Assembly (NCBI RefSeq): GCF_002160895.1
Contig: NZ_NFLL01000006.1
Location: 62,001 to 126,000 of the forward strand
Source: Faecalibacterium sp. An122
GTDB lineage: Bacteria > Bacillota > Clostridia > Oscillospirales > Ruminococcaceae
Reading direction: 5' to 3'
Length of the DNA: 64,000 bases
Part shown: positions 1 through 64,000 of the stretch, one piece after another
Numbering within the stretch: position 1 is the first letter of the stretch
How the letters are laid out: each line of letters opens with the position of its first letter
The notes under the pieces: model-generated
What the model was told of the DNA's origin: nothing
Database searches by the model: none
What the model saw: the letters and a program-made list of their open reading frames with translations, nothing else
Translations under genes and position numbers: made by a program

Positions 1-1658
1 TCGCCTTTCTCGTTCGCTTTGTCTTCCTTCGGACCGTTGTTGATGATCCCGTCAATCATGCCGTAGTCATCCTCAAGCGACATTTCAGCGGCTTTGAGCG
101 GATTTTTCTTTTCCAGCTCAGCCACCCAATCCGCTTTCTCCACACCGAAGATACCGCCTTTTGCGGCGTGTTCCTTGATCTCCTTGGCGTCCAGAACCAG
201 CCCCTCGGTATCGTCGCCGTACAGCCGGTAAATCTGGCACGACTTCATGACCTCAGCCGCAGTCTCTTCCCGCATGGGCAGCATCCCGCCCCATTTGTAG
301 CCGTACTGCTTCATTTCCTCGATGCTGATGCTGTCGTCCGGCATCTTCTCGACCGGCATGACCTCCTGACGGAGCAGATTGACTGCGGTTTCATCGAAGC
401 CGTCATAGATATGGGACAGCACCAGCTCGCCGCGCTCATCGACAATGATGCAGGAGGCATCGTCCCCAAAGGTGTCGTGCTCCATCAGCCAAAAGGTGTG
501 GCCATCGATCTCCTTATGGTCAATCGTGTGCCATGTGCCGATATGACCATCCACCGCCATGCCGGAGGTGTTTTCATTGACAATGGAGCTTTTCTCTTCA
601 AGAACCGTCTGTTTCTGCTGTTCTTCGGAAATCATCGGGATAGCAACAATCCTGTCTCCGATTTTGGCAAACTGCTCCGGCATTTTGAACTCCGTCACAA
701 ACTGCCGCAACAGATCCGGCGAAAGCGAGCCGAAGCTGTCATCCGTCAGCCCTGTGACAAGGAAGGTACCGGCAACAATGTCATAGATTTCACCGTTGTC
801 ATCCCGCAGGGCACGGTTGAGAGGCAGCCCGTTCATCTTGCCTTCTTCGTTGCAGACAATGGCGACCGGCTCTTCAAAGGGATAGACCGCCTCAATGTCC
901 CCGCCAACCTCATGCTGTAAGGACTCAAGGCTGGAAGGGATTTCTTTCACATAGGGCTTCTTGTCCGGCTCAACCACCAGCACAGTGATCGTACTTGGCT
1001 GCTCCAATTCCTCGCCGCTTCCGGTGACACGGTACTCATCGGGAATATCCTCAAGCGTACCGTCAAAGTAGCGGTTCCAGCTATCGCCGGTAGGTCGGAT
1101 GTACCCGGCGTCGGTCAGCGTGCCGCCTTCATTGATTGCGCAGTCTTCACCGTACCGCTCAAAGTCGATGTAGTCCACAAAGCTGCCGAACTTGTTGTCG
1201 ATGTTGTAGCCACCCTCAAAGAAGTAGTAACGACCGAGATCGTCATAGTCCTTGATGTCGGGGATAAAATCATAGTTGTCAAGATTGTAGGTCAGGTTAA
1301 TCAGATCGTCGAGGTCATTCACTTCATCGCAGCCGTTATCTATGATTGCCAGGAAATGCTCAAGCTCAGAGCGGGACATCTCATCCAGCCGCGCGGCGAG
1401 GTAGTTGAGCTTATCGAGGTTTTCGTATTCGCCAAGGAGATTGCTGACTCCATGAATGGAGCAGTCATAATCTGTGATAAACCATTCCTCATAGACCTGA
1501 CCAAACTCGCCCTTTGAGCCGATGCCGATCCGCTCGAAGACCTTCTTCATTTCCTCTTCGGTGGTCGGGAAATGAACCCATTCACCGACAAGCTCGCCTT
1601 CGTTGTACTTGCCGAGATTAGTCACGAAGGCTTCAAAACTGCCATCCAACACGGGCAT
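1..1658 (-). CDS. Antirestriction ArdA-DUF3846 fusion protein, 3' end outside window
   Basis: The frame is open from the ATG at 1658 (AGGAGG at 1665-1670) to the left edge, about 552 codons with no stop. Residues 1-215 read as an ArdA-type antirestriction domain, a DNA mimic that protects incoming DNA from type I restriction: it starts MPVLDGSFEAFVTNLGKYNEG and is acidic throughout. Residues about 222-325 match DUF3846 (VLVVEPDKKPYVKEI, GLPLNRALRD). The remaining C-terminal part holds a segment reading GIFGVEKADWVAELE, of the kind seen in polyvalent ICE proteins. It is the last visible gene of the region A transfer operon. ArdA and DUF3846 are recognised from sequence; the protective role is inferred from the family. 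Confidence 0.8.
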   Translation of the reverse strand, partial: MPVLDGSFEAFVTNLGKYNEGELVGEWVHFPTTEEEMKKVFERIGIGSKGEFGQVYEEWFITDYDCSIHGVSNLLGEYENLDKLNYLAARLDEMSRSELEHFLAIIDNGCDEVNDLDDLINLTYNLDNYDFIPDIKDYDDLGRYYFFEGGYNIDNKFGSFVDYIDFERYGEDCAINEGGTLTDAGYIRPTGDSWNRYFDGTLEDIPDEYRVTGSGEELEQPSTITVLVVEPDKKPYVKEIPSSLESLQHEVGGDIEAVYPFEEPVAIVCNEEGKMNGLPLNRALRDDNGEIYDIVAGTFLVTGLTDDSFGSLSPDLLRQFVTEFKMPEQFAKIGDRIVAIPMISEEQQKQTVLEEKSSIVNENTSGMAVDGHIGTWHTIDHKEIDGHTFWLMEHDTFGDDASCIIVDERGELVLSHIYDGFDETAVNLLRQEVMPVEKMPDDSISIEEMKQYGYKWGGMLPMREETAAEVMKSCQIYRLYGDDTEGLVLDAKEIKEHAAKGGIFGVEKADWVAELEKKNPLKAAEMSLEDDYGMIDGIINNGPKEDKANEKG

Positions 1659-1671
1659 AGGTATCCTCCTT

Positions 1672-1890
1672 TCAATCGTCCATCATGCTGTCCGGCGCGA
1701 TGTAGAGCTGGGCAAACGCCTCATCGGTGATACCCTCAAGCTTCCGAACGGTATGAAAAAGCAGCTCCGCCATCTCGTCGTCCAGCTCGTTGATGGGCAG
1801 CGACTTCATTTCAGCAATCAGCCTCTTGCGGCTGGAAGTGTCGAAGCAACACATCAGATTTGTCTCTTCCACGGTAAAAAACATAATCAC
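1672..1890 (-). CDS. Transposon-transfer assisting (TTRAP-like) small protein
   Basis: This 72-residue acidic protein begins MIMFFTVEETNLMCCFD and contains the pattern MKSLPINELDDEMAELLFHTVRKLEGITDEAF. It fits the TTRAP family of small proteins found in Firmicutes conjugative transposons, whose biochemical role is unknown. Its ATG overlaps the stop of the preceding gene (ATGA at 1887-1890), so it is translationally coupled. It precedes the ArdA-type gene by 13 bases. No signal peptide or membrane segment is visible. The family assignment is by eye. Confidence 0.65.
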   Translation of the reverse strand: MIMFFTVEETNLMCCFDTSSRKRLIAEMKSLPINELDDEMAELLFHTVRKLEGITDEAFAQLYIAPDSMMDD

Positions 1891-3164
1891 ATCTCCATTT
1901 CTTTTGATTTCGGTTTCTTTGTTTGCTCAGGCTTTTTAGCACTTTTGTCCGGCGCAGTCTGGGCGTGTTCTTTGAGCTTTGCGAGGACAGAAGTCTTCTT
2001 CTGAGAGGGATGCTCTCTGCGATCCATTGCTTTCCAGAGGCTTTCTGCCGGAGCGTCCTCCACATAGGAACGGACAATAGACAGCCGCTCATGGAATGGA
2101 ACGGGATTCTTCCTGTCCGTGATGTCAGTCAGGCTGACTTCTTCATTTGGAAAATCCACTTTGTCAACGCGGACGGTTTTGCCGTCCATTTCCATTACCA
2201 TGCCGACAGGGATGTAATCCTCAGCGAGAAGGTGTTTGACGGTTTCCTGTCTGCCGTCTTCACCGGGCTGCGTAACAAGGACATCGTTGCCTCGCCCCCA
2301 CAGTGTCTTAGCCTTGGCAACCCACTGATCTTCCCGAAAGCCGGTCACGGCAACCTGTCCGCCGCCTTCCAGCTCTTTCATCAGAAGCTTCGACCCGAGC
2401 GCGGGCGCTGCCTTCTTCGCATCTTCACCGTAAATCTCGAAGTAGCCGTTCTGGGCAAAGCAGACAATCGCTTCGGGATGGGCTTCCTTGACGGCGTTGT
2501 AAGCGGTCTGCGCTTCAAGGGGCAATATGCCAAGCTTTTCGGTCACGCCATGCTGAACGGCAAGCTTGTGAATGTGATCCTCAATACTGCCAGTTTTCGC
2601 ATGGAAGCTCGTTTTGAAGCGCTCACGGCGGAGAATCATGTCAAGCTCAGCCGCGTTCTCAGGCAGATAACTCACCGACACGACCTCGCCGTGCTTTTCT
2701 TTCAGCGGGATCGCTTCGCGCCGGTAGCTGCGGAAAGGCAGATAAAAGGTGGCATCGTCCTTAAAGGTGACTGCCACTGTCTCAACCGGAACGGTGAGCT
2801 TTTGCATCCTCTCCACATGAGCGGCATAGTCCAGCTCAATGAGGTTGCCTCTGATGGTATCGCCCTCTACGCCCTTGATCTCGACTGCATAGGCAAGGAT
2901 GGGATCGCGGGTTTGCTCATGGTAAAACTCCCACACTTTGTTTTCGTAGGAATCCTCCACATAGACTTCGCGCTCAGGCAGGAGGTAAGTGCCGTTCGGA
3001 CGGGACATCCAGAGAAGGTGCTTGTCCTCGGAGGATTGGGAAGCGGCAAGGCTGTGAAGCAGCCCGGCGTCCAGCTCAAAATCCTCCTTGTAGTTCTGGG
3101 TGTGGATGTCCATAATCCGGCGAAGGGCATCCACAAGATCGATGTTTTCAAACTTCATAGGCAT
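1887..3164 (-). CDS. Conserved ICE accessory protein, polyvalent-protein type
   Basis: About 425 residues with no membrane segments. I chose the ATG at 3164 (MPMKFENIDLVDALRR), which overlaps the upstream stop as TGATG; a GTG one codon earlier is also possible. A central stretch (HPEAIVCFAQNGYFEIYGEDA) resembles the N-terminal MutS-I-like fold that recurs in large polyvalent ICE and phage proteins. The C-terminal 60 residues are Lys/Pro/Gln-rich and end KPKSKEMEM. It sits in a coupled chain between the ArdC-type zincin gene and the TTRAP gene. Proteins of this kind are usually thought to act on or protect DNA entering a recipient. No catalytic function can be assigned. Confidence 0.6.
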   Translation of the reverse strand: MPMKFENIDLVDALRRIMDIHTQNYKEDFELDAGLLHSLAASQSSEDKHLLWMSRPNGTYLLPEREVYVEDSYENKVWEFYHEQTRDPILAYAVEIKGVEGDTIRGNLIELDYAAHVERMQKLTVPVETVAVTFKDDATFYLPFRSYRREAIPLKEKHGEVVSVSYLPENAAELDMILRRERFKTSFHAKTGSIEDHIHKLAVQHGVTEKLGILPLEAQTAYNAVKEAHPEAIVCFAQNGYFEIYGEDAKKAAPALGSKLLMKELEGGGQVAVTGFREDQWVAKAKTLWGRGNDVLVTQPGEDGRQETVKHLLAEDYIPVGMVMEMDGKTVRVDKVDFPNEEVSLTDITDRKNPVPFHERLSIVRSYVEDAPAESLWKAMDRREHPSQKKTSVLAKLKEHAQTAPDKSAKKPEQTKKPKSKEMEM

Positions 3165-4993
3165 CACTCCAAACCGACATCGTGGGACTTCTGCTTAACC
3201 GGCGTTTTCCGCTCAGGCTGGCTCTTTGCCGCAGCACGGAGCTGTTCCCGGATAGAAGGCTTTTCCCGCGCTGCTTCCTGAGTCTTCTCTTTTCCGATAT
3301 ATTCAAGCGTCGGTGTCAGCTCTCGATAGCAGCCTTGCACCTTCTTGGCAGAATGGCGGCGGTGAATGGCGAACATCGGCTCGCCATCCCGGGTAACGGT
3401 GTTGCCCTCAATCCTGACCTTGTACTCCACCATCACCTTGAAGGACTGATTGGACGAGCGGTAGGTAGACAGCATCCCGTCGTTGCGACCGGCGATCTGC
3501 GCTTTGAGCGTGTCCATGACGGCTTCCTTAATTTTCTTTTCCTCCGGTGTGAGGCGATGCTTCACCGGTGCCGCCTGTTCCGGCTCTTTGGGAGCCGGAG
3601 TTTCGGGACCTTCCTCCGGGACAGCCGTTTTGCTCTGTTCAGCCGGTGTCTGCTCCTGCGCCTTACCGATAGCGGTCTGCCGGACGAACTCTTCGGTGAA
3701 AAGACTGACAAGCCCCGGATTTACACTGTCAATAATGAGTTGAGTTGCATGATCCGGGCTGGCATCCATGCCCTTTGCCCATTCCTTGCAATCACGGGAG
3801 ATACGCCCGTCATGGTCTTTCTGCTGGATGGTATTCGCAAGGACATAAGCGACGCGCTCAGGCGAGAATTTCTCAAGGATGCTCTTAACGGCGGACTCCG
3901 CCGCAAGGCGGTTGTTGCCGTAGTAGTCGTTGATGGTCTGCTCAATCGCCTCTTTACAATCCATGTTCGCTTGCATCGAAGTACGGTAAGCACTCAGCTC
4001 ACCGGCTTCAAAGGCATACATCGCAGCTTCCCGATAAACCGGAATCGCCGCATCCCGCAGCGGCGTAGGGGCTTCCTGTTCTTTCACGGCAAGCCGCTCT
4101 TTGAGCTTTTCATCAATACCGGTGATCATCTCAGCCGCCGTTTTGCGGATGGTTTCCAGCGAGCCTTTCAGCTCCTTTGTCTCCTTGTCGGAGGACCAAC
4201 CGGCGATATAGCCGAAAGAATAATCAGAGGTTTCAATGCCGTACCGCTGGCAGACGGTATAGGCGACGCTTTCTGCCTCGACCTCCTTAGTGCGCCGGTC
4301 TTTCTTGTCTTCGGGAGCGACCTTTTCGCCCGGAGTGACGGCATGGAGCTTGGCATGGGCAATCTCATGGATCGCCGTCTTGATGGTCTGGATTTCGCTC
4401 ATGCCCTCCTGAATGGCAATGCGGTTTTCTACATGAGAGAAGTAGCCTTTTGCGCCATCGGTGATGTTTTCAAAGGCAATGGGGGCCGGAGACAGCTCTT
4501 TGAGAGCATCAAAAAAGGCGGCGTAGTTTTCCACGCTGCCTGTCAGCTCGTCTACGGCAATATCGGGAAGCGCTTTGCCGTCCGTCTGGGACACATCGAA
4601 GACGCTCACCACCTTGAAGGCGGGGCGGGTCACTTCAACCGTCTCAGTGACCGGCTTGCCGTCCTTGTCGAGAACGGGCTTCTGCGTTGCCGGGTCGAGT
4701 TTTTCCCGCTCTTCCTGCACCTTGTAGGGCGCAGGAGCAAGGATTTTGATACCCTTTTCGCCCTTCATCACATGGCGGTCGAAGTTGCGCTGCCATGCCG
4801 TGTAACCGGCGATCAGCGTCGCATCCGGCTTCTGCATGGCGATGAGAAGCGTATTGTTAAACGAGTAGTTGTAGAACTTGGACATCGTTTTCAGGTACTC
4901 TTTGAAGCGTTCGGATTCAAACAGCTCCTTGAGTCCCTGTTCCAGCTTGTCGGTGATTTCCCGGACTTGCTGGGCGTTTTTGTTTTCAGCCAT
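3164..4993 (-). CDS. ArdC-like ssDNA-binding / zincin metallopeptidase with DUF3849
   Basis: A 609-residue multidomain protein. Residues 1-130 match the ArdC N-terminal fold (FNNTLLIAMQKP, ATLIAGYTAWQ, VMKGEKGIKILAP). Near residue 211 the motif HEIAHAKLH gives the HExxH zinc site of an ImmA/IrrE-like zincin. Residues about 330-420 read as DUF3849 (IPVYREAAMYAFEAGELSAYR). A Pro/Glu-rich linker leads to a basic C-terminus. ArdC-type proteins coat incoming single-stranded DNA and counter restriction after conjugation. The gene follows the PP-loop gene by 15 bases and is coupled to the next by TGATG. Function is inferred from the domains. Confidence 0.75.
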   Translation of the reverse strand: MAENKNAQQVREITDKLEQGLKELFESERFKEYLKTMSKFYNYSFNNTLLIAMQKPDATLIAGYTAWQRNFDRHVMKGEKGIKILAPAPYKVQEEREKLDPATQKPVLDKDGKPVTETVEVTRPAFKVVSVFDVSQTDGKALPDIAVDELTGSVENYAAFFDALKELSPAPIAFENITDGAKGYFSHVENRIAIQEGMSEIQTIKTAIHEIAHAKLHAVTPGEKVAPEDKKDRRTKEVEAESVAYTVCQRYGIETSDYSFGYIAGWSSDKETKELKGSLETIRKTAAEMITGIDEKLKERLAVKEQEAPTPLRDAAIPVYREAAMYAFEAGELSAYRTSMQANMDCKEAIEQTINDYYGNNRLAAESAVKSILEKFSPERVAYVLANTIQQKDHDGRISRDCKEWAKGMDASPDHATQLIIDSVNPGLVSLFTEEFVRQTAIGKAQEQTPAEQSKTAVPEEGPETPAPKEPEQAAPVKHRLTPEEKKIKEAVMDTLKAQIAGRNDGMLSTYRSSNQSFKVMVEYKVRIEGNTVTRDGEPMFAIHRRHSAKKVQGCYRELTPTLEYIGKEKTQEAAREKPSIREQLRAAAKSQPERKTPVKQKSHDVGLE

Positions 4994-5008
4994 TTCTAAC
5001 CTCCAATC

Positions 5009-5764
5009 TTACTGATTTGAAATAGAAAACTCCGGCTGAGATTTGCCCCAAAGACGGGCTTTTACCTCAGACGGAGTTTCCGTTCTGGTCAATCTGCGAT
5101 GATACAAATTATCTGTCTGTTCCCATTCAATCAACTTCCCAAACAAGTCAGGGTGACGGTTGACCATGTGGGAAAGCTCAGAAGTCGATGCGTTCGGGCA
5201 GAACCAACAACCGTTGCGTTTGGAATGTTGGTAACAGGGAGAGAGCATATCGTATTTCTCGCACAGCCGCCAAGCATCCGCTTCCGTCATGCCATACTTT
5301 GCAAGAAGGCTGATGTCCTTCTCCTTATTCAGTCTGGCAAGACGCTTTGGCTCGTCCAATGCAATACCTACATAGCTGCGGGTGTCATCAGGTTGAGCCT
5401 TATGGTACTTGCGGAGCGGAGGCATTTTACAGTCCCGATTTACCGCGCACTTTCCCGGCCAGACAAAACCTCGAATCAGCCCTTCATAAGGTCCTCTTGT
5501 GATAATGTGATGGAACACATCATCGTAAGTTTTGTCACTCCGCAGAACCGTGAATTTGCATCCGAGTTCATTTTCAACGAACGGTTTGAGCTTTTGGTGG
5601 ATAAAGTCCCGATGCTCCGGGACTTCTCCACTGATCTCCTGATCGAACATCACCTCACTGTAAATGACCTCATCCAACGGCTCGTTTTTCTCCGCAGCAA
5701 GAAGAATTGTTGCTACGCTGTCCTTGCCTCCGCTGCATGAGGCAATATATCGCGGGCGCGTCAT
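5009..5764 (-). CDS. PP-loop ATPase, PAPS reductase-like
   Basis: A 251-residue protein whose N-terminus carries the ATP pyrophosphatase PP-loop SGGKDS at residues 10-15 (MTRPRYIASCSGGKDSVAT). The rest fits the adenine-nucleotide alpha-hydrolase / PAPS reductase superfamily: cysteines appear in KCAVNRDCKMPPLRK and in a C-terminal NGCWFCPNAS. Family members adenylate a substrate before sulfur transfer or reduction; DndC in DNA phosphorothioation and TilS in tRNA modification share the loop. The substrate here is unknown. Its start overlaps the topB stop by 4 bases, so it is co-translated with topoisomerase III. A nucleic-acid modification role is plausible from context but not shown. Confidence 0.7.
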   Translation of the reverse strand: MTRPRYIASCSGGKDSVATILLAAEKNEPLDEVIYSEVMFDQEISGEVPEHRDFIHQKLKPFVENELGCKFTVLRSDKTYDDVFHHIITRGPYEGLIRGFVWPGKCAVNRDCKMPPLRKYHKAQPDDTRSYVGIALDEPKRLARLNKEKDISLLAKYGMTEADAWRLCEKYDMLSPCYQHSKRNGCWFCPNASTSELSHMVNRHPDLFGKLIEWEQTDNLYHRRLTRTETPSEVKARLWGKSQPEFSISNQ

Positions 5765-7830
5765 CGGTCGAACTCCATCTTGAAGCTGACATACTTGCCG
5801 CCTGTGTCATCCAGACGGATCACCGCATCATAGAGCTGCGGGCGTTTCGGCGTATAAAGTCCGGTTACTCTGCACCAACCCTTGTCCAGCAGTTCGGCAG
5901 CGATTTTCTTGGTCAGCTTCTTTTTCTTGCTCGTAAAGAACTTGTTATCCTCCCACATACAGAAGGAGCATTCCTTGTTCGAGCAGTAGTAGTTTCCCTT
6001 GCCTACATAGACCGGCGAGCCGCAGCGCGGACATTTGCCGATGGACTCTCTTCCGGTATCGAAGCGGTTTGCCTCGGCGTCAGAGAGGAAAGGATAGGCT
6101 TTGACCAGCTCGGAGGTCATCCCCACAATGCCAGAAAGGAACTTGTCCGCATCCGCCTTACCGCATTCAATCTGCATCAGAGTGTTTTCCCATTCCGCCG
6201 TCATGGAGGGGGAAGTAATCTGTTCGGGCAGGACGCATACAAGGTTGTTGCCGTCCTTTGTAGGCACGAGAGATTTGCCCCTGCGCTCAACAAAGCCGCC
6301 TTTGACCAGCTTTTCAATGATACCGGCGCGGGTGGCGGGAGTGCCAAGCCCTTTCTTTTCGGTATCATCGTCGAACTCAGCGTTTCCCGCAGTCTCCATA
6401 GCCGACAGAAGGGAGTCTTCGGTGTAGGGCTTCGGCGGGGATGTATAGTGTTCGGTAACGCTGGCATCGACAGAAGAGAAAATATCCTTCTCATTCAGAG
6501 AAGGCAGTGAGCGCTCCGGCTCGTCCTTTTCCTTGCTCTTGAGTGTTTCCTTGAAGCTGCGCTCAATGGCTTTCCATCCATCCTGCACGACCGTTTTGCC
6601 CTTTGCCTTGAACTCGTAACCCTCACAGGTGAGCGTAACCGAAGTCTCGTCGTAGATGTGCTTCTCACCGATAGCGCTCAGAAGGCGCATGGCGACAAGC
6701 CGGATGATTTTCTGCTCCGACTCCGGCAGCTCGCCGAGATCCTGCTTTTCAAGCTGGACAGTGGGGATAATGGCATGATGGTCAGTGACCTTGGCGTTGT
6801 TGGTAATTCTCCCGATGTCCGGCTCATGGGTAATGCGCTCGAAGAGCGGTAGCTTGCGGGAGACAATGCCGATCACTTGACGGGCAGTGCTCTCCATATC
6901 CTCAGTGATGAACTGACTGTCCGTTCGGGGATAGGTAAGCAGCTTTTTCTCATAGAGGGACTGCACCAGATCGAGCGTCTGCTGGGCGGTAAAGCCATAG
7001 TAGCGGTTGGCTTCCCGCTGCAAGGTGGTCAGATCATAGAGCTTCGGTGGGTTGACTGTCTTCGTCTCCTTCTTGAGAGAAGAAACGACGGCTTGCTTTT
7101 TATTGCAAGCCGCCGCAATCGCCTTCGCCTCGTCTTCGGTTTTGACCTTTTCCATGTCCGCTGTCAGGCTGTCTTTGCTGATATGGACATTGAAGTATTT
7201 CTCCTTGTGGAAGGTTGTGATTTTGCCTTCACGCTCCACCAGCATTGCCAGCGTAGGCGTTTGGACGCGCCCGACCACCAGCTTCTTATGATAGAGTGTC
7301 GAGAACAGCCTTGTGCCGTTGATGCCGACAATCCAATCTGCCTTGGAACGGGCAAGGGCGGCTTCATAGAGCCGGTCATAGTCGCCGCTGTCTCGCAGAT
7401 GGGCAAAGCCCTCCCGGATCGCGCTGTCTTCCAGCGAGCTGATCCACAGGCGCTTGAACGGCTTTGTGCAACCGGCTTTCTTGTAGACCAACCGGAAAAT
7501 CAGCTCGCCCTCGCGCCCAGCATCGGTGGCGCAGACAAGCTCGGTTACACGCTTATCGCGCATGAGGTCGCACAGCACCTTGAACTGCTTCTGCTTGTCC
7601 TTCGGAACTTCAAACAGCCATTCATCCGGGACGATGGGGAGATCGCTGTACCGCCATTTGGCAAAGCGCTCATCGTAGGAGCTTGCGTCCGCAAGCCCCA
7701 CAAGATGACCAACGCACCATGAGACAATGTAGTTGTTTCCTTCGAGATAGCCGTCCTTACGGGAGGAAGCGCCCAGCACCTTCCCGATAGCGGCTCCAAC
7801 ACTCGGTTTTTCCGCAATCACTAAGATCAA
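5761..7830 (-). CDS. topB: DNA topoisomerase III, ICE-encoded
   Basis: A 689-residue type IA topoisomerase. The TOPRIM domain begins MILVIAEKPSVGAAIGKVLG and continues through CATDAGREGELIF, which holds the metal-binding acidic residues. The active-site tyrosine lies in LTYPRTDSQ near residue 300. A C-terminal zinc-ribbon (CPRCGSP, then CSNKECSFC) is followed by a repeat-like binding segment. It relaxes or decatenates single-stranded regions and is a standard component of CD11xx-type conjugative elements, where it is thought to help DNA processing during transfer. It overlaps genes on both sides by 4 bases. Confidence 0.93.
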   Translation of the reverse strand: MILVIAEKPSVGAAIGKVLGASSRKDGYLEGNNYIVSWCVGHLVGLADASSYDERFAKWRYSDLPIVPDEWLFEVPKDKQKQFKVLCDLMRDKRVTELVCATDAGREGELIFRLVYKKAGCTKPFKRLWISSLEDSAIREGFAHLRDSGDYDRLYEAALARSKADWIVGINGTRLFSTLYHKKLVVGRVQTPTLAMLVEREGKITTFHKEKYFNVHISKDSLTADMEKVKTEDEAKAIAAACNKKQAVVSSLKKETKTVNPPKLYDLTTLQREANRYYGFTAQQTLDLVQSLYEKKLLTYPRTDSQFITEDMESTARQVIGIVSRKLPLFERITHEPDIGRITNNAKVTDHHAIIPTVQLEKQDLGELPESEQKIIRLVAMRLLSAIGEKHIYDETSVTLTCEGYEFKAKGKTVVQDGWKAIERSFKETLKSKEKDEPERSLPSLNEKDIFSSVDASVTEHYTSPPKPYTEDSLLSAMETAGNAEFDDDTEKKGLGTPATRAGIIEKLVKGGFVERRGKSLVPTKDGNNLVCVLPEQITSPSMTAEWENTLMQIECGKADADKFLSGIVGMTSELVKAYPFLSDAEANRFDTGRESIGKCPRCGSPVYVGKGNYYCSNKECSFCMWEDNKFFTSKKKKLTKKIAAELLDKGWCRVTGLYTPKRPQLYDAVIRLDDTGGKYVSFKMEFDR

Positions 7831-8636
7831 ATCGTTTCCTCCGTTTCTTTGGTTTCGTCCCCGTCATCCTCATCGTCTGCAATGACAGGCTCTTCGTCCT
7901 CGTTGATGTACGGCTCTTCCTCATAGCCCTCGTCATCGAAGAAATCCAGATCCTCGTCCTTCTGCTTCTTGCCGCGCACGAACTTGAAGTAGTAATATGC
8001 ACCACCGCCGATACCTACCAGAGCGATGATGCCGATGATCAGGGCGATGTTCGGAGAAGAGCTTTCCGGCTCTTCGGGGACTTCGGTTTCCTCGCCTTCA
8101 ACCGGCTCTTTCGGCTCAAGCACAGCGCCGGTACACTCGCTCATGTTTGTTTTGCAGACAGGGCATTCCGTATTGACAGCCCCGGCCTCACAGTGGGTAT
8201 CACAGTTACAGGTAGTAAGCGAAGAGGCCGTTTCCTCATCCAACAGGGCAAGCAGGTCAGCCTCATCCACCATGTTGAGGAAATAGGTCTGGTATTGTTC
8301 CTCTTCCTCATTGATGGGCGCATCGTAGTCGATTACAACATAAAAGGTGTTGCCGGTCTTGGTCTGCACCGTGATGAATTGCTTATTTGTCGCTTTGTCA
8401 TAGAGCAGATCGCGGGTATAGGCGTTGCCCTCACCGTCAATCGGCTCTCCTTCATACGGTTCAGGCTCTTCGGGTGCTGCGGTTTCCGGTGTTGCCTCGG
8501 GTTGGGTTGCCTCAGTGACCGGAAGCTCCTGCTCGGTGTCATCCGCATAGGCGAATGCGGGTACAGTGAACGAGATACAAAGCGTGAAGCACAGTGCAAG
8601 CGCCGCCAGAAGGCGGATTCCATTTCTCTTAGTCAT
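7827..8636 (-). CDS. DUF4366 membrane protein, CD1107 family
   Basis: A 269-residue type I membrane protein. Residues 1-30 form a signal peptide (basic MTKRNGIR, then a hydrophobic core ending PAFAYA). An acidic Pro/Glu/Thr stretch precedes a DUF4366 core (TNKQFITVQTKTGNTFYVVIDYD, MVDEADLLALLDEE). A cysteine cluster CNCDTHCEAGAVNTECPVC precedes a second acidic linker, one transmembrane helix near residue 202 (ALIIGIIALVGIGGG) and a charged cytoplasmic tail. CD1107-type proteins sit between topB and the P60 hydrolase in Tn916-like elements. They are presumed to be part of the cell-surface transfer apparatus. Confidence 0.85.
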   Translation of the reverse strand: MTKRNGIRLLAALALCFTLCISFTVPAFAYADDTEQELPVTEATQPEATPETAAPEEPEPYEGEPIDGEGNAYTRDLLYDKATNKQFITVQTKTGNTFYVVIDYDAPINEEEEQYQTYFLNMVDEADLLALLDEETASSLTTCNCDTHCEAGAVNTECPVCKTNMSECTGAVLEPKEPVEGEETEVPEEPESSSPNIALIIGIIALVGIGGGAYYYFKFVRGKKQKDEDLDFFDDEGYEEEPYINEDEEPVIADDEDDGDETKETEETI

Positions 8637-8874
8637 TGTCCGTCACCTCCTGCTGGGTAGTGATAGGCTTTTCCGCCTTGCCGTCCTTCATCGCAGCGAG
8701 GAAGGCCATGATCTGATCCTTGTCCATGACCATCGCACGGACAGTGTTGACGATTTCAAGGTTTTCCAGCTCGATTTTCTTGTCGCACAGCTCCTTGAGC
8801 TGCCCCTGCAGGTCCTCGACCTTCTTCTCGGTTTTGGCGATTTCCGCGCAAACCTTCTGATATTTCGGGTTCAT
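8629..8874 (-). CDS. DUF4315 small coiled-coil protein
   Basis: I place the start at the ATG at 8874 (MNPKYQKVCAEIAK) because a good Shine-Dalgarno (AAAGGAGC) lies just before it; a longer open frame to 8934 lacks one. The product is 81 residues, mostly one predicted coiled coil (AKTEKKVEDLQGQLKELCDKKIE), matching DUF4315. It overlaps the DUF4366 gene by 8 bases and follows the NlpC/P60 gene by 17. This gene order is conserved in CD1107-CD1108 style elements. Its role is unknown; a structural or adaptor function in the transfer complex is only inference. Confidence 0.8.
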   Translation of the reverse strand: MNPKYQKVCAEIAKTEKKVEDLQGQLKELCDKKIELENLEIVNTVRAMVMDKDQIMAFLAAMKDGKAEKPITTQQEVTDND

Positions 8875-8891
8875 AAAAACGCTCCTTTCGG

Positions 8892-11096
8892 TTAGTAGTT
8901 GGGTCTTCCAAAGGCATAAAAGTGAGACTGCCAATAGGAAGTGTTGATGGATGTGTACTGGATGGGATCGCCGCAGTGCAACATCACATTGTCGCCCACA
9001 TAGATGCCCACATGGGACACGCCCGGCGTGTCATAAGTGCCGACAAAGAAGACGAGATCCCCCGGCTTCACATCGGCGCTGGAAACAGGCGAACAGACAT
9101 TGTAAAGCCCTTGCGCACCCAGCCGCCCGGTGTTGACAAGTCCGCTGTTTGTGAGGACATAACTGACGAATCCCGAACAGTCAAAGGAAGTGGACGGATT
9201 TGAGCCGCCCCAAACATACGGGTAGCCGAGATATTTTTCTGCCTCTGCGATGAGAGTTGCGAACTTCTCGTCCGTCAGATACGCCGCATTGACCGTGTAG
9301 TCATCGGGTGGGTTTTCAATGTACTTGTCCACATAGCCGGAGCCGGGGAACAAATCCTCGCGGTTGCCCAGTGTTGACATATAGGCCGAGTACATAGAGA
9401 GCTGGTCTTCATTCATGATGTAGACCGGTAAATGGGAGAGGTCAAAGTTTTCCAGCGTGACAGTACAGATGTAGTAGTTATACGGCACTTCGACCTCATA
9501 GGTGTAAGTTTCCGTGCTGGTCTCGCCGGTTTCGGGATCGGTGACAGTCGTTGTCCCGGTACGGGTCTCTGTCCGGTAGCGTACCTCAACCTCCACATCT
9601 TCGGTGAGGATGTATTGCCGGTCAAAGAGCGTTTGAAGAAGCCCCTGAACTTCGTCCAGAGTGAACTCTCCTTCATTGAAGGCGGAGAGAATGGAAATGA
9701 GCACATAGGGATCGTGCTCAATCGCGTCGAGGTCAAAGTGGTACTCGTCGTAGTCGTGTGTGCTTTCGTAGTTGTCCAGATACGATTGCAGCTCGGCCTC
9801 CATCTGACAATACTGCGCCTCCGCGCCGGTCATGGCATCGTCCTCACTGAGGTAGGAAGTGGCGATGACAGACGAGGTGGTAGAGGTGAACATTGCCGTG
9901 CAGGAGCTAATCCCAGCAGACAACAGGATCAGAATCATCAAGCCAGCTCCCAGCCAAGCAAAGACCTTTTTGTTCTTGACGATAAAGTCCTTTACCTTAT
10001 CCGACGCTTTCTCTCGGATGGTTTTACCGGTGGACTTGGTGGCGGTGGAGGCCGTTTGCGTCCCTGCCTTGCGAGCCGCAGCATATTCTTTCTTGATGTG
10101 CTGCTTCTGGTAGTGCTTATTCATATTGGCTCGGGAAGCCTTCATCTCAGGATTTTCGGCGACCGTCTTCCCAAAATGGAGCTTCCGGTCAGCGGCCTCG
10201 GCCTTCTGCTCCAGCTTGGACACCTTCTCGAACGGCTTGTTTGCACTGCGCTCTGTATGATGCTGGTAGTGGCGGACAACGGACTCGGCGGCAATCTCTG
10301 TCTTATGGGCAGCTTCTACACCGGAGTTTTCCTGCTCCACCTCATGGATTTTGCCGTGGATGCCAGAGGCAAGCGTATCGCCGACCTTGCGGACGGTCTT
10401 GTCTGCCTCAAACTGCAATTTGCTCTGTCCCTTGGGGACTTTCAGCTCGTCTTCAAAGTAGAGGCGGGTTTTGCCTTTACCGGTTTCCTCGTCAAAGACG
10501 CGCTCTTTTTTCAACACCTTCTTGGTGGGCAGCTTCTCACGGGCGGCATCCAGACGCTCATGCGCCTTCTGAGATTTTCGCTCCAACCGTTCAATCCGTC
10601 TGGAAGCTGGGGCATCATCGTCAAGGTCCGGCATCTCTGCGGAGGTTTCCGCCGCTCTTTCCAGAACAGACTCTCCATCAATCTGCCTTTCAGCGCGAGG
10701 CTTGCTGACCTTGCCGGTGACAGCGGTATCGGCAAATGCTTTTCCGTAGTCAACGGAATGGTTGCGGTATGTCTCAGAGTACAGAGTGTGAGATGTGGGA
10801 TCATCGCTGACGGGCAGATCACCCGGCTTGTACTCTTGCGCCGCATCTGCGGACTGTGTTTCGGCCTGAGCCTGACTCTCTGCGTCTTCCAGCTTATCAG
10901 GACGAAGCTGCCGCCGCTTCTTGATCTCTTCGGCAATATCGCCGGTTTCCGTGTCGTGGGGCGCAACAAGTTGGGCGTCCTCAAGCCGTTTTGACACTTT
11001 TTCTGAGGTGCCTTCGGTGAGGTTTTCTTCCACTGCGCCGTCTCTGGTCATCCGCAGGACAACCCGGTCTTTGGGCTTCAATTCATCATGAGGCAT
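8892..11096 (-). CDS. NlpC/P60 cell-wall hydrolase, CD1108 family
   Basis: A 734-residue transfer-associated hydrolase. The long N-terminal cytoplasmic region (residues 1-370) is charged and probably coiled. One transmembrane helix lies near residue 377 (FAWLGAGLMILILLSAGIS). The extracellular part ends in an NlpC/P60 peptidase with catalytic Cys in SFDCSGFVSYVL near residue 638 and His in GVSHVGIYVGD. Such enzymes cut peptide stems of peptidoglycan to let the conjugation channel cross the wall. The stop of the methyltransferase gene's neighbour and this ATG overlap by one base at 11096. Domain calls are clear; the wall-opening role is from the family. Confidence 0.9.
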   Translation of the reverse strand: MPHDELKPKDRVVLRMTRDGAVEENLTEGTSEKVSKRLEDAQLVAPHDTETGDIAEEIKKRRQLRPDKLEDAESQAQAETQSADAAQEYKPGDLPVSDDPTSHTLYSETYRNHSVDYGKAFADTAVTGKVSKPRAERQIDGESVLERAAETSAEMPDLDDDAPASRRIERLERKSQKAHERLDAAREKLPTKKVLKKERVFDEETGKGKTRLYFEDELKVPKGQSKLQFEADKTVRKVGDTLASGIHGKIHEVEQENSGVEAAHKTEIAAESVVRHYQHHTERSANKPFEKVSKLEQKAEAADRKLHFGKTVAENPEMKASRANMNKHYQKQHIKKEYAAARKAGTQTASTATKSTGKTIREKASDKVKDFIVKNKKVFAWLGAGLMILILLSAGISSCTAMFTSTTSSVIATSYLSEDDAMTGAEAQYCQMEAELQSYLDNYESTHDYDEYHFDLDAIEHDPYVLISILSAFNEGEFTLDEVQGLLQTLFDRQYILTEDVEVEVRYRTETRTGTTTVTDPETGETSTETYTYEVEVPYNYYICTVTLENFDLSHLPVYIMNEDQLSMYSAYMSTLGNREDLFPGSGYVDKYIENPPDDYTVNAAYLTDEKFATLIAEAEKYLGYPYVWGGSNPSTSFDCSGFVSYVLTNSGLVNTGRLGAQGLYNVCSPVSSADVKPGDLVFFVGTYDTPGVSHVGIYVGDNVMLHCGDPIQYTSINTSYWQSHFYAFGRPNY

Positions 11097-12043
11097 CAGA
11101 TTTCACCTCCAATCCGCGCCTCGGCAAGTTCCTTGTATTCAGGGTTTAGCTCAATTCCGACATAGTGACGGTCAAGTTGCTTTGCGACCATACCGGTTGT
11201 GCCGCTGCCTATGAAGGGATCAAGGACAACGCCGTCTTTCGGGCATCCGGCAAGCAGACAGGTTTCAACCAGCTTCGGCGGGTATGCGGCATAGTGACCG
11301 CCTTTGAAGGGGACGGTGTTGATAATCCAGACATCCCGCTTGTTACGCAGCGGATTGATCATCTCATCGGAGATAGCACCGTGTTCCCGGCACAGGTTGA
11401 TGGTCTGCTGCTTTGCCTGTCCGGGGATCGGCTCCCCGTATTTGTTGCTTCCCTTGACCCCGCGCTTGAGCCTGCTTACCGTTCCGGGAGCAATCGGCTC
11501 GGAAATGGCCTTGTAGTCAAAGAAATACTTCCGTGACTTCGAGAACAGAAAGATATGCTCATAGCAGCGGGCGCAGCGGTCTTTGACGCTTTCCGGCATC
11601 GGGTTTTCTTTCATCCAGATGATGTCATTGCGCAAATACCAGCCAGAGTCGCGGAGCGAAAAGGCCAGCATCCACGGGATTCCGATCATATCCTTGGGTT
11701 TGCAGCCCTCAACCTTGTAATTGAGAGCCACAGCCTGACCGTTTCTGCCCTTGGGATTCTTTGCGTCCACATAGCTGCCCTGATTGCCTTTCCCGGCATA
11801 GGTGTCGGAGATGTTGAGCCAGAGCGTCCCATCCGAACGCAGAACACGCCTGACTTCGGTGAACACTTCCGTCAGGCGCGAGATGTATTCCTTTGGCGTT
11901 GCCTCTCTGCCGATCTGCCCGTCCACACCGTAATCACGCAGCGCGTAATACGGCGGGGAGGTGATGCAGCAATGGACGCTTTCATCGGGCAGCGTTTTGA
12001 GGACTTCGAGACAATCGCCGGTGTAAATGTGATCAAGCTGTAT
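11096..12043 (-). CDS. Site-specific DNA methyltransferase (SPPY type)
   Basis: A class-beta amino-methyltransferase: catalytic TSPPYYALRDYG near residue 26 and the SAM-binding DPFIGSGTTGMVA motif near residue 273. SPPY is typical of N4-cytosine enzymes but also occurs in N6-adenine enzymes, so the methylated base is uncertain. No restriction endonuclease gene adjoins, which suggests an orphan enzyme protecting the element. The start is unusual. A TTG at 12079 is in frame but has no ribosome site, whereas GGAGGG at 12051-12056 lies 7 bases before an ATA codon at 12043 that begins the conserved part (IQLDHIYTGDC). I give the ATA-based coordinate; TTG at 12079 is the alternative. Confidence 0.8.
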   Translation of the reverse strand: MQLDHIYTGDCLEVLKTLPDESVHCCITSPPYYALRDYGVDGQIGREATPKEYISRLTEVFTEVRRVLRSDGTLWLNISDTYAGKGNQGSYVDAKNPKGRNGQAVALNYKVEGCKPKDMIGIPWMLAFSLRDSGWYLRNDIIWMKENPMPESVKDRCARCYEHIFLFSKSRKYFFDYKAISEPIAPGTVSRLKRGVKGSNKYGEPIPGQAKQQTINLCREHGAISDEMINPLRNKRDVWIINTVPFKGGHYAAYPPKLVETCLLAGCPKDGVVLDPFIGSGTTGMVAKQLDRHYVGIELNPEYKELAEARIGGEI

Positions 12044-12079
12044 GGGGACTCCCTCCTTTCTGCGAGACTTGATGCGCAA

Positions 12080-12706
12080 TCAGTCGGAGAAATACTCGTC
12101 CGGCTCGTAGTTCTCGTCATCGTCCAGCTCATCCTCCCAGCGGTCGATGATGGACTCGGCCTCCTTCGCCGCTTCGCGGTACAGGGAAAGACGATTGCGC
12201 TCATAGGCGGCATAGGCCGGGATGAACTTGCCAAACTCCTGAATGGCGCGGACATCCTTGGTGCGCATATCCGATACCATGTCGATCAGCTCGGCCATCG
12301 TCAGCAGATCCTCAATCATGCTGTCATACTTCTCCTTGGGGATGGTGACGAAATCATCCTCATACTCGTCTTCCTCATCCATATCAAAAGCGGAAGGCGT
12401 GCCGGACACACGGTAGATGTGTTCTTTCTCCTGAATGGAGTCAAGAATACCGCCGATGACCTCCGTCGCCTCATTGGCGCACTCGGCGATTTCCTCGCGG
12501 ACATGGAGGTAAGCGCGGTGGTGCTTTTTCAGCTCGTCCTCCTTGCGGATCAGGTTGACCAGCTCCACGGTCAGCCCCATCAGGCCAAAGAAGCTGTCCA
12601 TGCCTTCCTTGACCTCGCGGAAGCTCATCTCAACCGGCGTATCGCCGAAAATCTCGGTCATCTCGTCAACGGTGATCTCAAAGTTCTCATTCATATTCTT
12701 TTTCAT
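12080..12706 (-). CDS. Acidic conserved ICE protein of unknown function
   Basis: A 208-residue, strongly acidic soluble protein (MKKNMNENFEITVDEMTEIFGD), mostly predicted helix and ending DDDENYEPDEYFSD. I do not recognise a family. It lies between virB4 (14 bases upstream) and the DNA methyltransferase, whose possible TTG start directly follows this stop (TGATTG). A ribosome site AGGAGG at 12715-12720 supports the start. The position in the conjugation operon suggests a transfer accessory role, but nothing in the sequence shows an activity. Confidence 0.65.
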   Translation of the reverse strand: MKKNMNENFEITVDEMTEIFGDTPVEMSFREVKEGMDSFFGLMGLTVELVNLIRKEDELKKHHRAYLHVREEIAECANEATEVIGGILDSIQEKEHIYRVSGTPSAFDMDEEDEYEDDFVTIPKEKYDSMIEDLLTMAELIDMVSDMRTKDVRAIQEFGKFIPAYAAYERNRLSLYREAAKEAESIIDRWEDELDDDENYEPDEYFSD

Positions 12707-12720
12707 AAAGGTAGTCCTCC

Positions 12721-15156
12721 TTAATTCTGCAAGGTTTCTTCGGGTTTGGTGGTCATGTAACGATAGAGCATCGTGTCCTTCGGGAAGTCATCCTTGAAGG
12801 GGACGATGGTCGAGCCGTAGAAGATCAAGCCTTCACCGGCGTTGGAATTGGTGATGTAGTTCTGCTGACTGGGCGAGATGTTCAGCGCTTTCGAGAGGAT
12901 CTGCCGGTCGCCGGATGCCTGGTTCAGAAGGTAAACGAAGTCGGAGTTCTCAAAGATGTTCTCAATCTCACGGGAAGCCAGCAAATCCTTGACATTCTGG
13001 GTGATCCCGGTCGGAATCCCGCCCCATTTTCTGAACCGCTTCCAGATTTCGACGGAATAGGCGGCTGTCTGTTCTTCCTTGAGCAGAAGGTGGAACTCGT
13101 CCATGTAGTAGCGCGTCGCCTTGTGCTGGGCGCGGTTGATGGTCACACGGTTCCAGACCTGATCCTGCACAATGAGCATCCCCAGCTTTTTGAGCTGCTT
13201 TCCGAGCTGCTTGATGTCATAGCAGACGAAGCGATTATTCACATCCACATTCGTCCGGTGATTGAAGACATTCAGCGAGCCATGCACATAGATTTCAAGG
13301 GCAGTGGCAATCCGCTGTGCTTCCGGCTCGCTCTGGCTGCGCAGGATGTTGTAGAGGTCTTCGAGGATGGGCATTTTCTCAGGAACCGGATCGGCAAGGT
13401 AGTCCTGATACACCTTGCGGACACTGCGGTCGATGATGGTCTTTTCCACCGGTTGCAGCCCGTCCTTGCCGCCCACAATCAGCTCACACATGGAGAGGAT
13501 GAAGTCGGACTTCAAGGTCAGCGGGTTTTCCTCTTCCGAGTAGTTCACATTGATGTCCAGCGGATTGATGTAGTCGCTGCTTACCGGCGAGATGCGGATG
13601 ACCTGACCGCCGAGCTTCTGCACAAGGGGATAATACTCTGCCTCGGGATCGCAGACGATGATGTCATCTTCTGTGATGAGGAAGGCGTTGGTCATTTCCC
13701 GCTTCGCCGAAAAGCTCTTGCCGGAGCCGGGGGTGCCGAGGATCAGACCGTTCGGGTTTTTGAGCTGTTTGCGGTCAACCATGATCATGTTGTTGGAGAG
13801 CGCATTCAGCCCGTAATACAGCGCCTCGCCGTTCTGAAAAAGCTCCTGCGTCGTGAACGGGACGAACACCGCCGTCGAAGAGGTGGTCAGCCCGCGCTCA
13901 ATCTCGATCTGATTCAGGCCAATCGGAAGAGAGGACATCAGCCCTTCTTCCTGCTGGAAGTCCAGCCGCTTGAGCGCACAGTTGTATTTCTGGGCAATGG
14001 AAGCCGTCTGGAAGATGGCGTTTTCGAGCTTCTGGCGGGAGGCAGCGGTATTCATGATGAGGATGGTCACAAGGAACATTCTCTCGTTGCGCGTCTGAAG
14101 GTCCTGCAACAGGCGCTTGGCCTCACCGCCGTAGGTGGCAAGGTCGGACGGGATGATTTCCATGTCATATCCGCTTCTCACGGCCTTCTTCTGCTCTTCA
14201 ATTTTCATCTTGTCGAGGTCAGTAATCTTCATCTTGATGCTCTTGATGGCTTTCGCCTGATCAATCGTGCGGATATGAAGATTGACCGTGATGTTGCTGT
14301 CCATGTCGAGGAAGTCAGCCAGCATCCGGTCATTGAGTTCCGGCGCGAGGATTTGCAGGAAGCTCACTGCGCCGATGGCCTTGCCCATCTTGAAGCACTT
14401 GCCTTCACGGAAGTCGAAGGAAGTGGGCGCGATGAAATCTTTGCTGCTGAGTCCCGTCCGGGCTACCATGTCAAAGGAGAAGCGGAACGGCTCGTTCGAG
14501 TCCATGTTGAACACATCATGGAGCACTTTCAGCCGTTCGTAGCCGGACAGCGGCTCGGTCTTCACACCGAGGGTTTTGAAATTGTTGAGGATGTCCGTCT
14601 CAATCCGATCCAGCTTGGCCTTCGCCATGCGCAGGGAGTCGGCCTCAATGCCGAAGGTAATGTACTTGCGCTTGATGAGGCCGTTGTTGCCCTTCGTGAG
14701 CTGGTTTTGCAGCATCTCGGAATACTCGCTGCGGATGTCGTTGAACTCGTCAGCCTGCTCCGGGATGTTGATCTGCTTCTTGAACTCGCTGATGCTCGTC
14801 CTCTGGTTGATGAAAGAGAACTGGACAAAAATCGAGCTGTCAAAGTAGTTCAGGAAGTCGCACCAGTTCTCGAAGATGGCCGTCTTGTCCTCGTTCTGGG
14901 CGAGCTGATAGTTGATGTCGTTGAAACGGATAGTCTTTGTATAAAGACGGCTGTTGACCTTGCAGATGCCGTCGCGGCACATCTCCACATAGGGGATGGT
15001 CTGCTGCGCCGATTTGCGGACTTTCTTTGCCTTCTTGTCCTTTTTCTTCTGCAAGACCAGCTTCTTCTTTTCCTCGGCGGAGAGAAGATCGCCGTACACC
15101 TTGCCGTTTTTGGTAAGCCGCTTAGGTTCTGCGGCCTTTTTCGTGCTGCTGTGCAA
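12721..15156 (-). CDS. VirB4-like conjugal transfer ATPase, CD1110 family
   Basis: An 811-residue AAA+ ATPase of the type IV secretion machinery. The basic N-terminus is followed by a VirB4 N-domain. Walker A lies near residue 474 (ILGTPGSGKSFSAKREM), Walker B in TRYYMDEFHLLL, and the arginine/sensor region in WGGIPTGITQNVKDLL. VirB4 proteins power substrate transfer and pilus assembly at the inner face of the membrane. It overlaps prgI by 35 bases, the usual pairing in Gram-positive ICEs. Length and motif order are normal for the family. Confidence 0.93.
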   Translation of the reverse strand: MHSSTKKAAEPKRLTKNGKVYGDLLSAEEKKKLVLQKKKDKKAKKVRKSAQQTIPYVEMCRDGICKVNSRLYTKTIRFNDINYQLAQNEDKTAIFENWCDFLNYFDSSIFVQFSFINQRTSISEFKKQINIPEQADEFNDIRSEYSEMLQNQLTKGNNGLIKRKYITFGIEADSLRMAKAKLDRIETDILNNFKTLGVKTEPLSGYERLKVLHDVFNMDSNEPFRFSFDMVARTGLSSKDFIAPTSFDFREGKCFKMGKAIGAVSFLQILAPELNDRMLADFLDMDSNITVNLHIRTIDQAKAIKSIKMKITDLDKMKIEEQKKAVRSGYDMEIIPSDLATYGGEAKRLLQDLQTRNERMFLVTILIMNTAASRQKLENAIFQTASIAQKYNCALKRLDFQQEEGLMSSLPIGLNQIEIERGLTTSSTAVFVPFTTQELFQNGEALYYGLNALSNNMIMVDRKQLKNPNGLILGTPGSGKSFSAKREMTNAFLITEDDIIVCDPEAEYYPLVQKLGGQVIRISPVSSDYINPLDINVNYSEEENPLTLKSDFILSMCELIVGGKDGLQPVEKTIIDRSVRKVYQDYLADPVPEKMPILEDLYNILRSQSEPEAQRIATALEIYVHGSLNVFNHRTNVDVNNRFVCYDIKQLGKQLKKLGMLIVQDQVWNRVTINRAQHKATRYYMDEFHLLLKEEQTAAYSVEIWKRFRKWGGIPTGITQNVKDLLASREIENIFENSDFVYLLNQASGDRQILSKALNISPSQQNYITNSNAGEGLIFYGSTIVPFKDDFPKDTMLYRYMTTKPEETLQN

Positions 15157-15505
15157 TCTGCAATTCCTCCTTCTCTTTGATTTCCTGCTGGATCGCAGCG
15201 TATAGGTTGCTCGTGCGGTATGGCCGCACCTTATCCCTCAAAAACATGGACTTGATCACATGACCGAGGATTTTTTCAGCCGGTTGCCCGTCCTTCTCAT
15301 AGAGAGCGAAGAAGATAAACGGGAGCATGATGACCACCATCAGCATTGCCGAAGTGGAGATGCCGAGGCTGGGCTTAGTCAGGAAGAAGATCGGAACACC
15401 CGCTGCCGCAGCCAGCGCAAAGCAGATGAGCTGCCGCTTTGTCAGGTTGAACATGACCTTCGTCTTGACACGATTCAGGTCCTTCGGGACCGGTACAAAC
15501 GCCAT
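15122..15505 (-). CDS. PrgI family conjugal transfer membrane protein
   Basis: A 127-residue membrane protein. The ATG at 15505 (MAFVPVPKDLNRVKTK) is preceded by GGAAAGGAGG at a good distance, so longer frames upstream are rejected. Two hydrophobic segments follow (ICFALAAAAGVPIFFL and LMVVIMLPFIFFAL), then a basic cytoplasmic tail. PrgI proteins are VirB3-like membrane partners of VirB4, and this one overlaps virB4 by 35 bases. The MT-A70 gene upstream runs across its start in another frame for 131 bases, which is unusual. Confidence 0.88.
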   Translation of the reverse strand: MAFVPVPKDLNRVKTKVMFNLTKRQLICFALAAAAGVPIFFLTKPSLGISTSAMLMVVIMLPFIFFALYEKDGQPAEKILGHVIKSMFLRDKVRPYRTSNLYAAIQQEIKEKEELQIAQQHEKGRRT

Positions 15506-16061
15506 TGGGAACCTCCTTTCCAAGCGTGATGCTGCATTCGACCTCATTGCCCCATACATCCCAGCCTTCGGGGGACTGGCGGGCGAAAAGTTCGATGCGC
15601 GGGACATCGCCCATGAGCTGGACGATGCGGTTGCGGGCTTCCTCCGGTTTCTTGGAGTGCTCTTCGATGTGGCTCATGATGACCTGATGCACACCGGGGC
15701 TTGCCCGTTTGGGATGGCCTTTCGTTGCAAGGATGCAGAGTTCAGCATTCGCCCGTGTCCAGTACCCCATGCCCCAAAAGAGACTGTCGGACACCCGGTT
15801 CTGCTTGATCCAGACAAAAGCCGTCGTTTTGTATTCAAATCCCCATGCTTCAAGGACTTGGAACGCCTCCTGCATACAGGGGAAGGTAATCCACATGAAG
15901 AGCGCACAGTCTTTTGCTGCAAGCTCTCCAATAGGCAGAGCCTTGATGTCTTCAAGGCTCATGGTCGGGTAATGGCTTTCCGCTGAGCGGCCAAGCCCCT
16001 TCTTTGAGTAGACCTTGTACCGCCACGGAGGGTCGGCGTAGATCACGGAGTATTTCTTCAA
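15375..16061 (-). CDS. MT-A70 family adenine methyltransferase
   Basis: The motif YADPPWRY near residue 10 is the catalytic DPPW of MT-A70 N6-adenine methyltransferases. The conserved core runs through SHYPTMSLEDIKALPI, WGMGYWTRANAELCILATKG and the final WDVWGNEVE. Start is TTG at 16061 with GGAGGG upstream. The recognisable enzyme ends near residue 180. The frame then continues about 45 further residues (from SITLGKEVPNG) into prgI, overlapping it by 131 bases; that tail has no family resemblance and probably reflects loss of the original stop. Together with the SPPY enzyme it gives this ICE two DNA methyltransferases. Confidence 0.85.
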   Translation of the reverse strand: MKKYSVIYADPPWRYKVYSKKGLGRSAESHYPTMSLEDIKALPIGELAAKDCALFMWITFPCMQEAFQVLEAWGFEYKTTAFVWIKQNRVSDSLFWGMGYWTRANAELCILATKGHPKRASPGVHQVIMSHIEEHSKKPEEARNRIVQLMGDVPRIELFARQSPEGWDVWGNEVECSITLGKEVPNGVCTGPEGPESCQDEGHVQPDKAAAHLLCAGCGSGCSDLLPD

Positions 16062-16076
16062 GTTGACCCTCCTTTC

Positions 16077-16946
16077 TCAGTGGGCATTGAATAGTGACTT
16101 TGCAAGCGAACCTGTCTTGAACAGGGAGAAGCAAAGAATGACCGTATAAGCTGCCACCGAGAATAGCGCCGAGTGGATATTGGCTGCGATGATCATGTTG
16201 TTGATGAGCACGGCATAGATCGCAACGCACACCATGATGAGGAAGCCTTGGAATGCCAGCGCGAACAGCCCTTTGAGGTAGTTCGTGCCGATGCTGCCCC
16301 ATTCGCGGTTGCTCATCGTCGCAATGGGAATGGGCGCGATGCTCACGGTGCAATAAATCTCAATCATACGGCCATAGAGAATGACCGTGATGAGAATGGA
16401 CATGATCTTGAGGCACAGGCTGATCAGCAGCGTCTCTATGGACAAGCCGAGCAGTTCGCCAATGCCCATCGTTTCCATGCTGGCGCGCATTTGTTCAAGA
16501 GTGGATTCGATGTCGATGTTCGTGTCGCCGCTTATGACACCGGCTGCACCGGCTACGACATTCTGACCGATGTCGAAGACCGCCATCACAATGTCAAAGG
16601 TATTGGTAACGAGGTAGATCGCCACAGCCGCCTTGAAGAACCACTTGAAGAACATCCATGTGTCCATGTCATGCAAGTTGTTTTTCTCGGTGATCATGGA
16701 GATCAGCTCGTAACACAGGACAAAGGTGATGATGATACCAGCGATGGGGACTATCACATTTTCGGATAGTCCCCGGATCATCTGGTATATGCTGCTATCC
16801 CATGAAGAGGGCGTTTTGCCTACCTCAGCAGCTATCGTCCCTACCTTGTCGTTGACATCGGTGAACATATTGGTCATGTTGCTTTCAATCCAGCCGATCA
16901 GAAGCTCTTTTATGGCTTCCTCGATTTTTTCAAGGATAAATCCCAA
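16077..16946 (-). CDS. VirB6/TrbL-like conjugal transfer membrane protein, CD1112 family
   Basis: A 289-residue polytopic membrane protein starting with TTG at 16946 (MGFILEKIEEAIKELL) behind an AAGGTGG ribosome site. An amphipathic N-terminus is followed by about six hydrophobic segments, including IVPIAGIIITFVLCYELI, TLLISLCLKIMSILITVILY and SALFSVAAYTVILCFSL. This layout matches VirB6/TrbL, the channel-forming membrane component of type IV secretion. It lies just downstream of the two Maff2 genes and upstream of MT-A70, the usual order for this ICE family. Confidence 0.87.
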   Translation of the reverse strand: MGFILEKIEEAIKELLIGWIESNMTNMFTDVNDKVGTIAAEVGKTPSSWDSSIYQMIRGLSENVIVPIAGIIITFVLCYELISMITEKNNLHDMDTWMFFKWFFKAAVAIYLVTNTFDIVMAVFDIGQNVVAGAAGVISGDTNIDIESTLEQMRASMETMGIGELLGLSIETLLISLCLKIMSILITVILYGRMIEIYCTVSIAPIPIATMSNREWGSIGTNYLKGLFALAFQGFLIMVCVAIYAVLINNMIIAANIHSALFSVAAYTVILCFSLFKTGSLAKSLFNAH

Positions 16947-16983
16947 TATTTCACCACCTTTCGGTTATGCTGGGGCTGCCGGA

Positions 16984-17196
16984 TCAGAACAGGCCAGACA
17001 GGAGCGGGATAAGGGTCGTGCCGATGAGTACCACACCACCACCGGCCATCAACTGCTTGATTCCTTGGCTCTTGGCACCGGGATTGTCATTGCCGTACCC
17101 CTCCATGAGGTTGACCACGCCCCACACGGCAAGGCCAGCGCCAAGGGCGACAACGAGGGTCTGCAAAACGGTAACTGCCTGATTGATAAATTCCAT
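16984..17196 (-). CDS. Maff2 family pilin-like protein, copy 1 (distal)
   Basis: A 70-residue membrane peptide with two hydrophobic helices separated by a Gly/Asn loop (LLEGYGNDNPGAKSQG type), matching the Maff2 family of VirB2/TrbC-like proteins. It differs from the second copy at 17285-17497 at a single residue (IGTT versus IATT near position 58). Its good ribosome site (AAGGAGG) is separate from the other copy's. The role as a pilin-like channel subunit is inferred from family and from its place between virD4 and the VirB6-like gene. Confidence 0.88.
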   Translation of the reverse strand: MEFINQAVTVLQTLVVALGAGLAVWGVVNLMEGYGNDNPGAKSQGIKQLMAGGGVVLIGTTLIPLLSGLF

Positions 17197-17235
17197 AAAT
17201 GACCTCCTTGTGTTGGAAATTGGTTAAAAATGAAG

Positions 17236-17263
17236 GGAGAGCGCGGCATTTCGCGCCCTCCCA
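17236..17263 (-). terminator. Hairpin between the two Maff2 genes
   Basis: Read on the minus strand, GGGAGGGCGCG pairs with CGCGCTCTCCC around a short loop and is followed by an AT-rich stretch (CATTTTTAACC). It lies directly after the upstream Maff2 gene and could attenuate transcription or stabilise the upstream mRNA. No perfect U-tract is present, so a processing role is as likely as termination. Confidence 0.55.
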
Positions 17264-17284
17264 TGTGGATACGCGAACCGGTTA

Positions 17285-17497
17285 TCAGAACAAACCGGAG
17301 AGCAAGGGGATGAGGGTTGTGGCGATGAGTACCACGCCGCCACCGGCCATCAACTGCTTGATGCCCTGGCTCTTGGCGCCGGGATTGTCATTGCCGTAGC
17401 CCTCCATGAGGTTGACCACACCCCACACAGCCAGACCGGCACCGAGGGCAACAACGAGCGTCTGAAGGACCGTAACCGCCTGATTGATAAATTCCAT
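17285..17497 (-). CDS. Maff2 family pilin-like protein, copy 2 (proximal)
   Basis: A 70-residue protein with the same two-helix structure as copy 1 (MEFINQAVTVLQTLVVALGAG) and almost the same sequence. It has its own AAGGAGG ribosome site. It is the first gene after the hairpin that follows virD4. Tandem copies of a pilin-like subunit would raise its dosage relative to single-copy machine parts; that is inference. The nucleotide sequences have diverged at synonymous sites, so the duplication is not very recent. Confidence 0.88.
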   Translation of the reverse strand: MEFINQAVTVLQTLVVALGAGLAVWGVVNLMEGYGNDNPGAKSQGIKQLMAGGGVVLIATTLIPLLSGLF

Positions 17498-17551
17498 AGA
17501 GTGACCTCCTTGATTTTTGAGTGTGAATGATTAAAAATGGGCAAAAAAATA

Positions 17552-17610
17552 GAAGCCCCGTCATTGTTCTGCTTTGGGCATTGCCCATGCGCAGTGCATG
17601 ACGGGGCTTC
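17552..17610 (-). terminator. Hairpin after virD4 (13-bp stem plus U-tract)
   Basis: GAAGCCCCGTCAT at 17552-17564 is the perfect complement of ATGACGGGGCTTC at 17598-17610. On the minus strand it is followed by TATTTTTTT, a normal intrinsic terminator layout. The long loop contains a second small stem (GGGCATTGCCC). The 3' arm overlaps the virD4 stop. It would partly separate virD4/pcfB transcription from the Maff2 genes. Confidence 0.75.
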
Positions 17611-19381
17611 AATCGGCTTCAACCTCTCCCATGTCATAGAGGTCGAAGGTTTGGGTGGGCTTGACTACCAGCTTGTGAGAACGGTATTTCTCGATGTCAA
17701 AAGCGTTGCGCTTATCGTAGTCGGACAGCATTTTGTATTTTGGATGCTTCGTAATGTCGTACTTGTCACTGAGAAAAGGTCTCACGCCTCTAAGCTGCAA
17801 AATACATTTGCCGCCGTCCATGACAGCGATTTCGTCCTCCGACATGAGCTGCTTGCCGGTCTTCTGGTAGTTCAGGCCGTATGAGTTGTTGGTTGAACGG
17901 GTTTCTGATGTGTTATATAGGTCGATTGTCTCCTTGCCGAGGATTTCACTGAGTTCCTTCAAAGTGGATTTTTCCTTGCCGCCGAGGAAGAGGGTACAGT
18001 CGCAGTTGCCGACAATCGTGTCCGCTGCGTCCTTGTAGATGGTCTTGAGCTGGCTCTGGGACTGCAAGATGATGGATGCTGAGATTTCCCGGCTTCGGAT
18101 CGTTGCAATCAGCTTGTCGAATTTCGGGATTTGACCGATGTTCGCAAACTCGTCGAGCAGGCAGCGGACATGGACGGGGAGCCGCCCATTGTAGACATCA
18201 TCCGCCTTGTCGCAGAGCAAGTTAAAAAGCTGGGAGTACATGATCGCCACGACAAAGTTGAAGGTATCGTCGGTATCAGAGATAATGACGAACAGCGCCG
18301 TTTTGCGGTCGCCGATGCAATCCAGCTCCATCTCGTCGTAACTCATCAGCTCCCGCAGCTCCGCGATGTCAAATGGGGCAAGCCTCGCACCGCAGCTAAT
18401 CAGGATCGACTTGGCAGTTTTGCCAGCGGCTAACTTATATTTGCGGTATTGCTTCACCGCGAAGTGGTCTGGCTCGCGCTCTTCCAGCTCATCGAACATG
18501 AGGTCAACGGGATTTTTGAAGGTTTCGTCATCCTCTCTGGCCTCCGAAGCGTTGATCAATTCGAGCAAGGTAGTGAAGTTTTTCTCGTGTTCTGGCGCTT
18601 CGTACCAGATATAGCCGATGAGGGCGGTATAGTAGAGCTTTTCTGCCTTGACCCAGAAATCCTCCCCGGACTTATCGCCATCTCCCTTCGTGTTGACGAT
18701 GATCGTATTGACCAGTTTGAGGATGTCCTTCTCGCTGCGGATGTAGGCGAACGGGTTGTAGTGCATGGACTTACGAAAGTTGATCGTGTTCAGCGACTTA
18801 ATGACATACCCGTTTTTCTCAAGCATCTTCCCACATTCGACCAATACTGTGCCCTTGGGATCAGTGACCACATAGGAACTGTGCATCTGCATGAGGTTTG
18901 GCTTCACAAAGAAGCGGGTCTTGCCGGAGCCGGAACCGCCGATGACAAGGATATTCTTATTCCTCGCGTACTTCGGCTGCTTCGGACGGCTGTTCATGGT
19001 CAGCCCTTCGGTCTGGGTGAGAATGACATTGTTGGAAAAGTCATCATCCATGTAAGGCCGGATGTCTTCCGGTCGTCCCCAACGCGCTGACCCGTATTCC
19101 TCCCCTTGGCGGAATTTCTTGCGGTTTTTGCCTTTGATGTAGACGGCCAGCTTGAGCAACGCGCCTCCGGCCACACCAATGAGAAGGTCTACTGGATGAA
19201 AGCTGGGGAGCGGATTGGCGAACGCTGCGCCGAAATTGGCAAAGCCGCCGGTGAGCTTGTCGATGAACTCTGTGCCGGGAGCCAGCCGGAAGACTGCCGC
19301 CAGCTTATCCACAAAGTAGAAGGCGAACACATACGGGAGATTGAGAAGGACGAGCTTTTTGATGTCGAGTTTCTTTTTCAT
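17609..19381 (-). CDS. VirD4-like coupling protein, CD1115 family
   Basis: A 590-residue type IV coupling ATPase. Two N-terminal transmembrane segments (VLLNLPYVFAFYFV and PVDLLIGVAGGALLKLAVYI) are followed by Walker A near residue 145 (VIGGSGSGKTRFFVKPN). Walker B lies in CLLDEFANIGQIPKFDKLI and the TraG/TraD motif in IILQSQSQLKTIYKD. It links the relaxosome to the secretion channel. Its ATG overlaps pcfB's stop by 4 bases. It is clearly related to the second VirD4 at 56474-58297 but the two are not identical, showing two separate ICE backbones in the window. Confidence 0.93.
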   Translation of the reverse strand: MKKKLDIKKLVLLNLPYVFAFYFVDKLAAVFRLAPGTEFIDKLTGGFANFGAAFANPLPSFHPVDLLIGVAGGALLKLAVYIKGKNRKKFRQGEEYGSARWGRPEDIRPYMDDDFSNNVILTQTEGLTMNSRPKQPKYARNKNILVIGGSGSGKTRFFVKPNLMQMHSSYVVTDPKGTVLVECGKMLEKNGYVIKSLNTINFRKSMHYNPFAYIRSEKDILKLVNTIIVNTKGDGDKSGEDFWVKAEKLYYTALIGYIWYEAPEHEKNFTTLLELINASEAREDDETFKNPVDLMFDELEEREPDHFAVKQYRKYKLAAGKTAKSILISCGARLAPFDIAELRELMSYDEMELDCIGDRKTALFVIISDTDDTFNFVVAIMYSQLFNLLCDKADDVYNGRLPVHVRCLLDEFANIGQIPKFDKLIATIRSREISASIILQSQSQLKTIYKDAADTIVGNCDCTLFLGGKEKSTLKELSEILGKETIDLYNTSETRSTNNSYGLNYQKTGKQLMSEDEIAVMDGGKCILQLRGVRPFLSDKYDITKHPKYKMLSDYDKRNAFDIEKYRSHKLVVKPTQTFDLYDMGEVEAD

Positions 19382-19869
19382 AGCTCAACGCCCCGATCCT
19401 TCGTCTTAACCTTGACCTTCTCCTTGTGCTGGGCTTTAGACTGCTCCCTGCTGCGGGAGAGCTTCTGCTTGAGGGATTGCTTTTCTTTCTGCTTGACCGT
19501 CTTGGCGGAAAACTCCTTGAACGCCTGAGTCATCACATCCACATCCCGGCCTTTGAAGAAGACGAGATAGCGCGGCGGCTGCTCAGAGGTGTCTTTCTTG
19601 AGCGCGTAGTCGATCCCGTACTTGTTCGCTGTACGCTCGAAAGACTTGATGTTTCCTTCGGTCACTTCGATGTTGCTGATTGCGGCGTTCTGCTCGACAA
19701 GGTGCTTGATGGACTGCTTGCCCCGGTAGGTCTTGGGCTGCGAGGCTTGCTTTTCGGCCTTTTCAATTTCCTCGATGAATTTGGCGAGCGCCTTTTTCAG
19801 CACCTCCGCAGTAATTTTTCCGCCCTTAATGGCAATCGCAACGACTTTGGTATTTACTTCATCCTGCAT
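19378..19869 (-). CDS. PcfB family relaxosome accessory protein (DUF3801)
   Basis: A 163-residue basic protein beginning MQDEVNTKVVAIAIKGGKITAEVLKKALA, matching PcfB/DUF3801. In pCF10, PcfB bridges relaxase and VirD4 coupling protein. The core (KTYRGKQSIKHLVEQNAAISNIEV, then YFLVFFKGRDVDVMTQAF in similar form) precedes a very basic Lys/Gln-rich tail. An AGGAGGT site lies just upstream, and the stop overlaps virD4. A related copy is at 58294-58764. Confidence 0.88.
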   Translation of the reverse strand: MQDEVNTKVVAIAIKGGKITAEVLKKALAKFIEEIEKAEKQASQPKTYRGKQSIKHLVEQNAAISNIEVTEGNIKSFERTANKYGIDYALKKDTSEQPPRYLVFFKGRDVDVMTQAFKEFSAKTVKQKEKQSLKQKLSRSREQSKAQHKEKVKVKTKDRGVEL

Positions 19870-19985
19870 GGGGACCTCCTTTCTGAGATTTGCGGGGCAA
19901 TCCTGTCACTAAGGCGGGACACCGTGTAAAATGTGGATCATGTTTTCATCTCACCCCCTTTAAGTTGATTGAGAATGCTTACGCA

Positions 19986-20822
19986 TCAGCCTTTTCCGTG
20001 AAAATCGTAGTTCACGCGGGCTGAATAGTAGTTATCTATGGTTAGTGAAGCGTTATACAACGCCGTAAGCAGATATGCCCGGATGTTCCGAATGTCGGAA
20101 GGGCAATCGTTCATCGCTTGGAGCACATAGTCGATGTGGCCGCTGTCCAGCTTGAGGAAGCGTGACTTAACCACCGGCTGCGGCATATCTTCTCCGTTGA
20201 TACGGATGGTGGGGCTTGTGGAGCAAACAGCATCCAGCATGATCTCGACAATTTCGTTTACACGGTCAAGGTCATAGTGCCTGTCCAGAGAGCGGATGTC
20301 GATCTCAAGGTTATCCCGGATCAATTCCCTGTATTGCTCCCGTTCATCCATCCTGTCTATCCCATCAAGATTGATAGATTGATAGTTTCTCAGAGAGTTA
20401 TTTCTTTCGTTGGTAATTACTTGATTAGTATTTAATTGTGCGGGATTTTCCGTACACGGTTTTCCCGTGAACGGATTATCCGTGTCCGGCTTTTCCGTAT
20501 GCGGCTTTTCCGTGTCCGGCAAACCCGTCTGCGGCTTCTCGTATATCTCGAAAACCATGCTGCTCATCCGGCCTTTTTCATCCCGTGACTGATGACGGAC
20601 GAGATACCCTGCGTCCTCAAGCTCCCTGAGAGCTGCCAGAACAGCATCGGGGCCTTCCTTGCAGATCGCCGAAAGACCTTTCGTTGAGAACTGCCAGCCA
20701 TCGTTGAAGGACAGCATTTTGGAGAGTAGCCCCACGGCTTTGAGGGACAGGGTTTTATCCCTGAGATGGTAATTTGCCATGACCGTGTAGCCACGGTTTT
20801 TGTTGACGCGATAGACTGCCAT
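19986..20822 (-). CDS. Replication initiator-like helix-turn-helix protein (DUF6017)
   Basis: A 278-residue protein. Residues 1-85 form a winged-helix domain (YRVNKNRGYTVMANYHLRDKTL, then SLKAVGLLSKMLS) of the kind found in RepA-type initiators. A linker of six 5-residue repeats of the form P-x-T-x-x follows. The C-terminal half matches DUF6017 (REQYRELIRDNLEID, GHIDYVLQAMNDC, YLLTALYNA). Such proteins are thought to start replication of the excised ICE circle. It is the most upstream complete operon member before pcfB. The linker DNA is a 15-bp tandem repeat. Confidence 0.75.
   Translation of the reverse strand: MAVYRVNKNRGYTVMANYHLRDKTLSLKAVGLLSKMLSFNDGWQFSTKGLSAICKEGPDAVLAALRELEDAGYLVRHQSRDEKGRMSSMVFEIYEKPQTGLPDTEKPHTEKPDTDNPFTGKPCTENPAQLNTNQVITNERNNSLRNYQSINLDGIDRMDEREQYRELIRDNLEIDIRSLDRHYDLDRVNEIVEIMLDAVCSTSPTIRINGEDMPQPVVKSRFLKLDSGHIDYVLQAMNDCPSDIRNIRAYLLTALYNASLTIDNYYSARVNYDFHGKG
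20446..20535 (-). repeat. Six 15-bp tandem repeats inside the rep gene
   Basis: Six back-to-back 15-base units at 20446-20535, typified by CTTTTCCGTGTCCGG. They encode the P-x-T-x-x pentapeptide repeats of the initiator linker. Because 15 is a multiple of three, selection on the protein alone could also explain them. Iteron-like repeats within rep genes are known for RepA_N-type plasmids. Confidence 0.85.
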
Positions 20823-20826
20823 GCGG

Positions 20827-21057
20827 TTATCCCTCCCTTGCCATCACCGGCTGACAGCGCAGCGTTGACAGCTTCACCGGGGAATAGGGACATTCCTCGA
20901 AGACACAGGTTTGATATTTCCAGTAGGGACGATGGAAGCAGCACGACCGGCACTCCGGGCAGATTCCTTCGCATCCGCTGTCATAGTGGTTGTGGCCGGG
21001 TACCTCCTTCATGAGGGCTTCAAAGGCTTGCAGCTTACCGGCTGTCATGTAGCTCAT
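20827..21057 (-). CDS. Small cysteine-rich ICE protein
   Basis: A 76-residue protein with a dense cysteine pattern (CEGICPECRSCCFHR, then CVFEECPY), suggesting a small zinc-binding fold. It ends 4 bases before the rep gene start and begins at an ATG preceded by AAAGGAG, so both probably share a transcript. I do not know a named family. The spaced Cys pairs and the coding context make it more than a chance frame. Confidence 0.6.
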   Translation of the reverse strand: MSYMTAGKLQAFEALMKEVPGHNHYDSGCEGICPECRSCCFHRPYWKYQTCVFEECPYSPVKLSTLRCQPVMAREG

Positions 21058-21136
21058 TTTGTTTTCTCTCCTTTCCTCGCCGCACCGCCGTCATCTGCAA
21101 GAGGCAGATTGTTCCAGCTTTCGGGCAACAAAAAAA

Positions 21137-21184
21137 AGAGGGTTTGCTTCATGCTCCGAATTGGAGAATGAAACAAACCCTCTT
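21137..21184 (-). terminator. Intrinsic terminator after the DUF6050 gene
   Basis: On the minus strand AAGAGGGTTTG and CAAACCCTCTT pair, extended by an inner TTTCATTCTCC / GGAGCATGAA stem, followed by TTTTTTTT. It lies 15 bases after the stop of the membrane protein gene and before the cysteine-rich gene. Confidence 0.85.
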
Positions 21185-21198
21185 AGCTTTTCAGATAT

Positions 21199-21498
21199 TT
21201 AGATGATTTCTCGGATGGTATGGATGATGCCGAGCAGCAGCCCGACAACCAGGGCGAGTCCTCCGATAAGACCGCCGATGATGATGTTGAGTGCGAAGAT
21301 TCCTACTGTGCCGGATATGCCGTAACCGAAGGGGACGAGCCAGAGACACATCCTGCGGATGCCGAATGGGAAGCCGACACAGAGCCACATCAGGAAGTAG
21401 TCACATACGCCGTCCGCCATATAGACCGGCTTGAAGAATGCGGCAAGACAAAGGGCAATCAGCAGAGGAAGCAGCACTTCCTTGAGAAAAGTCTTCAC
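21199..21498 (-). CDS. DUF6050-like small membrane protein
   Basis: A 99-residue membrane protein starting at a GTG (21498) that overlaps the preceding stop as GTGA. It has three hydrophobic stretches (VLLPLLIALCLAAFFKPVY, FLMWLCVGFPFGIRRMCLW and LNIIIGGLIGGLALVVGLLLG). The pattern fits DUF6050, a small ICE membrane family of unknown role. A strong terminator follows it. The long frame extending upstream to 21612 crosses the DUF5348 gene and is not used. Confidence 0.75.
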   Translation of the reverse strand: MKTFLKEVLLPLLIALCLAAFFKPVYMADGVCDYFLMWLCVGFPFGIRRMCLWLVPFGYGISGTVGIFALNIIIGGLIGGLALVVGLLLGIIHTIREII

Positions 21499-21707
21499 AT
21501 CCTCACCCTCAATCCCTGCAAATCGTCCGTGCGGATGCCGACGAGATACCAGTCCGCAGCCATCTCGATCCGGGTGGGTTTCCACTTGCCCCCGATCATG
21601 ACATCGAAGCATTCCCCGCAGTGCAGACCGCCGTAGTAGCAGTCAAGGTCAAAGCGAATGTCGTACCGATCCGTTGCGTGGTCATAAACCAAAGTTCCCT
21701 GTTTCAT
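21495..21707 (-). CDS. DUF5348 domain protein
   Basis: A 70-residue soluble protein starting MKQGTLVYDHATDRYDIRFD at 21707, behind an AAAGGAGT ribosome site. It carries the DUF5348 pattern (CYYGGLHCGECFDVMIGG, then WYLVGIRTDDLQGL). The frame is open further upstream but that part lacks family resemblance and includes a terminator-like hairpin. It is coupled to the DUF6050 gene by a 4-base overlap. DUF5348 proteins are common, uncharacterised ICE cargo near the rep end. Confidence 0.8.
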   Translation of the reverse strand: MKQGTLVYDHATDRYDIRFDLDCYYGGLHCGECFDVMIGGKWKPTRIEMAADWYLVGIRTDDLQGLRVRM

Positions 21708-21838
21708 GATGGACTCCTTTCGTTGTGGGTAGCGCAACGGGAAGGGCTTACGCAGTGTACCTCCATAGCCACCGCCAGCCGGTTTTGATCCGGTGCGCCG
21801 ATTGTAGTGCGATTGTTCCTCTTTCAGGTCAAAAAAGA

Positions 21839-21892
21839 AGGGACTAAGCCAGAATCCCTTGATTTTCAAGGTCTTTCTGATTTAGTCCCATT
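21839..21892 (-). terminator. Hairpin at the ICE/recombinase remnant border
   Basis: GGGACTAAATCAGA pairs imperfectly with TCTGGCTTAGTCCC on the minus strand, with an inner CCTTGA/TCAAGG stem, and is followed by TTCTTTTTTGA. It terminates or marks the end of the truncated recombinase just before the DUF5348 gene. Confidence 0.6.
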
Positions 21893-22068
21893 ATCGCACA
21901 ACAATCCTTAACGATGATGGTGCCGATCTTCCCGGCCTCCACCTCGGCGATCAGAGACTGAAAGCCGGGCCGATTGAAATTCACACCGGAATACCCATCG
22001 TCCGTGAAGTGAATGATGTTTACCAGACCGTTTCTGCGGGCATAATCTTCAAGGTACTTCTTTTGAAA
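21880..22068 (-). pseudogene. Serine recombinase N-terminal fragment
   Basis: Translation of the minus strand gives QKKYLEDYARRNGLVNIIHF, then TDDGYSGVNFNRPGFQSLI and AEVEAGKIGTIIVKD. This is the resolvase-domain segment between the catalytic serine and the active-site arginine loop of large serine recombinases. The first 40 or so residues, including the serine, and everything after the resolvase domain are missing. It is probably what is left of the integrase of the region A element, or of another element at this hot spot. Confidence 0.8.
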
Positions 22069-22180
22069 AGCGATTTGTCAAGGGTATTTTCACCATAAAA
22101 CACGCATGACATATAATTTTTTCAAATTAGGCATATACTAATTCTTTCCTACATCCTGATAGAGCATACTGAAAGAAGTT

Positions 22181-22213
22181 CGGCATCCTCGCCCACAAGT
22201 GCTTCGGATGCCG
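22181..22213. other. Small inverted repeat between recombinase fragments
   Basis: CGGCATCC at 22181-22188 pairs with GGATGCCG at 22206-22213. It lies in the AT-rich 190-base gap between the two recombinase fragments, where I see no gene. Confidence 0.45.
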
Positions 22214-22259
22214 CTTCATATCTTTAGAGCAGCATATGAACTACGCTGTTCCATAAACT

Positions 22260-22949
22260 TTATTCATTGATATTTGTCTGTACATCTTGATATAGGCTGT
22301 TGGCAGACAATTCTCCTCCAATGGCAAACGCTTTCCCGGCTTCTGTGTCACCTTGCAAATGGTACATCCGCTTCTCGCCGAATTCCTCCAACTGCCTTTG
22401 TGCGAATAGCTTTTCGTAGCTTTGCACATACCACAGTACCCTCTGCATACTCTCAAGCACAAGCTGCTCCACGACTTTTTCCCGAATATAATGGGCAGAG
22501 CATACCTCAGAGTTTTTACGGTAAGCAGAACAGAAGAAGTAGGCTTGTTCCCGCTTGTAATTGTTGGTTACGCTGTAATACAGCTTTTCTCCGCAGTCGG
22601 CGCAATAGAGCAATCCCGAAAACATACTGACGATCCCGCTTTTAGCAGGTCTGCGGCGGTGTCGGCGCAGTTCCTGCACCAGCGCAAATACCTCCCGGTC
22701 AATGATGGCGGGGTGAGTATTCAGGAATATCTTCCATTCGTCTTTCGGTTTATCGAGCTTTTTCTTCATTTTGAAAGACTTGCGATAAGTTCGAAAGTTG
22801 ACGGTATCACCGCAGTATTCCTGTTTATCAAGAATGCCCGATACAGTGTCTGCAACCCAGCCATATCCCATCCAGCCGGTCATTCCGTTGTAACCGGCTT
22901 TCGGGCAACAAAAAAAGCCGGCACACAAATGCGTACCGACTTCCCGCAA
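22260..22949 (-). pseudogene. Serine recombinase C-terminal fragment
   Basis: Residues from about GWVADTVSGILDKQEYCGDT match the 'Recombinase' domain of large serine integrases, followed by the zinc-ribbon (LLYCADCGEKLYY, then YFFCSAYRKNSEVCSAHYI) and the coiled-coil tail. The catalytic N-terminal domain is absent, and the first 20 residues of the open frame are not homologous. It lies upstream of an N-terminal fragment in the same orientation, so the two cannot be one simply interrupted gene. It was probably inactivated by rearrangement at an insertion hot spot. Confidence 0.82.
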
Positions 22950-23294
22950 AAGGATAGACCTATCCCCTGCGGTGGTGGCTTCACATTCATGTAACCGGCT
23001 TTGTCATGCAAAGTCGAAACTGTCCTTTACGCTTTTTCCGACTGCCGACAGTCCAAAGCAGTTTCAGAAGCGGTGATGTTTTCGCTTAGCACACCACAGG
23101 CGTTGTCCGGCTTAATGCCGTCTATCAATCCATAGTGAAGATAAATATTCAGTTGTAGTCCTCAAACGATAACATTTGTATTATATCAGAAATCCCGCCG
23201 AAAATCAAGTTATTTCCGTGACCTATGAATAACTTTGCATAAAAATGGAAATGCTATTAAATTTATCACTAAAGTGATGTCTTACGACGATGCT
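22950..23294. other. Gap with no confident gene; short remnant frame
   Basis: About 345 bases separate the recombinase fragment from cotH. A minus-strand frame ending near 23028 reads LHYGLIDGIKPDNACGVLSENITASETALDCRQSEKA in pieces, with no family I recognise and no start signal. The rest is AT-rich. It probably marks the border between mobile DNA and chromosome. Confidence 0.4.
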
Positions 23295-24734
23295 TTAGTT
23301 TCGTATCCTATGCATAGCTGCGTCTTGTTTATCCTTTGCCGACTCCAGATCTTCAAAATCCCCCAAGTCGGTCAGTTGAATTTCTGAAGCGTCAACCTTG
23401 GCGTCCGGGTTTTCCTGCTGGCCTCGTATGGTGGCGGGGATTTCTCCGTCCAGCTGTCCACGGATACTCTGCGCCCGGTGCAGGCAGACCCGTTCCAGCG
23501 TATCTACTGCCAGCTGATGGTCATCAAAGGAGCAAAACGCAGTCGGATCCTTTTGGACATAGGGCGCGATCAACTTTTCCACCTTCCGTAGGATAGCTTC
23601 AAACCGCCCGCTTTCAAAATATTCCGAAAGGAGTTCGTCGAAATAGGAGTGATAGCGGGCGAAGTATTCGTCGTGCTTCATCAGGTTGTGGTAAAGCGGC
23701 CGGTTCAGCATAACCTCACCTTCCGCCGGAGTATTGATGGGGTAGTTGATGAGGATGTTGGGATCTTTGATAGGATCGGTCATGCCAAGGGCATAGGTGC
23801 CGAAAGCCAGATTGTAATCCCAGGGCAGAATGCTGAGAACCCCGTCTTCCTCATACAAAAAGTAATTGTGACCGGTATGGCCCAGATAACTATCCCAATT
23901 CATCACAAAGGCCTGCACAGTGAAATACCGCAGCACCTCGTCCACGTTGATTGCGGTTTCCAGATTTTCTCCTGTGGAAAGGGTTTTCAGTGCCTCAATC
24001 ACCCGTTCCTGATCGGCTTGGGACGTTTCAAATTTGGCATTTTCAAAGATACCGGGATAACTGTCCGGATAATCATCGATATATTGCAGCGCTACGTCGG
24101 CGTTTTCCGCATTCAGGGAACGGTAATCCGGCTTGTACAGCTTTCCGTAATCATTCCCGAAATTCCTGCGGGCAAAGGCTTCCTCCGGCGCCTCAATTGC
24201 CAGAAACAAACCCCAGTCCTCTCCATTGACCGTCACCCAGGTATAGCTGCAAAGAGGCGCAGGCACCCCCATAAATGCCATCATGTCGTAGACCATGTAG
24301 GTTTTCAGATAGCTGTTGTCCTGAAAGGAGGCGTCCAGAGAAAATTTGTCCAGCCCATAGTAATTCCCTCCGTCCAGGAGCTGGTCAAATTCCAGCTTGA
24401 GGCTATAGCGGGAAAGCCCGTATTCCTCCGTCAGCCGCAGAGAGTTGTTGCCCTTGGTCCGCAGCCCAATATTGTGAAACGCCTCTCCGTCGATTTCGAC
24501 GGTGCAGGCCACATATTCTTCCTTTTCCGCGTTCCCGATAAAAGCACCCCAGTCCTCGATTTGAATATCAATGGTGTGCACCCGGCTGTTGTCAAAAAGC
24601 CGGGGCACATATCCCGGGTTGGCGCTGGCTTTGGGAATCCCCAACTGTTCGCCGAACATCAGCAGCAGAGTGAGAATCGCCGCTAAAACTGCCGCACCGA
24701 TGCAAATCCAGTCGATATACTTATGCTTCACCAT
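23295..24734 (-). CDS. cotH: CotH-type protein kinase, membrane anchored
   Basis: A 479-residue CotH family protein. One N-terminal transmembrane anchor (residues 10-30, ICIGAAVLAAILTLLLMFG) puts the rest outside the cell. The kinase-like fold shows GLRTKGNNSLRL, KFSLDASFQDNSYLKTYMVYD, WGLFLAIEAPEEAFA and the catalytic-type segment LSILPWDYNLAFG near residue 300. B. subtilis CotH phosphorylates serines of spore-coat proteins. Here the gene follows DUF4956 by 4 bases in an operon with a VTC polyphosphate polymerase and a repeat-rich lipoprotein, which suggests an extracytoplasmic phosphorylation function. Substrate is unknown. The final 60 residues are a charged tail. Confidence 0.85.
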   Translation of the reverse strand: MVKHKYIDWICIGAAVLAAILTLLLMFGEQLGIPKASANPGYVPRLFDNSRVHTIDIQIEDWGAFIGNAEKEEYVACTVEIDGEAFHNIGLRTKGNNSLRLTEEYGLSRYSLKLEFDQLLDGGNYYGLDKFSLDASFQDNSYLKTYMVYDMMAFMGVPAPLCSYTWVTVNGEDWGLFLAIEAPEEAFARRNFGNDYGKLYKPDYRSLNAENADVALQYIDDYPDSYPGIFENAKFETSQADQERVIEALKTLSTGENLETAINVDEVLRYFTVQAFVMNWDSYLGHTGHNYFLYEEDGVLSILPWDYNLAFGTYALGMTDPIKDPNILINYPINTPAEGEVMLNRPLYHNLMKHDEYFARYHSYFDELLSEYFESGRFEAILRKVEKLIAPYVQKDPTAFCSFDDHQLAVDTLERVCLHRAQSIRGQLDGEIPATIRGQQENPDAKVDASEIQLTDLGDFEDLESAKDKQDAAMHRIRN

Positions 24735-24738
24735 CGCC

Positions 24739-25410
24739 TTATCCCATATAATCGCCGTTGTAAGAGACCAGCACCACCCGGGATACGCCCGGCATAGCCT
24801 CTAACTCGTTGACAAAGGTATTGCTGTCCTCCTTGAGGCGGACTTCGTAGTTGAGCTCAATACTGCCATTGTCCACACTTTTGCTTTTAAGATTCAGCCG
24901 CCTGACCTGGGACTTCACAAAAAGCCGAGCCTGTTCCTCGATCTCGCTGTTTTCACAGTGTACCACCAGGATATAGGGGGAATCCACCGTTTTCTTTTTG
25001 GAGAATGCAAAGAGCACAACCCCAATAAAGATACTGCCGAATACCGCCAACGGAATCAGCCCGGCCGCCAGGACAATGCCCACCGCAATAGCCCAGAACA
25101 GGAACGCGATATCCATGGGTTCCTTAATAGCAGTACGGAACCGGACGATGGACAGAGCGCCCACCATGCCCAGGGACAGCACGATGTTGCTCACCACCGT
25201 CATGATCAGCAGGGTAGTGATGAGGGATAAAGCAACCAGCGTCACACCGAAGCTGGCCGAATACATCACGCCGCTGTAACTCTTCTTATAGATGAAAAAG
25301 ATAAATAATCCCAGCAGGAAAGCCAGAACCAAAGCGATCACCATGTCCAATATGGAAATGCTGGCGATATTCTCCAGAAAGCTGGATTTAAAAATATCCT
25401 GAAAGGTCAT
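24739..25410 (-). CDS. DUF4956 membrane protein
   Basis: A 223-residue protein with four predicted membrane helices in residues 20-135 (LDMVIALVLAFLLGLFIFFIY, FGVTLVALSLITTLLIMTVV, FLFWAIAVGIVLAAGLI and VFGSIFIGVVLFAFS). The conserved GALSIVRFRTAIKEPMDIAFLFWAIAVG signature of DUF4956 sits between helices 2 and 3. A soluble cytoplasmic C-terminal domain follows. DUF4956 genes are often found beside VTC-domain genes, as here (24 bases after the VTC stop), and beside cotH. A transport or docking role for polyphosphate is sometimes supposed but not proven. Confidence 0.88.
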   Translation of the reverse strand: MTFQDIFKSSFLENIASISILDMVIALVLAFLLGLFIFFIYKKSYSGVMYSASFGVTLVALSLITTLLIMTVVSNIVLSLGMVGALSIVRFRTAIKEPMDIAFLFWAIAVGIVLAAGLIPLAVFGSIFIGVVLFAFSKKKTVDSPYILVVHCENSEIEEQARLFVKSQVRRLNLKSKSVDNGSIELNYEVRLKEDSNTFVNELEAMPGVSRVVLVSYNGDYMG

Positions 25411-25434
25411 TGCAGCCTTTCCTCCTCTATTTTT

Positions 25435-26133
25435 TCAATCAAACCGCCGGCATAGGACGTATTTGGAACAGGCAGATGCCTGCCTTCCGGGCACCTGTAC
25501 TGCCATACGGACAAGCTCTGGCAAAAACGCATCATATTTGATTTCCAGAACTGTGCCGGACTCTATAGTGCGCAGATAAAAGATCTCCGGATTCAAAAAA
25601 TCCACGCTGCCAAGACCAGTGCGGATATCCCGATCCAGGGTGATCCGCACGTTGCCGGGTGCATAGAGAAAGGCCTCCCGGTCGTAACAGACGATGGTCT
25701 TCGGCCGCAGCCCTTTCCCTTTTAACTTGCTGTAAAGCTCTATGAAAAGCGGTTCACTCGAATCCAGCAGGAATTCATAGTTGCCGGAAAGCAGCTTTTC
25801 TGCCTGTTCCTGTGTTATCCGGGCGCTGCGTTTACCGCACAGTCCGTTTACCTTGTACTTCTTTTCCAGCCGGATAAAGGAAAAATCTGTCCCATAGTAC
25901 CGCAGGCGGAATTTTTCCCGCCGGTTTACCCCGTCGATTTTCTCCCGCAGGGCACTGTCATACGGTGTGTCAAAGTATAAGCTGGTTACCCGGTATATAC
26001 CGTCTGGGCCGGCGTTTTTGTCGTGGGTAAACAGCTTCCGAAGCCTTTGGGAAAGCACCAGATCTTCCCGCAGGTTGATCTGGTGCTTCAACTCATGCCG
26101 AAGGGAAATGGCTTTTAGCGGCTCAATCGTCAT
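25435..26133 (-). CDS. VTC-domain polyphosphate polymerase
   Basis: A 232-residue protein with the tunnel-fold VTC domain. Characteristic elements are RHELKHQINLREDLVLSQRL, VTSLYFDTPYDSAL, REKFRLRYYG, IRLEKKYKVNG and a final VLEIKYDAFLPELV with the basic and acidic residues that line the tunnel. Eukaryotic VTC4 makes polyphosphate from ATP; bacterial VTC-like proteins are assumed to do similar chemistry. I chose the ATG at 26133, which overlaps the lipoprotein stop by 11 bases; a longer frame upstream is the antisense-like reading of the repeats. Its neighbours are DUF4956 and CotH. Confidence 0.85.
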   Translation of the reverse strand: MTIEPLKAISLRHELKHQINLREDLVLSQRLRKLFTHDKNAGPDGIYRVTSLYFDTPYDSALREKIDGVNRREKFRLRYYGTDFSFIRLEKKYKVNGLCGKRSARITQEQAEKLLSGNYEFLLDSSEPLFIELYSKLKGKGLRPKTIVCYDREAFLYAPGNVRITLDRDIRTGLGSVDFLNPEIFYLRTIESGTVLEIKYDAFLPELVRMAVQVPGRQASACSKYVLCRRFD

Positions 26134-27286
26134 AGCCGGAATCCCCGTCATCATCGCTATCACTATAATCGCTGCCACCATCATCGTAATTGGTGTCACC
26201 GTAGTTCGTATCATTGTAATCGGTGACACCGTCACTGTTGGGACCATAGTCCGTATCGTTGTAGTCGGTCACACCATCGTTGTTGGGGCCGTAGTCCGTG
26301 TCGTTATAGTCGGTGACACCGTCATTGTTGGGACCGTAGTCCGTATCGTTGTAGTCGGTGACACCGTCATTGTTGGGACCGTAGTCCGTATCGTTGTAGT
26401 CGGTGACACCGTCGTTGTTGGGACCGTAGTCTGTATCGTTGTAGTCGGTGACACCGTCATTGTTGGGACCGTAGTCCGTATCGTTGTAGTCGGTCACACC
26501 GTCGTTGTTGGGACCGTAGTCTGTGTCATCGTAGTTGCCGGAACCACTGCTGGTATTCTGGTTTCCACTCTGCGTGCCGATGGTCTTGTGCTCAGCTCTT
26601 ACAACCTTTCCCGTCACGGCATGAATGTCATATTCATATTCATTCCCATTCGCAGTGAATTCCAGTTCAAAAATCGGGGTTCCGTCATCGTGGTCGAACT
26701 CCCGGTCATCGAATACCGCGTTCGCAGCGTTGACATTCGCCTGGGTAAGTGCGATTTCCTGCGCTTTCTCCAGAGTGATATAGGGAGAAGGCTCACCGTC
26801 TTTGGCATAAGCCGGGTCATAATCGTCGTCGTCAATGGTCACGATGCCTGAAGCAAGATCCAGACCCTTCACCGTCTCTTGAGTTCTTAAGCTCATATCC
26901 TCCAGAAAGTCGTCGCTGGGAAGCACCGAACCCGGTTCCAGCTGCAGGACGATATTCTTTTTGTTGCCGTCGATGTCATCCACAAAGAAACCGGCCTCGT
27001 TGATTTCTACAATCAGATCCTGTAATACAACCTCACAGTTTTTGCCTATATAATCCGGATAGGCCGCCACAATGGTCTTGCCGTCATCATTCCTGCCGGT
27101 CAGGTCTGTGACTTTTCCTTCCCGGTTATATTCGATTTGTATTTCCGGGTTGACACTCAGAGTAAGGGTTCCTGTCTCTTTCAGCGCTGTTCCTTCCTGC
27201 GCCGGTGCTCCGCATCCGGTCAGAAGGACTGCCGACGCGACAGCCAGGGAAGAGACCGCTGCAAAAAGTTTTCTTCTCAATTTCAT
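26123..27286 (-). CDS. Repeat-rich lipoprotein with RsgI-like and PepSY domains
   Basis: A 387-residue secreted lipoprotein. The signal peptide ends in a lipobox (AVLLTGCGAP, Cys25). Residues 38-75 (GTLTLSVNPEIQIEYNREG) resemble the extracellular RsgI_N domain of anti-sigma-I factors. Residues about 155-240 read as a PepSY-type domain (YITLEKAQEIALTQANVNAA, then VTGKVVRAEH). The C-terminus has seven tandem copies of DTDYGPNNDGVTDYN and an Asp-rich tail. The repeats have the Asp/Asn spacing of calcium-binding loops. It heads the VTC-DUF4956-CotH operon behind a SigI-like promoter. Surface ligand or calcium binding is inference. Confidence 0.82.
   Translation of the reverse strand: MKLRRKLFAAVSSLAVASAVLLTGCGAPAQEGTALKETGTLTLSVNPEIQIEYNREGKVTDLTGRNDDGKTIVAAYPDYIGKNCEVVLQDLIVEINEAGFFVDDIDGNKKNIVLQLEPGSVLPSDDFLEDMSLRTQETVKGLDLASGIVTIDDDDYDPAYAKDGEPSPYITLEKAQEIALTQANVNAANAVFDDREFDHDDGTPIFELEFTANGNEYEYDIHAVTGKVVRAEHKTIGTQSGNQNTSSGSGNYDDTDYGPNNDGVTDYNDTDYGPNNDGVTDYNDTDYGPNNDGVTDYNDTDYGPNNDGVTDYNDTDYGPNNDGVTDYNDTDYGPNNDGVTDYNDTDYGPNSDGVTDYNDTNYGDTNYDDGGSDYSDSDDDGDSGYDD
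26216..26530 (-). repeat. Seven 45-bp tandem repeats encoding DTDYGPNNDGVTDYN
   Basis: The repeat core (GTTGGG on the plus strand) recurs every 45 bases seven times. Copies differ mainly at synonymous positions, so the protein sequence is under selection. One copy has Ser in place of Asn (GPNSDGV). The array is likely to vary in copy number among strains. It is in-frame coding repeat, not a CRISPR array. Confidence 0.93.
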
Positions 27287-27346
27287 GTTATTGCTCCTTT
27301 CGGCTTATGTTTGAATCGGCTTTTGTTTTGCCTCACACTCATAGAT

Positions 27347-27374
27347 TACGGAAATAGATTTTGAAAACCGGGGT
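27347..27374 (-). promoter_or_regulatory. SigI-like promoter of the lipoprotein/VTC/cotH operon
   Basis: On the minus strand ACCCCGGTTTT-C-AAAA, then 8 bases, then CGTA, placed about 60 bases before the lipoprotein start. The same block with identical 28-base span lies before the sigI-like gene (29106-29133). It resembles known SigI promoters, which have an ACCCC-type -35 and a CGAA-type -10 element. The match is seen directly; recognition by the adjacent sigma factor is inferred. Confidence 0.75.
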
Positions 27375-27396
27375 AAGCTGGAAATTTTTTTGAAAT

Positions 27397-28356
27397 TTAA
27401 TCGTCATCTGCATCATCGCCATCGTTATCATCACCGTCATAGCCGCTATCGCCGTCGTTATCGGAATCGTCGTCGCTGTCGTTACTCGGGTCATAATCGG
27501 TATTCCCGTCCGTATAATCGGTGACTCCGTCGCTGCCGGAACCATAGTCTGTATCTACAGGCGGCGTACTGCTGGCCGGAGGCGTATAATCGGTCACACC
27601 ATCGTTATTGGGTCCGTAATCTGTATCGTTATAATCGGTAGTACTGGATGATGTCGGGGGGATAACCGCAGGCTGGGATGATTCAGGCGGAGATGGCGAT
27701 ACGGACTCCGGCTGGGAAGTATCCGTCTGGGAGGAATTTGGAGAGGAACTGCTCTCCGGTTCTTCCTGACTTTGTCCGTTTTTATAATCGACAATTTCGA
27801 TCGTGATGGTAATCCGCCCGTCTAAATGCTCCGTCACCTTGGTGCGCAGTTCTGTTCCATATTCCTGGAACAGTGTTTCATCCGGTGAATCAACGGAGAA
27901 TGAGACTCGGCCGCCATCAGAAAGAAAGCCCATTTCAATCGCACGGTCAAGCAGCTCATCTACAACGGTCACCTTGTCTTTTCCCTTACCATCATAGCCT
28001 TCCAGCAGCGTTTCTCCATCTTCATTTGTCCCCGTGAGTTCCACGACCGTCCCCTGTCGATTCAGGTCCATTCGCACTTCCGGATTGATGGTCAGGTAAA
28101 TGGAAGAGTAAGGCCGCATATAATTTTGATAATAACTGAACCCAAAAAGTAGCAGGAAACAGGCGGCAATTGCCGCAATGCCGCTACTGATCCATCGAAT
28201 GGTATGCCGCTGCTTTTCTGGCGTATCTTTCATCAACACCGGATCGTACACCGTCTGCCCTATTTCGTATCGAAGATTGGCCGCTTTTAAAAAACGCCCC
28301 TCTTCGTCCAGAAGAACCGCATAGCCGGGGTGGCATTCCATAACCAGATAACTCAT
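27397..28356 (-). CDS. RsgI-type transmembrane anti-sigma factor
   Basis: A 319-residue single-pass protein. The cytoplasmic N-terminus (MSYLVMECHPGYAVLLDEEG) matches the RsgI domain that binds SigI. One transmembrane helix lies near residues 55-75 (SGIAAIAACFLLLFGFSYYQ). The outer region begins SIYLTINPEVRMDLNRQG, like the lipoprotein's RsgI_N-type domain. A Ser/Pro linker then leads to two or three degenerate copies of the DTDYGPNNDGVTDY repeat and an Asp-rich tail. Its ATG overlaps the sigma-factor stop by 4 bases. By analogy to B. subtilis and Clostridium thermocellum, an outer signal would release the sigma factor. Confidence 0.87.
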   Translation of the reverse strand: MSYLVMECHPGYAVLLDEEGRFLKAANLRYEIGQTVYDPVLMKDTPEKQRHTIRWISSGIAAIAACFLLLFGFSYYQNYMRPYSSIYLTINPEVRMDLNRQGTVVELTGTNEDGETLLEGYDGKGKDKVTVVDELLDRAIEMGFLSDGGRVSFSVDSPDETLFQEYGTELRTKVTEHLDGRITITIEIVDYKNGQSQEEPESSSSPNSSQTDTSQPESVSPSPPESSQPAVIPPTSSSTTDYNDTDYGPNNDGVTDYTPPASSTPPVDTDYGSGSDGVTDYTDGNTDYDPSNDSDDDSDNDGDSGYDGDDNDGDDADDD

Positions 28357-29078
28357 CGCGCTGCCACTCCTTTCATTACTTGTTTCAAATGCCCGCGGAT
28401 GATTTCATACCCGTTGGTATAGATCAGCAGCAGGGCCACCATATATTTGCGGTGCCGTTCCAGCGTCTTACGTTCCACGCCGCTGCCGGCGGTCAGCTGC
28501 CCGATGGGCAGCTTCTTTGTCTGTAAGAGGACGTCCAACAGTTCTGGATTCTCCTTGGCGTACTGCAATGCTTTACGGCAGGCATCCAGCGTGCGCTGCT
28601 GCTTGGGGCAGTTGTCCGCCACATCGCTGAGGCTGACACCGAATTCCTGCATCTGCCGGGTCAATTCCTCAATTTCTGCGCGGGTCGCATCCCGTACCGA
28701 CGTTTCTTCATATGGGTCCCTTTCATCTGCCAGCGTATCCCCCAGCGTTATATCGTCTTCTCCTGCCGGTGCGTCCAACGAAATGACACGGCTATGCCGC
28801 TGTTCCCTGCGGCTGTAGTCAATCAGCCGATTGCGGATCAGCATGGCGGCGTACTTGAGGAAAGCACCGCGGGTTCGGGAATATCCGCCGATCGCCTCGT
28901 GAAAAGCAATCATGGCAATACTCAGTTCATCGTCATGTCCTTCAATGGGAGGACGCTTTAAAAACTTTGCTGTTTCCATCTTGATAAAGGGCATGTATGT
29001 ACCAATCAGCCGATCTGCCGCTTGTATGTCCTCTTTTGCCGCATATACATGCTGAACGATTTTATGTTCTTCATTCAT
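28353..29078 (-). CDS. sigI: SigI-type RNA polymerase sigma factor
   Basis: A 241-residue sigma-70 family protein. Residues about 20-100 show the region-2 pattern of SigI (LIGTYMPFIKMETAKFLKRP, DDELSIAMIAFHEAIGGYSR, AFLKYAAMLIRNRLIDYSRRE). The C-terminal region (LPIGQLTAGSGVERKTLERHRKYMVALLLI) is a helix-turn-helix domain with the family's typical ending. AGGAGGG at 29085-29091 supports the ATG at 29078. It is co-translated with the RsgI-like gene. A SigI-like promoter lies directly upstream, so it probably activates its own transcription. Confidence 0.88.
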   Translation of the reverse strand: MNEEHKIVQHVYAAKEDIQAADRLIGTYMPFIKMETAKFLKRPPIEGHDDELSIAMIAFHEAIGGYSRTRGAFLKYAAMLIRNRLIDYSRREQRHSRVISLDAPAGEDDITLGDTLADERDPYEETSVRDATRAEIEELTRQMQEFGVSLSDVADNCPKQQRTLDACRKALQYAKENPELLDVLLQTKKLPIGQLTAGSGVERKTLERHRKYMVALLLIYTNGYEIIRGHLKQVMKGVAAR

Positions 29079-29105
29079 GCAGCAGAATCCCTCCTATATA
29101 TAGTA

Positions 29106-29133
29106 TACGAACTCCTGTTTTCAAAACCGGGGT
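29106..29133 (-). promoter_or_regulatory. SigI-like promoter of the sigI-rsgI operon
   Basis: On the minus strand ACCCCGGTTTT-G-AAAA, 8 bases, CGTA, about 28 bases before the sigma-factor start. Sixteen of the first sixteen positions except one central base are identical to the motif at 27347-27374, and the spacing to CGTA is the same. It implies positive autoregulation. Confidence 0.75.
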
Positions 29134-29452
29134 CACCGTGACATGGCTTATCAAATCAAATGGGTATAAAACTACATTTTAATTATATCTCTCTTGCTGT
29201 TAAGCTGCGACCATAGAAAAGTTAAATTCTTGTAAAACTACGGTAAAGCAAAAAGGGAAAGCATTTCATGAAACTGAAATTGTACAAAGTATATGCAATA
29301 AACCTTTTGATGCCATATAGGCTTTTATTTGCTTGATCCGCAAGCGTAGAAAATTAGGAGCTGAAAAATCCTAATTTTAAGCCGTTTTTAAGGCATAAAA
29401 ATCGAGGGGCAAGGATTTTGTACCTTGCCCCTCGATTTTGCGTTTGAAAGTG
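29134..29452. other. AT-rich gap upstream of sigI, with two hairpins
   Basis: No gene is visible between the sigI promoter and the tnpV fragment. AAAATTAGGA/TCCTAATTTT pairs at 29350-29378. A stronger AT-flanked hairpin is listed separately at 29397-29440. Confidence 0.5.
29397..29440. terminator. Bidirectional terminator hairpin
   Basis: AAAATCGAGGGGCAAGG pairs perfectly with CCTTGCCCCTCGATTTT around an 8-base loop. The A and T flanks make it usable in both directions. It would stop transcription leaving the tnpV fragment on the minus strand. Confidence 0.85.
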
Positions 29453-29734
29453 TTACAGGCTTAATTTTACGACTTTCCTATCGGCTTTGGTTTGTGCGAA
29501 AATTACTTCTGTGTTCACGATTTCCGTAGCCGCTTCACGCAGCGCATTCATTATTCCGACCCACTCCATCGGATGTTCAGCTTTCAGTTTTTCAGTTATA
29601 CCCTCACGCTCCTCCATCTGCTCTGCCAACCGAAGAAACAGTTCTTCTGCCTGTTTATCAATATCCGCAAGATAGCTGTTCAGCCTGCTGCTTGTCAGCA
29701 GGTTGGTACAAAGTATCCTGCGGTGCTGTTTCAT
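29453..29734 (-). pseudogene. TnpV transposon protein, N-terminally truncated
   Basis: The 93-residue frame (MKQHRRILCTNLLTSSRLNSYLADIDKQAEELF) matches the C-terminal two thirds of TnpV; compare the intact copy at 46494-46844, which has YLKEHRPILYTDFII at the same place. The usual start (about 30 residues reading YHIGKYGRLRR) is missing, and the apparent ATG is a chance one. It is a remnant of a TnpV-bearing element next to the chromosome block. Confidence 0.75.
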
Positions 29735-29923
29735 CCAAAATATTTTACACAGATTTGTCCTTAAACAGATAGACGTTTTATGCCGCGTGTTGTATCCTTA
29801 AAAGGTATATGTATTTGCGATAAGCAGAAATGCGGCATGTACTTTTCTGCGCTTTTACCCCAACCGTTTTGAAAACGGCGCTGGAAGGAAGACACCGCTC
29901 TGTTTGAAAGAGGAAGCTGATCT

Positions 29924-30421
29924 ATGAAAGTGATCATCCACGACCTTGGCGAAGAGATTACCTGTTTGCTGAAAAAAACGAATGAGGATTTGGTTGTCAT
30001 TCATGCGGACAATCAGTATGCTCACTGCCGCGGCTGCTTCAAGTGCTGGCTGAAAAACGCCGGCTATTGCGTCATGAGGGATTCTCTACGGCACATTGGA
30101 GCACTTATTGGAAAGGGTGATTCGCTCATCATTGTCAGCCGGTGCTGTTACGGAGGATACAGCAGCCCTGTCAAGGCCGTTTTGGATCGCTCAATCGGAG
30201 CTTCTCTTCCATTTTTCACCTGGCGCGGCGGCCAGACCCACCACATAAGCCGCTATCCGCGCCGGAAACAAATGCGTGTTTTCTTTTATGGGGAATGTAC
30301 GGAGTTTGAGCAGGAGACAGCCACGGAACTTGTCGAACGAAACCGTCTGAATCTGGACTATGAGAAAGCAGATGTGGTTTTCTTCCAAAATATTGAACAG
30401 TTAAAGGAGGCCAGCCTGTGA
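29924..30421 (+). CDS. Flavodoxin-family FMN oxidoreductase
   Basis: A 165-residue flavodoxin-fold protein starting MKVIIHDLGEEITCLL. The segment HCRGCFKCWLKNAGYCVMRD carries the CxxC-type cysteines seen in iron-sulfur flavoproteins and NAD(P)H-dependent reductases, followed by DSLIIVSRCCYGGYSSPVKAVLDRS, the FMN-binding loop pattern. The N-terminal phosphate-binding turn is shorter than usual. It is the first gene of a five- to six-gene plus-strand operon and overlaps the next start by 4 bases. Redox substrate is unknown. Confidence 0.78.
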   Translation: MKVIIHDLGEEITCLLKKTNEDLVVIHADNQYAHCRGCFKCWLKNAGYCVMRDSLRHIGALIGKGDSLIIVSRCCYGGYSSPVKAVLDRSIGASLPFFTWRGGQTHHISRYPRRKQMRVFFYGECTEFEQETATELVERNRLNLDYEKADVVFFQNIEQLKEASL

Positions 30422-31164
30422 ACCTTCTGATCGTGCAAGCAAGCCCAAAGAAGAAGGGCGGAGCCTCCCGTTTCTTCTCGAGATTGCTCCGGTTGTTCCT
30501 GCCGGGCGTCCGGAAGGAAACGGTATCCCTCAGTGCCCGGCAGGATTTTCAGCCGATTCTGGAGCTCCTTCCAAGCACGGAGGCAGTGTGCCTTTCTGTA
30601 CCCCTTTATGTGGATGGCCTTCCCTCCCATGTAGTGGAATTTCTGGGCAGGGCGGAAGCATATTGCCAAAGCCATCCCTGCCGGTTCCGGCTGTATGCCC
30701 TATGCAACAACGGCTTTGTGGAAGGGAAACAAAATCTGCCCGCCCTGCGCATGCTTCAGGCATGGTGCGAGAAGACTGGGATGCCATGGGGCGGCGGAAT
30801 TGGGATCGGCGGCGGGGTCATGCTCCAGGTGCTGGGGATCGTTTACCCCATCCTGATTGGCATCATTCTGCTTCAGATGGCGTTATCCTTTTTCAGCACC
30901 GGAACATTACCAGGCGAGCTGTGGTGCTCCCTTGCCATCCAGATATGCACATGGCTTTTTCTCAACAGCGGCCTACTATTCTGCTTGGCGCGGCTTTCGT
31001 CGGCCATTCGCAGAGAGCGGGTGTTGCCCAACCGCTTTACGCGGGTCATGATTCCCGCTTTTCTGTTTGTCCCTGTCGCAGACGTATTTATGACATTGTC
31101 CTCTCTTTTTCATGGCCGCTTCCTCGTCACACTCTTGAAACGGGACAAATGGCATAGTGAATAG
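30418..31164 (+). CDS. FMN reductase-like protein with C-terminal membrane domain
   Basis: A 248-residue protein. Residues 1-130 have the NADPH-dependent FMN reductase fold (MNLLIVQASPKKKGGASRFF, then VCLSVPLYVDGLPSHVVEFL), and the motif GMPWGGGIGIGGGVMLQ is typical of this family's end. Residues 140-225 contribute two or three hydrophobic segments (VLGIVYPILIGIILLQMAL and LAIQICTWLFLNSGLLFCLA). It overlaps the previous gene (ATGA type). Membrane attachment suggests electron transfer at the membrane, but this is inference. Confidence 0.7.
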   Translation: MNLLIVQASPKKKGGASRFFSRLLRLFLPGVRKETVSLSARQDFQPILELLPSTEAVCLSVPLYVDGLPSHVVEFLGRAEAYCQSHPCRFRLYALCNNGFVEGKQNLPALRMLQAWCEKTGMPWGGGIGIGGGVMLQVLGIVYPILIGIILLQMALSFFSTGTLPGELWCSLAIQICTWLFLNSGLLFCLARLSSAIRRERVLPNRFTRVMIPAFLFVPVADVFMTLSSLFHGRFLVTLLKRDKWHSE

Positions 31165-31174
31165 GAGGGTAGAT

Positions 31175-31717
31175 ATGGAACACATCATTATTTATGGCAG
31201 CCAGTACGGCAGTTCCCGCCGGTATGCAGAAAAGCTGTCTGAACAAACCGGCATCCCCGCGGTCAGCTACAAAGACGCCCCAGACCTTTCAGGCAGAAGC
31301 GTGGTCGTCTATCTGGGCAGCCTTTACGCCGGCGGTGTCCTTGGCCTTTCGAAAACCCTGCGGGGCTTTTCCCTTCAAGACGGGCAAAAGCTGATCCTCG
31401 TTACCGTAGGGCTGGCCGACCCCTGCGAACAGGAAAACCTGGACAATATCCGCGCCTCTTTGCGAAAGCAGCTTTCCGAGAAGCTGGTTGACCGGGCAAA
31501 GGTTTTCCATCTACGCGGCAGGATTGATTATCAAAAGCTTTCCCTCGGCCACCGGACGGTGATGAAGCTGCTGTACCAATCCCTGCGCAGGATCCCTATG
31601 GAAAAGCAGACGGCGGAAAACCGGGAACTCCTGGAGACCTACGGGAAACGGGTTGATTTTACAGATTTTCGCGCGTTGGGGCCGATTATTTCAGAAATAC
31701 AGGGAAAAACGATATGA
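31175..31717 (+). CDS. Flavodoxin domain protein
   Basis: A 180-residue protein starting at the ATG at 31175, seven bases after AGGAGG; a GTG at 31157 is less likely. It begins IIIYGSQYGSSRRYAEKLSE, which is the FMN phosphate-binding loop of flavodoxin/menaquinone-dependent protoporphyrinogen oxidase (HemG-type) proteins, and continues VVVYLGSLYAGGVLGLSKTL. The C-terminus is basic. It overlaps the next gene by 4 bases. Three flavin proteins in one operon suggest a shared redox pathway. Confidence 0.8.
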   Translation: MEHIIIYGSQYGSSRRYAEKLSEQTGIPAVSYKDAPDLSGRSVVVYLGSLYAGGVLGLSKTLRGFSLQDGQKLILVTVGLADPCEQENLDNIRASLRKQLSEKLVDRAKVFHLRGRIDYQKLSLGHRTVMKLLYQSLRRIPMEKQTAENRELLETYGKRVDFTDFRALGPIISEIQGKTI

Positions 31718-32523
31718 ACAGCGCTGTTAAAAATATCCTCAAAATCTTTGCGGTTGGTCTTGCTGCCACTGTTGTCCGTATCATCGGGCAGCTTTCCATC
31801 CCGTCTGGGGAGCAGACTGTTCTGCCGCCCAGTGTTTTCGCGAAAAACGGAACGATGCCGCTGGCCTTCACTGTCTATGGGGTATTTGCTTACTCCCTGA
31901 TTGCCTCGCTGTTCCTGCTCATCCGGGGCCGGATGAGCGGCAGCCGGATTTTGCAGGGGCTGAAATATGGCCTTTCTTGCTGCGTTGTGTGGATCTTGTA
32001 TCTTTTGGAGCCCCTGCCCCATGTGGCGGCTATGGATCGGATCACCTATCCGCTGGCGGATAGCCTGGCCCTGGTGGTTATGGGCTTGCTGCTTGGATGG
32101 CTGTTGGGGGCAGTCGGGCGTCCTGCCCCCCGGAGGAAAGCACCATTCCCTGTTCTTCCGATGCTGGCCGTAGCTGCCTGCTTCCTTGCCGGACGGATGA
32201 TACAATACCTCATCTTTGACATTTATTCATCCTTTGCTGAGAAGCCGGTGGAAACGGTGCTATGGTGCCTGCTCACGGGTATTGCAATTTCCTGTGTGAC
32301 GGCATGGCTGAGGCCCCGCATCAGCCACGGAAGCCGGTTAAAGCGGGCCATGGTTTTGGGCTGCCTTTTGTTCGGCATGGATTTGATCCTTTTCAACTTC
32401 TTTATGCCCTTGGTGTTTGCCGCCAACATTCCCGATCTGATCCTCCGTACCTTCATCGATATTCTGGCGGTGACTTTGGGATGCCTGGCGTTTTCAGACA
32501 GGACCGATGCCGGCGAGCTATAA
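31714..32523 (+). CDS. Polytopic membrane protein of unknown function
   Basis: A 269-residue protein with about seven or eight hydrophobic helices, for example ILKIFAVGLAATVVRIIGQL, YGVFAYSLIASLFLLI, LALVVMGLLLGWLLGAVG and MVLGCLLFGMDLILFNFFM. No motif gives a function. It overlaps the flavodoxin gene by 4 bases and precedes the next membrane protein by 12 bases. It may anchor or accept electrons from the flavin proteins, but I see no cofactor-binding residues. Confidence 0.72.
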   Translation: MNSAVKNILKIFAVGLAATVVRIIGQLSIPSGEQTVLPPSVFAKNGTMPLAFTVYGVFAYSLIASLFLLIRGRMSGSRILQGLKYGLSCCVVWILYLLEPLPHVAAMDRITYPLADSLALVVMGLLLGWLLGAVGRPAPRRKAPFPVLPMLAVAACFLAGRMIQYLIFDIYSSFAEKPVETVLWCLLTGIAISCVTAWLRPRISHGSRLKRAMVLGCLLFGMDLILFNFFMPLVFAANIPDLILRTFIDILAVTLGCLAFSDRTDAGEL

Positions 32524-32535
32524 GGAGTGAGTTGG

Positions 32536-33726
32536 ATGCAAGAAGAGCGAAACGTTGGATTTGGAAAATGGCTCCTTAAAATTACAGAGTTCTATGCGGT
32601 GTTTATTATCATCGGCATGCCGCTCTCCCTCGTGCCGGCCGGCTGGCTTGGGTTATCGGAAGAAATGTTTTTCAACCTTCGGATGTTTTTTATGTTGTTG
32701 GGGCCGGTCTATCTCACCCTAATCGTCAAAATCATGTTGACCCTTCTTGCGGCCGTAAAAGGCCGGACAAAAGACGTCGCCAGGGAGACCCGCGGTGTCC
32801 TGTTCATCGTCACGGCCCTGCTGCTGTTTGCCAACCTCTCCAGTGCCGGGACAATCTCAGATCTCACGGCCGGGCATATCCAGGGCAAGGGCCTGCGAGT
32901 CCTGGAGAAAAGCAGGCGCTATTCCCTGAAAGGCAAGCGGTTTTTAAATGTCTTTCTGCCGGTGTGCTTCTATCTGCTGATGTTGGAGCTGCTGACGCTC
33001 CTTATCTGTATCGTCATCTTTGCCCCGCTGTCACAACCCGCAAGCTACGGGTTTATTTTTTCCATTGCCCTGACCGGGCTGCTTCTGCTCCTAGTCCCTC
33101 TGATCCTCTCGCTGATATCAGGCTATCAGGGAGACAGGAAGGCGCACGCGGAAAAGCGGGCAAGGGAAAAGCAGAAGGCCGCCCAGTCGGACACCCTAGT
33201 GCTGGAAACCGACCCGACCCGCCGGAAGCGGTATCTCAGGCTGCCGAAAATTCTCGCCCTGCTGGTTTGCCCGGGGACTTTCCTGATATGCCTGGCCATC
33301 CTCGCCGCCACGAGGGATTCCCAGGCGCTACCGGCTGTCTGGCTGCTGCGCCAGCCGGTCCTGGTGGTGATGGCGACGGCCATGTTCTCCTTCATCCCCC
33401 TGCTGATGTATTGGATGAACTGCTCGGGGACTTCCCTGGTGCAGCGGGTTTATCTTGCGCAAGGCCAGCTACACTATACCGGTTACAGCGGCAGCATGGA
33501 GGAGCGCGTGGAATTTGTCTTTACCCTGCTTCAGCTGGAAGGTTGCCATGTTGGGAAAAGATCCATATGCATCCGGGGGCAGTTCAACAAAAAGACAAAG
33601 GACGCCTATGGATCTCACCGTAAGGGGTCTTTCACGAAAACATTACACCTTCCCCGCACCTTTCCGCCAGAACAGGAACAGGTCCTGGTGGAGTTTTTGC
33701 GTGCTAAAATGGAGCAAACACGTTAG
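32536..33726 (+). CDS. Membrane protein of unknown function, operon partner
   Basis: A 396-residue protein starting at the ATG at 32536, eight bases after AAGGAG; a GTG at 32527 lies inside that ribosome site. Helices include FYAVFIIIGMPLSLVPAGW, FMLLGPVYLTLIVKIMLTLL, GVLFIVTALLLFANLS and ALLVCPGTFLICLAILAAT. A soluble C-terminal domain of about 110 residues follows the last helix (TSLVQRVYLAQGQLHYTGYSG). I do not recognise the family. It belongs to the same operon as the flavodoxins. Confidence 0.7.
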   Translation: MQEERNVGFGKWLLKITEFYAVFIIIGMPLSLVPAGWLGLSEEMFFNLRMFFMLLGPVYLTLIVKIMLTLLAAVKGRTKDVARETRGVLFIVTALLLFANLSSAGTISDLTAGHIQGKGLRVLEKSRRYSLKGKRFLNVFLPVCFYLLMLELLTLLICIVIFAPLSQPASYGFIFSIALTGLLLLLVPLILSLISGYQGDRKAHAEKRAREKQKAAQSDTLVLETDPTRRKRYLRLPKILALLVCPGTFLICLAILAATRDSQALPAVWLLRQPVLVVMATAMFSFIPLLMYWMNCSGTSLVQRVYLAQGQLHYTGYSGSMEERVEFVFTLLQLEGCHVGKRSICIRGQFNKKTKDAYGSHRKGSFTKTLHLPRTFPPEQEQVLVEFLRAKMEQTR

Positions 33727-33801
33727 CTGCGTCGCTATCTGCCGTGAATAGCGCAGCGTGACGCAAGGCAGGCTCGTTTTCAAGGGAGGGAGGTGAATTC
33801 T

Positions 33802-33981
33802 ATGTACAAAACGGTGGTAATTAAATATTCGCCTAAGGCGAGAGAAATGGCCTCTAAAGTAGAAGAAACAGCCAACGAAATGGAGAAAAAGGGATTTGAG
33901 CTGGTTTCTTGTTCAATCATGCCCTCATCCAAAGGTATCCTGATTTTCAAAAAGACCACGGTTGACGAGGTATCTGAGTAG
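33802..33981 (+). CDS. Small DUF4177-like protein
   Basis: A 59-residue protein starting at the ATG at 33802 (MYKTVVIKYSPKAREMASKVEE), six bases after a strong GGGAGG site. It has the helix-strand pattern of DUF4177-like proteins (ANEMEKKGFELVSCSIMPSSKGILIFKK). It follows the membrane gene by 75 bases and probably ends the operon before the hairpin at 34032-34081. No function is known. Confidence 0.65.
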   Translation: MYKTVVIKYSPKAREMASKVEETANEMEKKGFELVSCSIMPSSKGILIFKKTTVDEVSE

Positions 33982-34031
33982 CAGCTTAACAAGAGGCTTT
34001 TGCATAATAACCTCAGAAAAAATCACGCACA

Positions 34032-34081
34032 AGAATTGGCCTTCCAAGGATGCAAAGCCGCTTCTTTGGAGGGCCAATTCT
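34032..34081. terminator. Terminator-like hairpin between convergent operons
   Basis: AGAATTGGCC at 34032-34041 pairs with GGCCAATTCT at 34072-34081, with additional inner pairing (CTTCCAA/TTGGAG). It lies between the plus-strand flavodoxin operon and the minus-strand DUF2812 gene, which converge. The rest of this 216-base gap shows no gene. Confidence 0.7.
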
Positions 34082-34197
34082 CATTGCGTTTTTTGAGCTG
34101 ACTGCCGCTGCCGGGCAGTCCGAAAGAAAACCGGCAACAGGCCCGCGACCCGTCCGGCAATCCCTGCCGATACTTTCTGCGGAGATCAGCCCGGGCA

Positions 34198-34746
34198 TCA
34201 TTTTTTCAGCCGGTCTTTTAATTTCCAATAGCGATAGCCGAAAGACACGGCCGCCCAGGCATAAACCGCCAGAAGAATCAGAAACAGCACCAGCAGGACG
34301 GGGGCGTCTGCATCCTGGCTGCGGAACTGTCCGAACAGATTGGGCAGGATCAGCAATACAAGAATAATAAGGATCGGCAGATACCGGCCTGCAAACACCC
34401 GCCGCATCATATCCAGTCTGGATTCATCGTCACAGAAGATTTTCTCTTCCCCCTGCATCTGGGAAACCGGCTTGCGGAAATAGCTGTATCCGCCAAAATC
34501 CTGCATATATTCCCAGCCACAGTCCTGGAACATCTGGACGTACTCATCTTTGTGTTTCAGCCCTTCTTCGTTATAATCCAGCTGATAAACTACATCCTCA
34601 GGCGTACATCGCTCAAAATGATAAATCCCCAGCAGGTTTACCCTCCGAAACTTCCACCCTTCCCGGTGACGTTTTTGAAGATACCGCTCTTCTTTCTCCC
34701 AATCCGCGATTGTAAAGATACGCAATTCAGTTTTTCTCGTTTTCAT
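34198..34746 (-). CDS. DUF2812 membrane protein
   Basis: A 182-residue protein. The N-terminal domain (LRIFTIADWEKEERYLQKRHREGWKFRRV, in pieces) and YHFERCTPEDVVYQLDY, then MFQDCGWEYMQDFGGYSYF match DUF2812. Two C-terminal helices follow (LPILIILVLLILPNLFG and VLLVLFLILLAVYAWAAV). DUF2812 genes typically sit with PadR regulators, as here: it overlaps the padR gene by 20 bases. The role is probably membrane stress related, but unknown. Confidence 0.85.
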   Translation of the reverse strand: MKTRKTELRIFTIADWEKEERYLQKRHREGWKFRRVNLLGIYHFERCTPEDVVYQLDYNEEGLKHKDEYVQMFQDCGWEYMQDFGGYSYFRKPVSQMQGEEKIFCDDESRLDMMRRVFAGRYLPILIILVLLILPNLFGQFRSQDADAPVLLVLFLILLAVYAWAAVSFGYRYWKLKDRLKK

Positions 34747-35062
34747 TTCGGCGCACCTCCATCATGTTTTGGTACAGTCTTTCGATCCGTTTCATTTCCA
34801 GAGCCAGCACCTCTCGGCCCAGGTCTGTGATGCAATAGATTTTCCGCTTTTCTTCCTCCCGCACAAACTGGATCAACCCATCCTTTTCCATCTTGGACAG
34901 ACTGCCATACATCGTCCCGGGGCTGATTCGGATTTCGCCGCCGGTAAGCTCTTCCACTTTGCGGACGACACTATAGCCATGGGACTCTTCCCGAAAGCAC
35001 AGCAAGATGTAAAAACCTGTCTCCGTCATCGGGACATATACTTTCAGAATATGAGCGTCCAC
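34727..35062 (-). CDS. PadR family transcriptional regulator
   Basis: A 111-residue winged-helix repressor. I chose the GTG at 35062, eight bases after AAGGAG; the frame is open further up but without a ribosome site. The PadR core reads LKVYVPMTETGFYILLCF, HGYSVVRKVEELTGGEIRIS, GTMYGSLSKMEKDGLIQFV and KIYCITDLGREVLALE. A symmetric ATAT-rich element upstream is a likely operator, so it probably controls itself and DUF2812. Confidence 0.88.
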   Translation of the reverse strand: MDAHILKVYVPMTETGFYILLCFREESHGYSVVRKVEELTGGEIRISPGTMYGSLSKMEKDGLIQFVREEEKRKIYCITDLGREVLALEMKRIERLYQNMMEVRRNENEKN

Positions 35063-35096
35063 TTCCTCTACTCCTTCCCTTATATTCTTGGCAATA

Positions 35097-35144
35097 TATA
35101 TCGCACTGCTATATATCAATTTTAGTATAGCACTGCGATATACT
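35097..35144 (-). promoter_or_regulatory. Probable PadR operator, inverted repeat
   Basis: TATCGCACTGCTATA and TATAGCACTGCGATA face each other across about 10 bases and are inverted copies except for the centre base. The ATAT-rich edges fit PadR operators. It lies 35 bases before the padR start and overlaps the expected promoter. Confidence 0.6.
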
Positions 35145-35309
35145 ATTCGTCAAATAAAATCTATGTAAAGGCGAAAAGAGGCGAAAACGTCCTGCGGATT
35201 TAAAACGTAATTCTTACCAACCTCAGCTATTTTGCCCATTGTGACAAACCGAATAATGACAAGACGGACAGAGTTTGAAAGCTCTGCCTGCCTTTATCAT
35301 CGGTAAATC

Positions 35310-35660
35310 ATTACATATCGATAATCTTTATTATACAGTGGCAAATCGATTTCATCTTCCAATCCATTCCATTTGATTTTCACCTTGAACGCTTCAGCGA
35401 TACCATCACGCTCTGCAATCTACGTTACCATTTGAAAAAATAAATCTTTCGACTGCTTATCCATTTCGGTAAGATAACAGTTCCGTCTGCCGCTTATCAA
35501 CAGGCTAATATAAAGCACTTTGCGGCACTGTTTGAGATTACGATAAGTGCCGCCGCTCCCATACGCCGATATTCCGTTATATTTTGGAGTCGGTAAACGG
35601 TCTGCCAGATAATAGTCGCCTTGCAAAGTATAGCTGATACCTGTTTTTCGTCAATGTAAT
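35310..35660 (-). pseudogene. TnpV-like gene, decayed
   Basis: The minus strand reads YRNLKQCRKVLYISLLIS, then YLTEMDKQSKDLFFQMV, an in-frame stop, and IAERDGIAEAFKVKIKWNG. These align with the TnpV pattern (LKEHR..LYT.L...L...L.EID, GVTEALKAADQMEW). Interior stops and substitutions mark it as a pseudogene. It lies at the left edge of the mobilizable element of region C. Confidence 0.6.
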
Positions 35661-35794
35661 GCTGTTTCATTTTGTAATCCCCAAAATATGATTGTTTTCC
35701 TACAAATCCAATCATTCCGGCTGACTACAAAAGCCAAAGGGAGAGAACTTCCTTACGAAGCCTCTCCCTTCGGTGACCTTTTTCGACAGGCTGA

Positions 35795-35823
35795 GGGCAG
35801 GAACGGCATTACCGTTCCTGCCC
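35795..35823 (-). terminator. Hairpin spanning the mobA stop codon
   Basis: GGGCAGGAACGG pairs perfectly with CCGTTCCTGCCC, and the five-base loop holds the TAA stop of mobA. It may act as a terminator/processing stem and would interfere with the last codons' translation if it formed early. Confidence 0.6.
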
Positions 35824-37506
35824 CTTATCTTTTTTCTTTTGGAAAATCCGCTGTCCCTTCTGTACCTGCTGCACCATCCTCCGCACGGCCTGCCGCTCCA
35901 TATCCTCATGCAGCATATGGGAAACCGCCTTTTTACTGTCAAACATCAGAAGCGGGCTGTATTTCTCGCCATAAACCTCCTGCGCCCGGTTCTCCGCTTC
36001 CTGCTCCTTGCTGGGGCGGCTGGCCTGCCTTGCTTCATACAGCTGCACCGGGTCGAAGCCCTGTGCCTGCTCCCGAAGCCCGGCATACTCATTCAGGGCA
36101 GCGTCCAGCTCGGCGGAATATTTCTGTTCCTGTTCTTCCAACCGTTTCAGCCTCTGCTCCATGGCAGCGATGTCTTTAGGGAATTTGTCGGCGGCATCTT
36201 CCTCGGTATATGCCAGCGATGCCAAAAGCATATTTTTCTCAGAACGCAGTTCCTCCAAATCCTCTGTCAGAATCGCTATCTTAGCCGCCAGCTCCCGGTG
36301 TTGGAACACATGGACAGCAGAGAGCGCCTTTTTCTCGGAGAGCAGGCTGCGGCGCTCTTTCGTCTTGTCCCGGATGTCCTTTGCAAGCTGATTGTACTGT
36401 GCAAGGGCGGGCCGCAGCGTATTCAGCGAAGTGTTCAGACGCTCCTTGCCCTTGCGAAGATACCCCAGCTGATAGCAGAACAGCAGCAGATTTTTACGCA
36501 GATTCTCCATGGCCTCAGCAAGCGCCGGTAGGGTATTTTTAACTGCCTGCGCCAGCTTTTTGACCTGTCCTCTCAGTTCCCGGAGCAGGGCATTGTCCGC
36601 CTTGATCTGCCGGTTCAGCTCGCATCGGTCAGAGATAATACCCTTTTTCTCCATAGCTCTGGCAGCTACACCTTCATGAACCGTAGGTTGTTCCAGCAGG
36701 CCACGCTCGGTATGGCTGCGGTGGTCGATGCGTTCCTCATGTCCGGTGCGCTCCAGATAGCGGTTTGCCACATCCGCCCATGCAGCTCGCCACAGGACAA
36801 GCTGCTCGTCACTGTTCCATCGTTCCGTGATGGGGTTCTGTCTGCCAAATTTGGTGCTTTTGGGGTATTTGGATACCCGTTCATAGCCCTGCGCCTGCGC
36901 TGCGGAAGGGGACATATACACCTTCTTTTTGCCCACCTTGTACTGGTACTGCTTCTCCCATCCATCGGCCTGTACCTGTTTAAACTCAGCGGCGGTAAAG
37001 CCCCGTTCCTTACCGTCTTTGACGCAGAGATACTCTTTTTCGGTCTTGTACTGCCATTTTCCCTTTTCATCCAGTGGGCGCACCGTCAGCAGAATATGGG
37101 CATGGGGATTGTGCCCGGGAGGATATGGGTCATGGATGGCAGCATCAGCGCACATCCCATCTGCCACAAATTGCTCCTTGATGAAATCTTGCAGGAGCTG
37201 GATTTGTTCCTCCCGGCTCAACTCTATGGGCAGCGCCGCCACAAATTCACGGGCAAGGCGGCTGTCCTTTGCGGGTTCCGTTTCTTCCACAGCGTTCCAC
37301 AGGGTTTCCCGATCCTGCCACGCTGCGGGGGCGTAGGCTGGCAGAAAAACCTGCCGCCATCCAAGTCCCTGTTTGCGGGTGTAGTCGTGCTGCACTCCGT
37401 CATACTGGTTGAGCATCCGGGAACAGCTCAGATAGGCCGCAGCAGCCACGGCGGAGCGCCCGGCTCCACGGCTGACTATCTTAGCCTCCAAATGATAAAT
37501 CGCCAT
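35809..37506 (-). CDS. mobA: MobA/MobL family relaxase
   Basis: A 565-residue MobQ-type relaxase. The N-terminus (MAIYHLEAKIVSRGAGRSAVAAAAYL) is the MobA/MobL signature with its early tyrosine, and the metal-binding HxH motif is HNPHAHILL near residue 133. After residue 290 the protein is long coiled coil. Relaxases nick oriT and lead the strand into a recipient; this one would use a helper ICE's machinery, as no VirB genes are in the element. The hairpin-rich region just upstream (37531-37868) is a likely oriT. Confidence 0.92.
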   Translation of the reverse strand: MAIYHLEAKIVSRGAGRSAVAAAAYLSCSRMLNQYDGVQHDYTRKQGLGWRQVFLPAYAPAAWQDRETLWNAVEETEPAKDSRLAREFVAALPIELSREEQIQLLQDFIKEQFVADGMCADAAIHDPYPPGHNPHAHILLTVRPLDEKGKWQYKTEKEYLCVKDGKERGFTAAEFKQVQADGWEKQYQYKVGKKKVYMSPSAAQAQGYERVSKYPKSTKFGRQNPITERWNSDEQLVLWRAAWADVANRYLERTGHEERIDHRSHTERGLLEQPTVHEGVAARAMEKKGIISDRCELNRQIKADNALLRELRGQVKKLAQAVKNTLPALAEAMENLRKNLLLFCYQLGYLRKGKERLNTSLNTLRPALAQYNQLAKDIRDKTKERRSLLSEKKALSAVHVFQHRELAAKIAILTEDLEELRSEKNMLLASLAYTEEDAADKFPKDIAAMEQRLKRLEEQEQKYSAELDAALNEYAGLREQAQGFDPVQLYEARQASRPSKEQEAENRAQEVYGEKYSPLLMFDSKKAVSHMLHEDMERQAVRRMVQQVQKGQRIFQKKKDKGQER

Positions 37507-37530
37507 AATTCACCTTGTCCTTTCTGAAAG

Positions 37531-37868
37531 GGGTGCCCCGAAACAGGGCACCCTTGTTTTCGCTCAGTACGTCGTGAAATGCGACGTACCACCAGCAGGG
37601 GTGGAACGATTTGTTCCACCCCTGCATCTGTGTCAAGCTGCCGGTGGCAGGTTGACGCAGGCAGGCGGCGGGATGGGGTGGCAATATACCACCCCATGAA
37701 CAGGGGCTTCCAAAACGGAAACCCCTGCGCCGACTGCATGGACAAGGCTGGCAGTTTGGCAGAAATGCAGCCTTGTCCAGCGGCTCCCGCAGGAGCCGCA
37801 ATCCCCCTCGGAGAGCGCACGTGCCCGACCAACGGGAGGGCTACCACCGCCTGCTTTAGCAGGTGGTG
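37531..37868. repeat. Array of nine consecutive hairpins, probable oriT/regulatory region
   Basis: Nine inverted repeats lie in 338 bases: 37531-37553 (8 bp), 37567-37589 (8), 37595-37625 (13), 37632-37656 (10 with one mismatch), 37673-37697 (9), 37701-37727 (10 with one mismatch), 37739-37779 (12), 37780-37799 (8) and 37845-37868 (11 with a wobble pair). Their stems differ in sequence. The region precedes mobA. Short frames here on both strands are side effects of the palindromes and I call none of them. Confidence 0.85.
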
Positions 37869-37899
37869 AGTAAGTGCGCCCTTCGGAATAAAAAAGAGG

Positions 37900-37924
37900 A
37901 AGGCCCCCGGTTTCCCGGAGACCT
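37900..37924 (-). terminator. Terminator after the DUF3847 gene
   Basis: On the minus strand AGGTCTCCGGG pairs imperfectly with CCGGGGGCCT and is followed by TCCTCTTTTTTATT. It lies 11 bases after the small gene's stop and would isolate it from the hairpin array. Confidence 0.7.
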
Positions 37925-37934
37925 CCCGCCGTTT

Positions 37935-38141
37935 TCAATCGTGCCCTGCCAGCTTTCGCCGCAGATATTCTTCCAGATTATCAAGTCCTACCGCCTGTAC
38001 TTCCGGCAGCACTTTTTCCAGCACAGCGCCCTCCTGAATGAGCCGCCTTGTCCGGGCTTTTCGCTCCCTCACCCGGTCCCGTGCCTGGGCTTCCTCCAAG
38101 CGGTGCTTTGCCTGCAACAGTTTCTTTTCTTCACTTGTCAT
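37935..38141 (-). CDS. DUF3847-like coiled-coil protein
   Basis: A 68-residue charged protein (MTSEEKKLLQAKHRLEEAQA, then RLIQEGAVLEKVLPEVQ). The basic helix followed by the RLI..GA.LE motif matches DUF3847 proteins of mobilizable elements, which are found next to MobA and may be relaxosome accessory factors. It follows the HTH gene by 4 bases. Function is not known experimentally as far as I can tell from memory. Confidence 0.7.
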   Translation of the reverse strand: MTSEEKKLLQAKHRLEEAQARDRVRERKARTRRLIQEGAVLEKVLPEVQAVGLDNLEEYLRRKLAGHD

Positions 38142-38145
38142 GGTG

Positions 38146-38358
38146 TTACCTCCGTTTCTGCCAGATCAGATCGTAGCCCAGCACATCGGCCAGCTCCACA
38201 ACCTCCTTGTAGCGGATTGATTCCCGCTGGAGTTTGGCGGACAGATTGGAAACACTGTCCGACCAGCCGTATTCCTCATGGAGCCGGTCAACTACCTCCT
38301 GCATGGTATATCCGGCCCGGACGATCTGTGCCTTAATCTCGTTGCGTACCGTCATCAT
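38146..38358 (-). CDS. Small helix-turn-helix protein
   Basis: A 70-residue protein starting at 38358 (MMTVRNEIKAQIVRAGYTMQ), seven bases after AGGAGG. The pattern MQEVVDRLHEEYGWSDSVSNLSAKLQRESIRYKE is an HTH-type DNA-binding fold similar to Xre/Cro-like element regulators. It lies directly before the DUF3847 gene. It probably controls the mobilization genes, but no operator is identified. Confidence 0.7.
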   Translation of the reverse strand: MMTVRNEIKAQIVRAGYTMQEVVDRLHEEYGWSDSVSNLSAKLQRESIRYKEVVELADVLGYDLIWQKRR

Positions 38359-38748
38359 CAAAAATCCTCCTAAATTTACTTGATAAAAAAGCGAAGCTGG
38401 CACGCCCTCTGGCATAACCGCTTCGCTGTGTGGTGAAAAATCTCCTTGTCACCAAATCCGTTCAGAATTGCCGGTGTGATGTCCTGCCCATAGGTCGCAC
38501 CTTCCGACTTTTCCGTTACGTGTGACTTGACTTGAAACCGTGCATTTCCCCATGATTCCATGCACCCGGTTCACCGGGGCGAGAAGCACGGTTTCGCAAA
38601 ATGATTTCTTCCAATAGGCAAATACTTTTCGATTTCCACTTGCCTTGATTTAGCATGGGGATTTGACCAGTGATTCTGACTGACATAGCCGCTGAATTGC
38701 TATAAAAGGGAGAACAACGGTCAATCAAAGCGTACGTACGTACATGGC
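38359..38748. other. Gap with no confident gene
   Basis: A 390-base stretch between the D5 helicase and HTH genes. Minus-strand frames (38376-38561, 38516-38761) lack ribosome sites and family resemblance. The sequence CGTACGTACGTAC occurs here at about 38730-38742 and again just inside the helicase gene at about 38782-38794. Confidence 0.5.
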
Positions 38749-40134
38749 TCAGCGCCGCCATTCCTCCGGCACATCTTCCGGTACGTACGTACGCATCGAA
38801 TCACCGGAAAACACTGATATATGATTTCTCACCAGTACCGCAATCCCCAGAAAGCCACGCACCCGCCGTCCGGCTGCGTTGGTCACATTGTTGCAGTATT
38901 CCAGATTGTAGCGGCTCTGGCAGGCGATCAGGGCTTCGCTGAAACTGCGGGGTTTCAGGGCAGGCAGGTTGTTCTCGGTGCAGTAAATCTGGTATGCCTC
39001 ATACAGCTCTTTGGAGCTGGCAGATAAATCGGCTTTCAGGCGAACATACCCGTCAGAATCCAGAAAATCATAGACATTGTTATTGTCCCGTTTGACTGCC
39101 TCCCGGTTCCCTCTGGTGCGCTCACTTTCGGTGAATTTGAAGTTGTTGGCGGCCAGCCGCTGCAATCCCTCAAAAGCCCACAGCAGAATACCCTCCACCT
39201 CGGCTTTCATCTTCTCGGCAAGGTCGGGATCATCCACACGGCCAGCCGGTTTTTCTTTCGTGGTCAGCACCAGCTGGCGGCGGTAAAATCCGTCGCTGCG
39301 GTCAAACAGCGCCTGCAAATCTCCGTTGGAGAAGGCCAGTAGCCGGGCGCACATCCATCCCTGATAGCTCTGCTTGCCCTTGCGTTCCAAATCCATCTTA
39401 CCCTGGGCAGTGACGATGGATTTCACATAGTTGGTTTGGCGAAGGGCCTCCATCCGCATATCGTCATCCACGCACAGGAGGATATGTTCCAAATCGGCAC
39501 GTGCAAAACGGTTCTCGGATATTTTCCCGATGCTGCCGTCCTTCATGTTGGAGCCGAACAAAGTTCCCAGCACAGCGCCGATCTGCGACTTTCCTTCGCC
39601 GCCGCTGCCCTTAATCACCATCATCCGCTGTCCCTTATTGCTGGGGATCAGGCAGTAGCCGATATATTCCTGCAAGGTGGGGATGTCCTCCGGGTAGAGC
39701 AGGCCATCCAGAAATTGCAGCCAGAGGACAGGTTCCGGAGCGTTGGGGTTGTAGGCCACGGGGAAACGGTTGCGGACGATTTTCGGCTTTCCCTCCACAA
39801 AGGTTCCGTCCAGAAAAAGCGTCCCATTGGAAAGATGAATCCGATCCGGCTCCGGGGGAAAATCCTCCACCAGCGCCGCCAGTTTCATCAGCTCCACAAT
39901 GTTGCTGATTTTGCGGGGAATGTTGCTGACTGCACAGCATTTCAGCTCCTCAAAAATCTCTCCCCGCAGGGGCAGTTCGTCTGTCACACGCCCTTCGGGC
40001 GTGAAAAAAGCCCCGTTTGTGTAGATGATCTTGTGCGTCTGCAAGAACTCCTCACAAAACAGGGCTTCGTTGATGCTTTTTCCATCAAACCAGACGGGCA
40101 TCCCGTCAAGCTGCGTTTTGTTTTTCATGGGCAT
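38749..40134 (-). CDS. D5/SF3-type primase-helicase (DUF5906)
   Basis: A 461-residue SF3 helicase of phage and IME type. A D5-N-like region (residues 1-150, including GTLFLDGTFVEGKPKIVRN) precedes Walker A near residue 176 (VIKGSGGEGKSQIGAVLG) and Walker B in LEHILLCVDDDMRMEAL. The sensor segment reads ARLLAFSNGDLQALFDR, followed by a helical C-domain. It would unwind DNA at the element's origin with the CHC2 primase just upstream, overlapping by 29 bases. Such pairs let a mobilizable element replicate on its own after excision or entry. Confidence 0.85.
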   Translation of the reverse strand: MPMKNKTQLDGMPVWFDGKSINEALFCEEFLQTHKIIYTNGAFFTPEGRVTDELPLRGEIFEELKCCAVSNIPRKISNIVELMKLAALVEDFPPEPDRIHLSNGTLFLDGTFVEGKPKIVRNRFPVAYNPNAPEPVLWLQFLDGLLYPEDIPTLQEYIGYCLIPSNKGQRMMVIKGSGGEGKSQIGAVLGTLFGSNMKDGSIGKISENRFARADLEHILLCVDDDMRMEALRQTNYVKSIVTAQGKMDLERKGKQSYQGWMCARLLAFSNGDLQALFDRSDGFYRRQLVLTTKEKPAGRVDDPDLAEKMKAEVEGILLWAFEGLQRLAANNFKFTESERTRGNREAVKRDNNNVYDFLDSDGYVRLKADLSASSKELYEAYQIYCTENNLPALKPRSFSEALIACQSRYNLEYCNNVTNAAGRRVRGFLGIAVLVRNHISVFSGDSMRTYVPEDVPEEWRR

Positions 40135-40837
40135 CGTCCTCCTTTTTCAGCCTGTCCAGCCGTTCCTCCAAACCGGCAATCAGGCCATCCTTGTTCAGCA
40201 TTTCAACAATTTTCACCCGCTGTTCCAGCTCAGCGGCAATGAGCAAATCCGCCAGATACTCCACATAGTCCAGCATCTGACAGGCTTCCACAAACCGGTC
40301 ATCCTCGTCCTCACAAGCTACATATCCCTCGCTCCCGCCTTGCGGCGAGAGCTCGCTCATTCCGCTGCTCGTCCTCTCCCCAACGGAACCGCCTTGCTGG
40401 GTTCCGTTGGGGGCCCCGGTTTTATCTGGATTGGATGGGGCATAGTTCTGTTTCCAACTTTCCAGAAGATGCAGATAATCACACAGCACCCGCAGGCAGC
40501 GCACTTCCTCCTGCCGGTATGCTTTCAGCAGAGGACGCTCCGGTTTTGGTAAGGCGATTGCCGCCGGGGGCTTGTCCGGGTCAATCCCGAAATCCTGTGC
40601 CAGTTTCTGGGCTGCTTCGTAACTGTTCAGGCCAAACAGCCTTGCCACAAGGTCAATCACATCGCCGGTGGCTCCGCAGCCGAAGCAGTAAAAATACCGT
40701 TCGTTCAGCTTCATGCTGGGGTGTTGGTCCTCATGGAACGGACAGCTGCACATCCCGTTTCGGTTGACTTGCAGCCCATAGTGTTCCGCCGCATCCGGCA
40801 CACAAATATTCTGTTTTACCAGTTCAAAGAGTGTCAT
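40106..40837 (-). CDS. CHC2 zinc-finger primase-like protein
   Basis: A 243-residue protein. The CHC2 zinc finger of DnaG primases is clear: CSCPFHEDQHPSMKLN followed by YFYCFGCGATGDVIDLVARL, then LAQDFGID. No TOPRIM domain follows, so synthesis probably depends on a partner. Near residues 140-180 a Gly/Ser-rich stretch (PNGTQQGGSVGERTSSGM) interrupts an otherwise helical protein and is encoded by DNA with a 13-bp inverted repeat, suggesting an inserted in-frame element. Its end overlaps the helicase start. Confidence 0.82.
   Translation of the reverse strand: MTLFELVKQNICVPDAAEHYGLQVNRNGMCSCPFHEDQHPSMKLNERYFYCFGCGATGDVIDLVARLFGLNSYEAAQKLAQDFGIDPDKPPAAIALPKPERPLLKAYRQEEVRCLRVLCDYLHLLESWKQNYAPSNPDKTGAPNGTQQGGSVGERTSSGMSELSPQGGSEGYVACEDEDDRFVEACQMLDYVEYLADLLIAAELEQRVKIVEMLNKDGLIAGLEERLDRLKKEDDAHEKQNAA
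40376..40411. repeat. 13-bp inverted repeat within the CHC2 gene
   Basis: CCCCAACGGAACC and GGTTCCGTTGGGG flank a 9-base loop. The repeat lies in the low-complexity insert of the primase gene, where the surrounding protein does not resemble the family. It may be a small inserted palindromic element that kept the frame. Confidence 0.65.
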
Positions 40838-40861
40838 AAGAATCCCTCCGTTTCAGGGCAT

Positions 40862-40899
40862 AAAAAAAGCGGCCTGCCCGGTTTATTTGGGCAGGCCGC
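40862..40899 (-). terminator. Intrinsic terminator after the serine recombinase
   Basis: On the minus strand GCGGCCTGCCC pairs with GGGCAGGCCGC around a 9-base loop, followed by TTTTTTT. It lies 5 bases after the recombinase stop and before the primase gene. Confidence 0.9.
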
Positions 40900-40904
40900 A
40901 GTCC

Positions 40905-42845
40905 TTATGCAGTTTGTGATGTTTCCGTTTCTTTGGCTTTCCGCTTTTCCTGCCGGTAGAACTTCTCCCGGCAGGCGGGTTTGCAAAATTTAGCGTTAGG
41001 GCGGACAGACTGGAACGGCTCTCCGCAGCACTGGCACACTAGCTGGTACGGTTCACCCGGAACGATCAGCCCCTCGGCAATCTTCTGTTTGCGCTCCTTC
41101 TGGCGCAGATATTTTTCATGGTCACGGATACGCTTCTGGCGGCGCTTTTCTTCTGCGGCCAGTTCTTCCTCGGTAGGTTCGGGCATGGGCACTTCAAACT
41201 TCCCGATGAAATTCAGATAAATCTCAATTTCCTGCACCCGCTCCCCGGTGCTTCGGTCTGGGGCATGGACCAGAATTTTCTCCACAAATTCATGGATCAT
41301 AGGGGCGGTCAGCTCGGTGAAATCCGTATATTTCTGCGCCAGCGCCAGAAAGTGGCTGGCACGGTCCGTATCCTCGTGAAATTGGTCCAACTGTGCCTGC
41401 TCGGATGCAAGCAGCTGTTCCAGCTCCGCCTGTTCCTTTTCATATTCGGCACACAGCAGCTCGAACCGTTTTTCTTCCAACTTGCCCATGGCATAGGTTT
41501 CGTACAGCTTTTTAATCAGCACGTCCAGCTCGGCGCTGCGCCTGCGCTCCTTGGCGACCTTGCGTTTCAGCTCCTTTGCCGCCTCCTGCTGGCGAACCTG
41601 TGAAATGCTGCGAACTTTCTGAATAAATTCCTCCTTGTTATGAATGGCGTAGTTAGCGGTAGTGCGGATGGTTTCCAGAATCAGGGCATTCAGAGCCTTA
41701 GTGCTGACCGTGTGAGAAGAACACATCTGAGTTTCTCGCTCAAAGGTCAGGGTGTAGGTGGAGCAGCTGTAAAAATCCACGGAATATTCCCGCCCGTCCT
41801 TTTTGCGCTTGCCCCGGTGGTTATACATTTTGGCTCCACAGTCAGCACAAAACACAAGGCCGGTCAGGGGATTGGCGACGCCGGTGGTGTCCGTCCGGCG
41901 CACCGTCCGTTTCACCTGCTGGGCAAGCTGCCACGTTTCCGGGTCAACAATGGCCTCGTGGGTGTTCTCAAAAATCAGCCAATCCTCCGGGGCGTTCTTC
42001 ACCCGCTTATCCCGGTAGGACTTTTTAGAGGAACGGAAGTTCACCGTATGCCCCATATATTCCGGCCTTTCCAGCAGGGTACTGACGGTGTTGCCGTACC
42101 AGTCATAGGGACGGTTCTTGTCCAGCATGGATGTTCCGCCTTTTTTGCCCTGCTTTTTCTGCTTCGCCCGCTGTTTGGCGAGATAGTAGCCGGGGCATTC
42201 TACCTTTTCGGCGGTGAGCATTTTGGAAATCTCATACGGCCCGTGTCCTTCCACGGCCAGCCGGAAAATACGCCGCACCACGGCGGCGGCTTCCTCATCC
42301 ACCAGCCAGTGATCTTTGTCCTCCGGGTCTTTCTTGTAGCCGTAGATGGCGCTGTTGGAGGTGGGCTTGCCTGACTTGCCCTTGACACGGTATGCTGCCG
42401 AAACCTTTTTGGACTGGTCGCGCAGATACCATTCGTTCATGATGTTGAGAAAGGGCGCAAATTCGCCGCTTTCCTGTTCCTCGCTGTCGATGTTGTTGGC
42501 GACAGCAACAAAATGAACCCCATTCTCCCGGAACATTACCTCGGTGTAAAAGCCGGTTTGCAGGTAATTCCTTCCAATCCGACTGAGGTCTTTACACAGC
42601 AGATGGGCTACCTTTCCCGCCTCAATATCCGCCACAAGGCGCTTCCATGCGGGACGGTCAAAGTTGCCGCCCGACCACCCATCATCCGTGTAGTGGACGA
42701 TATTGGTGTAGCCCCGCTGTGCTGCATAGCTTTCGAGATAACGTTTCTGGTTCAGAATGGAGTTCGAATCGCCCGTGAGGTCATCATCACGGGACAGGCG
42801 CTCATAGAGCGCGGTAATTTTTTCTTCCGTCTGTCTGTTTGCCAT
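40905..42845 (-). CDS. Large serine recombinase, element integrase
   Basis: A complete 646-residue serine integrase. The catalytic serine is in ALYERLSRDDDL near residue 16 and the resolvase core includes HYTDDGWSGGNFDRPAWKRL, then CKDLSRIGRNYLQTGFY. The Recombinase domain (VEGHGPYEISKMLTAEKVECPGYY) is followed by the zinc ribbon (VFCADCGAKMYN...CSTYTL, HTVSTKALN), a coiled coil and a second C-terminal Cys cluster (YQLVCQCCGEPFQ, then KFCKPACREKFY). It cuts and joins att sites without cofactors. It is the only intact integrase in the window and likely moves region C. Confidence 0.93.
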   Translation of the reverse strand: MANRQTEEKITALYERLSRDDDLTGDSNSILNQKRYLESYAAQRGYTNIVHYTDDGWSGGNFDRPAWKRLVADIEAGKVAHLLCKDLSRIGRNYLQTGFYTEVMFRENGVHFVAVANNIDSEEQESGEFAPFLNIMNEWYLRDQSKKVSAAYRVKGKSGKPTSNSAIYGYKKDPEDKDHWLVDEEAAAVVRRIFRLAVEGHGPYEISKMLTAEKVECPGYYLAKQRAKQKKQGKKGGTSMLDKNRPYDWYGNTVSTLLERPEYMGHTVNFRSSKKSYRDKRVKNAPEDWLIFENTHEAIVDPETWQLAQQVKRTVRRTDTTGVANPLTGLVFCADCGAKMYNHRGKRKKDGREYSVDFYSCSTYTLTFERETQMCSSHTVSTKALNALILETIRTTANYAIHNKEEFIQKVRSISQVRQQEAAKELKRKVAKERRRSAELDVLIKKLYETYAMGKLEEKRFELLCAEYEKEQAELEQLLASEQAQLDQFHEDTDRASHFLALAQKYTDFTELTAPMIHEFVEKILVHAPDRSTGERVQEIEIYLNFIGKFEVPMPEPTEEELAAEEKRRQKRIRDHEKYLRQKERKQKIAEGLIVPGEPYQLVCQCCGEPFQSVRPNAKFCKPACREKFYRQEKRKAKETETSQTA

Positions 42846-42846
42846 A

Positions 42847-43050
42847 TCAGGCGCTCCTTTCAGACGGACGGCTCATTTGTGGCAGTTCCATTATACAACA
42901 TTCCGGCTGGTTTGCCAGCCCGTCGTTGCGAATCAGCCGCAAAATTTTATCTTCCATGGTTTCCTTGGCGGTTTCGCTGAGATAGACACGAACTTTATAG
43001 GTTGTGCTGCCAATGTGCCGGGTCAGAAACACGGCGTTTTTATCTGCCAT
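42847..43050 (-). CDS. TnpW family transposon protein
   Basis: A 67-residue protein (MADKNAVFLTRHIGSTTYKV, then RVYLSETAKETMEDKILRLI) that fits the TnpW family, small proteins encoded just upstream of serine integrases in Firmicutes elements. One base separates it from the integrase start, so the two are co-translated. It may assist recombination directionality; this is inferred from its position. Confidence 0.8.
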   Translation of the reverse strand: MADKNAVFLTRHIGSTTYKVRVYLSETAKETMEDKILRLIRNDGLANQPECCIMELPQMSRPSERSA

Positions 43051-43312
43051 AGAACCTCCCTTTCTTGCGCTTTCGGCGCATACGGTGTATACTGTTGTTA
43101 TAGTTCCATTGTTTGTAACCTGCGATTGTGTTACTTGTTTTTTGTGTCAAGCCTGAACATGGCGAAAGCCCCCTTTCTCCCGTGTGAATGAGCAAATGTA
43201 ACCCAAGTAACTCGTTTTTAGATTACTCTTTCACTAATAGGAGAAATCCGGGGTGCAAAACGGAACCATTTTTGAAAAATCGCAAAATATTTTTTTGAAA
43301 AGAGGTGGAGTC
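43051..43312. promoter_or_regulatory. Divergent promoter region
   Basis: The 262 bases between the minus-strand TnpW gene and the plus-strand sigma-like gene hold no gene. Repeated GTAAC/GTTAC words appear at about 43108-43133 and 43198-43212 and could be regulator sites. Both operons must start here. Confidence 0.45.
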
Positions 43313-44161
43313 ATGGCGTATCTGTCTGATGACGAGCTTCTGGATACCGAGGGTGGCTTCACCGGATGGGACGCTGGAACAGGCACTGGGGCAGAGGAAA
43401 CGCTGGAACCGGCGCTTGCGGAAGAACGTCTGGCCGAGCTGGAAAGCGAGCTGGAGCAGGACGAGCATCCCATCAACTATGAAGCGGAGCTGGAGGACGA
43501 GGAAGAAGAAGCTGCCCCAGTCAGTGATAAACGGCTCAAACGGGAGATGCGGGCCGAGGCCATGCGGCGGCTGGAGGAAGCCGCCCGCACGGAGAAGGAT
43601 TTCCGGGCCGTGGTGGAGGAATGGAACAAGCTGGACCGAAACCGGGAACGCCGGGAACGGGACCATGAAAACCTCCGTGGAGATGTGCCGATGGAATATC
43701 AGGCGGTGCCCGAACCGAAGCTCATTCCCCGCTGGATGAACAACCCCGCATACCGGCAGCTGATGGCCGGGAACTTTCTGGACATCCTGTTTGACTGCCC
43801 CTATGAGATGCACAACCTGACCGCCGACGCCTTTATATCCCGCATGGTGGAGGAACTGAGCGAGGAACACAAGGAAGTTCTGTATTTCCTCTCTTTGCGG
43901 CTGTACAGCACCACCCGGCTTGCCGCTGTGCGTGGGCAGTCTGACCGCAATATCCGCAAGCTGCGAAAGACCATCCACAAGAAATTGCAGCGCCAGATGT
44001 ATAACCATCTGTGCGGCAAGCAGGAGCATGGCGGCAGCCTGACCTTGCGGGAACGCCAATTTTTTGAGGAATACTCGAAAATCGCACAGAAGCAGGGCAA
44101 GGATGCTGTGATCCGGCGTGAGAATAAAACCAGGCGCAGAAAAAAGAAAAACCGCCCCTGA
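43313..44161 (+). CDS. Sigma-70-like helix-turn-helix protein
   Basis: A 282-residue protein starting at the ATG at 43313 behind AGAGGTGG; the frame upstream has no ribosome site. The first 130 residues are acidic and charged. Residues about 180-230 (LSEEHKEVLYFLSLRLYSTTRLAAVRGQSDRNIRKLRKTI, in pieces) resemble sigma region 4, whose HTH binds -35 DNA, but no region 2 is evident. The C-terminus is very basic (KTRRRKKKNRP). It may be an element-specific regulator. It is the first gene of a three-gene operon. Confidence 0.65.
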   Translation: MAYLSDDELLDTEGGFTGWDAGTGTGAEETLEPALAEERLAELESELEQDEHPINYEAELEDEEEEAAPVSDKRLKREMRAEAMRRLEEAARTEKDFRAVVEEWNKLDRNRERRERDHENLRGDVPMEYQAVPEPKLIPRWMNNPAYRQLMAGNFLDILFDCPYEMHNLTADAFISRMVEELSEEHKEVLYFLSLRLYSTTRLAAVRGQSDRNIRKLRKTIHKKLQRQMYNHLCGKQEHGGSLTLRERQFFEEYSKIAQKQGKDAVIRRENKTRRRKKKNRP

Positions 44162-44192
44162 TAATTGGGACGATTCAGAAGAAAGGGCGTGT

Positions 44193-45113
44193 ATGATGAA
44201 AAATTTATTTGAGCAGTCCCGTTCCCATTGGGTGCGGTACGATCACTACGAGCTGAAAACAGCGGAAGATGGCAAGCGGTACATCACCCCCGGCAAGAGT
44301 GCAAAGCCGGATGTCTACAATCCGCTGAAAGAGGTCCCCAACATTGTGCTAGATGCCCTGAATGTAGGGATGTTAATGATGGGACGCAAGCCGGAAGCAG
44401 AAGTGGAAAAGGCAGTGATGGAGTTTGTCACCCGGTACGGCCTGCTGGGGCTGATGACCGCCCTGCCCACCACGCCGTCCTTTATGGACTATGAGGCGGT
44501 ATACCTGCCCAAAAACCACTTTATCAAGGAAGAATCCATGGAGACAGACAAATATCTGTCCCTGTTTTATCCCTTTGACCAGCTGGACTTGGTGAAAAAG
44601 GGCATTGAATCCACATGGAATGTGTCCGGTGACCGGACGATGGTTGCCCTGACCATGACTTTCATGGACGAACCGATGGCGAAGAATATGAGTTTCCAGC
44701 GGGAATATGCGGAACCCTACGACTGGGTTGCCCAGCAGTTCAAGGACTGGGCCTTTACGCTGACCACCGCCATTTTGTACTACAATGACTATGATTCCAT
44801 CGACGAGGACGCACGGGGGCTGTACCGCAAGGCCATGGCTGCGTTCGGTGGGATTGCCCCCAGCTACCACATTGAGCTGCTGGATAAGCCCACCATTTAC
44901 TGGGATTTTCACTCCCTGCTGCTGGGTATCCAGATGATGTTCAGCTTCATGCTGGTGGACGTTGACCAGCCCCTGCGCCTGTGCAAGCACTGCCAGAAGG
45001 TATTCCTGGGCAGTCGGTCCAACGCCGCCTTTTGCAGCCCACGGTGCAAGAACCAGTACAATGTCTACAAGAGCCGGGGAAAGAACCGGACGGATGGAGG
45101 TGACGAGGAATGA
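44193..45113 (+). CDS. Zinc-ribbon protein of unknown function (DUF6076-like)
   Basis: A 306-residue protein (MMKNLFEQSRSHWVRYDHYE) starting at 44193 behind GAAAGG. The body is helical and aromatic-rich. The C-terminus has a CGNR-like zinc ribbon: LRLCKHCQKVFLGSRSNAAFC followed by SPRCKNQYNVYKSR. Its stop overlaps the RhuM start (ATGA). It is often seen with element regulators, but its activity is unknown. A frame starting at 44118 overlaps the previous gene and is not favoured. Confidence 0.68.
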   Translation: MMKNLFEQSRSHWVRYDHYELKTAEDGKRYITPGKSAKPDVYNPLKEVPNIVLDALNVGMLMMGRKPEAEVEKAVMEFVTRYGLLGLMTALPTTPSFMDYEAVYLPKNHFIKEESMETDKYLSLFYPFDQLDLVKKGIESTWNVSGDRTMVALTMTFMDEPMAKNMSFQREYAEPYDWVAQQFKDWAFTLTTAILYYNDYDSIDEDARGLYRKAMAAFGGIAPSYHIELLDKPTIYWDFHSLLLGIQMMFSFMLVDVDQPLRLCKHCQKVFLGSRSNAAFCSPRCKNQYNVYKSRGKNRTDGGDEE

Positions 45114-46138
45114 GTGAGGAACAGGGACTGACCCCGTATGAAACCAGAGAAATCCTCTTTTACAAGACCGAAAACGGAGAGGTGCGGGTGGAAATCCTAC
45201 TCTTTCAGGAAAACCTCTGGCTGACACAGGCAAAAATGGCAGAACTGTTCGAGGTGCAGAAAGCGGCCATTTCTAAGCATCTGAAAAACATTTTTGAATC
45301 CGGCGAACTGAGCGAGGATTCAGTTGTTTCCAAAATGGAAACAACTGCGGCAGACGGGAAACGGTATCAGACCAACTACTACAATCTGGACGCCATTATC
45401 GCTGTGGGGTATCGTGTGAACTCCAAAAAGGCGACCATGTTCCGCATTTGGGCGAACAGGGTGTTGAAAGAGTTCATCATCAAGGGCTATGTGATGGATG
45501 ACGCACGGCTGCGAGAGCCGGAGAACTTTTTCGGCAAGGATTATTTCGAAGAACAGCTGGAGCGTATCCGGGACATCCGGGCCAGCGAGAGAAGGTTCTA
45601 CCAGAAAATCACGGACATCTATTCCCAGTGCAGCGCCGACTACGATGTGGAAAGCCCCATCACAAAGAAGTTTTTCGCCACGGTGCAGAACAAGCTCCAC
45701 TATGCGGTCACCCATCATACCGCCGCCGAGATCGTATATGGCCGTGCCGACAGCACCAAGCCCAACATGGGCCTGACCACATGGAAAAACGCCCCCAAAG
45801 GCCGTATCCGCAAATCGGATATCACCGTTGCCAAAAACTATCTGAACGAAACGGAAATGCGAAACCTGAACGAGATCGTCACTATGTATCTGGACTATGC
45901 GGAGCGGCAGGCTCGCAGGGGAAATGTCATGTATATGGCCGACTGGGTCAAGCGGCTTGACGCATTTTTACAGTTCAACGAGGAAGATATTCTGCATGAT
46001 AAGGGCAAGGTGACTGCCGCCATCGCCAAAGCCTTTGCCGAGAAAGAGTTTGAAAAGTTCCGAGTTTTGCAGGACAGGACCTATCAGAGCGACTTTGACA
46101 AGCTGGTTGCAGAGACTTCGGCTGATCTGATAGAATAA
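45110..46138 (+). CDS. RhuM family protein
   Basis: A 342-residue protein with the RhuM pattern: ILFYKTENGEVRVEILLFQE, NLWLTQAKMAELFEVQKAAISKHLKNIF (an HTH-like segment), YNLDAIIAVGYRVNSKKATMFR and WANRVLKEFIIKGYVMDDAR. RhuM was first noted as a Salmonella pathogenicity-island protein and is common on mobile elements, often near Fic/Doc-type genes; its biochemical role is not settled. It is coupled to the zinc-ribbon gene and followed by a strong terminator. Confidence 0.88.
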   Translation: MSEEQGLTPYETREILFYKTENGEVRVEILLFQENLWLTQAKMAELFEVQKAAISKHLKNIFESGELSEDSVVSKMETTAADGKRYQTNYYNLDAIIAVGYRVNSKKATMFRIWANRVLKEFIIKGYVMDDARLREPENFFGKDYFEEQLERIRDIRASERRFYQKITDIYSQCSADYDVESPITKKFFATVQNKLHYAVTHHTAAEIVYGRADSTKPNMGLTTWKNAPKGRIRKSDITVAKNYLNETEMRNLNEIVTMYLDYAERQARRGNVMYMADWVKRLDAFLQFNEEDILHDKGKVTAAIAKAFAEKEFEKFRVLQDRTYQSDFDKLVAETSADLIE

Positions 46139-46151
46139 CCGTATACACAGA

Positions 46152-46195
46152 AAGCCCACGCCACCGGTTCTCTTTCCGGCTGCGTGGGCTTTTTC
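46152..46195 (+). terminator. Terminator after rhuM
   Basis: AAGCCCACGC pairs with GCGTGGGCTT, extended by an ACCGG/CCGG inner stem, and is followed by TTTTTC on the plus strand. It lies 14 bases after the rhuM stop and also ends the converging minus-strand gene region. Confidence 0.88.
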
Positions 46196-46204
46196 GGCCA
46201 TCGC

Positions 46205-46480
46205 TTATTTCTTGTTTCGCAGCTGTTCATAGGCTTCCTGTTGGGCGATCAGCCCCGCAGAAAAGCCATACTTGAAATGGCTCTCGCTTTCCTCGCACTG
46301 GGCAATAGCGTTCTGCGCCCGGAGTTCCTCCACCAGAGCATAGTCCTCTTTGCTGAGCCGCTGGGATAGCTGCTCCATCAACGCCGCACAGGTTTGGACC
46401 GCCTTGCGGTATACCGGGGACGTGGGAACAACGGTTTCACAGGGATAAAGCTCCCCGTTATACATGGCTTCTAAAATCAT
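46205..46480 (-). CDS. DUF6809-like small protein
   Basis: A 91-residue helical protein starting MILEAMYNGELYPCETVVP at 46480, behind GGGAGGG. The C-terminal segment FKYGFSAGLIAQQEAYEQLR and the N-terminal motif fit small ICE proteins labelled DUF6809. It follows tnpV by 13 bases. The role is unknown. Confidence 0.65.
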   Translation of the reverse strand: MILEAMYNGELYPCETVVPTSPVYRKAVQTCAALMEQLSQRLSKEDYALVEELRAQNAIAQCEESESHFKYGFSAGLIAQQEAYEQLRNKK

Positions 46481-46493
46481 TGTGTTCCCTCCC

Positions 46494-46844
46494 TCAACAG
46501 TAGACCAGCTCAGCCAGGACAATTTCCTCGGCCCTATTGTGGATGGAGTTCATGGAGCGCACCCACTCCATCTGGTCGGCAGCTTTCAGGGCTTCAGTGA
46601 CGCCCTTTTGCTGCATCATGGTTTTTTCAATGATTTCCAGCCGCTCCCGGCAGGCGGTGTCGATTTCCTCCAAGTGGGGAAACAGCTTTTCGGTGATAAT
46701 GAAATCGGTATACAGAATGGGTCGGTGTTCTTTTAAGTAGGCACGGCGCAACCGGCCATATTTCCCGATATGGTACTCTTTGGCGTCCGATAATACAAGA
46801 TCGGGAATGAAATAATCGCCGCATTTGGTGTAAGTCAGTTCCAT
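46494..46844 (-). CDS. TnpV transposon protein, complete
   Basis: A 116-residue protein starting MELTYTKCGDYFIPDLVLSD at 46844 behind AAGGAGC. It shows the full TnpV pattern (YHIGKYGRLRRAYLKEHRPI, LFPHLEEIDTACRERLEIIE, GVTEALKAADQMEWVRSMNS and a final AEEIVLAELVY). TnpV is a small protein of large-serine-recombinase transposons such as Tn4451, and its exact role is unclear. Two decayed copies occur at 29453 and 35310. The coding frame is open further upstream to 46979, but the ribosome site fixes this start. Confidence 0.83.
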   Translation of the reverse strand: MELTYTKCGDYFIPDLVLSDAKEYHIGKYGRLRRAYLKEHRPILYTDFIITEKLFPHLEEIDTACRERLEIIEKTMMQQKGVTEALKAADQMEWVRSMNSIHNRAEEIVLAELVYC

Positions 46845-46948
46845 ACAAGGCTCCTTTCGTGGGAATGTTGGTTGACAGTTACGGTAGGTTTGAGGGCATC
46901 CCTCCTTTATCATAACTGTCTTTTCATTCGCCACAAATGAGCCGCCAG

Positions 46949-47095
46949 TCATGATGTAATTTTCGGTGGTGTAATCCACCCTTTATAAATTACATCATGG
47001 TTCGATATGGAATTGCTCTCGCCTTGCAATTCGTCCTCATGGGACAATCTCGGATAAAGGGCGGTAATGAGGTTTTGGGTGGCTTGTCTTAACAT
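46949..47095 (-). pseudogene. Serine recombinase, truncated after 33 residues
   Basis: From the ATG at 47095 (AGGAT-type ribosome site upstream) the frame reads MLRQATQNLITALYPRLSHE, then DELQGESNSISN, the conserved start of large serine integrases including the catalytic serine. It then changes at a 13-bp inverted repeat and ends after 48 codons. The rest of the integrase is gone, replaced by the tnpV end. The region D element therefore lacks its own integrase. Confidence 0.8.
46950..46999. repeat. 13-bp perfect inverted repeat at the integrase breakpoint
   Basis: CATGATGTAATTT at 46950-46962 pairs with AAATTACATCATG at 46987-46999. The right arm starts exactly where similarity to serine recombinases stops, so it is probably a scar of an insertion or deletion. 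Confidence 0.8.
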
Positions 47096-47206
47096 AAAAT
47101 CCTCCGTTTCCGACAGCCAGCCCCACTATTCCGTGGTTTCATTGTACCACGGAATAGGGCGGGCTGTATAGCGGCAAAAGTGTAAAATCAGCTTCTTTAT
47201 GATTTG

Positions 47207-47395
47207 TCAAATTGCCGATTTTTGTGTAGCAGCGGCTTCCGCTTCCAGTACCCGCGCCATTTTGTCGGCGGCGGTGGTCGTGGTGTCTTTCTTGAAATAG
47301 CCGGACACGACAAGGACGGAATTGCCCATGCGGATTTCCGTCACGCAGTCGGGGCGGCGGGTGGTGCGGGTGTCGTGCTGCTGTCTATCTGCCAT
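47207..47395 (-). CDS. TnpW-like transposon protein
   Basis: A 62-residue protein starting MADRQQHDTRTTRRPDCVTE at 47395, behind AAAGGAG. The pattern (IRMGNSVLVVSGYFKKDTTT, then AADKMARVLEAE) matches the second kind of TnpW-like protein found before integrase genes. It lies 14 bases after the DnaC-like gene and would have preceded the integrase now truncated at 47095. Confidence 0.78.
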   Translation of the reverse strand: MADRQQHDTRTTRRPDCVTEIRMGNSVLVVSGYFKKDTTTTAADKMARVLEAEAAATQKSAI

Positions 47396-47409
47396 AGGCA
47401 ATACTCCTT

Positions 47410-48252
47410 TCAGTCGGTAATCAGTTTCTTCATGCTCTCCATTTTCCGCTGCGCGGTTTCCTGCCGGAAGTTGTCGCCGGTAAAGCGTACCGGGACGCAC
47501 ATGGAAAGCAGGCGGTCATAAATCCGGGAATGGGCGGTGTCCTCCGGGTTCCGCAGGTCGTCCAGCGTGAGGTTGGTCGTGACGATCAGCGGCTTGCCGC
47601 TACGGTAACGGCTGTCAATCACATTGAAAACCTGTTCCAATCCATACTCGGTGCCGCGCTCCATGCCGAAGTCGTCAAGGATAAGCAGCGGATAGCGGCA
47701 AAGGCGGGAAATGTACTCGTTGCGGTTCTCAAAGCTGGCGGCAAGGTCGTTGAGGATAAGGGCAAAGTTCGTCATGTGGACGGGGATTTCTTTCTCCATG
47801 AGGGCGTTTGCAATACAGCCCGCAAGGTAGCTTTTCCCGGTTCCCACGCCGCCCCAGAACAGGCAGCCGATATTGTCGGCTCGCATATCCTCCCAGTGTT
47901 CCACATACCGGCGGACAATCCCGGCCTGCGGATTTCTGCCGTTGTCGTTCTCAAAAGTCCAGTCCCGCATGGTGGGGTCGGTAAAGCCCCGGCGTTTCAG
48001 TTCCTCCACGGTGTCAAGGTGCCTGCGCCGCTTCTCTGCGGCCTCCCGTTCCTCGCGGGCGGCTCTCTGACAGTCGCACTCTGCCGGGTGGCGGTCACGG
48101 CCAAAGATAGCAGCCTTATCCGGCGCAAAATAGGCTTCTTTCGGCTTGCGGCACTTGCCGCAGTACAGTAAACCGTCCTCGCCGGTGTAGTCCTCCGGCT
48201 CCGGGGTGGTGGCCGTCATATTCTCCAAAACAGCGTTGATTTCGTTCTTCAT
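47410..48252 (-). CDS. DnaC-like AAA+ ATPase
   Basis: A 280-residue ATPase starting at 48252 (MKNEINAVLENMTATTPEPE). A four-cysteine zinc motif near residues 30-65 (LLYCGKCRKPK, then CDCQRA) is followed by the DnaC/IstB ATPase core: Walker A GCLFWGGVGTGKSYLAGCI near residue 134, Walker B PLLILDDFGMERG and sensor LIVTTNLTLDDL. Such proteins load the replicative helicase at the element's origin. Its ATG overlaps the repA stop by 4 bases, so initiator and loader are made together. Confidence 0.9.
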   Translation of the reverse strand: MKNEINAVLENMTATTPEPEDYTGEDGLLYCGKCRKPKEAYFAPDKAAIFGRDRHPAECDCQRAAREEREAAEKRRRHLDTVEELKRRGFTDPTMRDWTFENDNGRNPQAGIVRRYVEHWEDMRADNIGCLFWGGVGTGKSYLAGCIANALMEKEIPVHMTNFALILNDLAASFENRNEYISRLCRYPLLILDDFGMERGTEYGLEQVFNVIDSRYRSGKPLIVTTNLTLDDLRNPEDTAHSRIYDRLLSMCVPVRFTGDNFRQETAQRKMESMKKLITD

Positions 48253-49040
48253 AAACTCTCGCCCTCCTTGCATGAGTAGTCTGGTATGCCCTTTTTCGGG
48301 GCTTTCTTTTTGTCGTTCCCCGCCCATATCCGCAGGGCGGCGGCATAGTTCTGATAACTTTTCCCGTTGGCGGCAAGGTAGCGGCTCATTTCCTCGATGA
48401 ACCGTTCCAACCTGTCGGGGTACTCTGCCTGCAACTCGTCGTATTCGGTCTGCGACAGAAAAATATTCTGGTATCGGCCATAGGGCGCGGGCGGCTCCCC
48501 ACTCACTCCCATTGTTTGGCTCTCTGTAAGGTTGTTTATAGTAGTTTGGTTAGGGGACGGTTTTCCGACCATCATAAGGTCGGTTTTCTGACCATCAGTA
48601 GGACGGTTTTCCGGCTCTATGAGGGTCGGATTTCCGGCCATCAGTTGGTCGGAAAACTGTACCTGTGGCACACGCGGCACTTTCACATATAGGCGGTTCG
48701 GTGCGGAGAAGCCGCCCCGTTCCCGTTCCAGCAGCCCCGCCATGTCCAGTTCATTAAGCGCCCCCTTTATGGTGGTGCTGCCCTTATCCAGTATTTCGGC
48801 TATCTCCGCGATGGGATAGATAATATATATCCTGCCCTCGTCGTCCTGCCACTTGTTCTTCTGGGAAAGTGTGGAACGGTCTAACAGCAGCGAATACAGC
48901 AGCTTGGCGGTCTGGGAAATCTCCATTTTCAGCAGGAAACGGGGGTAGGGCAGATAGATAGGCAGCGGCGTGTCTGCCATGATATAATCAGCGATAGTAT
49001 CACCTCCCTGTGTTTCGGGTTGATTTTGGCGTTTTGTCAC
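48249..49040 (-). CDS. RepA-type replication initiator
   Basis: A 263-residue initiator. The RepA_N domain reads MADTPLPIYLPYPRFLLKME, ISQTAKLLYSLLLDRSTLSQ, then IYIIYPIAEIAEILDKGSTT and DMAGLLERERGGFSAPNRLY, a winged-helix fold. The C-terminal half (YDELQAEYPDRLERFIEEMS) resembles the DUF6017/plasmid initiator tail. The frame opens with a GTG at 49040; an ATG at about 48980 beginning MADTPLP is an alternative start. Its central DNA carries 23-bp iterons, so it probably includes its own origin. Confidence 0.85.
   Translation of the reverse strand: MTKRQNQPETQGGDTIADYIMADTPLPIYLPYPRFLLKMEISQTAKLLYSLLLDRSTLSQKNKWQDDEGRIYIIYPIAEIAEILDKGSTTIKGALNELDMAGLLERERGGFSAPNRLYVKVPRVPQVQFSDQLMAGNPTLIEPENRPTDGQKTDLMMVGKPSPNQTTINNLTESQTMGVSGEPPAPYGRYQNIFLSQTEYDELQAEYPDRLERFIEEMSRYLAANGKSYQNYAAALRIWAGNDKKKAPKKGIPDYSCKEGESL
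48555..48660. repeat. 23-bp iterons inside repA
   Basis: Four consecutive 23-base units at 48555-48577, 48578-48600, 48601-48623 and 48624-48646, plus a partial fifth. The core is GGTCGGTTTTCTGACCATCA. Because 23 is not a multiple of three, the protein is not repeated, so the DNA itself must be what is conserved. This is what initiator-binding iterons of an origin look like. Confidence 0.85.
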
Positions 49041-49116
49041 GCCTTAGAACGGCGTTTCCGGTGGAAAAGGATAAATGTATCGCGTACCCTTTGACACCCA
49101 CGAAAAAAGCCTTGAT

Positions 49117-49503
49117 TTATGCGGGTTTGAAAGGCTCTAAAGCGTGACATTTCTGCCTTTGTTTCCGCTTTCTCTCGGCGGCTTTGATTTTCTTCATGCG
49201 TCCGGCGCAGCCGGGACAGTATTTCCCCCGGTTGGATTTGGGGACAAATGCCGCCCCGCAGACGGCGCAGCGTTTCCGGCTCCCTCGGTGCAAGAGGGCT
49301 GCGGCCAGTTCCCCGTCAAGGGGCAGAACAGCCACACGGAACCAGCGGCACATGAGGGAAAGGGAAATGCTCTGGACGCACACGCAAGGCTCCCCGTCGT
49401 CTAACAGCAGGCAGTTTCCCTCGTCGTAGTTACAACACTCATGTACCAGCCGCCGCGCCCGCCGATGCTGGCGGTAGTCCATTCTCGGTAACTTATCGCT
49501 CAT
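49117..49503 (-). CDS. Cysteine-rich VLP-type mobilization protein
   Basis: A 128-residue basic protein starting MSDKLPRMDYRQHRRARRLV at 49503. Cysteines occur in two groups: HECCNYDEGNCLLLDDGEPC and KRCAVCGAAFVPKSNRGKYCPGC. This matches cysteine-rich VLP proteins of Firmicutes mobile elements. Its start overlaps the mobP stop by 11 bases. The C-terminus is Lys/Arg-rich and may bind nucleic acid. Exact role unknown. Confidence 0.75.
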   Translation of the reverse strand: MSDKLPRMDYRQHRRARRLVHECCNYDEGNCLLLDDGEPCVCVQSISLSLMCRWFRVAVLPLDGELAAALLHRGSRKRCAVCGAAFVPKSNRGKYCPGCAGRMKKIKAAERKRKQRQKCHALEPFKPA

Positions 49504-51118
49504 GGCTCTGCTCCTTTCTGCGGTGCGGCTCGTTCCGGCGCAAAATCTGGTCGATGTTCCGCTTGACGGTCTGCAACTCCTTGAACCGCTGTTTCTGTTC
49601 GTGATAGGTGTTATACAGGCCGTCTTTCTCGGAGATAAGCTGCTCGATCTCGGCCTGCAACGCTTTCCGGGCGGGCAGCTTGGTAATGCCATGCGCCTTG
49701 AAATACCGGGCTGCTGCGTCGGCTATGATAAAATCGCTCTCATGGGCCTGCCGGTATGCGGCGCGGGCTTTCTCGGATTTCTGTGCCCGCAGCCCGTCGC
49801 GGGCGGCCTTGGTCTGGGCGTAGGCCAACACCTGCCGCTGCAACTTCTTTTTCCCTTGCAGCTTCGTTTCCAGTGCTTTCAGTTCGCCGCTGGTCTGGCG
49901 CATTTTCTGATAGGCGGTGTCAACGGCGGCTTCTAACTGCTCCGGGGAAGTAAAGCCGTATTGCTGGTAGACGGACAGCGTTTTGGCGGCCTGCTTCAGA
50001 TTGTGTATCTTCGCCCAGCGTTCATAGCCCCGGCCTTTGCCCTCGGCCATTTTCTGCTCAATGTCCACAAGCCGCTGCACTCCGTCCTGTTTCGGGGCGG
50101 CTATCTCGGCTCTGGCAACCTGCAAGCGGTCTTTTATGGTGCGTGGGGGATCGGGGGATCTGGCTGGCGCTTCGGCTGCTCTGGCGGCGTTTTGCTCTAA
50201 AACGGCAAAGACAGCGGCGCGGTCAAAATCGTCGCCCAGCTTCCGGGCGGTAATTGGCTTTGTCCTGTCCGGCGTGAGGTAGGAAAGCCGCCCCCGGCTC
50301 TCCTTGACGGTCACACCCTCCTGCAGCAACAGAGAGGAAAACTCGTCAAAGCTGGCGGCGGTGGCAAGGGCTTTCCGTAGGGTCTGCCGCAGCTTCTCCT
50401 TGTTCGTTTCAAACTTGGTCTGCCGGGGCGTGATACTATCGGCAATCATGGGGGCGTTCTGCTTGTCCAGCGCGGCCTGTCCCTTTTTCTGCGCCCAATA
50501 CTCCCGGTCGGTGACGCGGTTCTTGCTGCCGTTCAAGAGGTCGATTTGATAAAGCCCCTCCCGGTGGCACATCTCCATGACTTCGGATTTGAAGTAGCGC
50601 AGGGCAGCGTCGGTACATCGGTGCTTGCAGCCGACTTTCGTATCGGCCGGCCTGTCCATGTAGGGCAGGAACGGCACTTCCTCAATCCGCAGGCTGTTTA
50701 TGACGATATGCACATGAATGTTGCCGCTGTGGTTATGCCCGTCCGGGTGGGTGCAGACAAGGGCCTGGTGGCCGGGAAAATGCTCTTTACAGAATTGTTC
50801 CCCCAACGCCTGCGCCCGGTCTACGGTCAGGCCGTTGTCCGGCCCGTCCCGCGGGTCAAAGCTGATGATGTAGTGGTGGCTTTTCACATCTTCCCGCCGC
50901 TGGTTTTTCTGATAGCGGAGATTGGCCCGCATACACGCAACGGCAAAATCCTCCCCGTCGCAGTTCAGTGTGGACAGCCGGTAGTCCTCGCGGGGGATAA
51001 GCCTGCCGGTTTCATCAAGGACGGGCTTCATGGTAAACTCGTCATGCTCAAAGAGAAGATATTGCTCGGCGGCTCCGTAGTCGGCGTTTTTAGAGTTGAT
51101 ATGCTTGAGTGTTGCCAA
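49493..51118 (-). CDS. MobP-type relaxase
   Basis: A relaxase of about 541 residues. The conserved region starts ATLKHINSKNADYGAAEQYL. A TTG at 51118 puts the ribosome-like AAGTAGGTG at a suitable distance; a GTG at 51127 is the alternative. The metal-binding motif is HPDGHNHSGNIHVHIVINS near residue 132, with SHHYIISFDPRDG before it, typical of MobP. A helical C-terminal half contains several coiled coils. It nicks oriT with MobC's help. Its mobC partner overlaps by about 29 bases. It lacks a secretion system of its own, so helper ICE functions would be needed. Confidence 0.9.
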   Translation of the reverse strand: MATLKHINSKNADYGAAEQYLLFEHDEFTMKPVLDETGRLIPREDYRLSTLNCDGEDFAVACMRANLRYQKNQRREDVKSHHYIISFDPRDGPDNGLTVDRAQALGEQFCKEHFPGHQALVCTHPDGHNHSGNIHVHIVINSLRIEEVPFLPYMDRPADTKVGCKHRCTDAALRYFKSEVMEMCHREGLYQIDLLNGSKNRVTDREYWAQKKGQAALDKQNAPMIADSITPRQTKFETNKEKLRQTLRKALATAASFDEFSSLLLQEGVTVKESRGRLSYLTPDRTKPITARKLGDDFDRAAVFAVLEQNAARAAEAPARSPDPPRTIKDRLQVARAEIAAPKQDGVQRLVDIEQKMAEGKGRGYERWAKIHNLKQAAKTLSVYQQYGFTSPEQLEAAVDTAYQKMRQTSGELKALETKLQGKKKLQRQVLAYAQTKAARDGLRAQKSEKARAAYRQAHESDFIIADAAARYFKAHGITKLPARKALQAEIEQLISEKDGLYNTYHEQKQRFKELQTVKRNIDQILRRNEPHRRKEQSHER

Positions 51119-51488
51119 CCGCGTCACCTACTTTCTTGAGGACTTCATACTTGAGGACGGCAAGGTCGGATATGGCGGCGCGTACCTCGCCGGAAAGGGT
51201 GTTGTAGGGTACGCCGTATTCGTTCAGATACCGGGCAATCTGATTGAGGTTGCCGCCGATCCTGCCGTACTCGGCTGTCAGCTTCCCGACAGCGGAAAGC
51301 AACTCGTCATTGACCGACGACACATGGACAACCGGGCGTATGGTCGCCCGCCGTATCGCCTGCCGGAGAAATTCGGACTGGCTGATACCATAGGGCGCAA
51401 GCCGCGCTGTGAAGTCGGCATACTCATCTTCGGACAGCCGGGTTTTCACAACGCGGCTGCGGTGGGGCGTGTTGTATTTCTTTCGCAT
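51090..51488 (-). CDS. mobC: MobC relaxosome protein
   Basis: A 132-residue protein starting MRKKYNTPHRSRVVKTRLSE at 51488 behind GGAGGT. The ribbon-helix-helix N-terminus (VKTRLSEDEYADFTARLAPYGI, then SQSEFLRQAI) and the C-terminal motif IGGNLNQIARYLNEYG are characteristic of MobC, which melts oriT DNA and recruits the relaxase. It overlaps the relaxase gene. A longer frame upstream to 51824 lies in AT/GC-mixed noncoding sequence and is rejected. Confidence 0.88.
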   Translation of the reverse strand: MRKKYNTPHRSRVVKTRLSEDEYADFTARLAPYGISQSEFLRQAIRRATIRPVVHVSSVNDELLSAVGKLTAEYGRIGGNLNQIARYLNEYGVPYNTLSGEVRAAISDLAVLKYEVLKKVGDAVGNTQAYQL

Positions 51489-51985
51489 GGTGTGACCTCC
51501 TTTCTCGCCCGTAAGGGCGCATGAGCAGGGTTTGGGGAAGGCACTCCCCAACAAGTTTCCCGCGAGGGGCAAAACTGCAGAATTGCGGATTTTGGCACCG
51601 TGGTAGAAACTTGCTCTCCGTGACTGCAAACTTTCTCTCACTTCCGTCCGCCACTTTTTTGGAAAACTGCAACCACAAAAGTTTGTTTCTCTTTTTCTGC
51701 TACTACTAATCCTGTAAAGGGCATTCCTGCCCGCTTTCGCTAAAATGACACCGGACGCAGTGGTTTCTACCCGGTGTTGGAGAAATCCTTTCTCTTTGCC
51801 CTCTACTACGGGTAAATGCTCCAAATGCCAAACACCAGGGCAGAAAAATTCCCTCCTCGCTTACTACTACAACCGGCAGGGGGCAAAATGGCCGGGAGCG
51901 GAGCCGGACAACAAAAAAAGCAGTAAATCTTTTTCAAGACTTACTGCTTTCGCTGGCCGCGTCGGTGGCGGCTGGTATTCAGTTT
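51489..51985. other. Noncoding region upstream of mobC, possible oriT
   Basis: About 500 bases without a convincing gene. It has an inverted repeat ACACCGG/CCGGTGT at 51748-51777, repeated CTACTACT words near 51700, 51810 and 51865, and a terminator-like hairpin at 51917-51950. Mobilization origins usually lie just upstream of mobC, so oriT is probably here. I cannot place a nick site. Confidence 0.5.
51917..51950 (-). terminator. Terminator hairpin with T-run
   Basis: On the minus strand AAAGCAGTAA plus GTCTT pairs with AAGAT plus TTACTGCTTT with one mismatch, followed by TTTTGTTG. It follows the gene fragment ending at 51986. Confidence 0.8.
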
Positions 51986-52147
51986 TTATGACTTGTCCGG
52001 TGGTTCGTCAAGCCGGAACTTGAATTGACAGTCAATTAACCGCTGCTTTACATAGTCCTCCACCTCGGCGTTGACCTGCCCGTTCACTTTTGAGAAATAG
52101 CGGATATATCCCGCTTGCGGAGCATAGCTTTTTTTGACCGCAAAGCA
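51986..52147 (-). pseudogene. C-terminal gene fragment of unknown family
   Basis: A short open frame reads KSYAPQAGYIRYFSKVNGQV, then NAEVEDYVKQRLIDCQFKFR and ends PPDKS. Codon use and composition look coding and a terminator follows, but no start or ribosome site is present. It appears to be the 3' end of a gene whose upstream part was replaced by the methyltransferase/tet(W) segment. Family not recognised. Confidence 0.5.
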
Positions 52148-52291
52148 TTAGGCGGGTTACAGTAAATAAAAATGGACACGGCGATACCTCCCCGATACCG
52201 CCGTATCCTTAAAAAAGGGCGACTTTAATACACTACCCGCAATCCATTCTATAATAGGGAACAGCGGCTTTTGCGCAATATTAAATAAAAA

Positions 52292-52334
52292 AGCCGATAA
52301 CACATAGGTTTTTTGACCTAATGCGTTATCGGCT
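52292..52334. terminator. Terminator of the RlmN/Cfr-like gene
   Basis: AGCCGATAACACATAGG and CCTAATGCGTTATCGGCT form a 10-bp outer stem with extra inner pairs, and on the minus strand it is followed by TTTTTTATT. It lies 28 bases after the methyltransferase stop. Confidence 0.85.
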
Positions 52335-52361
52335 CTGCGTCTATGCGTCTGGCACTTTTAA

Positions 52362-53345
52362 TCATTTTTTTTTGAATTTATTATATGTGTTAGCTAACTG
52401 TCCACAAGCCGCGTTAATCTCTCTGCCATGAGAAACTCTCATAGTAACTTCAAGTCCTGCTTGCTCTAATTGATGTTTGAATGCAACTATTTCCCGTTTC
52501 TGTGGTGCTTTAATTCTTGAATTGCTTGTTGGGTTGTATTGTAACAGGTTAATCATAACTTTTTTGCCCCGAAACCATTTTGCAAGTTGTCTTACATCTG
52601 AGGGCCGGTCATTTATACCCGGTAAAAGCAAATACGCAAAGACAATTTTGCGATTATGCCTTTCAGAATAGGATAAGGCTTGCTTAACAACATCTTCAAT
52701 AGCATATATGCGCATGTGAGGAATAATACGATTTCTTGCAGATTGTGTTGCTGCGTGTAAAGATATTGTCAACTGAATTTTAAGATGTTCCTCGCGCAAT
52801 TTTTTTAATTGATCGACCGGACCAACTGTTGATATGGTAATGCCGTCGGTTGGAAAGTTGAGCCCATATCTATCTCGGAGAATATGGATTGCTTTTATCA
52901 AGTTGTCATAATTGAATAAAGGCTCTCCCATACCCATAAAAACGATACGGTTTACTTTTCGACGCAACAATATAATCTGTTGTACGATTTCTGACGATGT
53001 TAGATTACGAACAAAGCCATTTCGCCCGGACTCACAAAAAATACAACCAACAGGACAACCGACTTGTGTGCTCACGCAAACAGTTCCACCATCTCGCCGC
53101 TTGATAAAAACCGTTTCAATGTATTTGTTGTCTTTCAGTTCGTAAACATACTTTTCAGTATCACTGCTTTTGCAAATATTTTTTACCAACATTGATAGAT
53201 TTTTTTTGCGTGGTAATTGCTTATATAATTCTTCATATAAGGCTTTTGCTTCATTCTCGCCAATAACTTCCGACATTTCTTTGTAAGTAAATCCGTATGG
53301 ATCATTCCGTACTTCCGCAGGCGTATATTTAGGTAAACGTTTCAT
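52362..53345 (-). CDS. RlmN/Cfr family radical SAM methyltransferase
   Basis: A 327-residue radical SAM enzyme. The [4Fe-4S] motif CxxxCxxC is CPVGCIFC, preceded by the conserved catalytic-type cysteine (VCVSTQVGC). The second catalytic cysteine is near the C-terminus (INAACGQL). Further family marks are VFMGMGEPLFNYDN, ISTVGPVDQLKKL and YLLLPGINDRPSD. RlmN methylates C2 of A2503 in 23S rRNA and Cfr methylates C8, giving multidrug resistance. Position-by-position the sequence has features of both, so specificity cannot be told. It lies in mobile DNA next to tet(W), lacks the usual chromosomal RlmN context and is more AT-rich than its neighbours. Confidence 0.85.
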   Translation of the reverse strand: MKRLPKYTPAEVRNDPYGFTYKEMSEVIGENEAKALYEELYKQLPRKKNLSMLVKNICKSSDTEKYVYELKDNKYIETVFIKRRDGGTVCVSTQVGCPVGCIFCESGRNGFVRNLTSSEIVQQIILLRRKVNRIVFMGMGEPLFNYDNLIKAIHILRDRYGLNFPTDGITISTVGPVDQLKKLREEHLKIQLTISLHAATQSARNRIIPHMRIYAIEDVVKQALSYSERHNRKIVFAYLLLPGINDRPSDVRQLAKWFRGKKVMINLLQYNPTSNSRIKAPQKREIVAFKHQLEQAGLEVTMRVSHGREINAACGQLANTYNKFKKK

Positions 53346-53361
53346 TTTTATATCCTTTCTT

Positions 53362-53547
53362 CTAAATAATAAAAGTTTGTTTTTCTGTATTTTTGATTAC
53401 AATCTCTAATTTTTCTACATCAATGATATGCGTCAATTTGCATTTAGGGCAGAAAAGAGGAAAATCTTTTAATACAGTATTATGAAATACTTGAACTCTC
53501 GTCTTTCCGTTACAAATCGGACATTTTATCCAATATTTTTTAAGCAT
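53362..53547 (-). CDS. Cysteine-rich KTR domain protein
   Basis: A 61-residue protein (MLKKYWIKCPICNGKTRVQV, then FPLFCPKCKLTHIIDVEKLE). Two CxxC pairs with the KTR motif identify the cysteine-rich KTR family, small proteins repeatedly found beside tetracycline resistance genes in Firmicutes elements. It ends 16 bases before the methyltransferase. It probably travelled with tet(W). Function unknown. Confidence 0.85.
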   Translation of the reverse strand: MLKKYWIKCPICNGKTRVQVFHNTVLKDFPLFCPKCKLTHIIDVEKLEIVIKNTEKQTFII

Positions 53548-53678
53548 TATATTTCACTCGTCCTTCCTGTTGTAATATTCGTCTGTTCCTGGTTCAAAAT
53601 AGTTTCTCCTCTCTGATACTGATTTTATCAATGATATTTCGCAATAGCCAGCAATGAACGCTTGCATTGCGCAAGACG

Positions 53679-55598
53679 TTACATTATCTTCTGAAACATA
53701 TAGCGCACCTTGTCCAGGCGGCTGTTTGGACGGCGGGGCTGGATGACCGGCTGACCGACAGCGGCCTGATATCCTTTCAGCTCTGTAAGGCATACGCTCC
53801 GCCCGTTGGTGTAAAAGGCCAGATCAGTACGGTATGCCTGTATACAGCGGGCGGGAATCTCGCCAGTAAAGACAACTTCATCCTTTTTTACCTGGGCCGT
53901 TTCGATGGTGGCACAGTATTTCGGTGCATCATGATAAGCCCTGGAAAGGTATTCCTGGGGCGCATAGAGGATGAAGGAGAGATAAGGTTCCAGCAGCTGC
54001 GTCCCCGATTCCTTCAATGCCTGTTCCAATACAATCGGGGCCAATGAGCGGAAGTCCGCCGGCGTGCTGACCGGACTGTAATAAAGCCCGTATTCAAAGC
54101 AAATCTTACAGTCCGTTACGTTCCAGCCGAACAAGCCCTGCTCCAGCCCGTAACGGATACCATCCCTGACAGCGTTTTGAAAACTCTGGTTCAAGTATCC
54201 CAGCGAAACCCGGCTCTCGTATTGTACACCGGAGCCAAGCGAGAGTGGTGTAACAGACAGTCCTATGGATGCCCAAAACGGGTTGGGCGGCACCTCGATA
54301 TGGATGGTGTGGCTGGCTGCTTTGAGCGGCCGCTCCATATAAATGACGGAGGGTTCCTTTACCACTGTTTCAAGCTTGTATTTTTCCGACAGCAAAGCGG
54401 AAACAACCTCCAACTGCACCCGGCCCAAAAAAGAAAGAATGATCTCATGGGTGATGGAATCCACTTCGCAACGCAAAAGCGGGTCAGTATCCGCAAGTTG
54501 CGTAAGAGCGTCCAGCAGCCGTTCTCTTTGCGCTGCCGTTTTCGGCGCAATCGTCGTCCGCAGCATGGGGAGGGGGTCCTCGCGCCACCTTTTACGAGGG
54601 AGCCGGGTTTGGTCCCCTAATACATCGTTTAACCTCACGCTGTCGCTGGGAAGGATAACAATTTCACCCTGATAAGCGGTGTCTGTCCGAACAATTTCCC
54701 CTTTGGATGGAATACGCATCTCTGTGATTTTCAGCTTTTCTCTCCCGGCCAGGGCCACCGTATCCCGCAGGCGCAGCGTTCCGCTGTATAACCGTAGATA
54801 GACACGCCGCTGGCCGCAATCGGTGTACTCAACCTTGAAAACGCTGCCGCATAGGGCGGCGCCCCCCTGTTCCCCAATCGGTTGGAACAGCCCTGTCACC
54901 GCATCCATCAACGGTTGAATGCCAAGGCCATTTTTGGCGCTGCCATGATAGACTGGGAACAGGGAGGCGTCTTGAACCCGCTGCTGTTCCTCCCGCGCAA
55001 GTTTTTCCCGGCTGATTGGTTCTCCTGCGATATACTTTTCCAATAATTCATCGTTATTTTCGATGACCGCATCCCATGCTTCTATGTCGGTATTTTCCTC
55101 CAGGACTATTTCCGGGGACAGCGACACCGTCTGCTTGATGATAATATCGGCGGAGAGCTTATCCCGAACAGACTGAACCACGCTCTGCAAATCAACGCCA
55201 GCCTGGTCGATCTTGTTGATAAAGATAACGGTGGGAATGTTCATTTTCCGCAGGGCATGGAACAGAATACGGGTCTGGGCCTGCACGCCATCTTTAGCGG
55301 AGATCACCAAGATGGCCCCATCTAAAACAGCCAAAGAGCGGTACACCTCCGCCAAAAAATCCATGTGGCCGGGCGTATCCACAATGTTAACTTTACATCT
55401 GTGCCACTGGAAGGAAGTGACTGCCGCTTGAATGGTAATCCCACGCTGCCGCTCCAAAAACATGGTGTCCGTCCTCGTTGTCCCTTTTTCGACGCTCCCC
55501 GGTTCTGAAATGGCTCCGCTGGCATATAGCAGGCTCTCCGTCAAGGTCGTCTTTCCAGCGTCTACATGGGCAAGAATTCCAATATTGATTATTTTCAT
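53679..55598 (-). CDS. tet(W): Tetracycline resistance ribosomal protection protein Tet(W)
   Basis: A 639-residue GTPase of the EF-G-like ribosome protection family. The start [20 protein letters not shown] is the G1 motif, and G3 (VDTPGHMDF) and G4 ([11 protein letters not shown]) follow. The length and remembered sequence match Tet(W) closely, including [20 protein letters not shown]; the very C-terminus reads VRYMFQKIM, so a small mosaic cannot be excluded. It binds the ribosome and releases tetracycline using GTP. GGGAGGAC lies before the ATG. A leader with hairpins and a small peptide lies upstream, suggesting attenuation control. It is the window's clear resistance gene. Confidence 0.93.
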
Positions 55599-55860
55599 GT
55601 GATTGTCCTCCCTTTACAGCCCCAAAGGGCATAAAAATCCCCAGCAGTAAAATACTTTTACCACTGGGGATTATAAGTTGCGGACATACACATATACAGC
55701 ATACACCTGTTTGTGATTGCTGTTTTTGGGGATATGTCAAAATTGATAAGGCAAAAGTATTCTTAAATTGGGTACAAAAAACTAAGCCCCTACAAAAGGA
55801 GCTATCATAATCCTTTGTTCCCACTATTTGATTATAGTTTTATTTAAGAATACCTTGCCG
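55599..55860 (-). promoter_or_regulatory. tet(W) attenuation leader
   Basis: Seen on the minus strand: inverted copies of GTATTCTTAAAT at about 55755-55768 and 55843-55856; an AGCTCC/AGGGGCT stem followed by TTTTTT within the leader ORF end at about 55773-55803; and a second stem (ATCCCCAG/CTGGGGAT) at 55636-55671 followed by TTTTTA. A TATAAT box is at about 55831-55836. The arrangement resembles the tet(M) leader, where tetracycline-slowed ribosomes let polymerase read through. The mechanism is inferred. Confidence 0.7.
55782..55808 (-). CDS. tet(W) leader peptide MIAPFVGA
   Basis: An eight-codon frame from the ATG at 55808 with AAAGG six bases upstream, ending at TAG. It overlaps the first terminator stem (AGCTCC/AGGGGCT), so a ribosome on it could block that stem. 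Expression has not been shown. Confidence 0.6.
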   Translation of the reverse strand: MIAPFVGA

Positions 55861-55959
55861 CATATTTTTTACTCCTTTTCTGGATTAAATCATTGTATCA
55901 CATCAGTTTTAGGAAAGCAAGTACCTAAAAGAAATTTTTCTTCCCCTTATATGTAACAA

Positions 55960-56060
55960 TCATACCGGCTTCCTAGCGTTCAGAATGTTTTCTGCTGTCT
56001 GCTGTGGTGTTTGGTTGGAATTGTCCAACCAAAAGCCGATCCGTGGTGTTGTCTGCATTT
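55960..56060 (-). pseudogene. Possible P-loop kinase C-terminal fragment
   Basis: A minus-strand frame ends FWLDNSNQTPQQTAENILN just before its stop. This resembles the tail of small AAA/P-loop kinases, but the upstream part is missing and similarity is only a dozen residues. The remaining DNA to 56238 has no gene. It may be debris at the tet(W)/ICE junction. Confidence 0.3.
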
Positions 56061-56238
56061 TACTAAATACAAATTCAATGTATACAGAAAGATATAAGGA
56101 GTGGGAGGGATTCCGCCGTAGTTGGCATTGTAGGAAAATCCAAAAGTTTAGATTTTCCCACAATGCTTATCTTTTGGTCTTTGGTTCGGAATAGTGTAGT
56201 GCTGGCGGTCTATCTCTTGTTTTCGGTTGCTTGCTTCC

Positions 56239-56379
56239 TTACCGTACATGAGCATTTGCGCCGGGGTTGTCGTTGCCATATCCTTCCAGCAGGTTGATGA
56301 CACCCCAAACGCCAAGGCCAGCGCCCAGAGCCATAACCAGAACCTTCAGCACTTCGATAGCAGAGTTAAAAAATTCCAT
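56239..56379 (-). pseudogene. Maff2 pilin-like gene, truncated
   Basis: From the ATG at 56379 (AAAGGAG upstream) the frame reads MEFFNSAIEVLKVLVMALGA, then GVWGVINLLEGYGNDNPGAN, matching the first 42 residues of Maff2. It then departs (AHVR) and stops after 46 codons. The second helix is lost. The ICE backbone to the right ends here, so this is the junction with the tet(W)-bearing segment. Confidence 0.85.
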
Positions 56380-56428
56380 ACAGTTTTCTCCTTTTCATTG
56401 ATTAAAATGGATTGGTGGGTACAAAAAA

Positions 56429-56446
56429 GCCGCCCATGATGGCGGC
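56429..56446 (-). terminator. Terminator after the second virD4
   Basis: On the minus strand GCCGCC and GGCGGC form a 6-bp stem with a six-base loop followed by TTTTTTGT. It lies 4 bases after the gene-end palindrome of virD4 and before the truncated maff2. Confidence 0.75.
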
Positions 56447-56450
56447 GTCA

Positions 56451-56473
56451 CTTCGGGCCAATGTGGCCCGAGG
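56451..56473. repeat. Gene-end palindrome, copy A (after virD4)
   Basis: A 23-base palindrome with stem CTTCGGGCC / GGCCCGAGG and a variable centre. It touches the virD4 stop codon (56474-56476). Three similar copies lie at 58832, 59892 and 62354, each right after a stop codon. Confidence 0.9.
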
Positions 56474-58297
56474 TCACACGAACTCGTCGCTGTCCAGATC
56501 GTCAAAGTTTAGGAGGTCAGCTTCTTCGTCCGTGTCCGTTTCTTCCACCTCGTACACCGTGTACTCGTCCTCCGGCTTTAGTCTCAATGGCCGGCGGCGG
56601 AACAGGCTTTCCAGATGGAAGGCGTTTTTCTTTTTGTCAAACTCGGCGGTATATCTGTAATTCGGGTGCTTTTTCAGGTCATACTTCGGGGACAGGAAGG
56701 GCGGCAGGCCACGGAGCTGCAAGATACATTTGTCCCCCGGCATGGTGGTGATCTCGCTGGTTGTCATCAGCTCCCGGCCAAGCCGTTGCAGGTTCTGGCT
56801 GTAACTTTCCGACTGCCCCCGGCTGCGCCCTTCGGTCTGCATGGAGATGGTCGCCTTTCCCAGCCAGTTCTCGGAAATGTCTTTTAAGGTGGACGCCTCC
56901 CGCCCTCCGAGGAAGATAATGCTGTCCATGTTTCCCATGATGGTTTCCGAGTTGTCTTTGTAAAGAGCCTTGCACTGGCTCATTGCCTGGTAAAAGAGGG
57001 TCAGGCTGATTTCCCGTGACCGGATAACAGCCACGATTTTTTCCAGCCCCGGCACCTGCCCTGTGTTGGCAGCCTCGTCCCACAGCACCCGTACATGGTG
57101 GGGAAGGCGGCCCCCGTATTTGTTGTCTGCCCGCTCACACAGAAGGTTGAACATCTGGGAGAAGGCAAGGGCCACAAGGAAGTTATAGGTGGTGTCGGTG
57201 TCGCTGATAAGAAAGAACAGCGCCGATTTCTCGTCGCCCAGCCGGTCAAGCTTCAGCTCGTCATAGCTCATAATCTCCCGAAGCTGGGGGATGTCAAAAG
57301 GAGCAAGACGGGCCCCGCAGGAAATCAGGATGGATTTTGCCGTTTTGCCGCTGGCCAATTTGTATTTGGCATACTGGCGCACAGCAAAATGCTGAGGGTT
57401 CCGTTTGGCGAGGCCGTCAAACATATAGTCCACGGCGTTCTTAAAGGTTTCATCATCCTCCCGGACTTCCATGCTGTTTATCATTTCTACCAGCGTATTC
57501 ATGTTGCGTTCTTCCTCCGGCCCTTCAAAGACGATATAGGCCACAAGGGCGCAGTACAAAAGCGTTTCGGCTTTGGTCCAGAACTCGTCCCCCTCTTTCC
57601 CGTCGCCTTTGGTGTTGGCGATCAGGGCGTTGACGAATTTCAGGACGTCGCTTTCCGTCTTGATGTAGGCCAGCGGATTGTAGTGCATGGATTTTGAAAA
57701 ATCTATGCTGTTAAACACCCGTACCTTATAGCCCTGCCGCTGTAAGAACCGCCCGCACTGGTCGAGAGCCCCGCCCTTTGGGTCAACGCACACATAGGAG
57801 CTGTGAGCTTGAAGGAGCTGGGGCGTGAGCCAGAAGCGGGTCTTGCCCGAGCCGGATGAGCCGATCACACAGGCGTTTAAGTTCCGGGCATTGGCCGGGA
57901 TTTTCGGGCGGGTGTTCATGGTGAGAAATTCCGTCCCCGTCAAAATGACGTTGTTCTGGAATTTCGGGTCAACGAATGGTTTAATGTCCTCCGGCGTACC
58001 CCACCGGGCGGTGCCGTACTCGGCGTCCCGGCGGAATTTCTTTGCCTTCTTGATTTTGGACTGGATAAAGAAGTACATCCCGGCGGCTCCGGCGATCCCC
58101 ACAAGCAGGTCAATACCGCCAAGCCCCGGCCAGTAGTTTTCAAAGGCCACCGGGAAGGTGTCCATCATCCCCATGAGCTTTGTGCCGAAGTCCGCGCCGG
58201 GGGCGATACGGTAGGCCGTCCCCAGCTTTGAGAAGAACCAGAACACAAAGAGATACGGCAGGTTCGGGAGCACATATTTTCGGATTTTGTCACTCAA
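56474..58297 (-). CDS. VirD4-like coupling protein, second ICE
   Basis: A 607-residue coupling ATPase. It has two N-terminal transmembrane segments (VLPNLPYLFVFWFFSKLG and GIDLLVGIAGAAGMYFFIQS), Walker A near residue 146 (VIGSSGSGKTRFWLTPQL) and Walker B in VLWDEAANTGQVPGLEKIV. Compared with the first VirD4 (17609-19381) it has the same plan but DEAA for DEFA and a different tail, so it belongs to a separate ICE lineage. Its ATG overlaps pcfB by 4 bases. Its stop carries the gene-end palindrome. Confidence 0.93.
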   Translation of the reverse strand: MSDKIRKYVLPNLPYLFVFWFFSKLGTAYRIAPGADFGTKLMGMMDTFPVAFENYWPGLGGIDLLVGIAGAAGMYFFIQSKIKKAKKFRRDAEYGTARWGTPEDIKPFVDPKFQNNVILTGTEFLTMNTRPKIPANARNLNACVIGSSGSGKTRFWLTPQLLQAHSSYVCVDPKGGALDQCGRFLQRQGYKVRVFNSIDFSKSMHYNPLAYIKTESDVLKFVNALIANTKGDGKEGDEFWTKAETLLYCALVAYIVFEGPEEERNMNTLVEMINSMEVREDDETFKNAVDYMFDGLAKRNPQHFAVRQYAKYKLASGKTAKSILISCGARLAPFDIPQLREIMSYDELKLDRLGDEKSALFFLISDTDTTYNFLVALAFSQMFNLLCERADNKYGGRLPHHVRVLWDEAANTGQVPGLEKIVAVIRSREISLTLFYQAMSQCKALYKDNSETIMGNMDSIIFLGGREASTLKDISENWLGKATISMQTEGRSRGQSESYSQNLQRLGRELMTTSEITTMPGDKCILQLRGLPPFLSPKYDLKKHPNYRYTAEFDKKKNAFHLESLFRRRPLRLKPEDEYTVYEVEETDTDEEADLLNFDDLDSDEFV

Positions 58298-58764
58298 CGT
58301 CCGTCCTTCACCGCCTCTCTGGTATGCTGCTTCTCCTTCGGCTTTGTCTTGATAAGCTCCGTGAACTTCCGAAGCTGACCGAGGATGGAAGGTCGTTCTT
58401 TGCCCTTATGGAGCACCTTTTCACTGTACTTCTGGAGGGCCGCCGTGATGGCGTCTGCCTGCCCGGCCTTGAAAAACAGCAGATAGTGGCCGGGGCTTAC
58501 CTTGTGGAAGGCGTAGTCCACATGAAATTCCTTTGCGATCCGGTCAAAGTCCTTCGGGGCTCCCACATAGGGCATGGAATTTTTCGCCCCGTAGTGGTTC
58601 ATCAGCTTTGCCACGCTCTGGCGGCCCTTCGGGGTCAGCGCCTTCTGGTGGTGGGCTTTCGCCGCCCGCACGACTTTCGAGAAAGCGGCGGCCAGCACTT
58701 TTCCCGTCAGTTTTGAGGCCCGGATTGAAAGGGCCATTGTTTTCTGGTTGACTTCTTCCTGCAT
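58294..58764 (-). CDS. PcfB family protein, second ICE
   Basis: A 156-residue basic protein beginning MQEEVNQKTMALSIRASKLT, a clear PcfB/DUF3801 homologue of the copy at 19378-19869. Segments KGRQSVAKLMNHYGAKNSMP and YLLFFKAGQADAITAALQ are conserved. AAGGAGG lies 5 to 6 bases before the ATG. It ends in the virD4 start and would link relaxase to VirD4. Confidence 0.88.
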   Translation of the reverse strand: MQEEVNQKTMALSIRASKLTGKVLAAAFSKVVRAAKAHHQKALTPKGRQSVAKLMNHYGAKNSMPYVGAPKDFDRIAKEFHVDYAFHKVSPGHYLLFFKAGQADAITAALQKYSEKVLHKGKERPSILGQLRKFTELIKTKPKEKQHTREAVKDGR

Positions 58765-58831
58765 ACAACCTCCTTTCCGTCAGGGCTCCCGCAGGACGGG
58801 AGGCCCTCTTGCGTGTGCGGGGAGCAGAAAG

Positions 58832-58854
58832 CCTCGGGCCATGTTGGCCCGAGG
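58832..58854. repeat. Gene-end palindrome, copy B
   Basis: Stem CCTCGGGCC / GGCCCGAGG with a variable centre, one base after the stop (58856-58858) of the polyvalent-type gene and before the pcfB start region. Confidence 0.9.
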
Positions 58855-58855
58855 T

Positions 58856-59872
58856 CTAACGCTCGGCATTTTTGGCCGGAGCCTCTTTCGGGGGCTCCGC
58901 CTTCACTTTTTCGCTCTGTTCCCGCATGGTCTGTAAGATGGACGGCTTCTTTTGAAGCTGGGATGGTTTTTCTCCCGACAAGGGCCTGATACATTCCAGA
59001 CGGTCAGCGGCCCGGATGGCATTGTCGGTAAGCTGCCGCTGCCAAGCCCCCACGCTGGGAGCCCAGCGGAACCCGCTGCTTTTCAGCTCTGCCCGGGTGT
59101 CAGCGTCAGGCTTGCCGTCAAAGAACACCTGCAAGCGGTTGTCCTCCCGGTTCATCTCTACATGGCCGCCGTCAAACTCCCAGCCGGAAAAGGTCTGCTC
59201 CGCCCGTTTGGAAAGTTCCTCGATACGGGCTTTGACACGGCGGATCTCCGCATTGTTGTTGGTAAGCTGATAGCTTTCAAAGGGCTTCGGGGCGCTCCGC
59301 CAGCTTGCCGCCATGTCGGATTTCAGCCGCTCGATCTGGTCGGGAGACAGCAGAGCACAGCCGTCCAGCGTCCCGTGTTTCCGGTAATAGGTGTTGACTT
59401 CCTTCATAATGAGCTGGGAGCGTTCCAGAGAGTCCAGCTTCCTTTGGAGCTTTTCCACCGCCGCCGGGTCGTCGGCGCTGATACCGCCCATGCCGGTACT
59501 GCGTATCTTATCCAGCAGCCCTTGAATGTGCCGCCATTCCTCCATGTTGCCGTCCCTTGCCCGGTTCTGCTTTTCTTTCTGCCGGACCGGGAAATTGGCA
59601 GGCCCCGCAATCATTACGGAAGGAACTCTTGCGTCAATGGCAAAGCCCTGGTTCATGTTCTCGGCCAGTTTCCGGGCGTAGGTGTCCAGCAGATGGTCGA
59701 TCTTTTCATGGTACATAGGGTCAACCCTTGCTTTCTGGTGTTCCGCCACAGCGGCAGCCTTATCGACCATCGCCCGGTATTCTGCCGTTGCGCTCCCTTC
59801 CCGATAGTCGGAAAAGCTGTTCATCTCCTTTGCCCGCCGGGCGGCAGTTTCATTGATGGGATAATACTTAAT
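58856..59872 (-). CDS. Polyvalent-type ICE protein
   Basis: About 338 residues. A strong AAGGAGGT at 59881-59888 lies 8 bases before an ATT codon at 59872, where the conserved part begins (IKYYPINETAARRAKEMNSF). The only ATG upstream (59905) lies inside a palindrome and before the ribosome site. An AUU start therefore seems possible, as in infC. The middle is helical and charged, and the C-terminal DTRAELKSSGFRWAPSVGAW, then QRQLTDNAIRAADRL is a motif of polyvalent ICE/phage proteins. It precedes pcfB by 91 bases. Function unknown. Confidence 0.68.
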   Translation of the reverse strand: MKYYPINETAARRAKEMNSFSDYREGSATAEYRAMVDKAAAVAEHQKARVDPMYHEKIDHLLDTYARKLAENMNQGFAIDARVPSVMIAGPANFPVRQKEKQNRARDGNMEEWRHIQGLLDKIRSTGMGGISADDPAAVEKLQRKLDSLERSQLIMKEVNTYYRKHGTLDGCALLSPDQIERLKSDMAASWRSAPKPFESYQLTNNNAEIRRVKARIEELSKRAEQTFSGWEFDGGHVEMNREDNRLQVFFDGKPDADTRAELKSSGFRWAPSVGAWQRQLTDNAIRAADRLECIRPLSGEKPSQLQKKPSILQTMREQSEKVKAEPPKEAPAKNAER

Positions 59873-59891
59873 CGGTTCACACCTCCTTGCG

Positions 59892-59914
59892 CTTCGGGCC
59901 AACATGGCCCGAAG
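59892..59914. repeat. Gene-end palindrome, copy C
   Basis: Perfect stem CTTCGGGCC / GGCCCGAAG with centre AACAT, two bases after the ardA stop (59917-59919). It contains the in-frame ATG that opens the longest reading of the next gene. Confidence 0.9.
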
Positions 59915-59916
59915 TC

Positions 59917-60633
59917 TTATCGTTCCTCATGGGAAGGCCCCGCCTTATCCTTTCTCGGAGCAGGCGGGGCCTCTTGAAATTCCCGGATGGCTTTTAAGAT
60001 GGAGCGGGCTGGTTCAGCCTCCTTCGGATAGGCGAAAACCCGGTGTTCCTTTGGAATGTCCTCCGGGCCGTGGTAATACTCGATAAAAGCACCGGGGTCA
60101 GCGGCCACATAGCCGCCGGGGGCGAATACGCCGTTTTCCCTGATCTTCACGTCCCGCCCGTATGCCTCATAATCGAAATAGTTCTGGATATGTTCCGGTA
60201 TCTCAATGGAATGAAGCTCGTCCGCATACAGGCGGCCCAGTTCTTCCTCATTGGATATATCCGGGTAGAAGCGGTACAGGTCAAGGTTCTGCGCCAGATT
60301 GATAAGATCTTTCACGCTTTCTGTGTGCTTTCCTAAGACAAGAGCGGCTTCGTACTTTTCCAGCTCGCCCTTATCCCGTACTCCAAGCAAGGTGTGCGCC
60401 AGCTCGTTGAGCTCGTCAATGCCCGCGTATTCATAGAGATAATCATACAGCCCCAGCACGTCGTCACTGTCAAAGCTGGTAAAGAAAACCTCGGTGTACT
60501 GCTTTCCGTCAATCCCGATTTTCGCAAGGGCGGCCTGAACCTCCTGCGTGGTGGCCGGGAATTTCAAGGTTGTTCCGACCTCCACCCCGGCCTCGGGATA
60601 AAGGGCGGCGTTTGTGATATAGGCTTCAAACAT
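59917..60633 (-). CDS. ardA: Antirestriction protein ArdA
   Basis: A 238-residue acidic protein starting MFEAYITNAALYPEAGVEVG. The ArdA pattern continues with LKFPATTQEVQAALAKIGID, DVLGLYDYLYEYAGIDELNE, and EAYGRDVKIRENGVFAPGGY. ArdA mimics B-form DNA and blocks type I restriction enzymes. It overlaps the methyltransferase gene by 8 bases, so the element pairs modification with antirestriction. A related domain is fused in the gene at 1-1658. Confidence 0.9.
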   Translation of the reverse strand: MFEAYITNAALYPEAGVEVGTTLKFPATTQEVQAALAKIGIDGKQYTEVFFTSFDSDDVLGLYDYLYEYAGIDELNELAHTLLGVRDKGELEKYEAALVLGKHTESVKDLINLAQNLDLYRFYPDISNEEELGRLYADELHSIEIPEHIQNYFDYEAYGRDVKIRENGVFAPGGYVAADPGAFIEYYHGPEDIPKEHRVFAYPKEAEPARSILKAIREFQEAPPAPRKDKAGPSHEER

Positions 60634-61723
60634 GGGGATTTCCCTCCTTTCCGTCCCCGCCGGTCAGCGCCTCATATATCTCGGCCATGATGTAATCGGC
60701 ACAGGGAAGGGCGATAGCGTTCCCCAGCGCCTTGTAGCGGCTGGAAGAACGGATTTCTTCGCCGTCCGCCCCGTACTTTGTCCATCCCTCCGGCAGCCCC
60801 ATAAGCCGCTCGCTTTCTGTCTCCGTCACAAAACGGATACAGCCGCCCTCCGGGTCGTCCTCATACCAGAAAGAGAAGGGCGTCACATCGCCGGCTAAAA
60901 GAGTGGGAAAAGGGTCAGTTGGTAGACCGAAGCTGTTTCGGAAGGCGGTTCCTTCCTGCCTTTTTGCCGCGCCCCGCATACGGAAGCACTGAAAGGGTCG
61001 GACGACGGGTATTCTCCGCCCTGTTTCAATAAAAGGCGCTCGATCTCCTTCGGGGGAGGCGTCCCCGCCCGTTCTGCAAGGCGCAGGAAGTGGGAGCACT
61101 GGACGGGGCTTAAAAAGTATTTCGGCAGAACGCCGCCCTCCAAAATCGGCCACGACAAAAATCCGCTGCCTTCTTGCCAGCCTCCGGGTTCCTGCCCAAT
61201 ACTGGGCGTCCATGAGCCGCCAGGACACATCAGGCGTTCCCCCTCGCACCATTCCGGCGTTTCCCCATCTTCCCGAAGGAGGCATTGGAACCTCGGTGTC
61301 TGCGAAGGCGGATAGGACGGTTCTAAAATCCATCCGGTCATTTGTAGAAAACGCTCCCATGACGTTTTCCCAAACAAGGATAACTGGATATAGGTTATCA
61401 GTGGCATCCCTCATTTCATGTACGATACGGAAAGCCTGATAGAACAGGCTTGATTTTGCCCCGGCAAGGCCGGAGCGGTTGCCAATCAGTGAAAGGTTTT
61501 GACAGGGGGAGCCGAAGGTCAGCACATGGACGGGCTCGATTTTCCCGCCGTCTATCTTCGTAATGTCCCCCAGATGTTCCATTTCCGGGAAGTGCCTTTT
61601 GGTAATGGAAATAGGGGCCTTCTCGATCTCGCTGGCCCACACCGGACGGATACCGCACCGGGAGGCCGCAAGCGGAAAGACCCCTATCCCGTCAAAGAGG
61701 CTCCCCAGCTTAATATCCGGCAC
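60626..61723 (-). CDS. DNA cytosine-5 methyltransferase
   Basis: A 365-residue C5 methyltransferase. Motif I is LGSLFDGIGVFPLAASRCG, the catalytic PCQ is in TFGSPCQNLSLIGNRSG near residue 72, and motif VI is VWENVMGAFSTND. The C-terminal motif reads YKALGNAIALPCADYIMAEI. It methylates cytosines within a specific site; no cognate nuclease is adjacent. It overlaps its neighbours at both ends (14 and 8 bases). Target sequence unknown. Confidence 0.92.
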   Translation of the reverse strand: MPDIKLGSLFDGIGVFPLAASRCGIRPVWASEIEKAPISITKRHFPEMEHLGDITKIDGGKIEPVHVLTFGSPCQNLSLIGNRSGLAGAKSSLFYQAFRIVHEMRDATDNLYPVILVWENVMGAFSTNDRMDFRTVLSAFADTEVPMPPSGRWGNAGMVRGGTPDVSWRLMDAQYWAGTRRLARRQRIFVVADFGGRRSAEILFKPRPVLPLPAPCRTGGDASPEGDRAPFIETGRRIPVVRPFQCFRMRGAAKRQEGTAFRNSFGLPTDPFPTLLAGDVTPFSFWYEDDPEGGCIRFVTETESERLMGLPEGWTKYGADGEEIRSSSRYKALGNAIALPCADYIMAEIYEALTGGDGKEGNPHV

Positions 61724-62066
61724 TGTCCGGGGAGCCCTGCCCCTTCACGTTCATAATGCCTTCCAGCGTAGTCGCCGCAATCCCATACCGGGCGGCAACC
61801 GCAATGTCGTTTTTCACGTCCTCGTCCACAGTCCCGCCGCAGACAAGGAGCATACGGGAGCGTTTGAGCATATCCCGGCCCATGTCGATACCGTCCTTGT
61901 GTTCCTCCGGCACGTTGTCATTGAGGATCAGCGGAAGGTATAGCTTCGGGCAGATGGGGGCAAAGCCTGCTTCATAGGCTGCCCGGCAGAACTCCACGGC
62001 AAGGTCGGTGTCCACCTCGGGAATACCGCACCATGCGGCGGTGATGTATGCTAAAGGTCGCTTCAT
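61710..62066 (-). CDS. DUF7768/DUF4406-like nucleoside-deoxyribosyltransferase-fold protein
   Basis: A 118-residue protein starting MKRPLAYITAAWCGIPEVDT at 62066 behind GGAGGG. The small Rossmann-like fold (FCRAAYEAGFAPICPKLYLP, DGIDMGRDMLKRSRMLLVCG) resembles DUF4406 and nucleoside 2-deoxyribosyltransferase-like proteins common in phages and ICEs. No catalytic residue can be assigned with confidence. It overlaps the methyltransferase start by 14 bases and follows a long structured noncoding region. Confidence 0.65.
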   Translation of the reverse strand: MKRPLAYITAAWCGIPEVDTDLAVEFCRAAYEAGFAPICPKLYLPLILNDNVPEEHKDGIDMGRDMLKRSRMLLVCGGTVDEDVKNDIAVAARYGIAATTLEGIMNVKGQGSPDSAGY

Positions 62067-62127
62067 TTCTGGTTCCCTCCATTTCACTTATTAAATAAGG
62101 TAAAGCAAGGTACGCCCAACCCCTCCG

Positions 62128-62148
62128 CCCCTTCCCCCGGGAAGGGGG
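62128..62148. repeat. GC-rich hairpin before the long structured element
   Basis: CCCCTTCCC and GGGAAGGGG pair around a short CG-rich loop. Together with the element at 62152-62317 it makes the gap between parB and the DUF7768 gene almost entirely foldable. Confidence 0.7.
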
Positions 62149-62151
62149 ACG

Positions 62152-62317
62152 GCTCTGGAGAATTTATATCCCCGTCGCTTGATAGTGATAAAGCATAACC
62201 GGGAGAAATCCGTCAAGGGTGCCTCCGGCACCGCCTGCGGCGGCTCTGCCCTTGACTGATTTTCCCGGCTATGCTACGGAATAACTGGCGACGGGGAATA
62301 ATTTATATCTCCAGAGC
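62152..62317. other. 166-bp imperfect inverted repeat, structured RNA or origin candidate
   Basis: Outer arms GCTCTGGAGA...CCCCGTCGC (62152-62178) and GCGACGGGG...TCTCCAGAGC (62288-62317) pair with small gaps. Inner arms AGCATAACCGGGAGAAATC...CAAGGG and CCCTTGACTGATTTTCCCGG...TATGCT continue the stem toward a GC-rich apical part (about 62220-62248) that has its own small stem. No open frame with a start fits here. It could be a structured RNA, an origin or a defective insertion element. Confidence 0.75.
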
Positions 62318-62353
62318 TTCGGGGCGTGGGGCAGAGCCCCACAGGTCTTGTGT

Positions 62354-62376
62354 CCTCGGGCCAACGTGGCCCGAAG
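62354..62376. repeat. Gene-end palindrome, copy D (after parB)
   Basis: Stem CCTCGGGCC / GGCCCGAAG with centre AACGT, six bases after the parB stop (62383-62385). Another short hairpin (GTGGGGC/GCCCCAC) lies nearby at about 62326-62342. Confidence 0.9.
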
Positions 62377-62382
62377 TCCCGC

Positions 62383-63891
62383 TTATTTCTCCTTCTCGGT
62401 TTTCTTCTCCGGCTTCTCGTGTTCCTTCTGCAGGCCCTTCCAGTCGTCCAGCAGCTTGATGATCTGGTCTTTCATTTCCCTCGGGGTGGTTTCCTTCCCG
62501 AAGTATTTGCTCAGTTCAGCGCCCGTCAAAATCACTTTGTCTACCTCCTTCTTGTCCTCCATCATAATGCCGTCGATCACGTCCCCGTTTAAGAGCTTCT
62601 TTTCGTCCAGCTCCCTCATGCGCTTTGCCTGCGCCTGGGACGGGGAGGACTGCTGGCTGTCGATGGCAACGGCGATATAGTTCTGGTTCTTCTTGCTGAT
62701 ATAGGAGAGCTCCACGGCAGTCGTGAAGCCCAGCTTCTTTGCGTCCATGAGGGCCATCAGGTCAGGGACAAGCTCATTGAGCCGGATATACCGCTGTACC
62801 TGTTTGACCGCCATCTTGTTGCGCTCGGCCACGATCTCATTGGAGCGTTTGCCCGCGTCCTTCGGGTCAATCTGGCCCGAAGTGCGGGAGCCCTGGTGCT
62901 TGATGGCTTCAAGCTGCATTTTCAGCGCCTTTGCCCGCTCACTGGGGAGGATTTCTTCACGCTGGTTTAAGTTGTCCTCCACCATCTGCGTGATTGCTTC
63001 ATCATCCGTCAGGTTGCGAACGATACAGGGCATATCGGCGTACCCGGCAAGCTCGCTGGCCTTCTGGCGGCGGTGGCCGGATACGATCTCATAGCCGCCG
63101 TCCTCCCGGGTCCGGACGATAGCGGGCTGGGTAACGCCCTTGTCCTTGACGCTGGACACCATCGCCCGCATTTCTTCATCATCCCGAACCTGGAACGGGT
63201 GGTTTTTGAAAGCGTGGAGCTCGTCCAGTTTGATATAGACGATCTGTTCCTCTCCACGGCGGGGCGCTTCTTTGGGCGGCTCCTGCGGCTTCGGCTGTTC
63301 CGGGGCCGGAAGCTTCACAGCGGCAGAACCCTTGTCAGCCGCTTTTTTCGGGGCGGCAGCCTTCGGGGTCTTTTCCTTGCCCCCGGCGGTCTTGTCCGCC
63401 GGTTCCTTCCAGATGGAAGCTTTCTTCGTGGCCGCAGGCTCTTTTGCCGGAGTGGCCTTTTTCTTGTCCGCCGGAGCTTTCGCCTGTGTCTCCTTTGGAG
63501 GGCGGCCCCTGCGCTTCGGCGGCTCCGCTGTTTTGTCAGGCTCCTTCTTTACAGCCTTGTCCGGCTTCTCGGGCTCCTTTCCCTTATCCGGTGAGGGAGC
63601 TGCCTTCTCCGGCGTTTTTTCTTTTTCCGCCGCTTTCTTCTCGGCCATGATTTCCGAAAAGTTGTAGACGGAGACATTCGGGCTTTTCTCTGCGCCCGCC
63701 TTCTCGGAAGTGGGAGCCTCCTTATCCTTCGGCGGTGCGGCTTTGTCTGCGGCCTGCTCCGGGGGCTTCTGTTCCGGTGTGGGCGGTTCGGTTTTCACAG
63801 GTTCCTTGACGGGAGCCTGTTCCGGGGGCTTGCCCGGCCCGGTGTCCGGCGCTGCCGTCTCCGGGACTTTTGTGGTTTTATCATCTGGCAT
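62383..63891 (-). CDS. parB: ParB/Spo0J-like partition protein with long low-complexity N-terminus
   Basis: A 502-residue protein starting MPDDKTTKVPETAAPDTGPG. Residues 1-210 are Pro/Lys/Ala/Glu-rich and disordered. The ParB N-domain starts near 217 (YIKLDELHAFKNHPFQVRDD, then SVKDKGVTQPAIVRTREDGG and the nucleotide-binding GHRRQKASELAGY). The HTH region follows (LPSERAKALKMQLEAIK, KQVQRYIRLNELVPDLMAL). Such proteins bind parS and help maintain the excised element. The long tail-like N-terminus is unusual; typical ParB proteins lack it. No parA is visible; it may lie beyond the right edge. Confidence 0.88.
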   Translation of the reverse strand: MPDDKTTKVPETAAPDTGPGKPPEQAPVKEPVKTEPPTPEQKPPEQAADKAAPPKDKEAPTSEKAGAEKSPNVSVYNFSEIMAEKKAAEKEKTPEKAAPSPDKGKEPEKPDKAVKKEPDKTAEPPKRRGRPPKETQAKAPADKKKATPAKEPAATKKASIWKEPADKTAGGKEKTPKAAAPKKAADKGSAAVKLPAPEQPKPQEPPKEAPRRGEEQIVYIKLDELHAFKNHPFQVRDDEEMRAMVSSVKDKGVTQPAIVRTREDGGYEIVSGHRRQKASELAGYADMPCIVRNLTDDEAITQMVEDNLNQREEILPSERAKALKMQLEAIKHQGSRTSGQIDPKDAGKRSNEIVAERNKMAVKQVQRYIRLNELVPDLMALMDAKKLGFTTAVELSYISKKNQNYIAVAIDSQQSSPSQAQAKRMRELDEKKLLNGDVIDGIMMEDKKEVDKVILTGAELSKYFGKETTPREMKDQIIKLLDDWKGLQKEHEKPEKKTEKEK

Positions 63892-63918
63892 ACACGTTTA
63901 CCTCCTGATTTTGGGCAT

Positions 63919-63951
63919 GAAAAAAGGGGCCTGACTTTTCATCAGGCCCCC
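63919..63951 (-). terminator. Terminator upstream of parB
   Basis: On the minus strand GGGGCCTGA pairs with TCAGGCCCC around a 7-base loop and is followed by TTTTTTC. It ends transcription from the gene beyond the right edge before parB, so parB probably has its own promoter in the 28 bases between or is expressed by read-through. Confidence 0.85.
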
Positions 63952-64000
63952 GTGGGGTGGTTCCTCCTTTCTTGCCAAGCTACAAAAATACCGCCCGTAG

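Follow-up and report, generated by a model that had tools for sequence, protein, structure and literature searches.

A SigI/RsgI-linked CotH-VTC-DUF4956 locus in Faecalibacterium sp. An122 as a candidate circuit for modification of [Ser/Thr]-x-Tyr-tagged surface proteins

We analyzed a window of 64,000 nucleotides from Faecalibacterium sp. An122 (the whole stretch under study, positions 62,001 to 126,000 of contig NZ_NFLL01000006.1) and consider it fairly probable that six of its genes form a dedicated, self-regulated sigma-I circuit. In this circuit, an extracytoplasmic CotH-family enzyme would modify [Ser/Thr]-x-Tyr ([ST]xY) tags that a lipoprotein and the tail of the anti-sigma factor RsgI have in common. 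An earlier note on this DNA had described six genes in one orientation, and all six are present on the minus strand at 23295-29078 with the ends that it gave. The genome contains one CotH protein, one VTC protein and two RsgI_M proteins, all of them encoded at this locus. Domains, promoter-like sites, gene order, the motif and its co-occurrence with a linked CotH were computed. The features are as follows.

28353..29078, minus strand: sigI, sigma-I type RNA polymerase sigma factor, 241 aa; ten NCBIfam SigI models match, best E 8e-55, each below its curated cut-off; TIGR02895 160.5, cut-off 185; Sigma70_r2 above cut-off
27397..28356, minus strand: rsgI, membrane anti-sigma factor, 319 aa; RsgI_M 77 bits, cut-off 25.3; RsgI_N (PF12791) E 0.00028, 21.1 bits, under its cut-off of 25
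27397..27726, minus strand: acidic C-terminal tail of RsgI, about residues 211-319; 7/7 Tyr in [ST]xY
26123..27286, minus strand: lipoprotein with predicted RsgI-like SEAL domain, PepSY and repeat tail, 387 aa; Pfam RsgI_M and PepSY, both above cut-off; AlphaFold2 model
26172..26539, minus strand: tandem 45-nt repeats in the lipoprotein gene, encoding DTDYGPNNDGVTDYN; repeat spacing, pN/pS
25435..26133, minus strand: VTC-domain (polyphosphate polymerase-like) protein, about 232 aa from the likely ATG; PF09359 113 bits, cut-off 23
24739..25410, minus strand: DUF4956 membrane protein, 223 aa; PF16316 47 bits, above cut-off; AlphaFold2 and Foldseek
23295..24734, minus strand: CotH-family kinase-like protein, 479 aa; PF08757 203 bits, cut-off 23.8; match to the solved CotH 5jd9, E 6.9e-14
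29106..29133, minus strand: candidate SigI-type promoter of sigI-rsgI, ACCCCGGTTTTGAAAACAGGAGTTCGTA; ACCCC-N19-CGTA
27347..27374, minus strand: candidate SigI-type promoter of lipoprotein-VTC-DUF4956-CotH, ACCCCGGTTTTCAAAATCTATTTCCGTA; pattern match

The conservation of this arrangement was examined in 80 named DUF4956 loci, counting those blocks for which 3.5 kb or more of sequence precedes VTC. The genes for SigI, RsgI and the lipoprotein accompany 24/24 class A blocks and 0/23 class B blocks. A point against this result is that the HMM used to assign class A was built from SigI-linked loci, although its scores leave a gap (at least 327 as against at most 291). This agrees with the conserved neighbourhood of sigI/rsgI and the VTC-CotH block that had been proposed. 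One locus, L196, is class B by its VTC score but contains a class A-like CotH and a motif-rich lipoprotein. The full six-gene order was observed in 12 of 40 loci picked by eye from RsgI_M matches, a set more biased than the DUF4956-based count. Among the genomes with the locus, Lachnoclostridium sp. An14 and Mordavella massiliensis An420c have records without a metagenome-assembly label and are presumably isolates.

RsgI displays a hydrophobic segment at approximately residues 52-70 and an Asn91-Pro92 motif, in which Pro92 aligns with residue 1 of chain B in entries 8her, 8hep and 8u9o. The Asn-Pro pair is present in 40 of 41 class A RsgI proteins, the single miss being a truncated row. As judged from these alignments, RsgI is a SEAL-domain protein with its Asn-Pro site behind one transmembrane helix, and is predicted to be autoproteolytic. 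The lipoprotein has a lipobox, LTGC, at Cys25 and an Asn46-Pro47 motif, and the best PDB match of its AlphaFold2 model (pLDDT 85) is B. subtilis RsgI, 8t9n. The model thus identifies it as a relative of the RsgI ectodomain (SEAL fold, Asn-Pro motif) plus PepSY, which may also self-cleave. The description of a repeat lipoprotein in the earlier note was accurate for the repeats but incomplete for the protein.

The promoter pattern ACCCC-N18-20-CGWA, which has the form of published SigI promoters (PMC4711584), was found in class A loci upstream of the lipoprotein gene in 33/37 and of sigI in 28/38 cases, as compared to rsgI in 1/38, VTC in 1/38, DUF4956 in 0/37 and CotH in 0/36. Its absence before 10/38 sigI and 4/37 lipoprotein genes counts against the model. 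A stricter pattern gave two matches genome-wide, one before sigI and one before the lipoprotein gene, and a reversed-pattern control gave one. Since SigI-type promoters precede both genes, SigI very probably controls the CotH block, with use of the promoters presumed from their form. The link between SigI/RsgI and the CotH block suggested earlier is supported both by these sites and by the conserved gene set.

Copies of a repeat at a spacing of 45 nt occur in the lipoprotein gene, and related copies in rsgI. Over 217 repeat units from 37 loci, pN/pS was 0.07, the units having been chosen by a pattern that fixes some positions and thereby lowers pN. The repeat is not a product of chance. It was found in 15 of 247 genomes of the family, and the listed matches fall within the reading frames for the lipoprotein or RsgI at such loci; in genome G207 they are divided between two contigs.

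The RsgI and lipoprotein tails, which are presumably disordered, are rich in one short motif. In CotH-linked loci, 771 of 893 tail tyrosines are found in [ST]xY, with 146 expected; the count covers 70 tails at 38 loci, with L196 included as CotH-linked, and of the 41 loci entered, two duplicated others and L142 escaped the pattern. For 62 of the 70 tails, no more than 10 of 1000 shuffled versions came up to the observed level. Tyrosine at position +2 of Ser/Thr was observed 840 times as compared to 156 expected, and all other offsets from -6 to +6 were under expectation except -3, which is produced by the repeat spacing. Locus L163 has no standard 15-mer, yet 17/20 of its tyrosines are in the motif. 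By this comparison, the element common to RsgI and the lipoprotein is the tripeptide [ST]xY, and the 15-residue repeat is its commonest packing. A shared acidic repeat, as first proposed, is thus present in both proteins, although what they share is the tripeptide.

Of 39 SigI-RsgI loci with a block, 38 contained the motif, as compared to 0 of 9 without, where a block means CotH, or VTC where the contig ends, and where L046, with its block elsewhere in the genome, is included. In the sole exception, L144, the lipoprotein tail was skipped by the script, and 10/15 tyrosines in its last 110 residues are in the motif. Counted by linkage, ten SigI-RsgI loci have no CotH block beside them, and nine of these lack [ST]xY; the tenth, L046 (17/17 Tyr in the motif), has an unlinked lipoprotein-VTC-DUF4956-CotH set. 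Within genome G191, the CotH-linked RsgI has 9/9 tyrosines in the motif and the second RsgI (L048) none. Five phylogenetically independent pairs all agree, although the sign test reaches only p 0.0625.

Genome G060 speaks against the model, with the motif in 8/9 tyrosines of the last 110 residues of RsgI and no CotH, VTC or class A DUF4956 found in the assembly; its contig begins inside the lipoprotein gene, so an assembly gap is possible. The genome of L203 also counts against it, since it contains a class A block with a piece of lipoprotein tail, yet its only RsgI_M match is at a site without a SigI match. A further apparent exception, G084 (L061), has a motif-rich RsgI, a contig cut in the lipoprotein gene and no VTC listed; in its assembly a CotH match runs into the start of a contig, and it was therefore not counted against the model.

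Several genomes with blockless loci contain another CotH: G236, G151 and G220 (open frames of 664-780 aa), G112 (a fragment) and G191 (one of class A at another locus, and part of a second); no CotH was found in genomes G081, G066, G159 and G076. The motif thus goes with a class A CotH at the same locus rather than with CotH as such. As a general mark of CotH it was rejected, since class B loci, L196 apart, showed no [ST]xY-rich frame outside the lipoprotein and RsgI matches.

These distributions bear on a reading in which the acidic repeats bind Ca2+ in the manner of thrombospondin type 3 or dockerin repeats, or merely span the cell wall, and CotH has its target elsewhere. The 15-mer contains D-x-D and NDG segments, which we take to resemble thrombospondin/dockerin loops, the tails are 22% Asp, and the RsgI tails of blockless loci are plain acidic. 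However, it is [ST]xY rather than the 15-mer that is common to the tail designs seen, as in L163, and a Ca2+ loop leaves unexplained why Tyr lies at +2 of Ser/Thr only with a linked class A CotH. No Pfam Ca-binding repeat, thrombospondin-3 and dockerin included, matched RsgI or the lipoprotein at E 0.01. We regard this reading as improbable.

CotH has a single N-terminal hydrophobic segment (residues 5-23), and its N279-x-D281, H289-N290-Y291 and W305-D306-Y307 align with 5jd9. Conservation of the catalytic-type residues Asp281 and Asp306 and of the HNY/WDY segments is at least 95% among 53 class A proteins and 90% among 23 of class B. T287-G288, adjoining the conserved H289-N290-Y291, is specific to class A. 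The VTC protein has conserved residues E52, K54, K103, R110, K112, R114, R116, K130, K132, E235 and K237 (55 class A and 44 other rows; numbered from the long reading frame), acidic and basic residues that presumably have functional roles; a sequence search of the PDB gave no match for it. The long frame, 25435-26247, begins within the lipoprotein repeats in a different frame. The likely start is the ATG at 26133, giving an 11 nt overlap with the lipoprotein stop, and from that start the hydrophobic stretch opening the long frame is an artefact of repeats read out of frame. The C-terminal domain of the DUF4956 protein is predicted, at modest confidence, to have an ACT/ferredoxin-like fold resembling that of MgtC (AlphaFold2, Foldseek).

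From these data we infer the modification and its chemistry, the sign of the feedback and the roles of VTC and DUF4956. RsgI would keep sigma-I at the membrane, and its outer SEAL domain, self-cleaving at Asn-Pro, would bear the long disordered tail. Free sigma-I would transcribe two units only, sigI-rsgI and lipoprotein-VTC-DUF4956-CotH. CotH, anchored outside, would modify, most likely phosphorylate, the Ser/Thr of [ST]xY in the lipoprotein and RsgI tails. Since the tag of the main substrate is also present on the sensor RsgI, sigma-I may receive feedback from how far the RsgI tail is modified, or from competition with the lipoprotein. VTC and DUF4956 would aid the modification from the inner side, for example by making or moving a phosphate carrier. 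It also weighs against the circuit that CotH folds may be inactive or catalyse other chemistry and that we know of no donor for a kinase outside the cell. A precedent is B. subtilis CotH, which polyphosphorylates the serine-rich repeats of CotB and phosphorylates CotG (PMC7821199).

A more specific form, which we consider rather unlikely, is powered by polyphosphate: VTC would make polyphosphate in the cytosol, DUF4956 would help to export it and CotH would phosphorylate [ST]xY on the lipoprotein and the RsgI tail. RsgI would read the level of surface phosphorylation and set sigma-I output, and the lipoprotein would be a lipid-anchored, self-cleaving sensor mimic competing for the enzyme. Lysine- or histidine-linked polyphosphorylation is unlikely, since the last 100 residues of the tails contain almost no Lys or His (approximately 0.3% and 0.4%). 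The earlier note had suggested a surface phosphorylation or a polyphosphate coat sensed by RsgI. A surface modification reported by the outer part of RsgI is still the best reading, and the polyphosphate coat has become less plausible.

CotH could also act on [ST]xY as something other than a kinase and transfer a different group, such as a nucleotide, an amino acid, a sugar or a chain of polyphosphate. Some enzymes with a kinase fold catalyse other reactions, little ATP is available outside the membrane, and a plain ATP kinase needs neither VTC nor DUF4956; the class-specific T287-G288 would fit such a change. However, the catalytic-type residues are retained and the CotH of B. subtilis acts as a Ser/Thr kinase (PMC7821199), and we assign this alternative a low probability.

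Least likely, and in our view very doubtful, is a role of CotH-VTC-DUF4956 in polysaccharide synthesis, with SigI-RsgI sensing the polysaccharide and the repeats incidental: CotH, polyphosphate polymerase and DUF4956 genes adjoin pel in streptococci and clostridia (PMC7112168) and C. thermocellum RsgI proteins sense polysaccharides (PMC12203970), but the six genes include no glycan enzyme and, by Pfam matches, no pel gene, the genome has no match to PelG (PF16933, the only pel gene sought there), which also argues against Pel synthesis, and the [ST]xY motif is left unexplained. Anti-phage defence was likewise rejected, since a PADLOC scan of the five proteins other than SigI gave no match at E 0.01.

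The absence of a described case linked to SigI/RsgI, as the earlier note had it, needs revision. SigI, VTC and CotH are listed in one locus, NELoc-2 of C. perfringens (CP4_0458-0468), together with a 348-aa cell-wall protein and a 226-aa membrane protein named tubulin/FtsZ (PMC2879425, Table 4), and an anti-sigma-domain protein appears in a later description of the locus (PMC11677781). From these published descriptions, the anti-sigma-domain and 226-aa membrane proteins may be read as RsgI and DUF4956. Unlike the locus here, NELoc-2 as published has a resolvase between two VTC/membrane-protein pairs, contains additional genes for glycosyltransferase and HEAT-repeat proteins, and lists no separate lipoprotein. 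The two papers describe a disease-associated locus, not a regulatory circuit.

The B. subtilis and C. thermocellum SigI/RsgI systems have a sigI-rsgI pair, a self-cleaving periplasmic domain, ACCCC...CGWA promoters and autoregulation (PMC4711584, PMC6056542, PMC12203970). The locus here has a corresponding gene pair and promoter-like sites of this form, and is predicted to share the self-cleavage and the autoregulation. It differs in that RsgI bears a repeat tail outside where a carbohydrate-binding module would otherwise be, in that the ectodomain has a counterpart in a lipoprotein, and in its presumed target, the CotH block instead of cellulosome genes. The CotH-CotB-CotG spore coat module similarly combines a CotH-family enzyme with two repeat-bearing partners, Ser-rich and predicted to be disordered, and a CotB phosphopeptide with Ser-Asp-Tyr has been reported (PMC7821199). 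CotB and CotG have basic Ser/Lys/Arg repeats in the spore coat, whereas the acidic [ST]xY tails here are on membrane-anchored proteins, with VTC, DUF4956 and sigma-I control added. In Gram-positive pel accessory genes, CotH, a VTC-type polyphosphate polymerase and DUF4956 occur together with DUF4832 (PMC7112168); the six genes here have SigI, RsgI and the lipoprotein instead of DUF4832, in a genome without PelG.

In the literature consulted, the named CotH substrates are spore-coat proteins and the CotH-VTC-DUF4956 gene group has no defined function. The tag that accompanies a linked class A CotH points to candidate substrates and sites. If the circuit is correct, it would represent a bacterial anti-sigma factor sensing the modification of its own tail, give one class of CotH-VTC-DUF4956 blocks a role and provide a compact test system for phosphate-donor supply to an enzyme outside the membrane.

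Plasmids and phages were rejected as vehicles of the locus: the plasmid matches to CotH were three in number and weak (none above 41% identity), phages gave none, and around the best plasmid match (Paenibacillus) the other five genes have no match in 19 kb. Recent horizontal transfer was suspected from three congeners, whose DUF4956 matches are none, 187 and 190 bits as compared to 436, with loci in other genera closer. The suspicion is weakened by the PadR/DUF2812 region of the window (34.2-35.8 kb), which is also found just upstream of sigI in loci L040, L044 and L051 at 78-82% DNA identity, so that loss in the congeners is as likely as transfer.

The six genes at the locus, together with the promoter-like sites before two of them, occupy the following positions in the window:

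29078-23295, minus strand: six genes, in the order sigI, rsgI, lipoprotein gene, VTC, DUF4956 and cotH
29133-29106: SigI-type promoter-like site, ACCCC-N19-CGTA, before sigI
27374-27347: SigI-type promoter-like site, ACCCC-N19-CGTA, before the lipoprotein gene

The sigI and rsgI genes overlap by 4 nt and the lipoprotein and VTC genes by 11 nt (with the VTC start judged from sequence). A gap of 4 nt separates DUF4956 from cotH, and the 110-nt gap between rsgI and the lipoprotein gene contains a promoter-like site. In the 3.26-Mb draft genome, of which the window is one part, a single CotH, a single VTC and two proteins with the central domain of RsgI (RsgI_M) were found, all at the six-gene locus. 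The tandem repeats are open in a second frame, such that the VTC frame (25435-26247) runs upstream into the lipoprotein gene, as was also seen in loci L037, L038 and L051. The hydrophobic N-terminus of the extended frame is judged to be false, and automatic annotation may assign a spurious membrane segment to VTC.

Among 247 genomes of the family, RsgI_M was found in 96 and VTC in 174, so VTC alone is not diagnostic. From the RsgI_M matches, 40 loci were picked by eye and then fetched. The six-gene order was observed in 12 of these 40 eye-picked loci, including L037, where CotH is cut at a contig end, and L039, where lipoprotein and VTC form one frame. The joined frame in L039 (6844-8667) is 608 aa long, with the remaining repeat tail in the other frame (7523-7975); it could be a true fusion or the result of a frameshift or an assembly error. 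In L040, the contig is cut after VTC.

We also performed a search seeded with DUF4956, which did not presuppose SigI, yet used query rows from SigI-linked loci. The sample consisted of 80 named loci, the best 80 of 567, which the VTC score split into 42 class A loci (at least 327 bits), the type found in the window, and 38 class B loci (at most 291 bits). In these best 80 of 567, 41 class A loci had CotH, with 40 frames of 464–527 aa and one of 650 aa; CotH was present in 25 of the 38 class B loci, with 21 frames of 555–730 aa, three shorter pieces and one of 464 aa (L196). Where at least 3.5 kb preceded VTC, the combination of SigI, RsgI and lipoprotein was present in 24 of 24 class A loci, as compared to 0 of 23 class B loci, although two of the 24 are repeated contigs (L134 and L143, the same as L051 and L038). 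For all 42 class A loci in this sample, the counts were 26 for SigI, 27 for RsgI and 29 for the lipoprotein. In the 13 lacking a lipoprotein match, the sequence before VTC is no longer than 669 nt, and in 10 of them it includes a repeat-tail piece.

The labels of the carrier bacteria include Lachnospiraceae, Oscillospiraceae, Acutalibacter and Avichristensenella. Variants were observed in L156, with sigI-rsgI inverted and CotH past the contig end, and in L167, with CotH placed between RsgI and the lipoprotein. L196 (Massilimicrobiota) is class B by its VTC score of 286, yet its CotH is class A-like; two lipoprotein-like genes, one with SNY motifs, precede VTC-DUF4956-CotH, and the contig begins there. 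L150 and L151 are cut at the contig start, and their genomes carry a motif-bearing SigI-RsgI on another contig. No motif-bearing RsgI with SigI was found in the assembly containing L203. In 30 short loci (L073-L102, 2.3–3.7 kb), VTC adjoins DUF4956 in all 30 with no SigI match within; with the exception of L097, these loci are related to class A only distantly.

Promoter matches were concentrated at two genes. A scan for ACCCC-N18-20-CGWA from -300 to +150 around gene starts, in 38 class A loci and 10 loci without a linked VTC-DUF4956-CotH block, gave class A matches at sigI (28/38) and the lipoprotein gene (33/37), as compared to rsgI (1/38), VTC (1/38), DUF4956 (0/37) and cotH (0/36). For the 10 loci that lack a linked block, the counts were 5/10 at sigI and 4/7 at the lipoprotein gene. 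This class A result agrees with a count over all loci using slightly wider spacing and shuffle controls (sigI 35/53, 0.3 expected; lipoprotein gene 46/68, 1.3 expected). Altogether, class A loci totalling 583 kb have 87 pattern sites, 67 of them in the -300 to +150 ranges of sigI and the lipoprotein gene. The pattern ACCCCRNTTTN14CGTA had two matches in the whole An122 genome, both at the locus, and the reversed-pattern control had one. A looser pattern added one window site, inside rsgI at 28331, which was taken as a chance match. Published SigI promoters have the same form, according to PMC4711584 and PMC6056542.

The lipoprotein is a mimic of RsgI. C-terminal of its lipobox it contains RsgI_M and PepSY domains, and a lipobox-like pattern is present in 42/42 class A lipoproteins. 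The Asn-Pro motif of solved RsgI cleavage sites was matched by pattern in 40/42, and in 41/42 after inspection of the two misses (NPEL in L142, LPEI in L144). The closest structure to an AlphaFold2 model of the lipoprotein (24 sequences, mean pLDDT 85) is B. subtilis RsgI, 8t9n (Foldseek E 3.4e-6, TM-score 0.72 by target length). Pro92 of RsgI aligned to residue 1 of chain B in three PDB anti-sigma factor entries, which we read as the post-cleavage product. Autocleavage of RsgI, followed by RseP and ClpXP steps, is described in PMC12203970.

Lipoprotein relatives with several PepSY-like units, as seen by eye, in place of [ST]xY (Ser/Thr-x-Tyr) tails were observed in L053 (7739-9322), L060 (8454-10280) and L065 (5263-6519). 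Two of them, those in L053 and L060, come after sigI-rsgI, and thus the sigI-rsgI-lipoprotein core also occurs without CotH. L045 (6205-11275) contains a SigI-RsgI pair without the lipoprotein, followed by a 1376-aa surface-type protein.

The commonest packing of the tag in the lipoprotein and RsgI tails is the 15-mer DTDYGPNNDGVTDYN, which showed a pN/pS of 0.07 (217 units from 37 loci, chosen by a pattern that fixes some positions). The 15-mer is under strong protein-level constraint and was found in 15 of the 247 family genomes. The wider feature is [ST]xY, which accounts for 771 of the 893 tail Tyr in 70 tails from CotH-linked loci, as compared to 146 expected by shuffling; for 62 of these tails, no more than 10 of 1000 shuffles attained the observed level. 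Of 41 CotH-linked loci entered, 38 contributed (the pattern missed L142, and L134 and L143 duplicate other loci), and L037 was excluded because its CotH is cut. In loci lacking a linked block (10 loci, 17 tails), 22 of 113 Tyr are in [ST]xY, 17 of these in L046. Across 75 tails, Tyr was at +2 of Ser/Thr in 840 cases (156 expected), and the only other raised offset, -3 (330), is due to repeat spacing. Outside the 15-mer there are 410 [ST]xY instances, mainly SGY, TDY, TNY, SDY and SNY. Another 14 [ST]xY-rich frames in the scanned loci, beyond the lipoprotein and RsgI matches and all in class A loci, appeared by eye to be lipoprotein or RsgI tail pieces or by-products of the repeats in another frame.

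The co-variation of tag and block was analyzed on a tree of SigI and RsgI domains without tails for 48 loci, after L044, L061 and L068, cut at contig ends, had been dropped. Block presence required at least five changes on supported branches. With motif-positive defined as at least three motifs that cover at least half of the tail Tyr, and the block as CotH or, at contig ends, VTC, 38 loci had both, nine had neither, one had the block only and none the motif only. The sole exception, L144, arose because its motif-rich lipoprotein tail was left out of the count, and L046 was scored block-positive because lipoprotein-VTC-DUF4956-CotH is on another contig of its genome. All five independent pairs changed in the same direction (sign test p 0.0625, the limit for five pairs). 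Among the dropped loci, L068 (genome G207) has the block on another contig and L061 (G084) a CotH match at the contig start. Evidence against comes from L044 (G060), where RsgI carries the motif and the contig begins inside the lipoprotein gene; a search of this assembly for CotH, VTC and class A DUF4956 found none.

CotH was absent from the assemblies of four of the nine negatives (G081, G066, G159 and G076). A different CotH is present elsewhere in G236, G151 and G220, and a CotH fragment in G112. In G191, the second RsgI has no Tyr in its tail and shares its contig with a partial CotH, and a separate locus holds a class A CotH together with the motif. Thus, the tag accompanies a linked class A CotH.

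The window CotH matched the solved CotH structure 5jd9 (E 6.9e-14), which we take to be from B. cereus. Among 53 class A rows and 23 class B rows, conservation of Asp281, His289-Asn290-Tyr291 and Trp305-Asp306-Tyr307 is at least 95% and 90%, respectively, and the adjacent Thr287-Gly288 is class A-specific. Our guess is that Asp281 is equivalent to the Asp altered in B. subtilis CotH D228Q, which is catalytically inactive according to PMC7821199. CotH has a single hydrophobic segment near the N-terminus, and we infer that its kinase domain would face outward. Acidic and basic residues are retained in VTC. Along with several hydrophobic segments, DUF4956 carries an ACT/ferredoxin-like domain at its C-terminus, to which the MgtC C-terminal domain 2lqj appeared closest in a model comparison (E 1.5e-3, pLDDT 73).

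For the proposed modification of the tags, the closest parallel that has been tested comes from the spore coat, where CotH has two partners whose Ser-rich repeats are predicted to be disordered (PMC7821199). According to the same paper, CotB has at least 35 phosphorylated residues, the reported phosphosites are mostly Ser, and one phosphopeptide includes Ser-Asp-Tyr. Three other papers concern C. perfringens NELoc-2, which contains SigI, VTC and CotH (PMC2879425, Table 4), with sigma factors and CotH-like proteins named in PMC5964661 and an anti-sigma-domain protein in PMC11677781. Accessory genes of pel include CotH, poly-phosphate polymerase and DUF4956, as listed in PMC7112168. In the openly licensed literature searched, DUF4956 occurs in three papers, among them this pel paper, and the only one to mention CotH together with "polyphosphate polymerase", spelled thus, is the C. 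perfringens survey. The same literature gave no paper with RsgI and PepSY together, nor any match to three words of the repeat sequence.

Conjugative-element genes are located at 12721-22949, ending 0.3 kb from the cotH stop, and a mobilisation gene is on the opposite side of the locus. The flanking features are:

12721-15156: conjugative-element gene, TraG-type ATPase
17609-19381: conjugative-element gene, VirD4, CD1115 family
19986-20822: conjugative-element gene, DUF6017/HTH protein
22260-22949: last of the conjugative-element genes, serine-recombinase frame matching only Recombinase and zinc-ribbon profiles in Pfam
29398-29439: perfect 17-bp inverted repeat, after the TnpV-like gene
29453-29734: TnpV-like gene upstream of sigI, covering profile positions 34-111 of 111
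34198-35119: genes for a PadR regulator and DUF2812
35809-37506: MobA/MobL relaxase gene

The PadR and DUF2812 genes are directly upstream of sigI in other genera (L040, L044 and L051). In the window they are separated from sigI by approximately 5 kb, which includes a flavodoxin gene (31157-31717).
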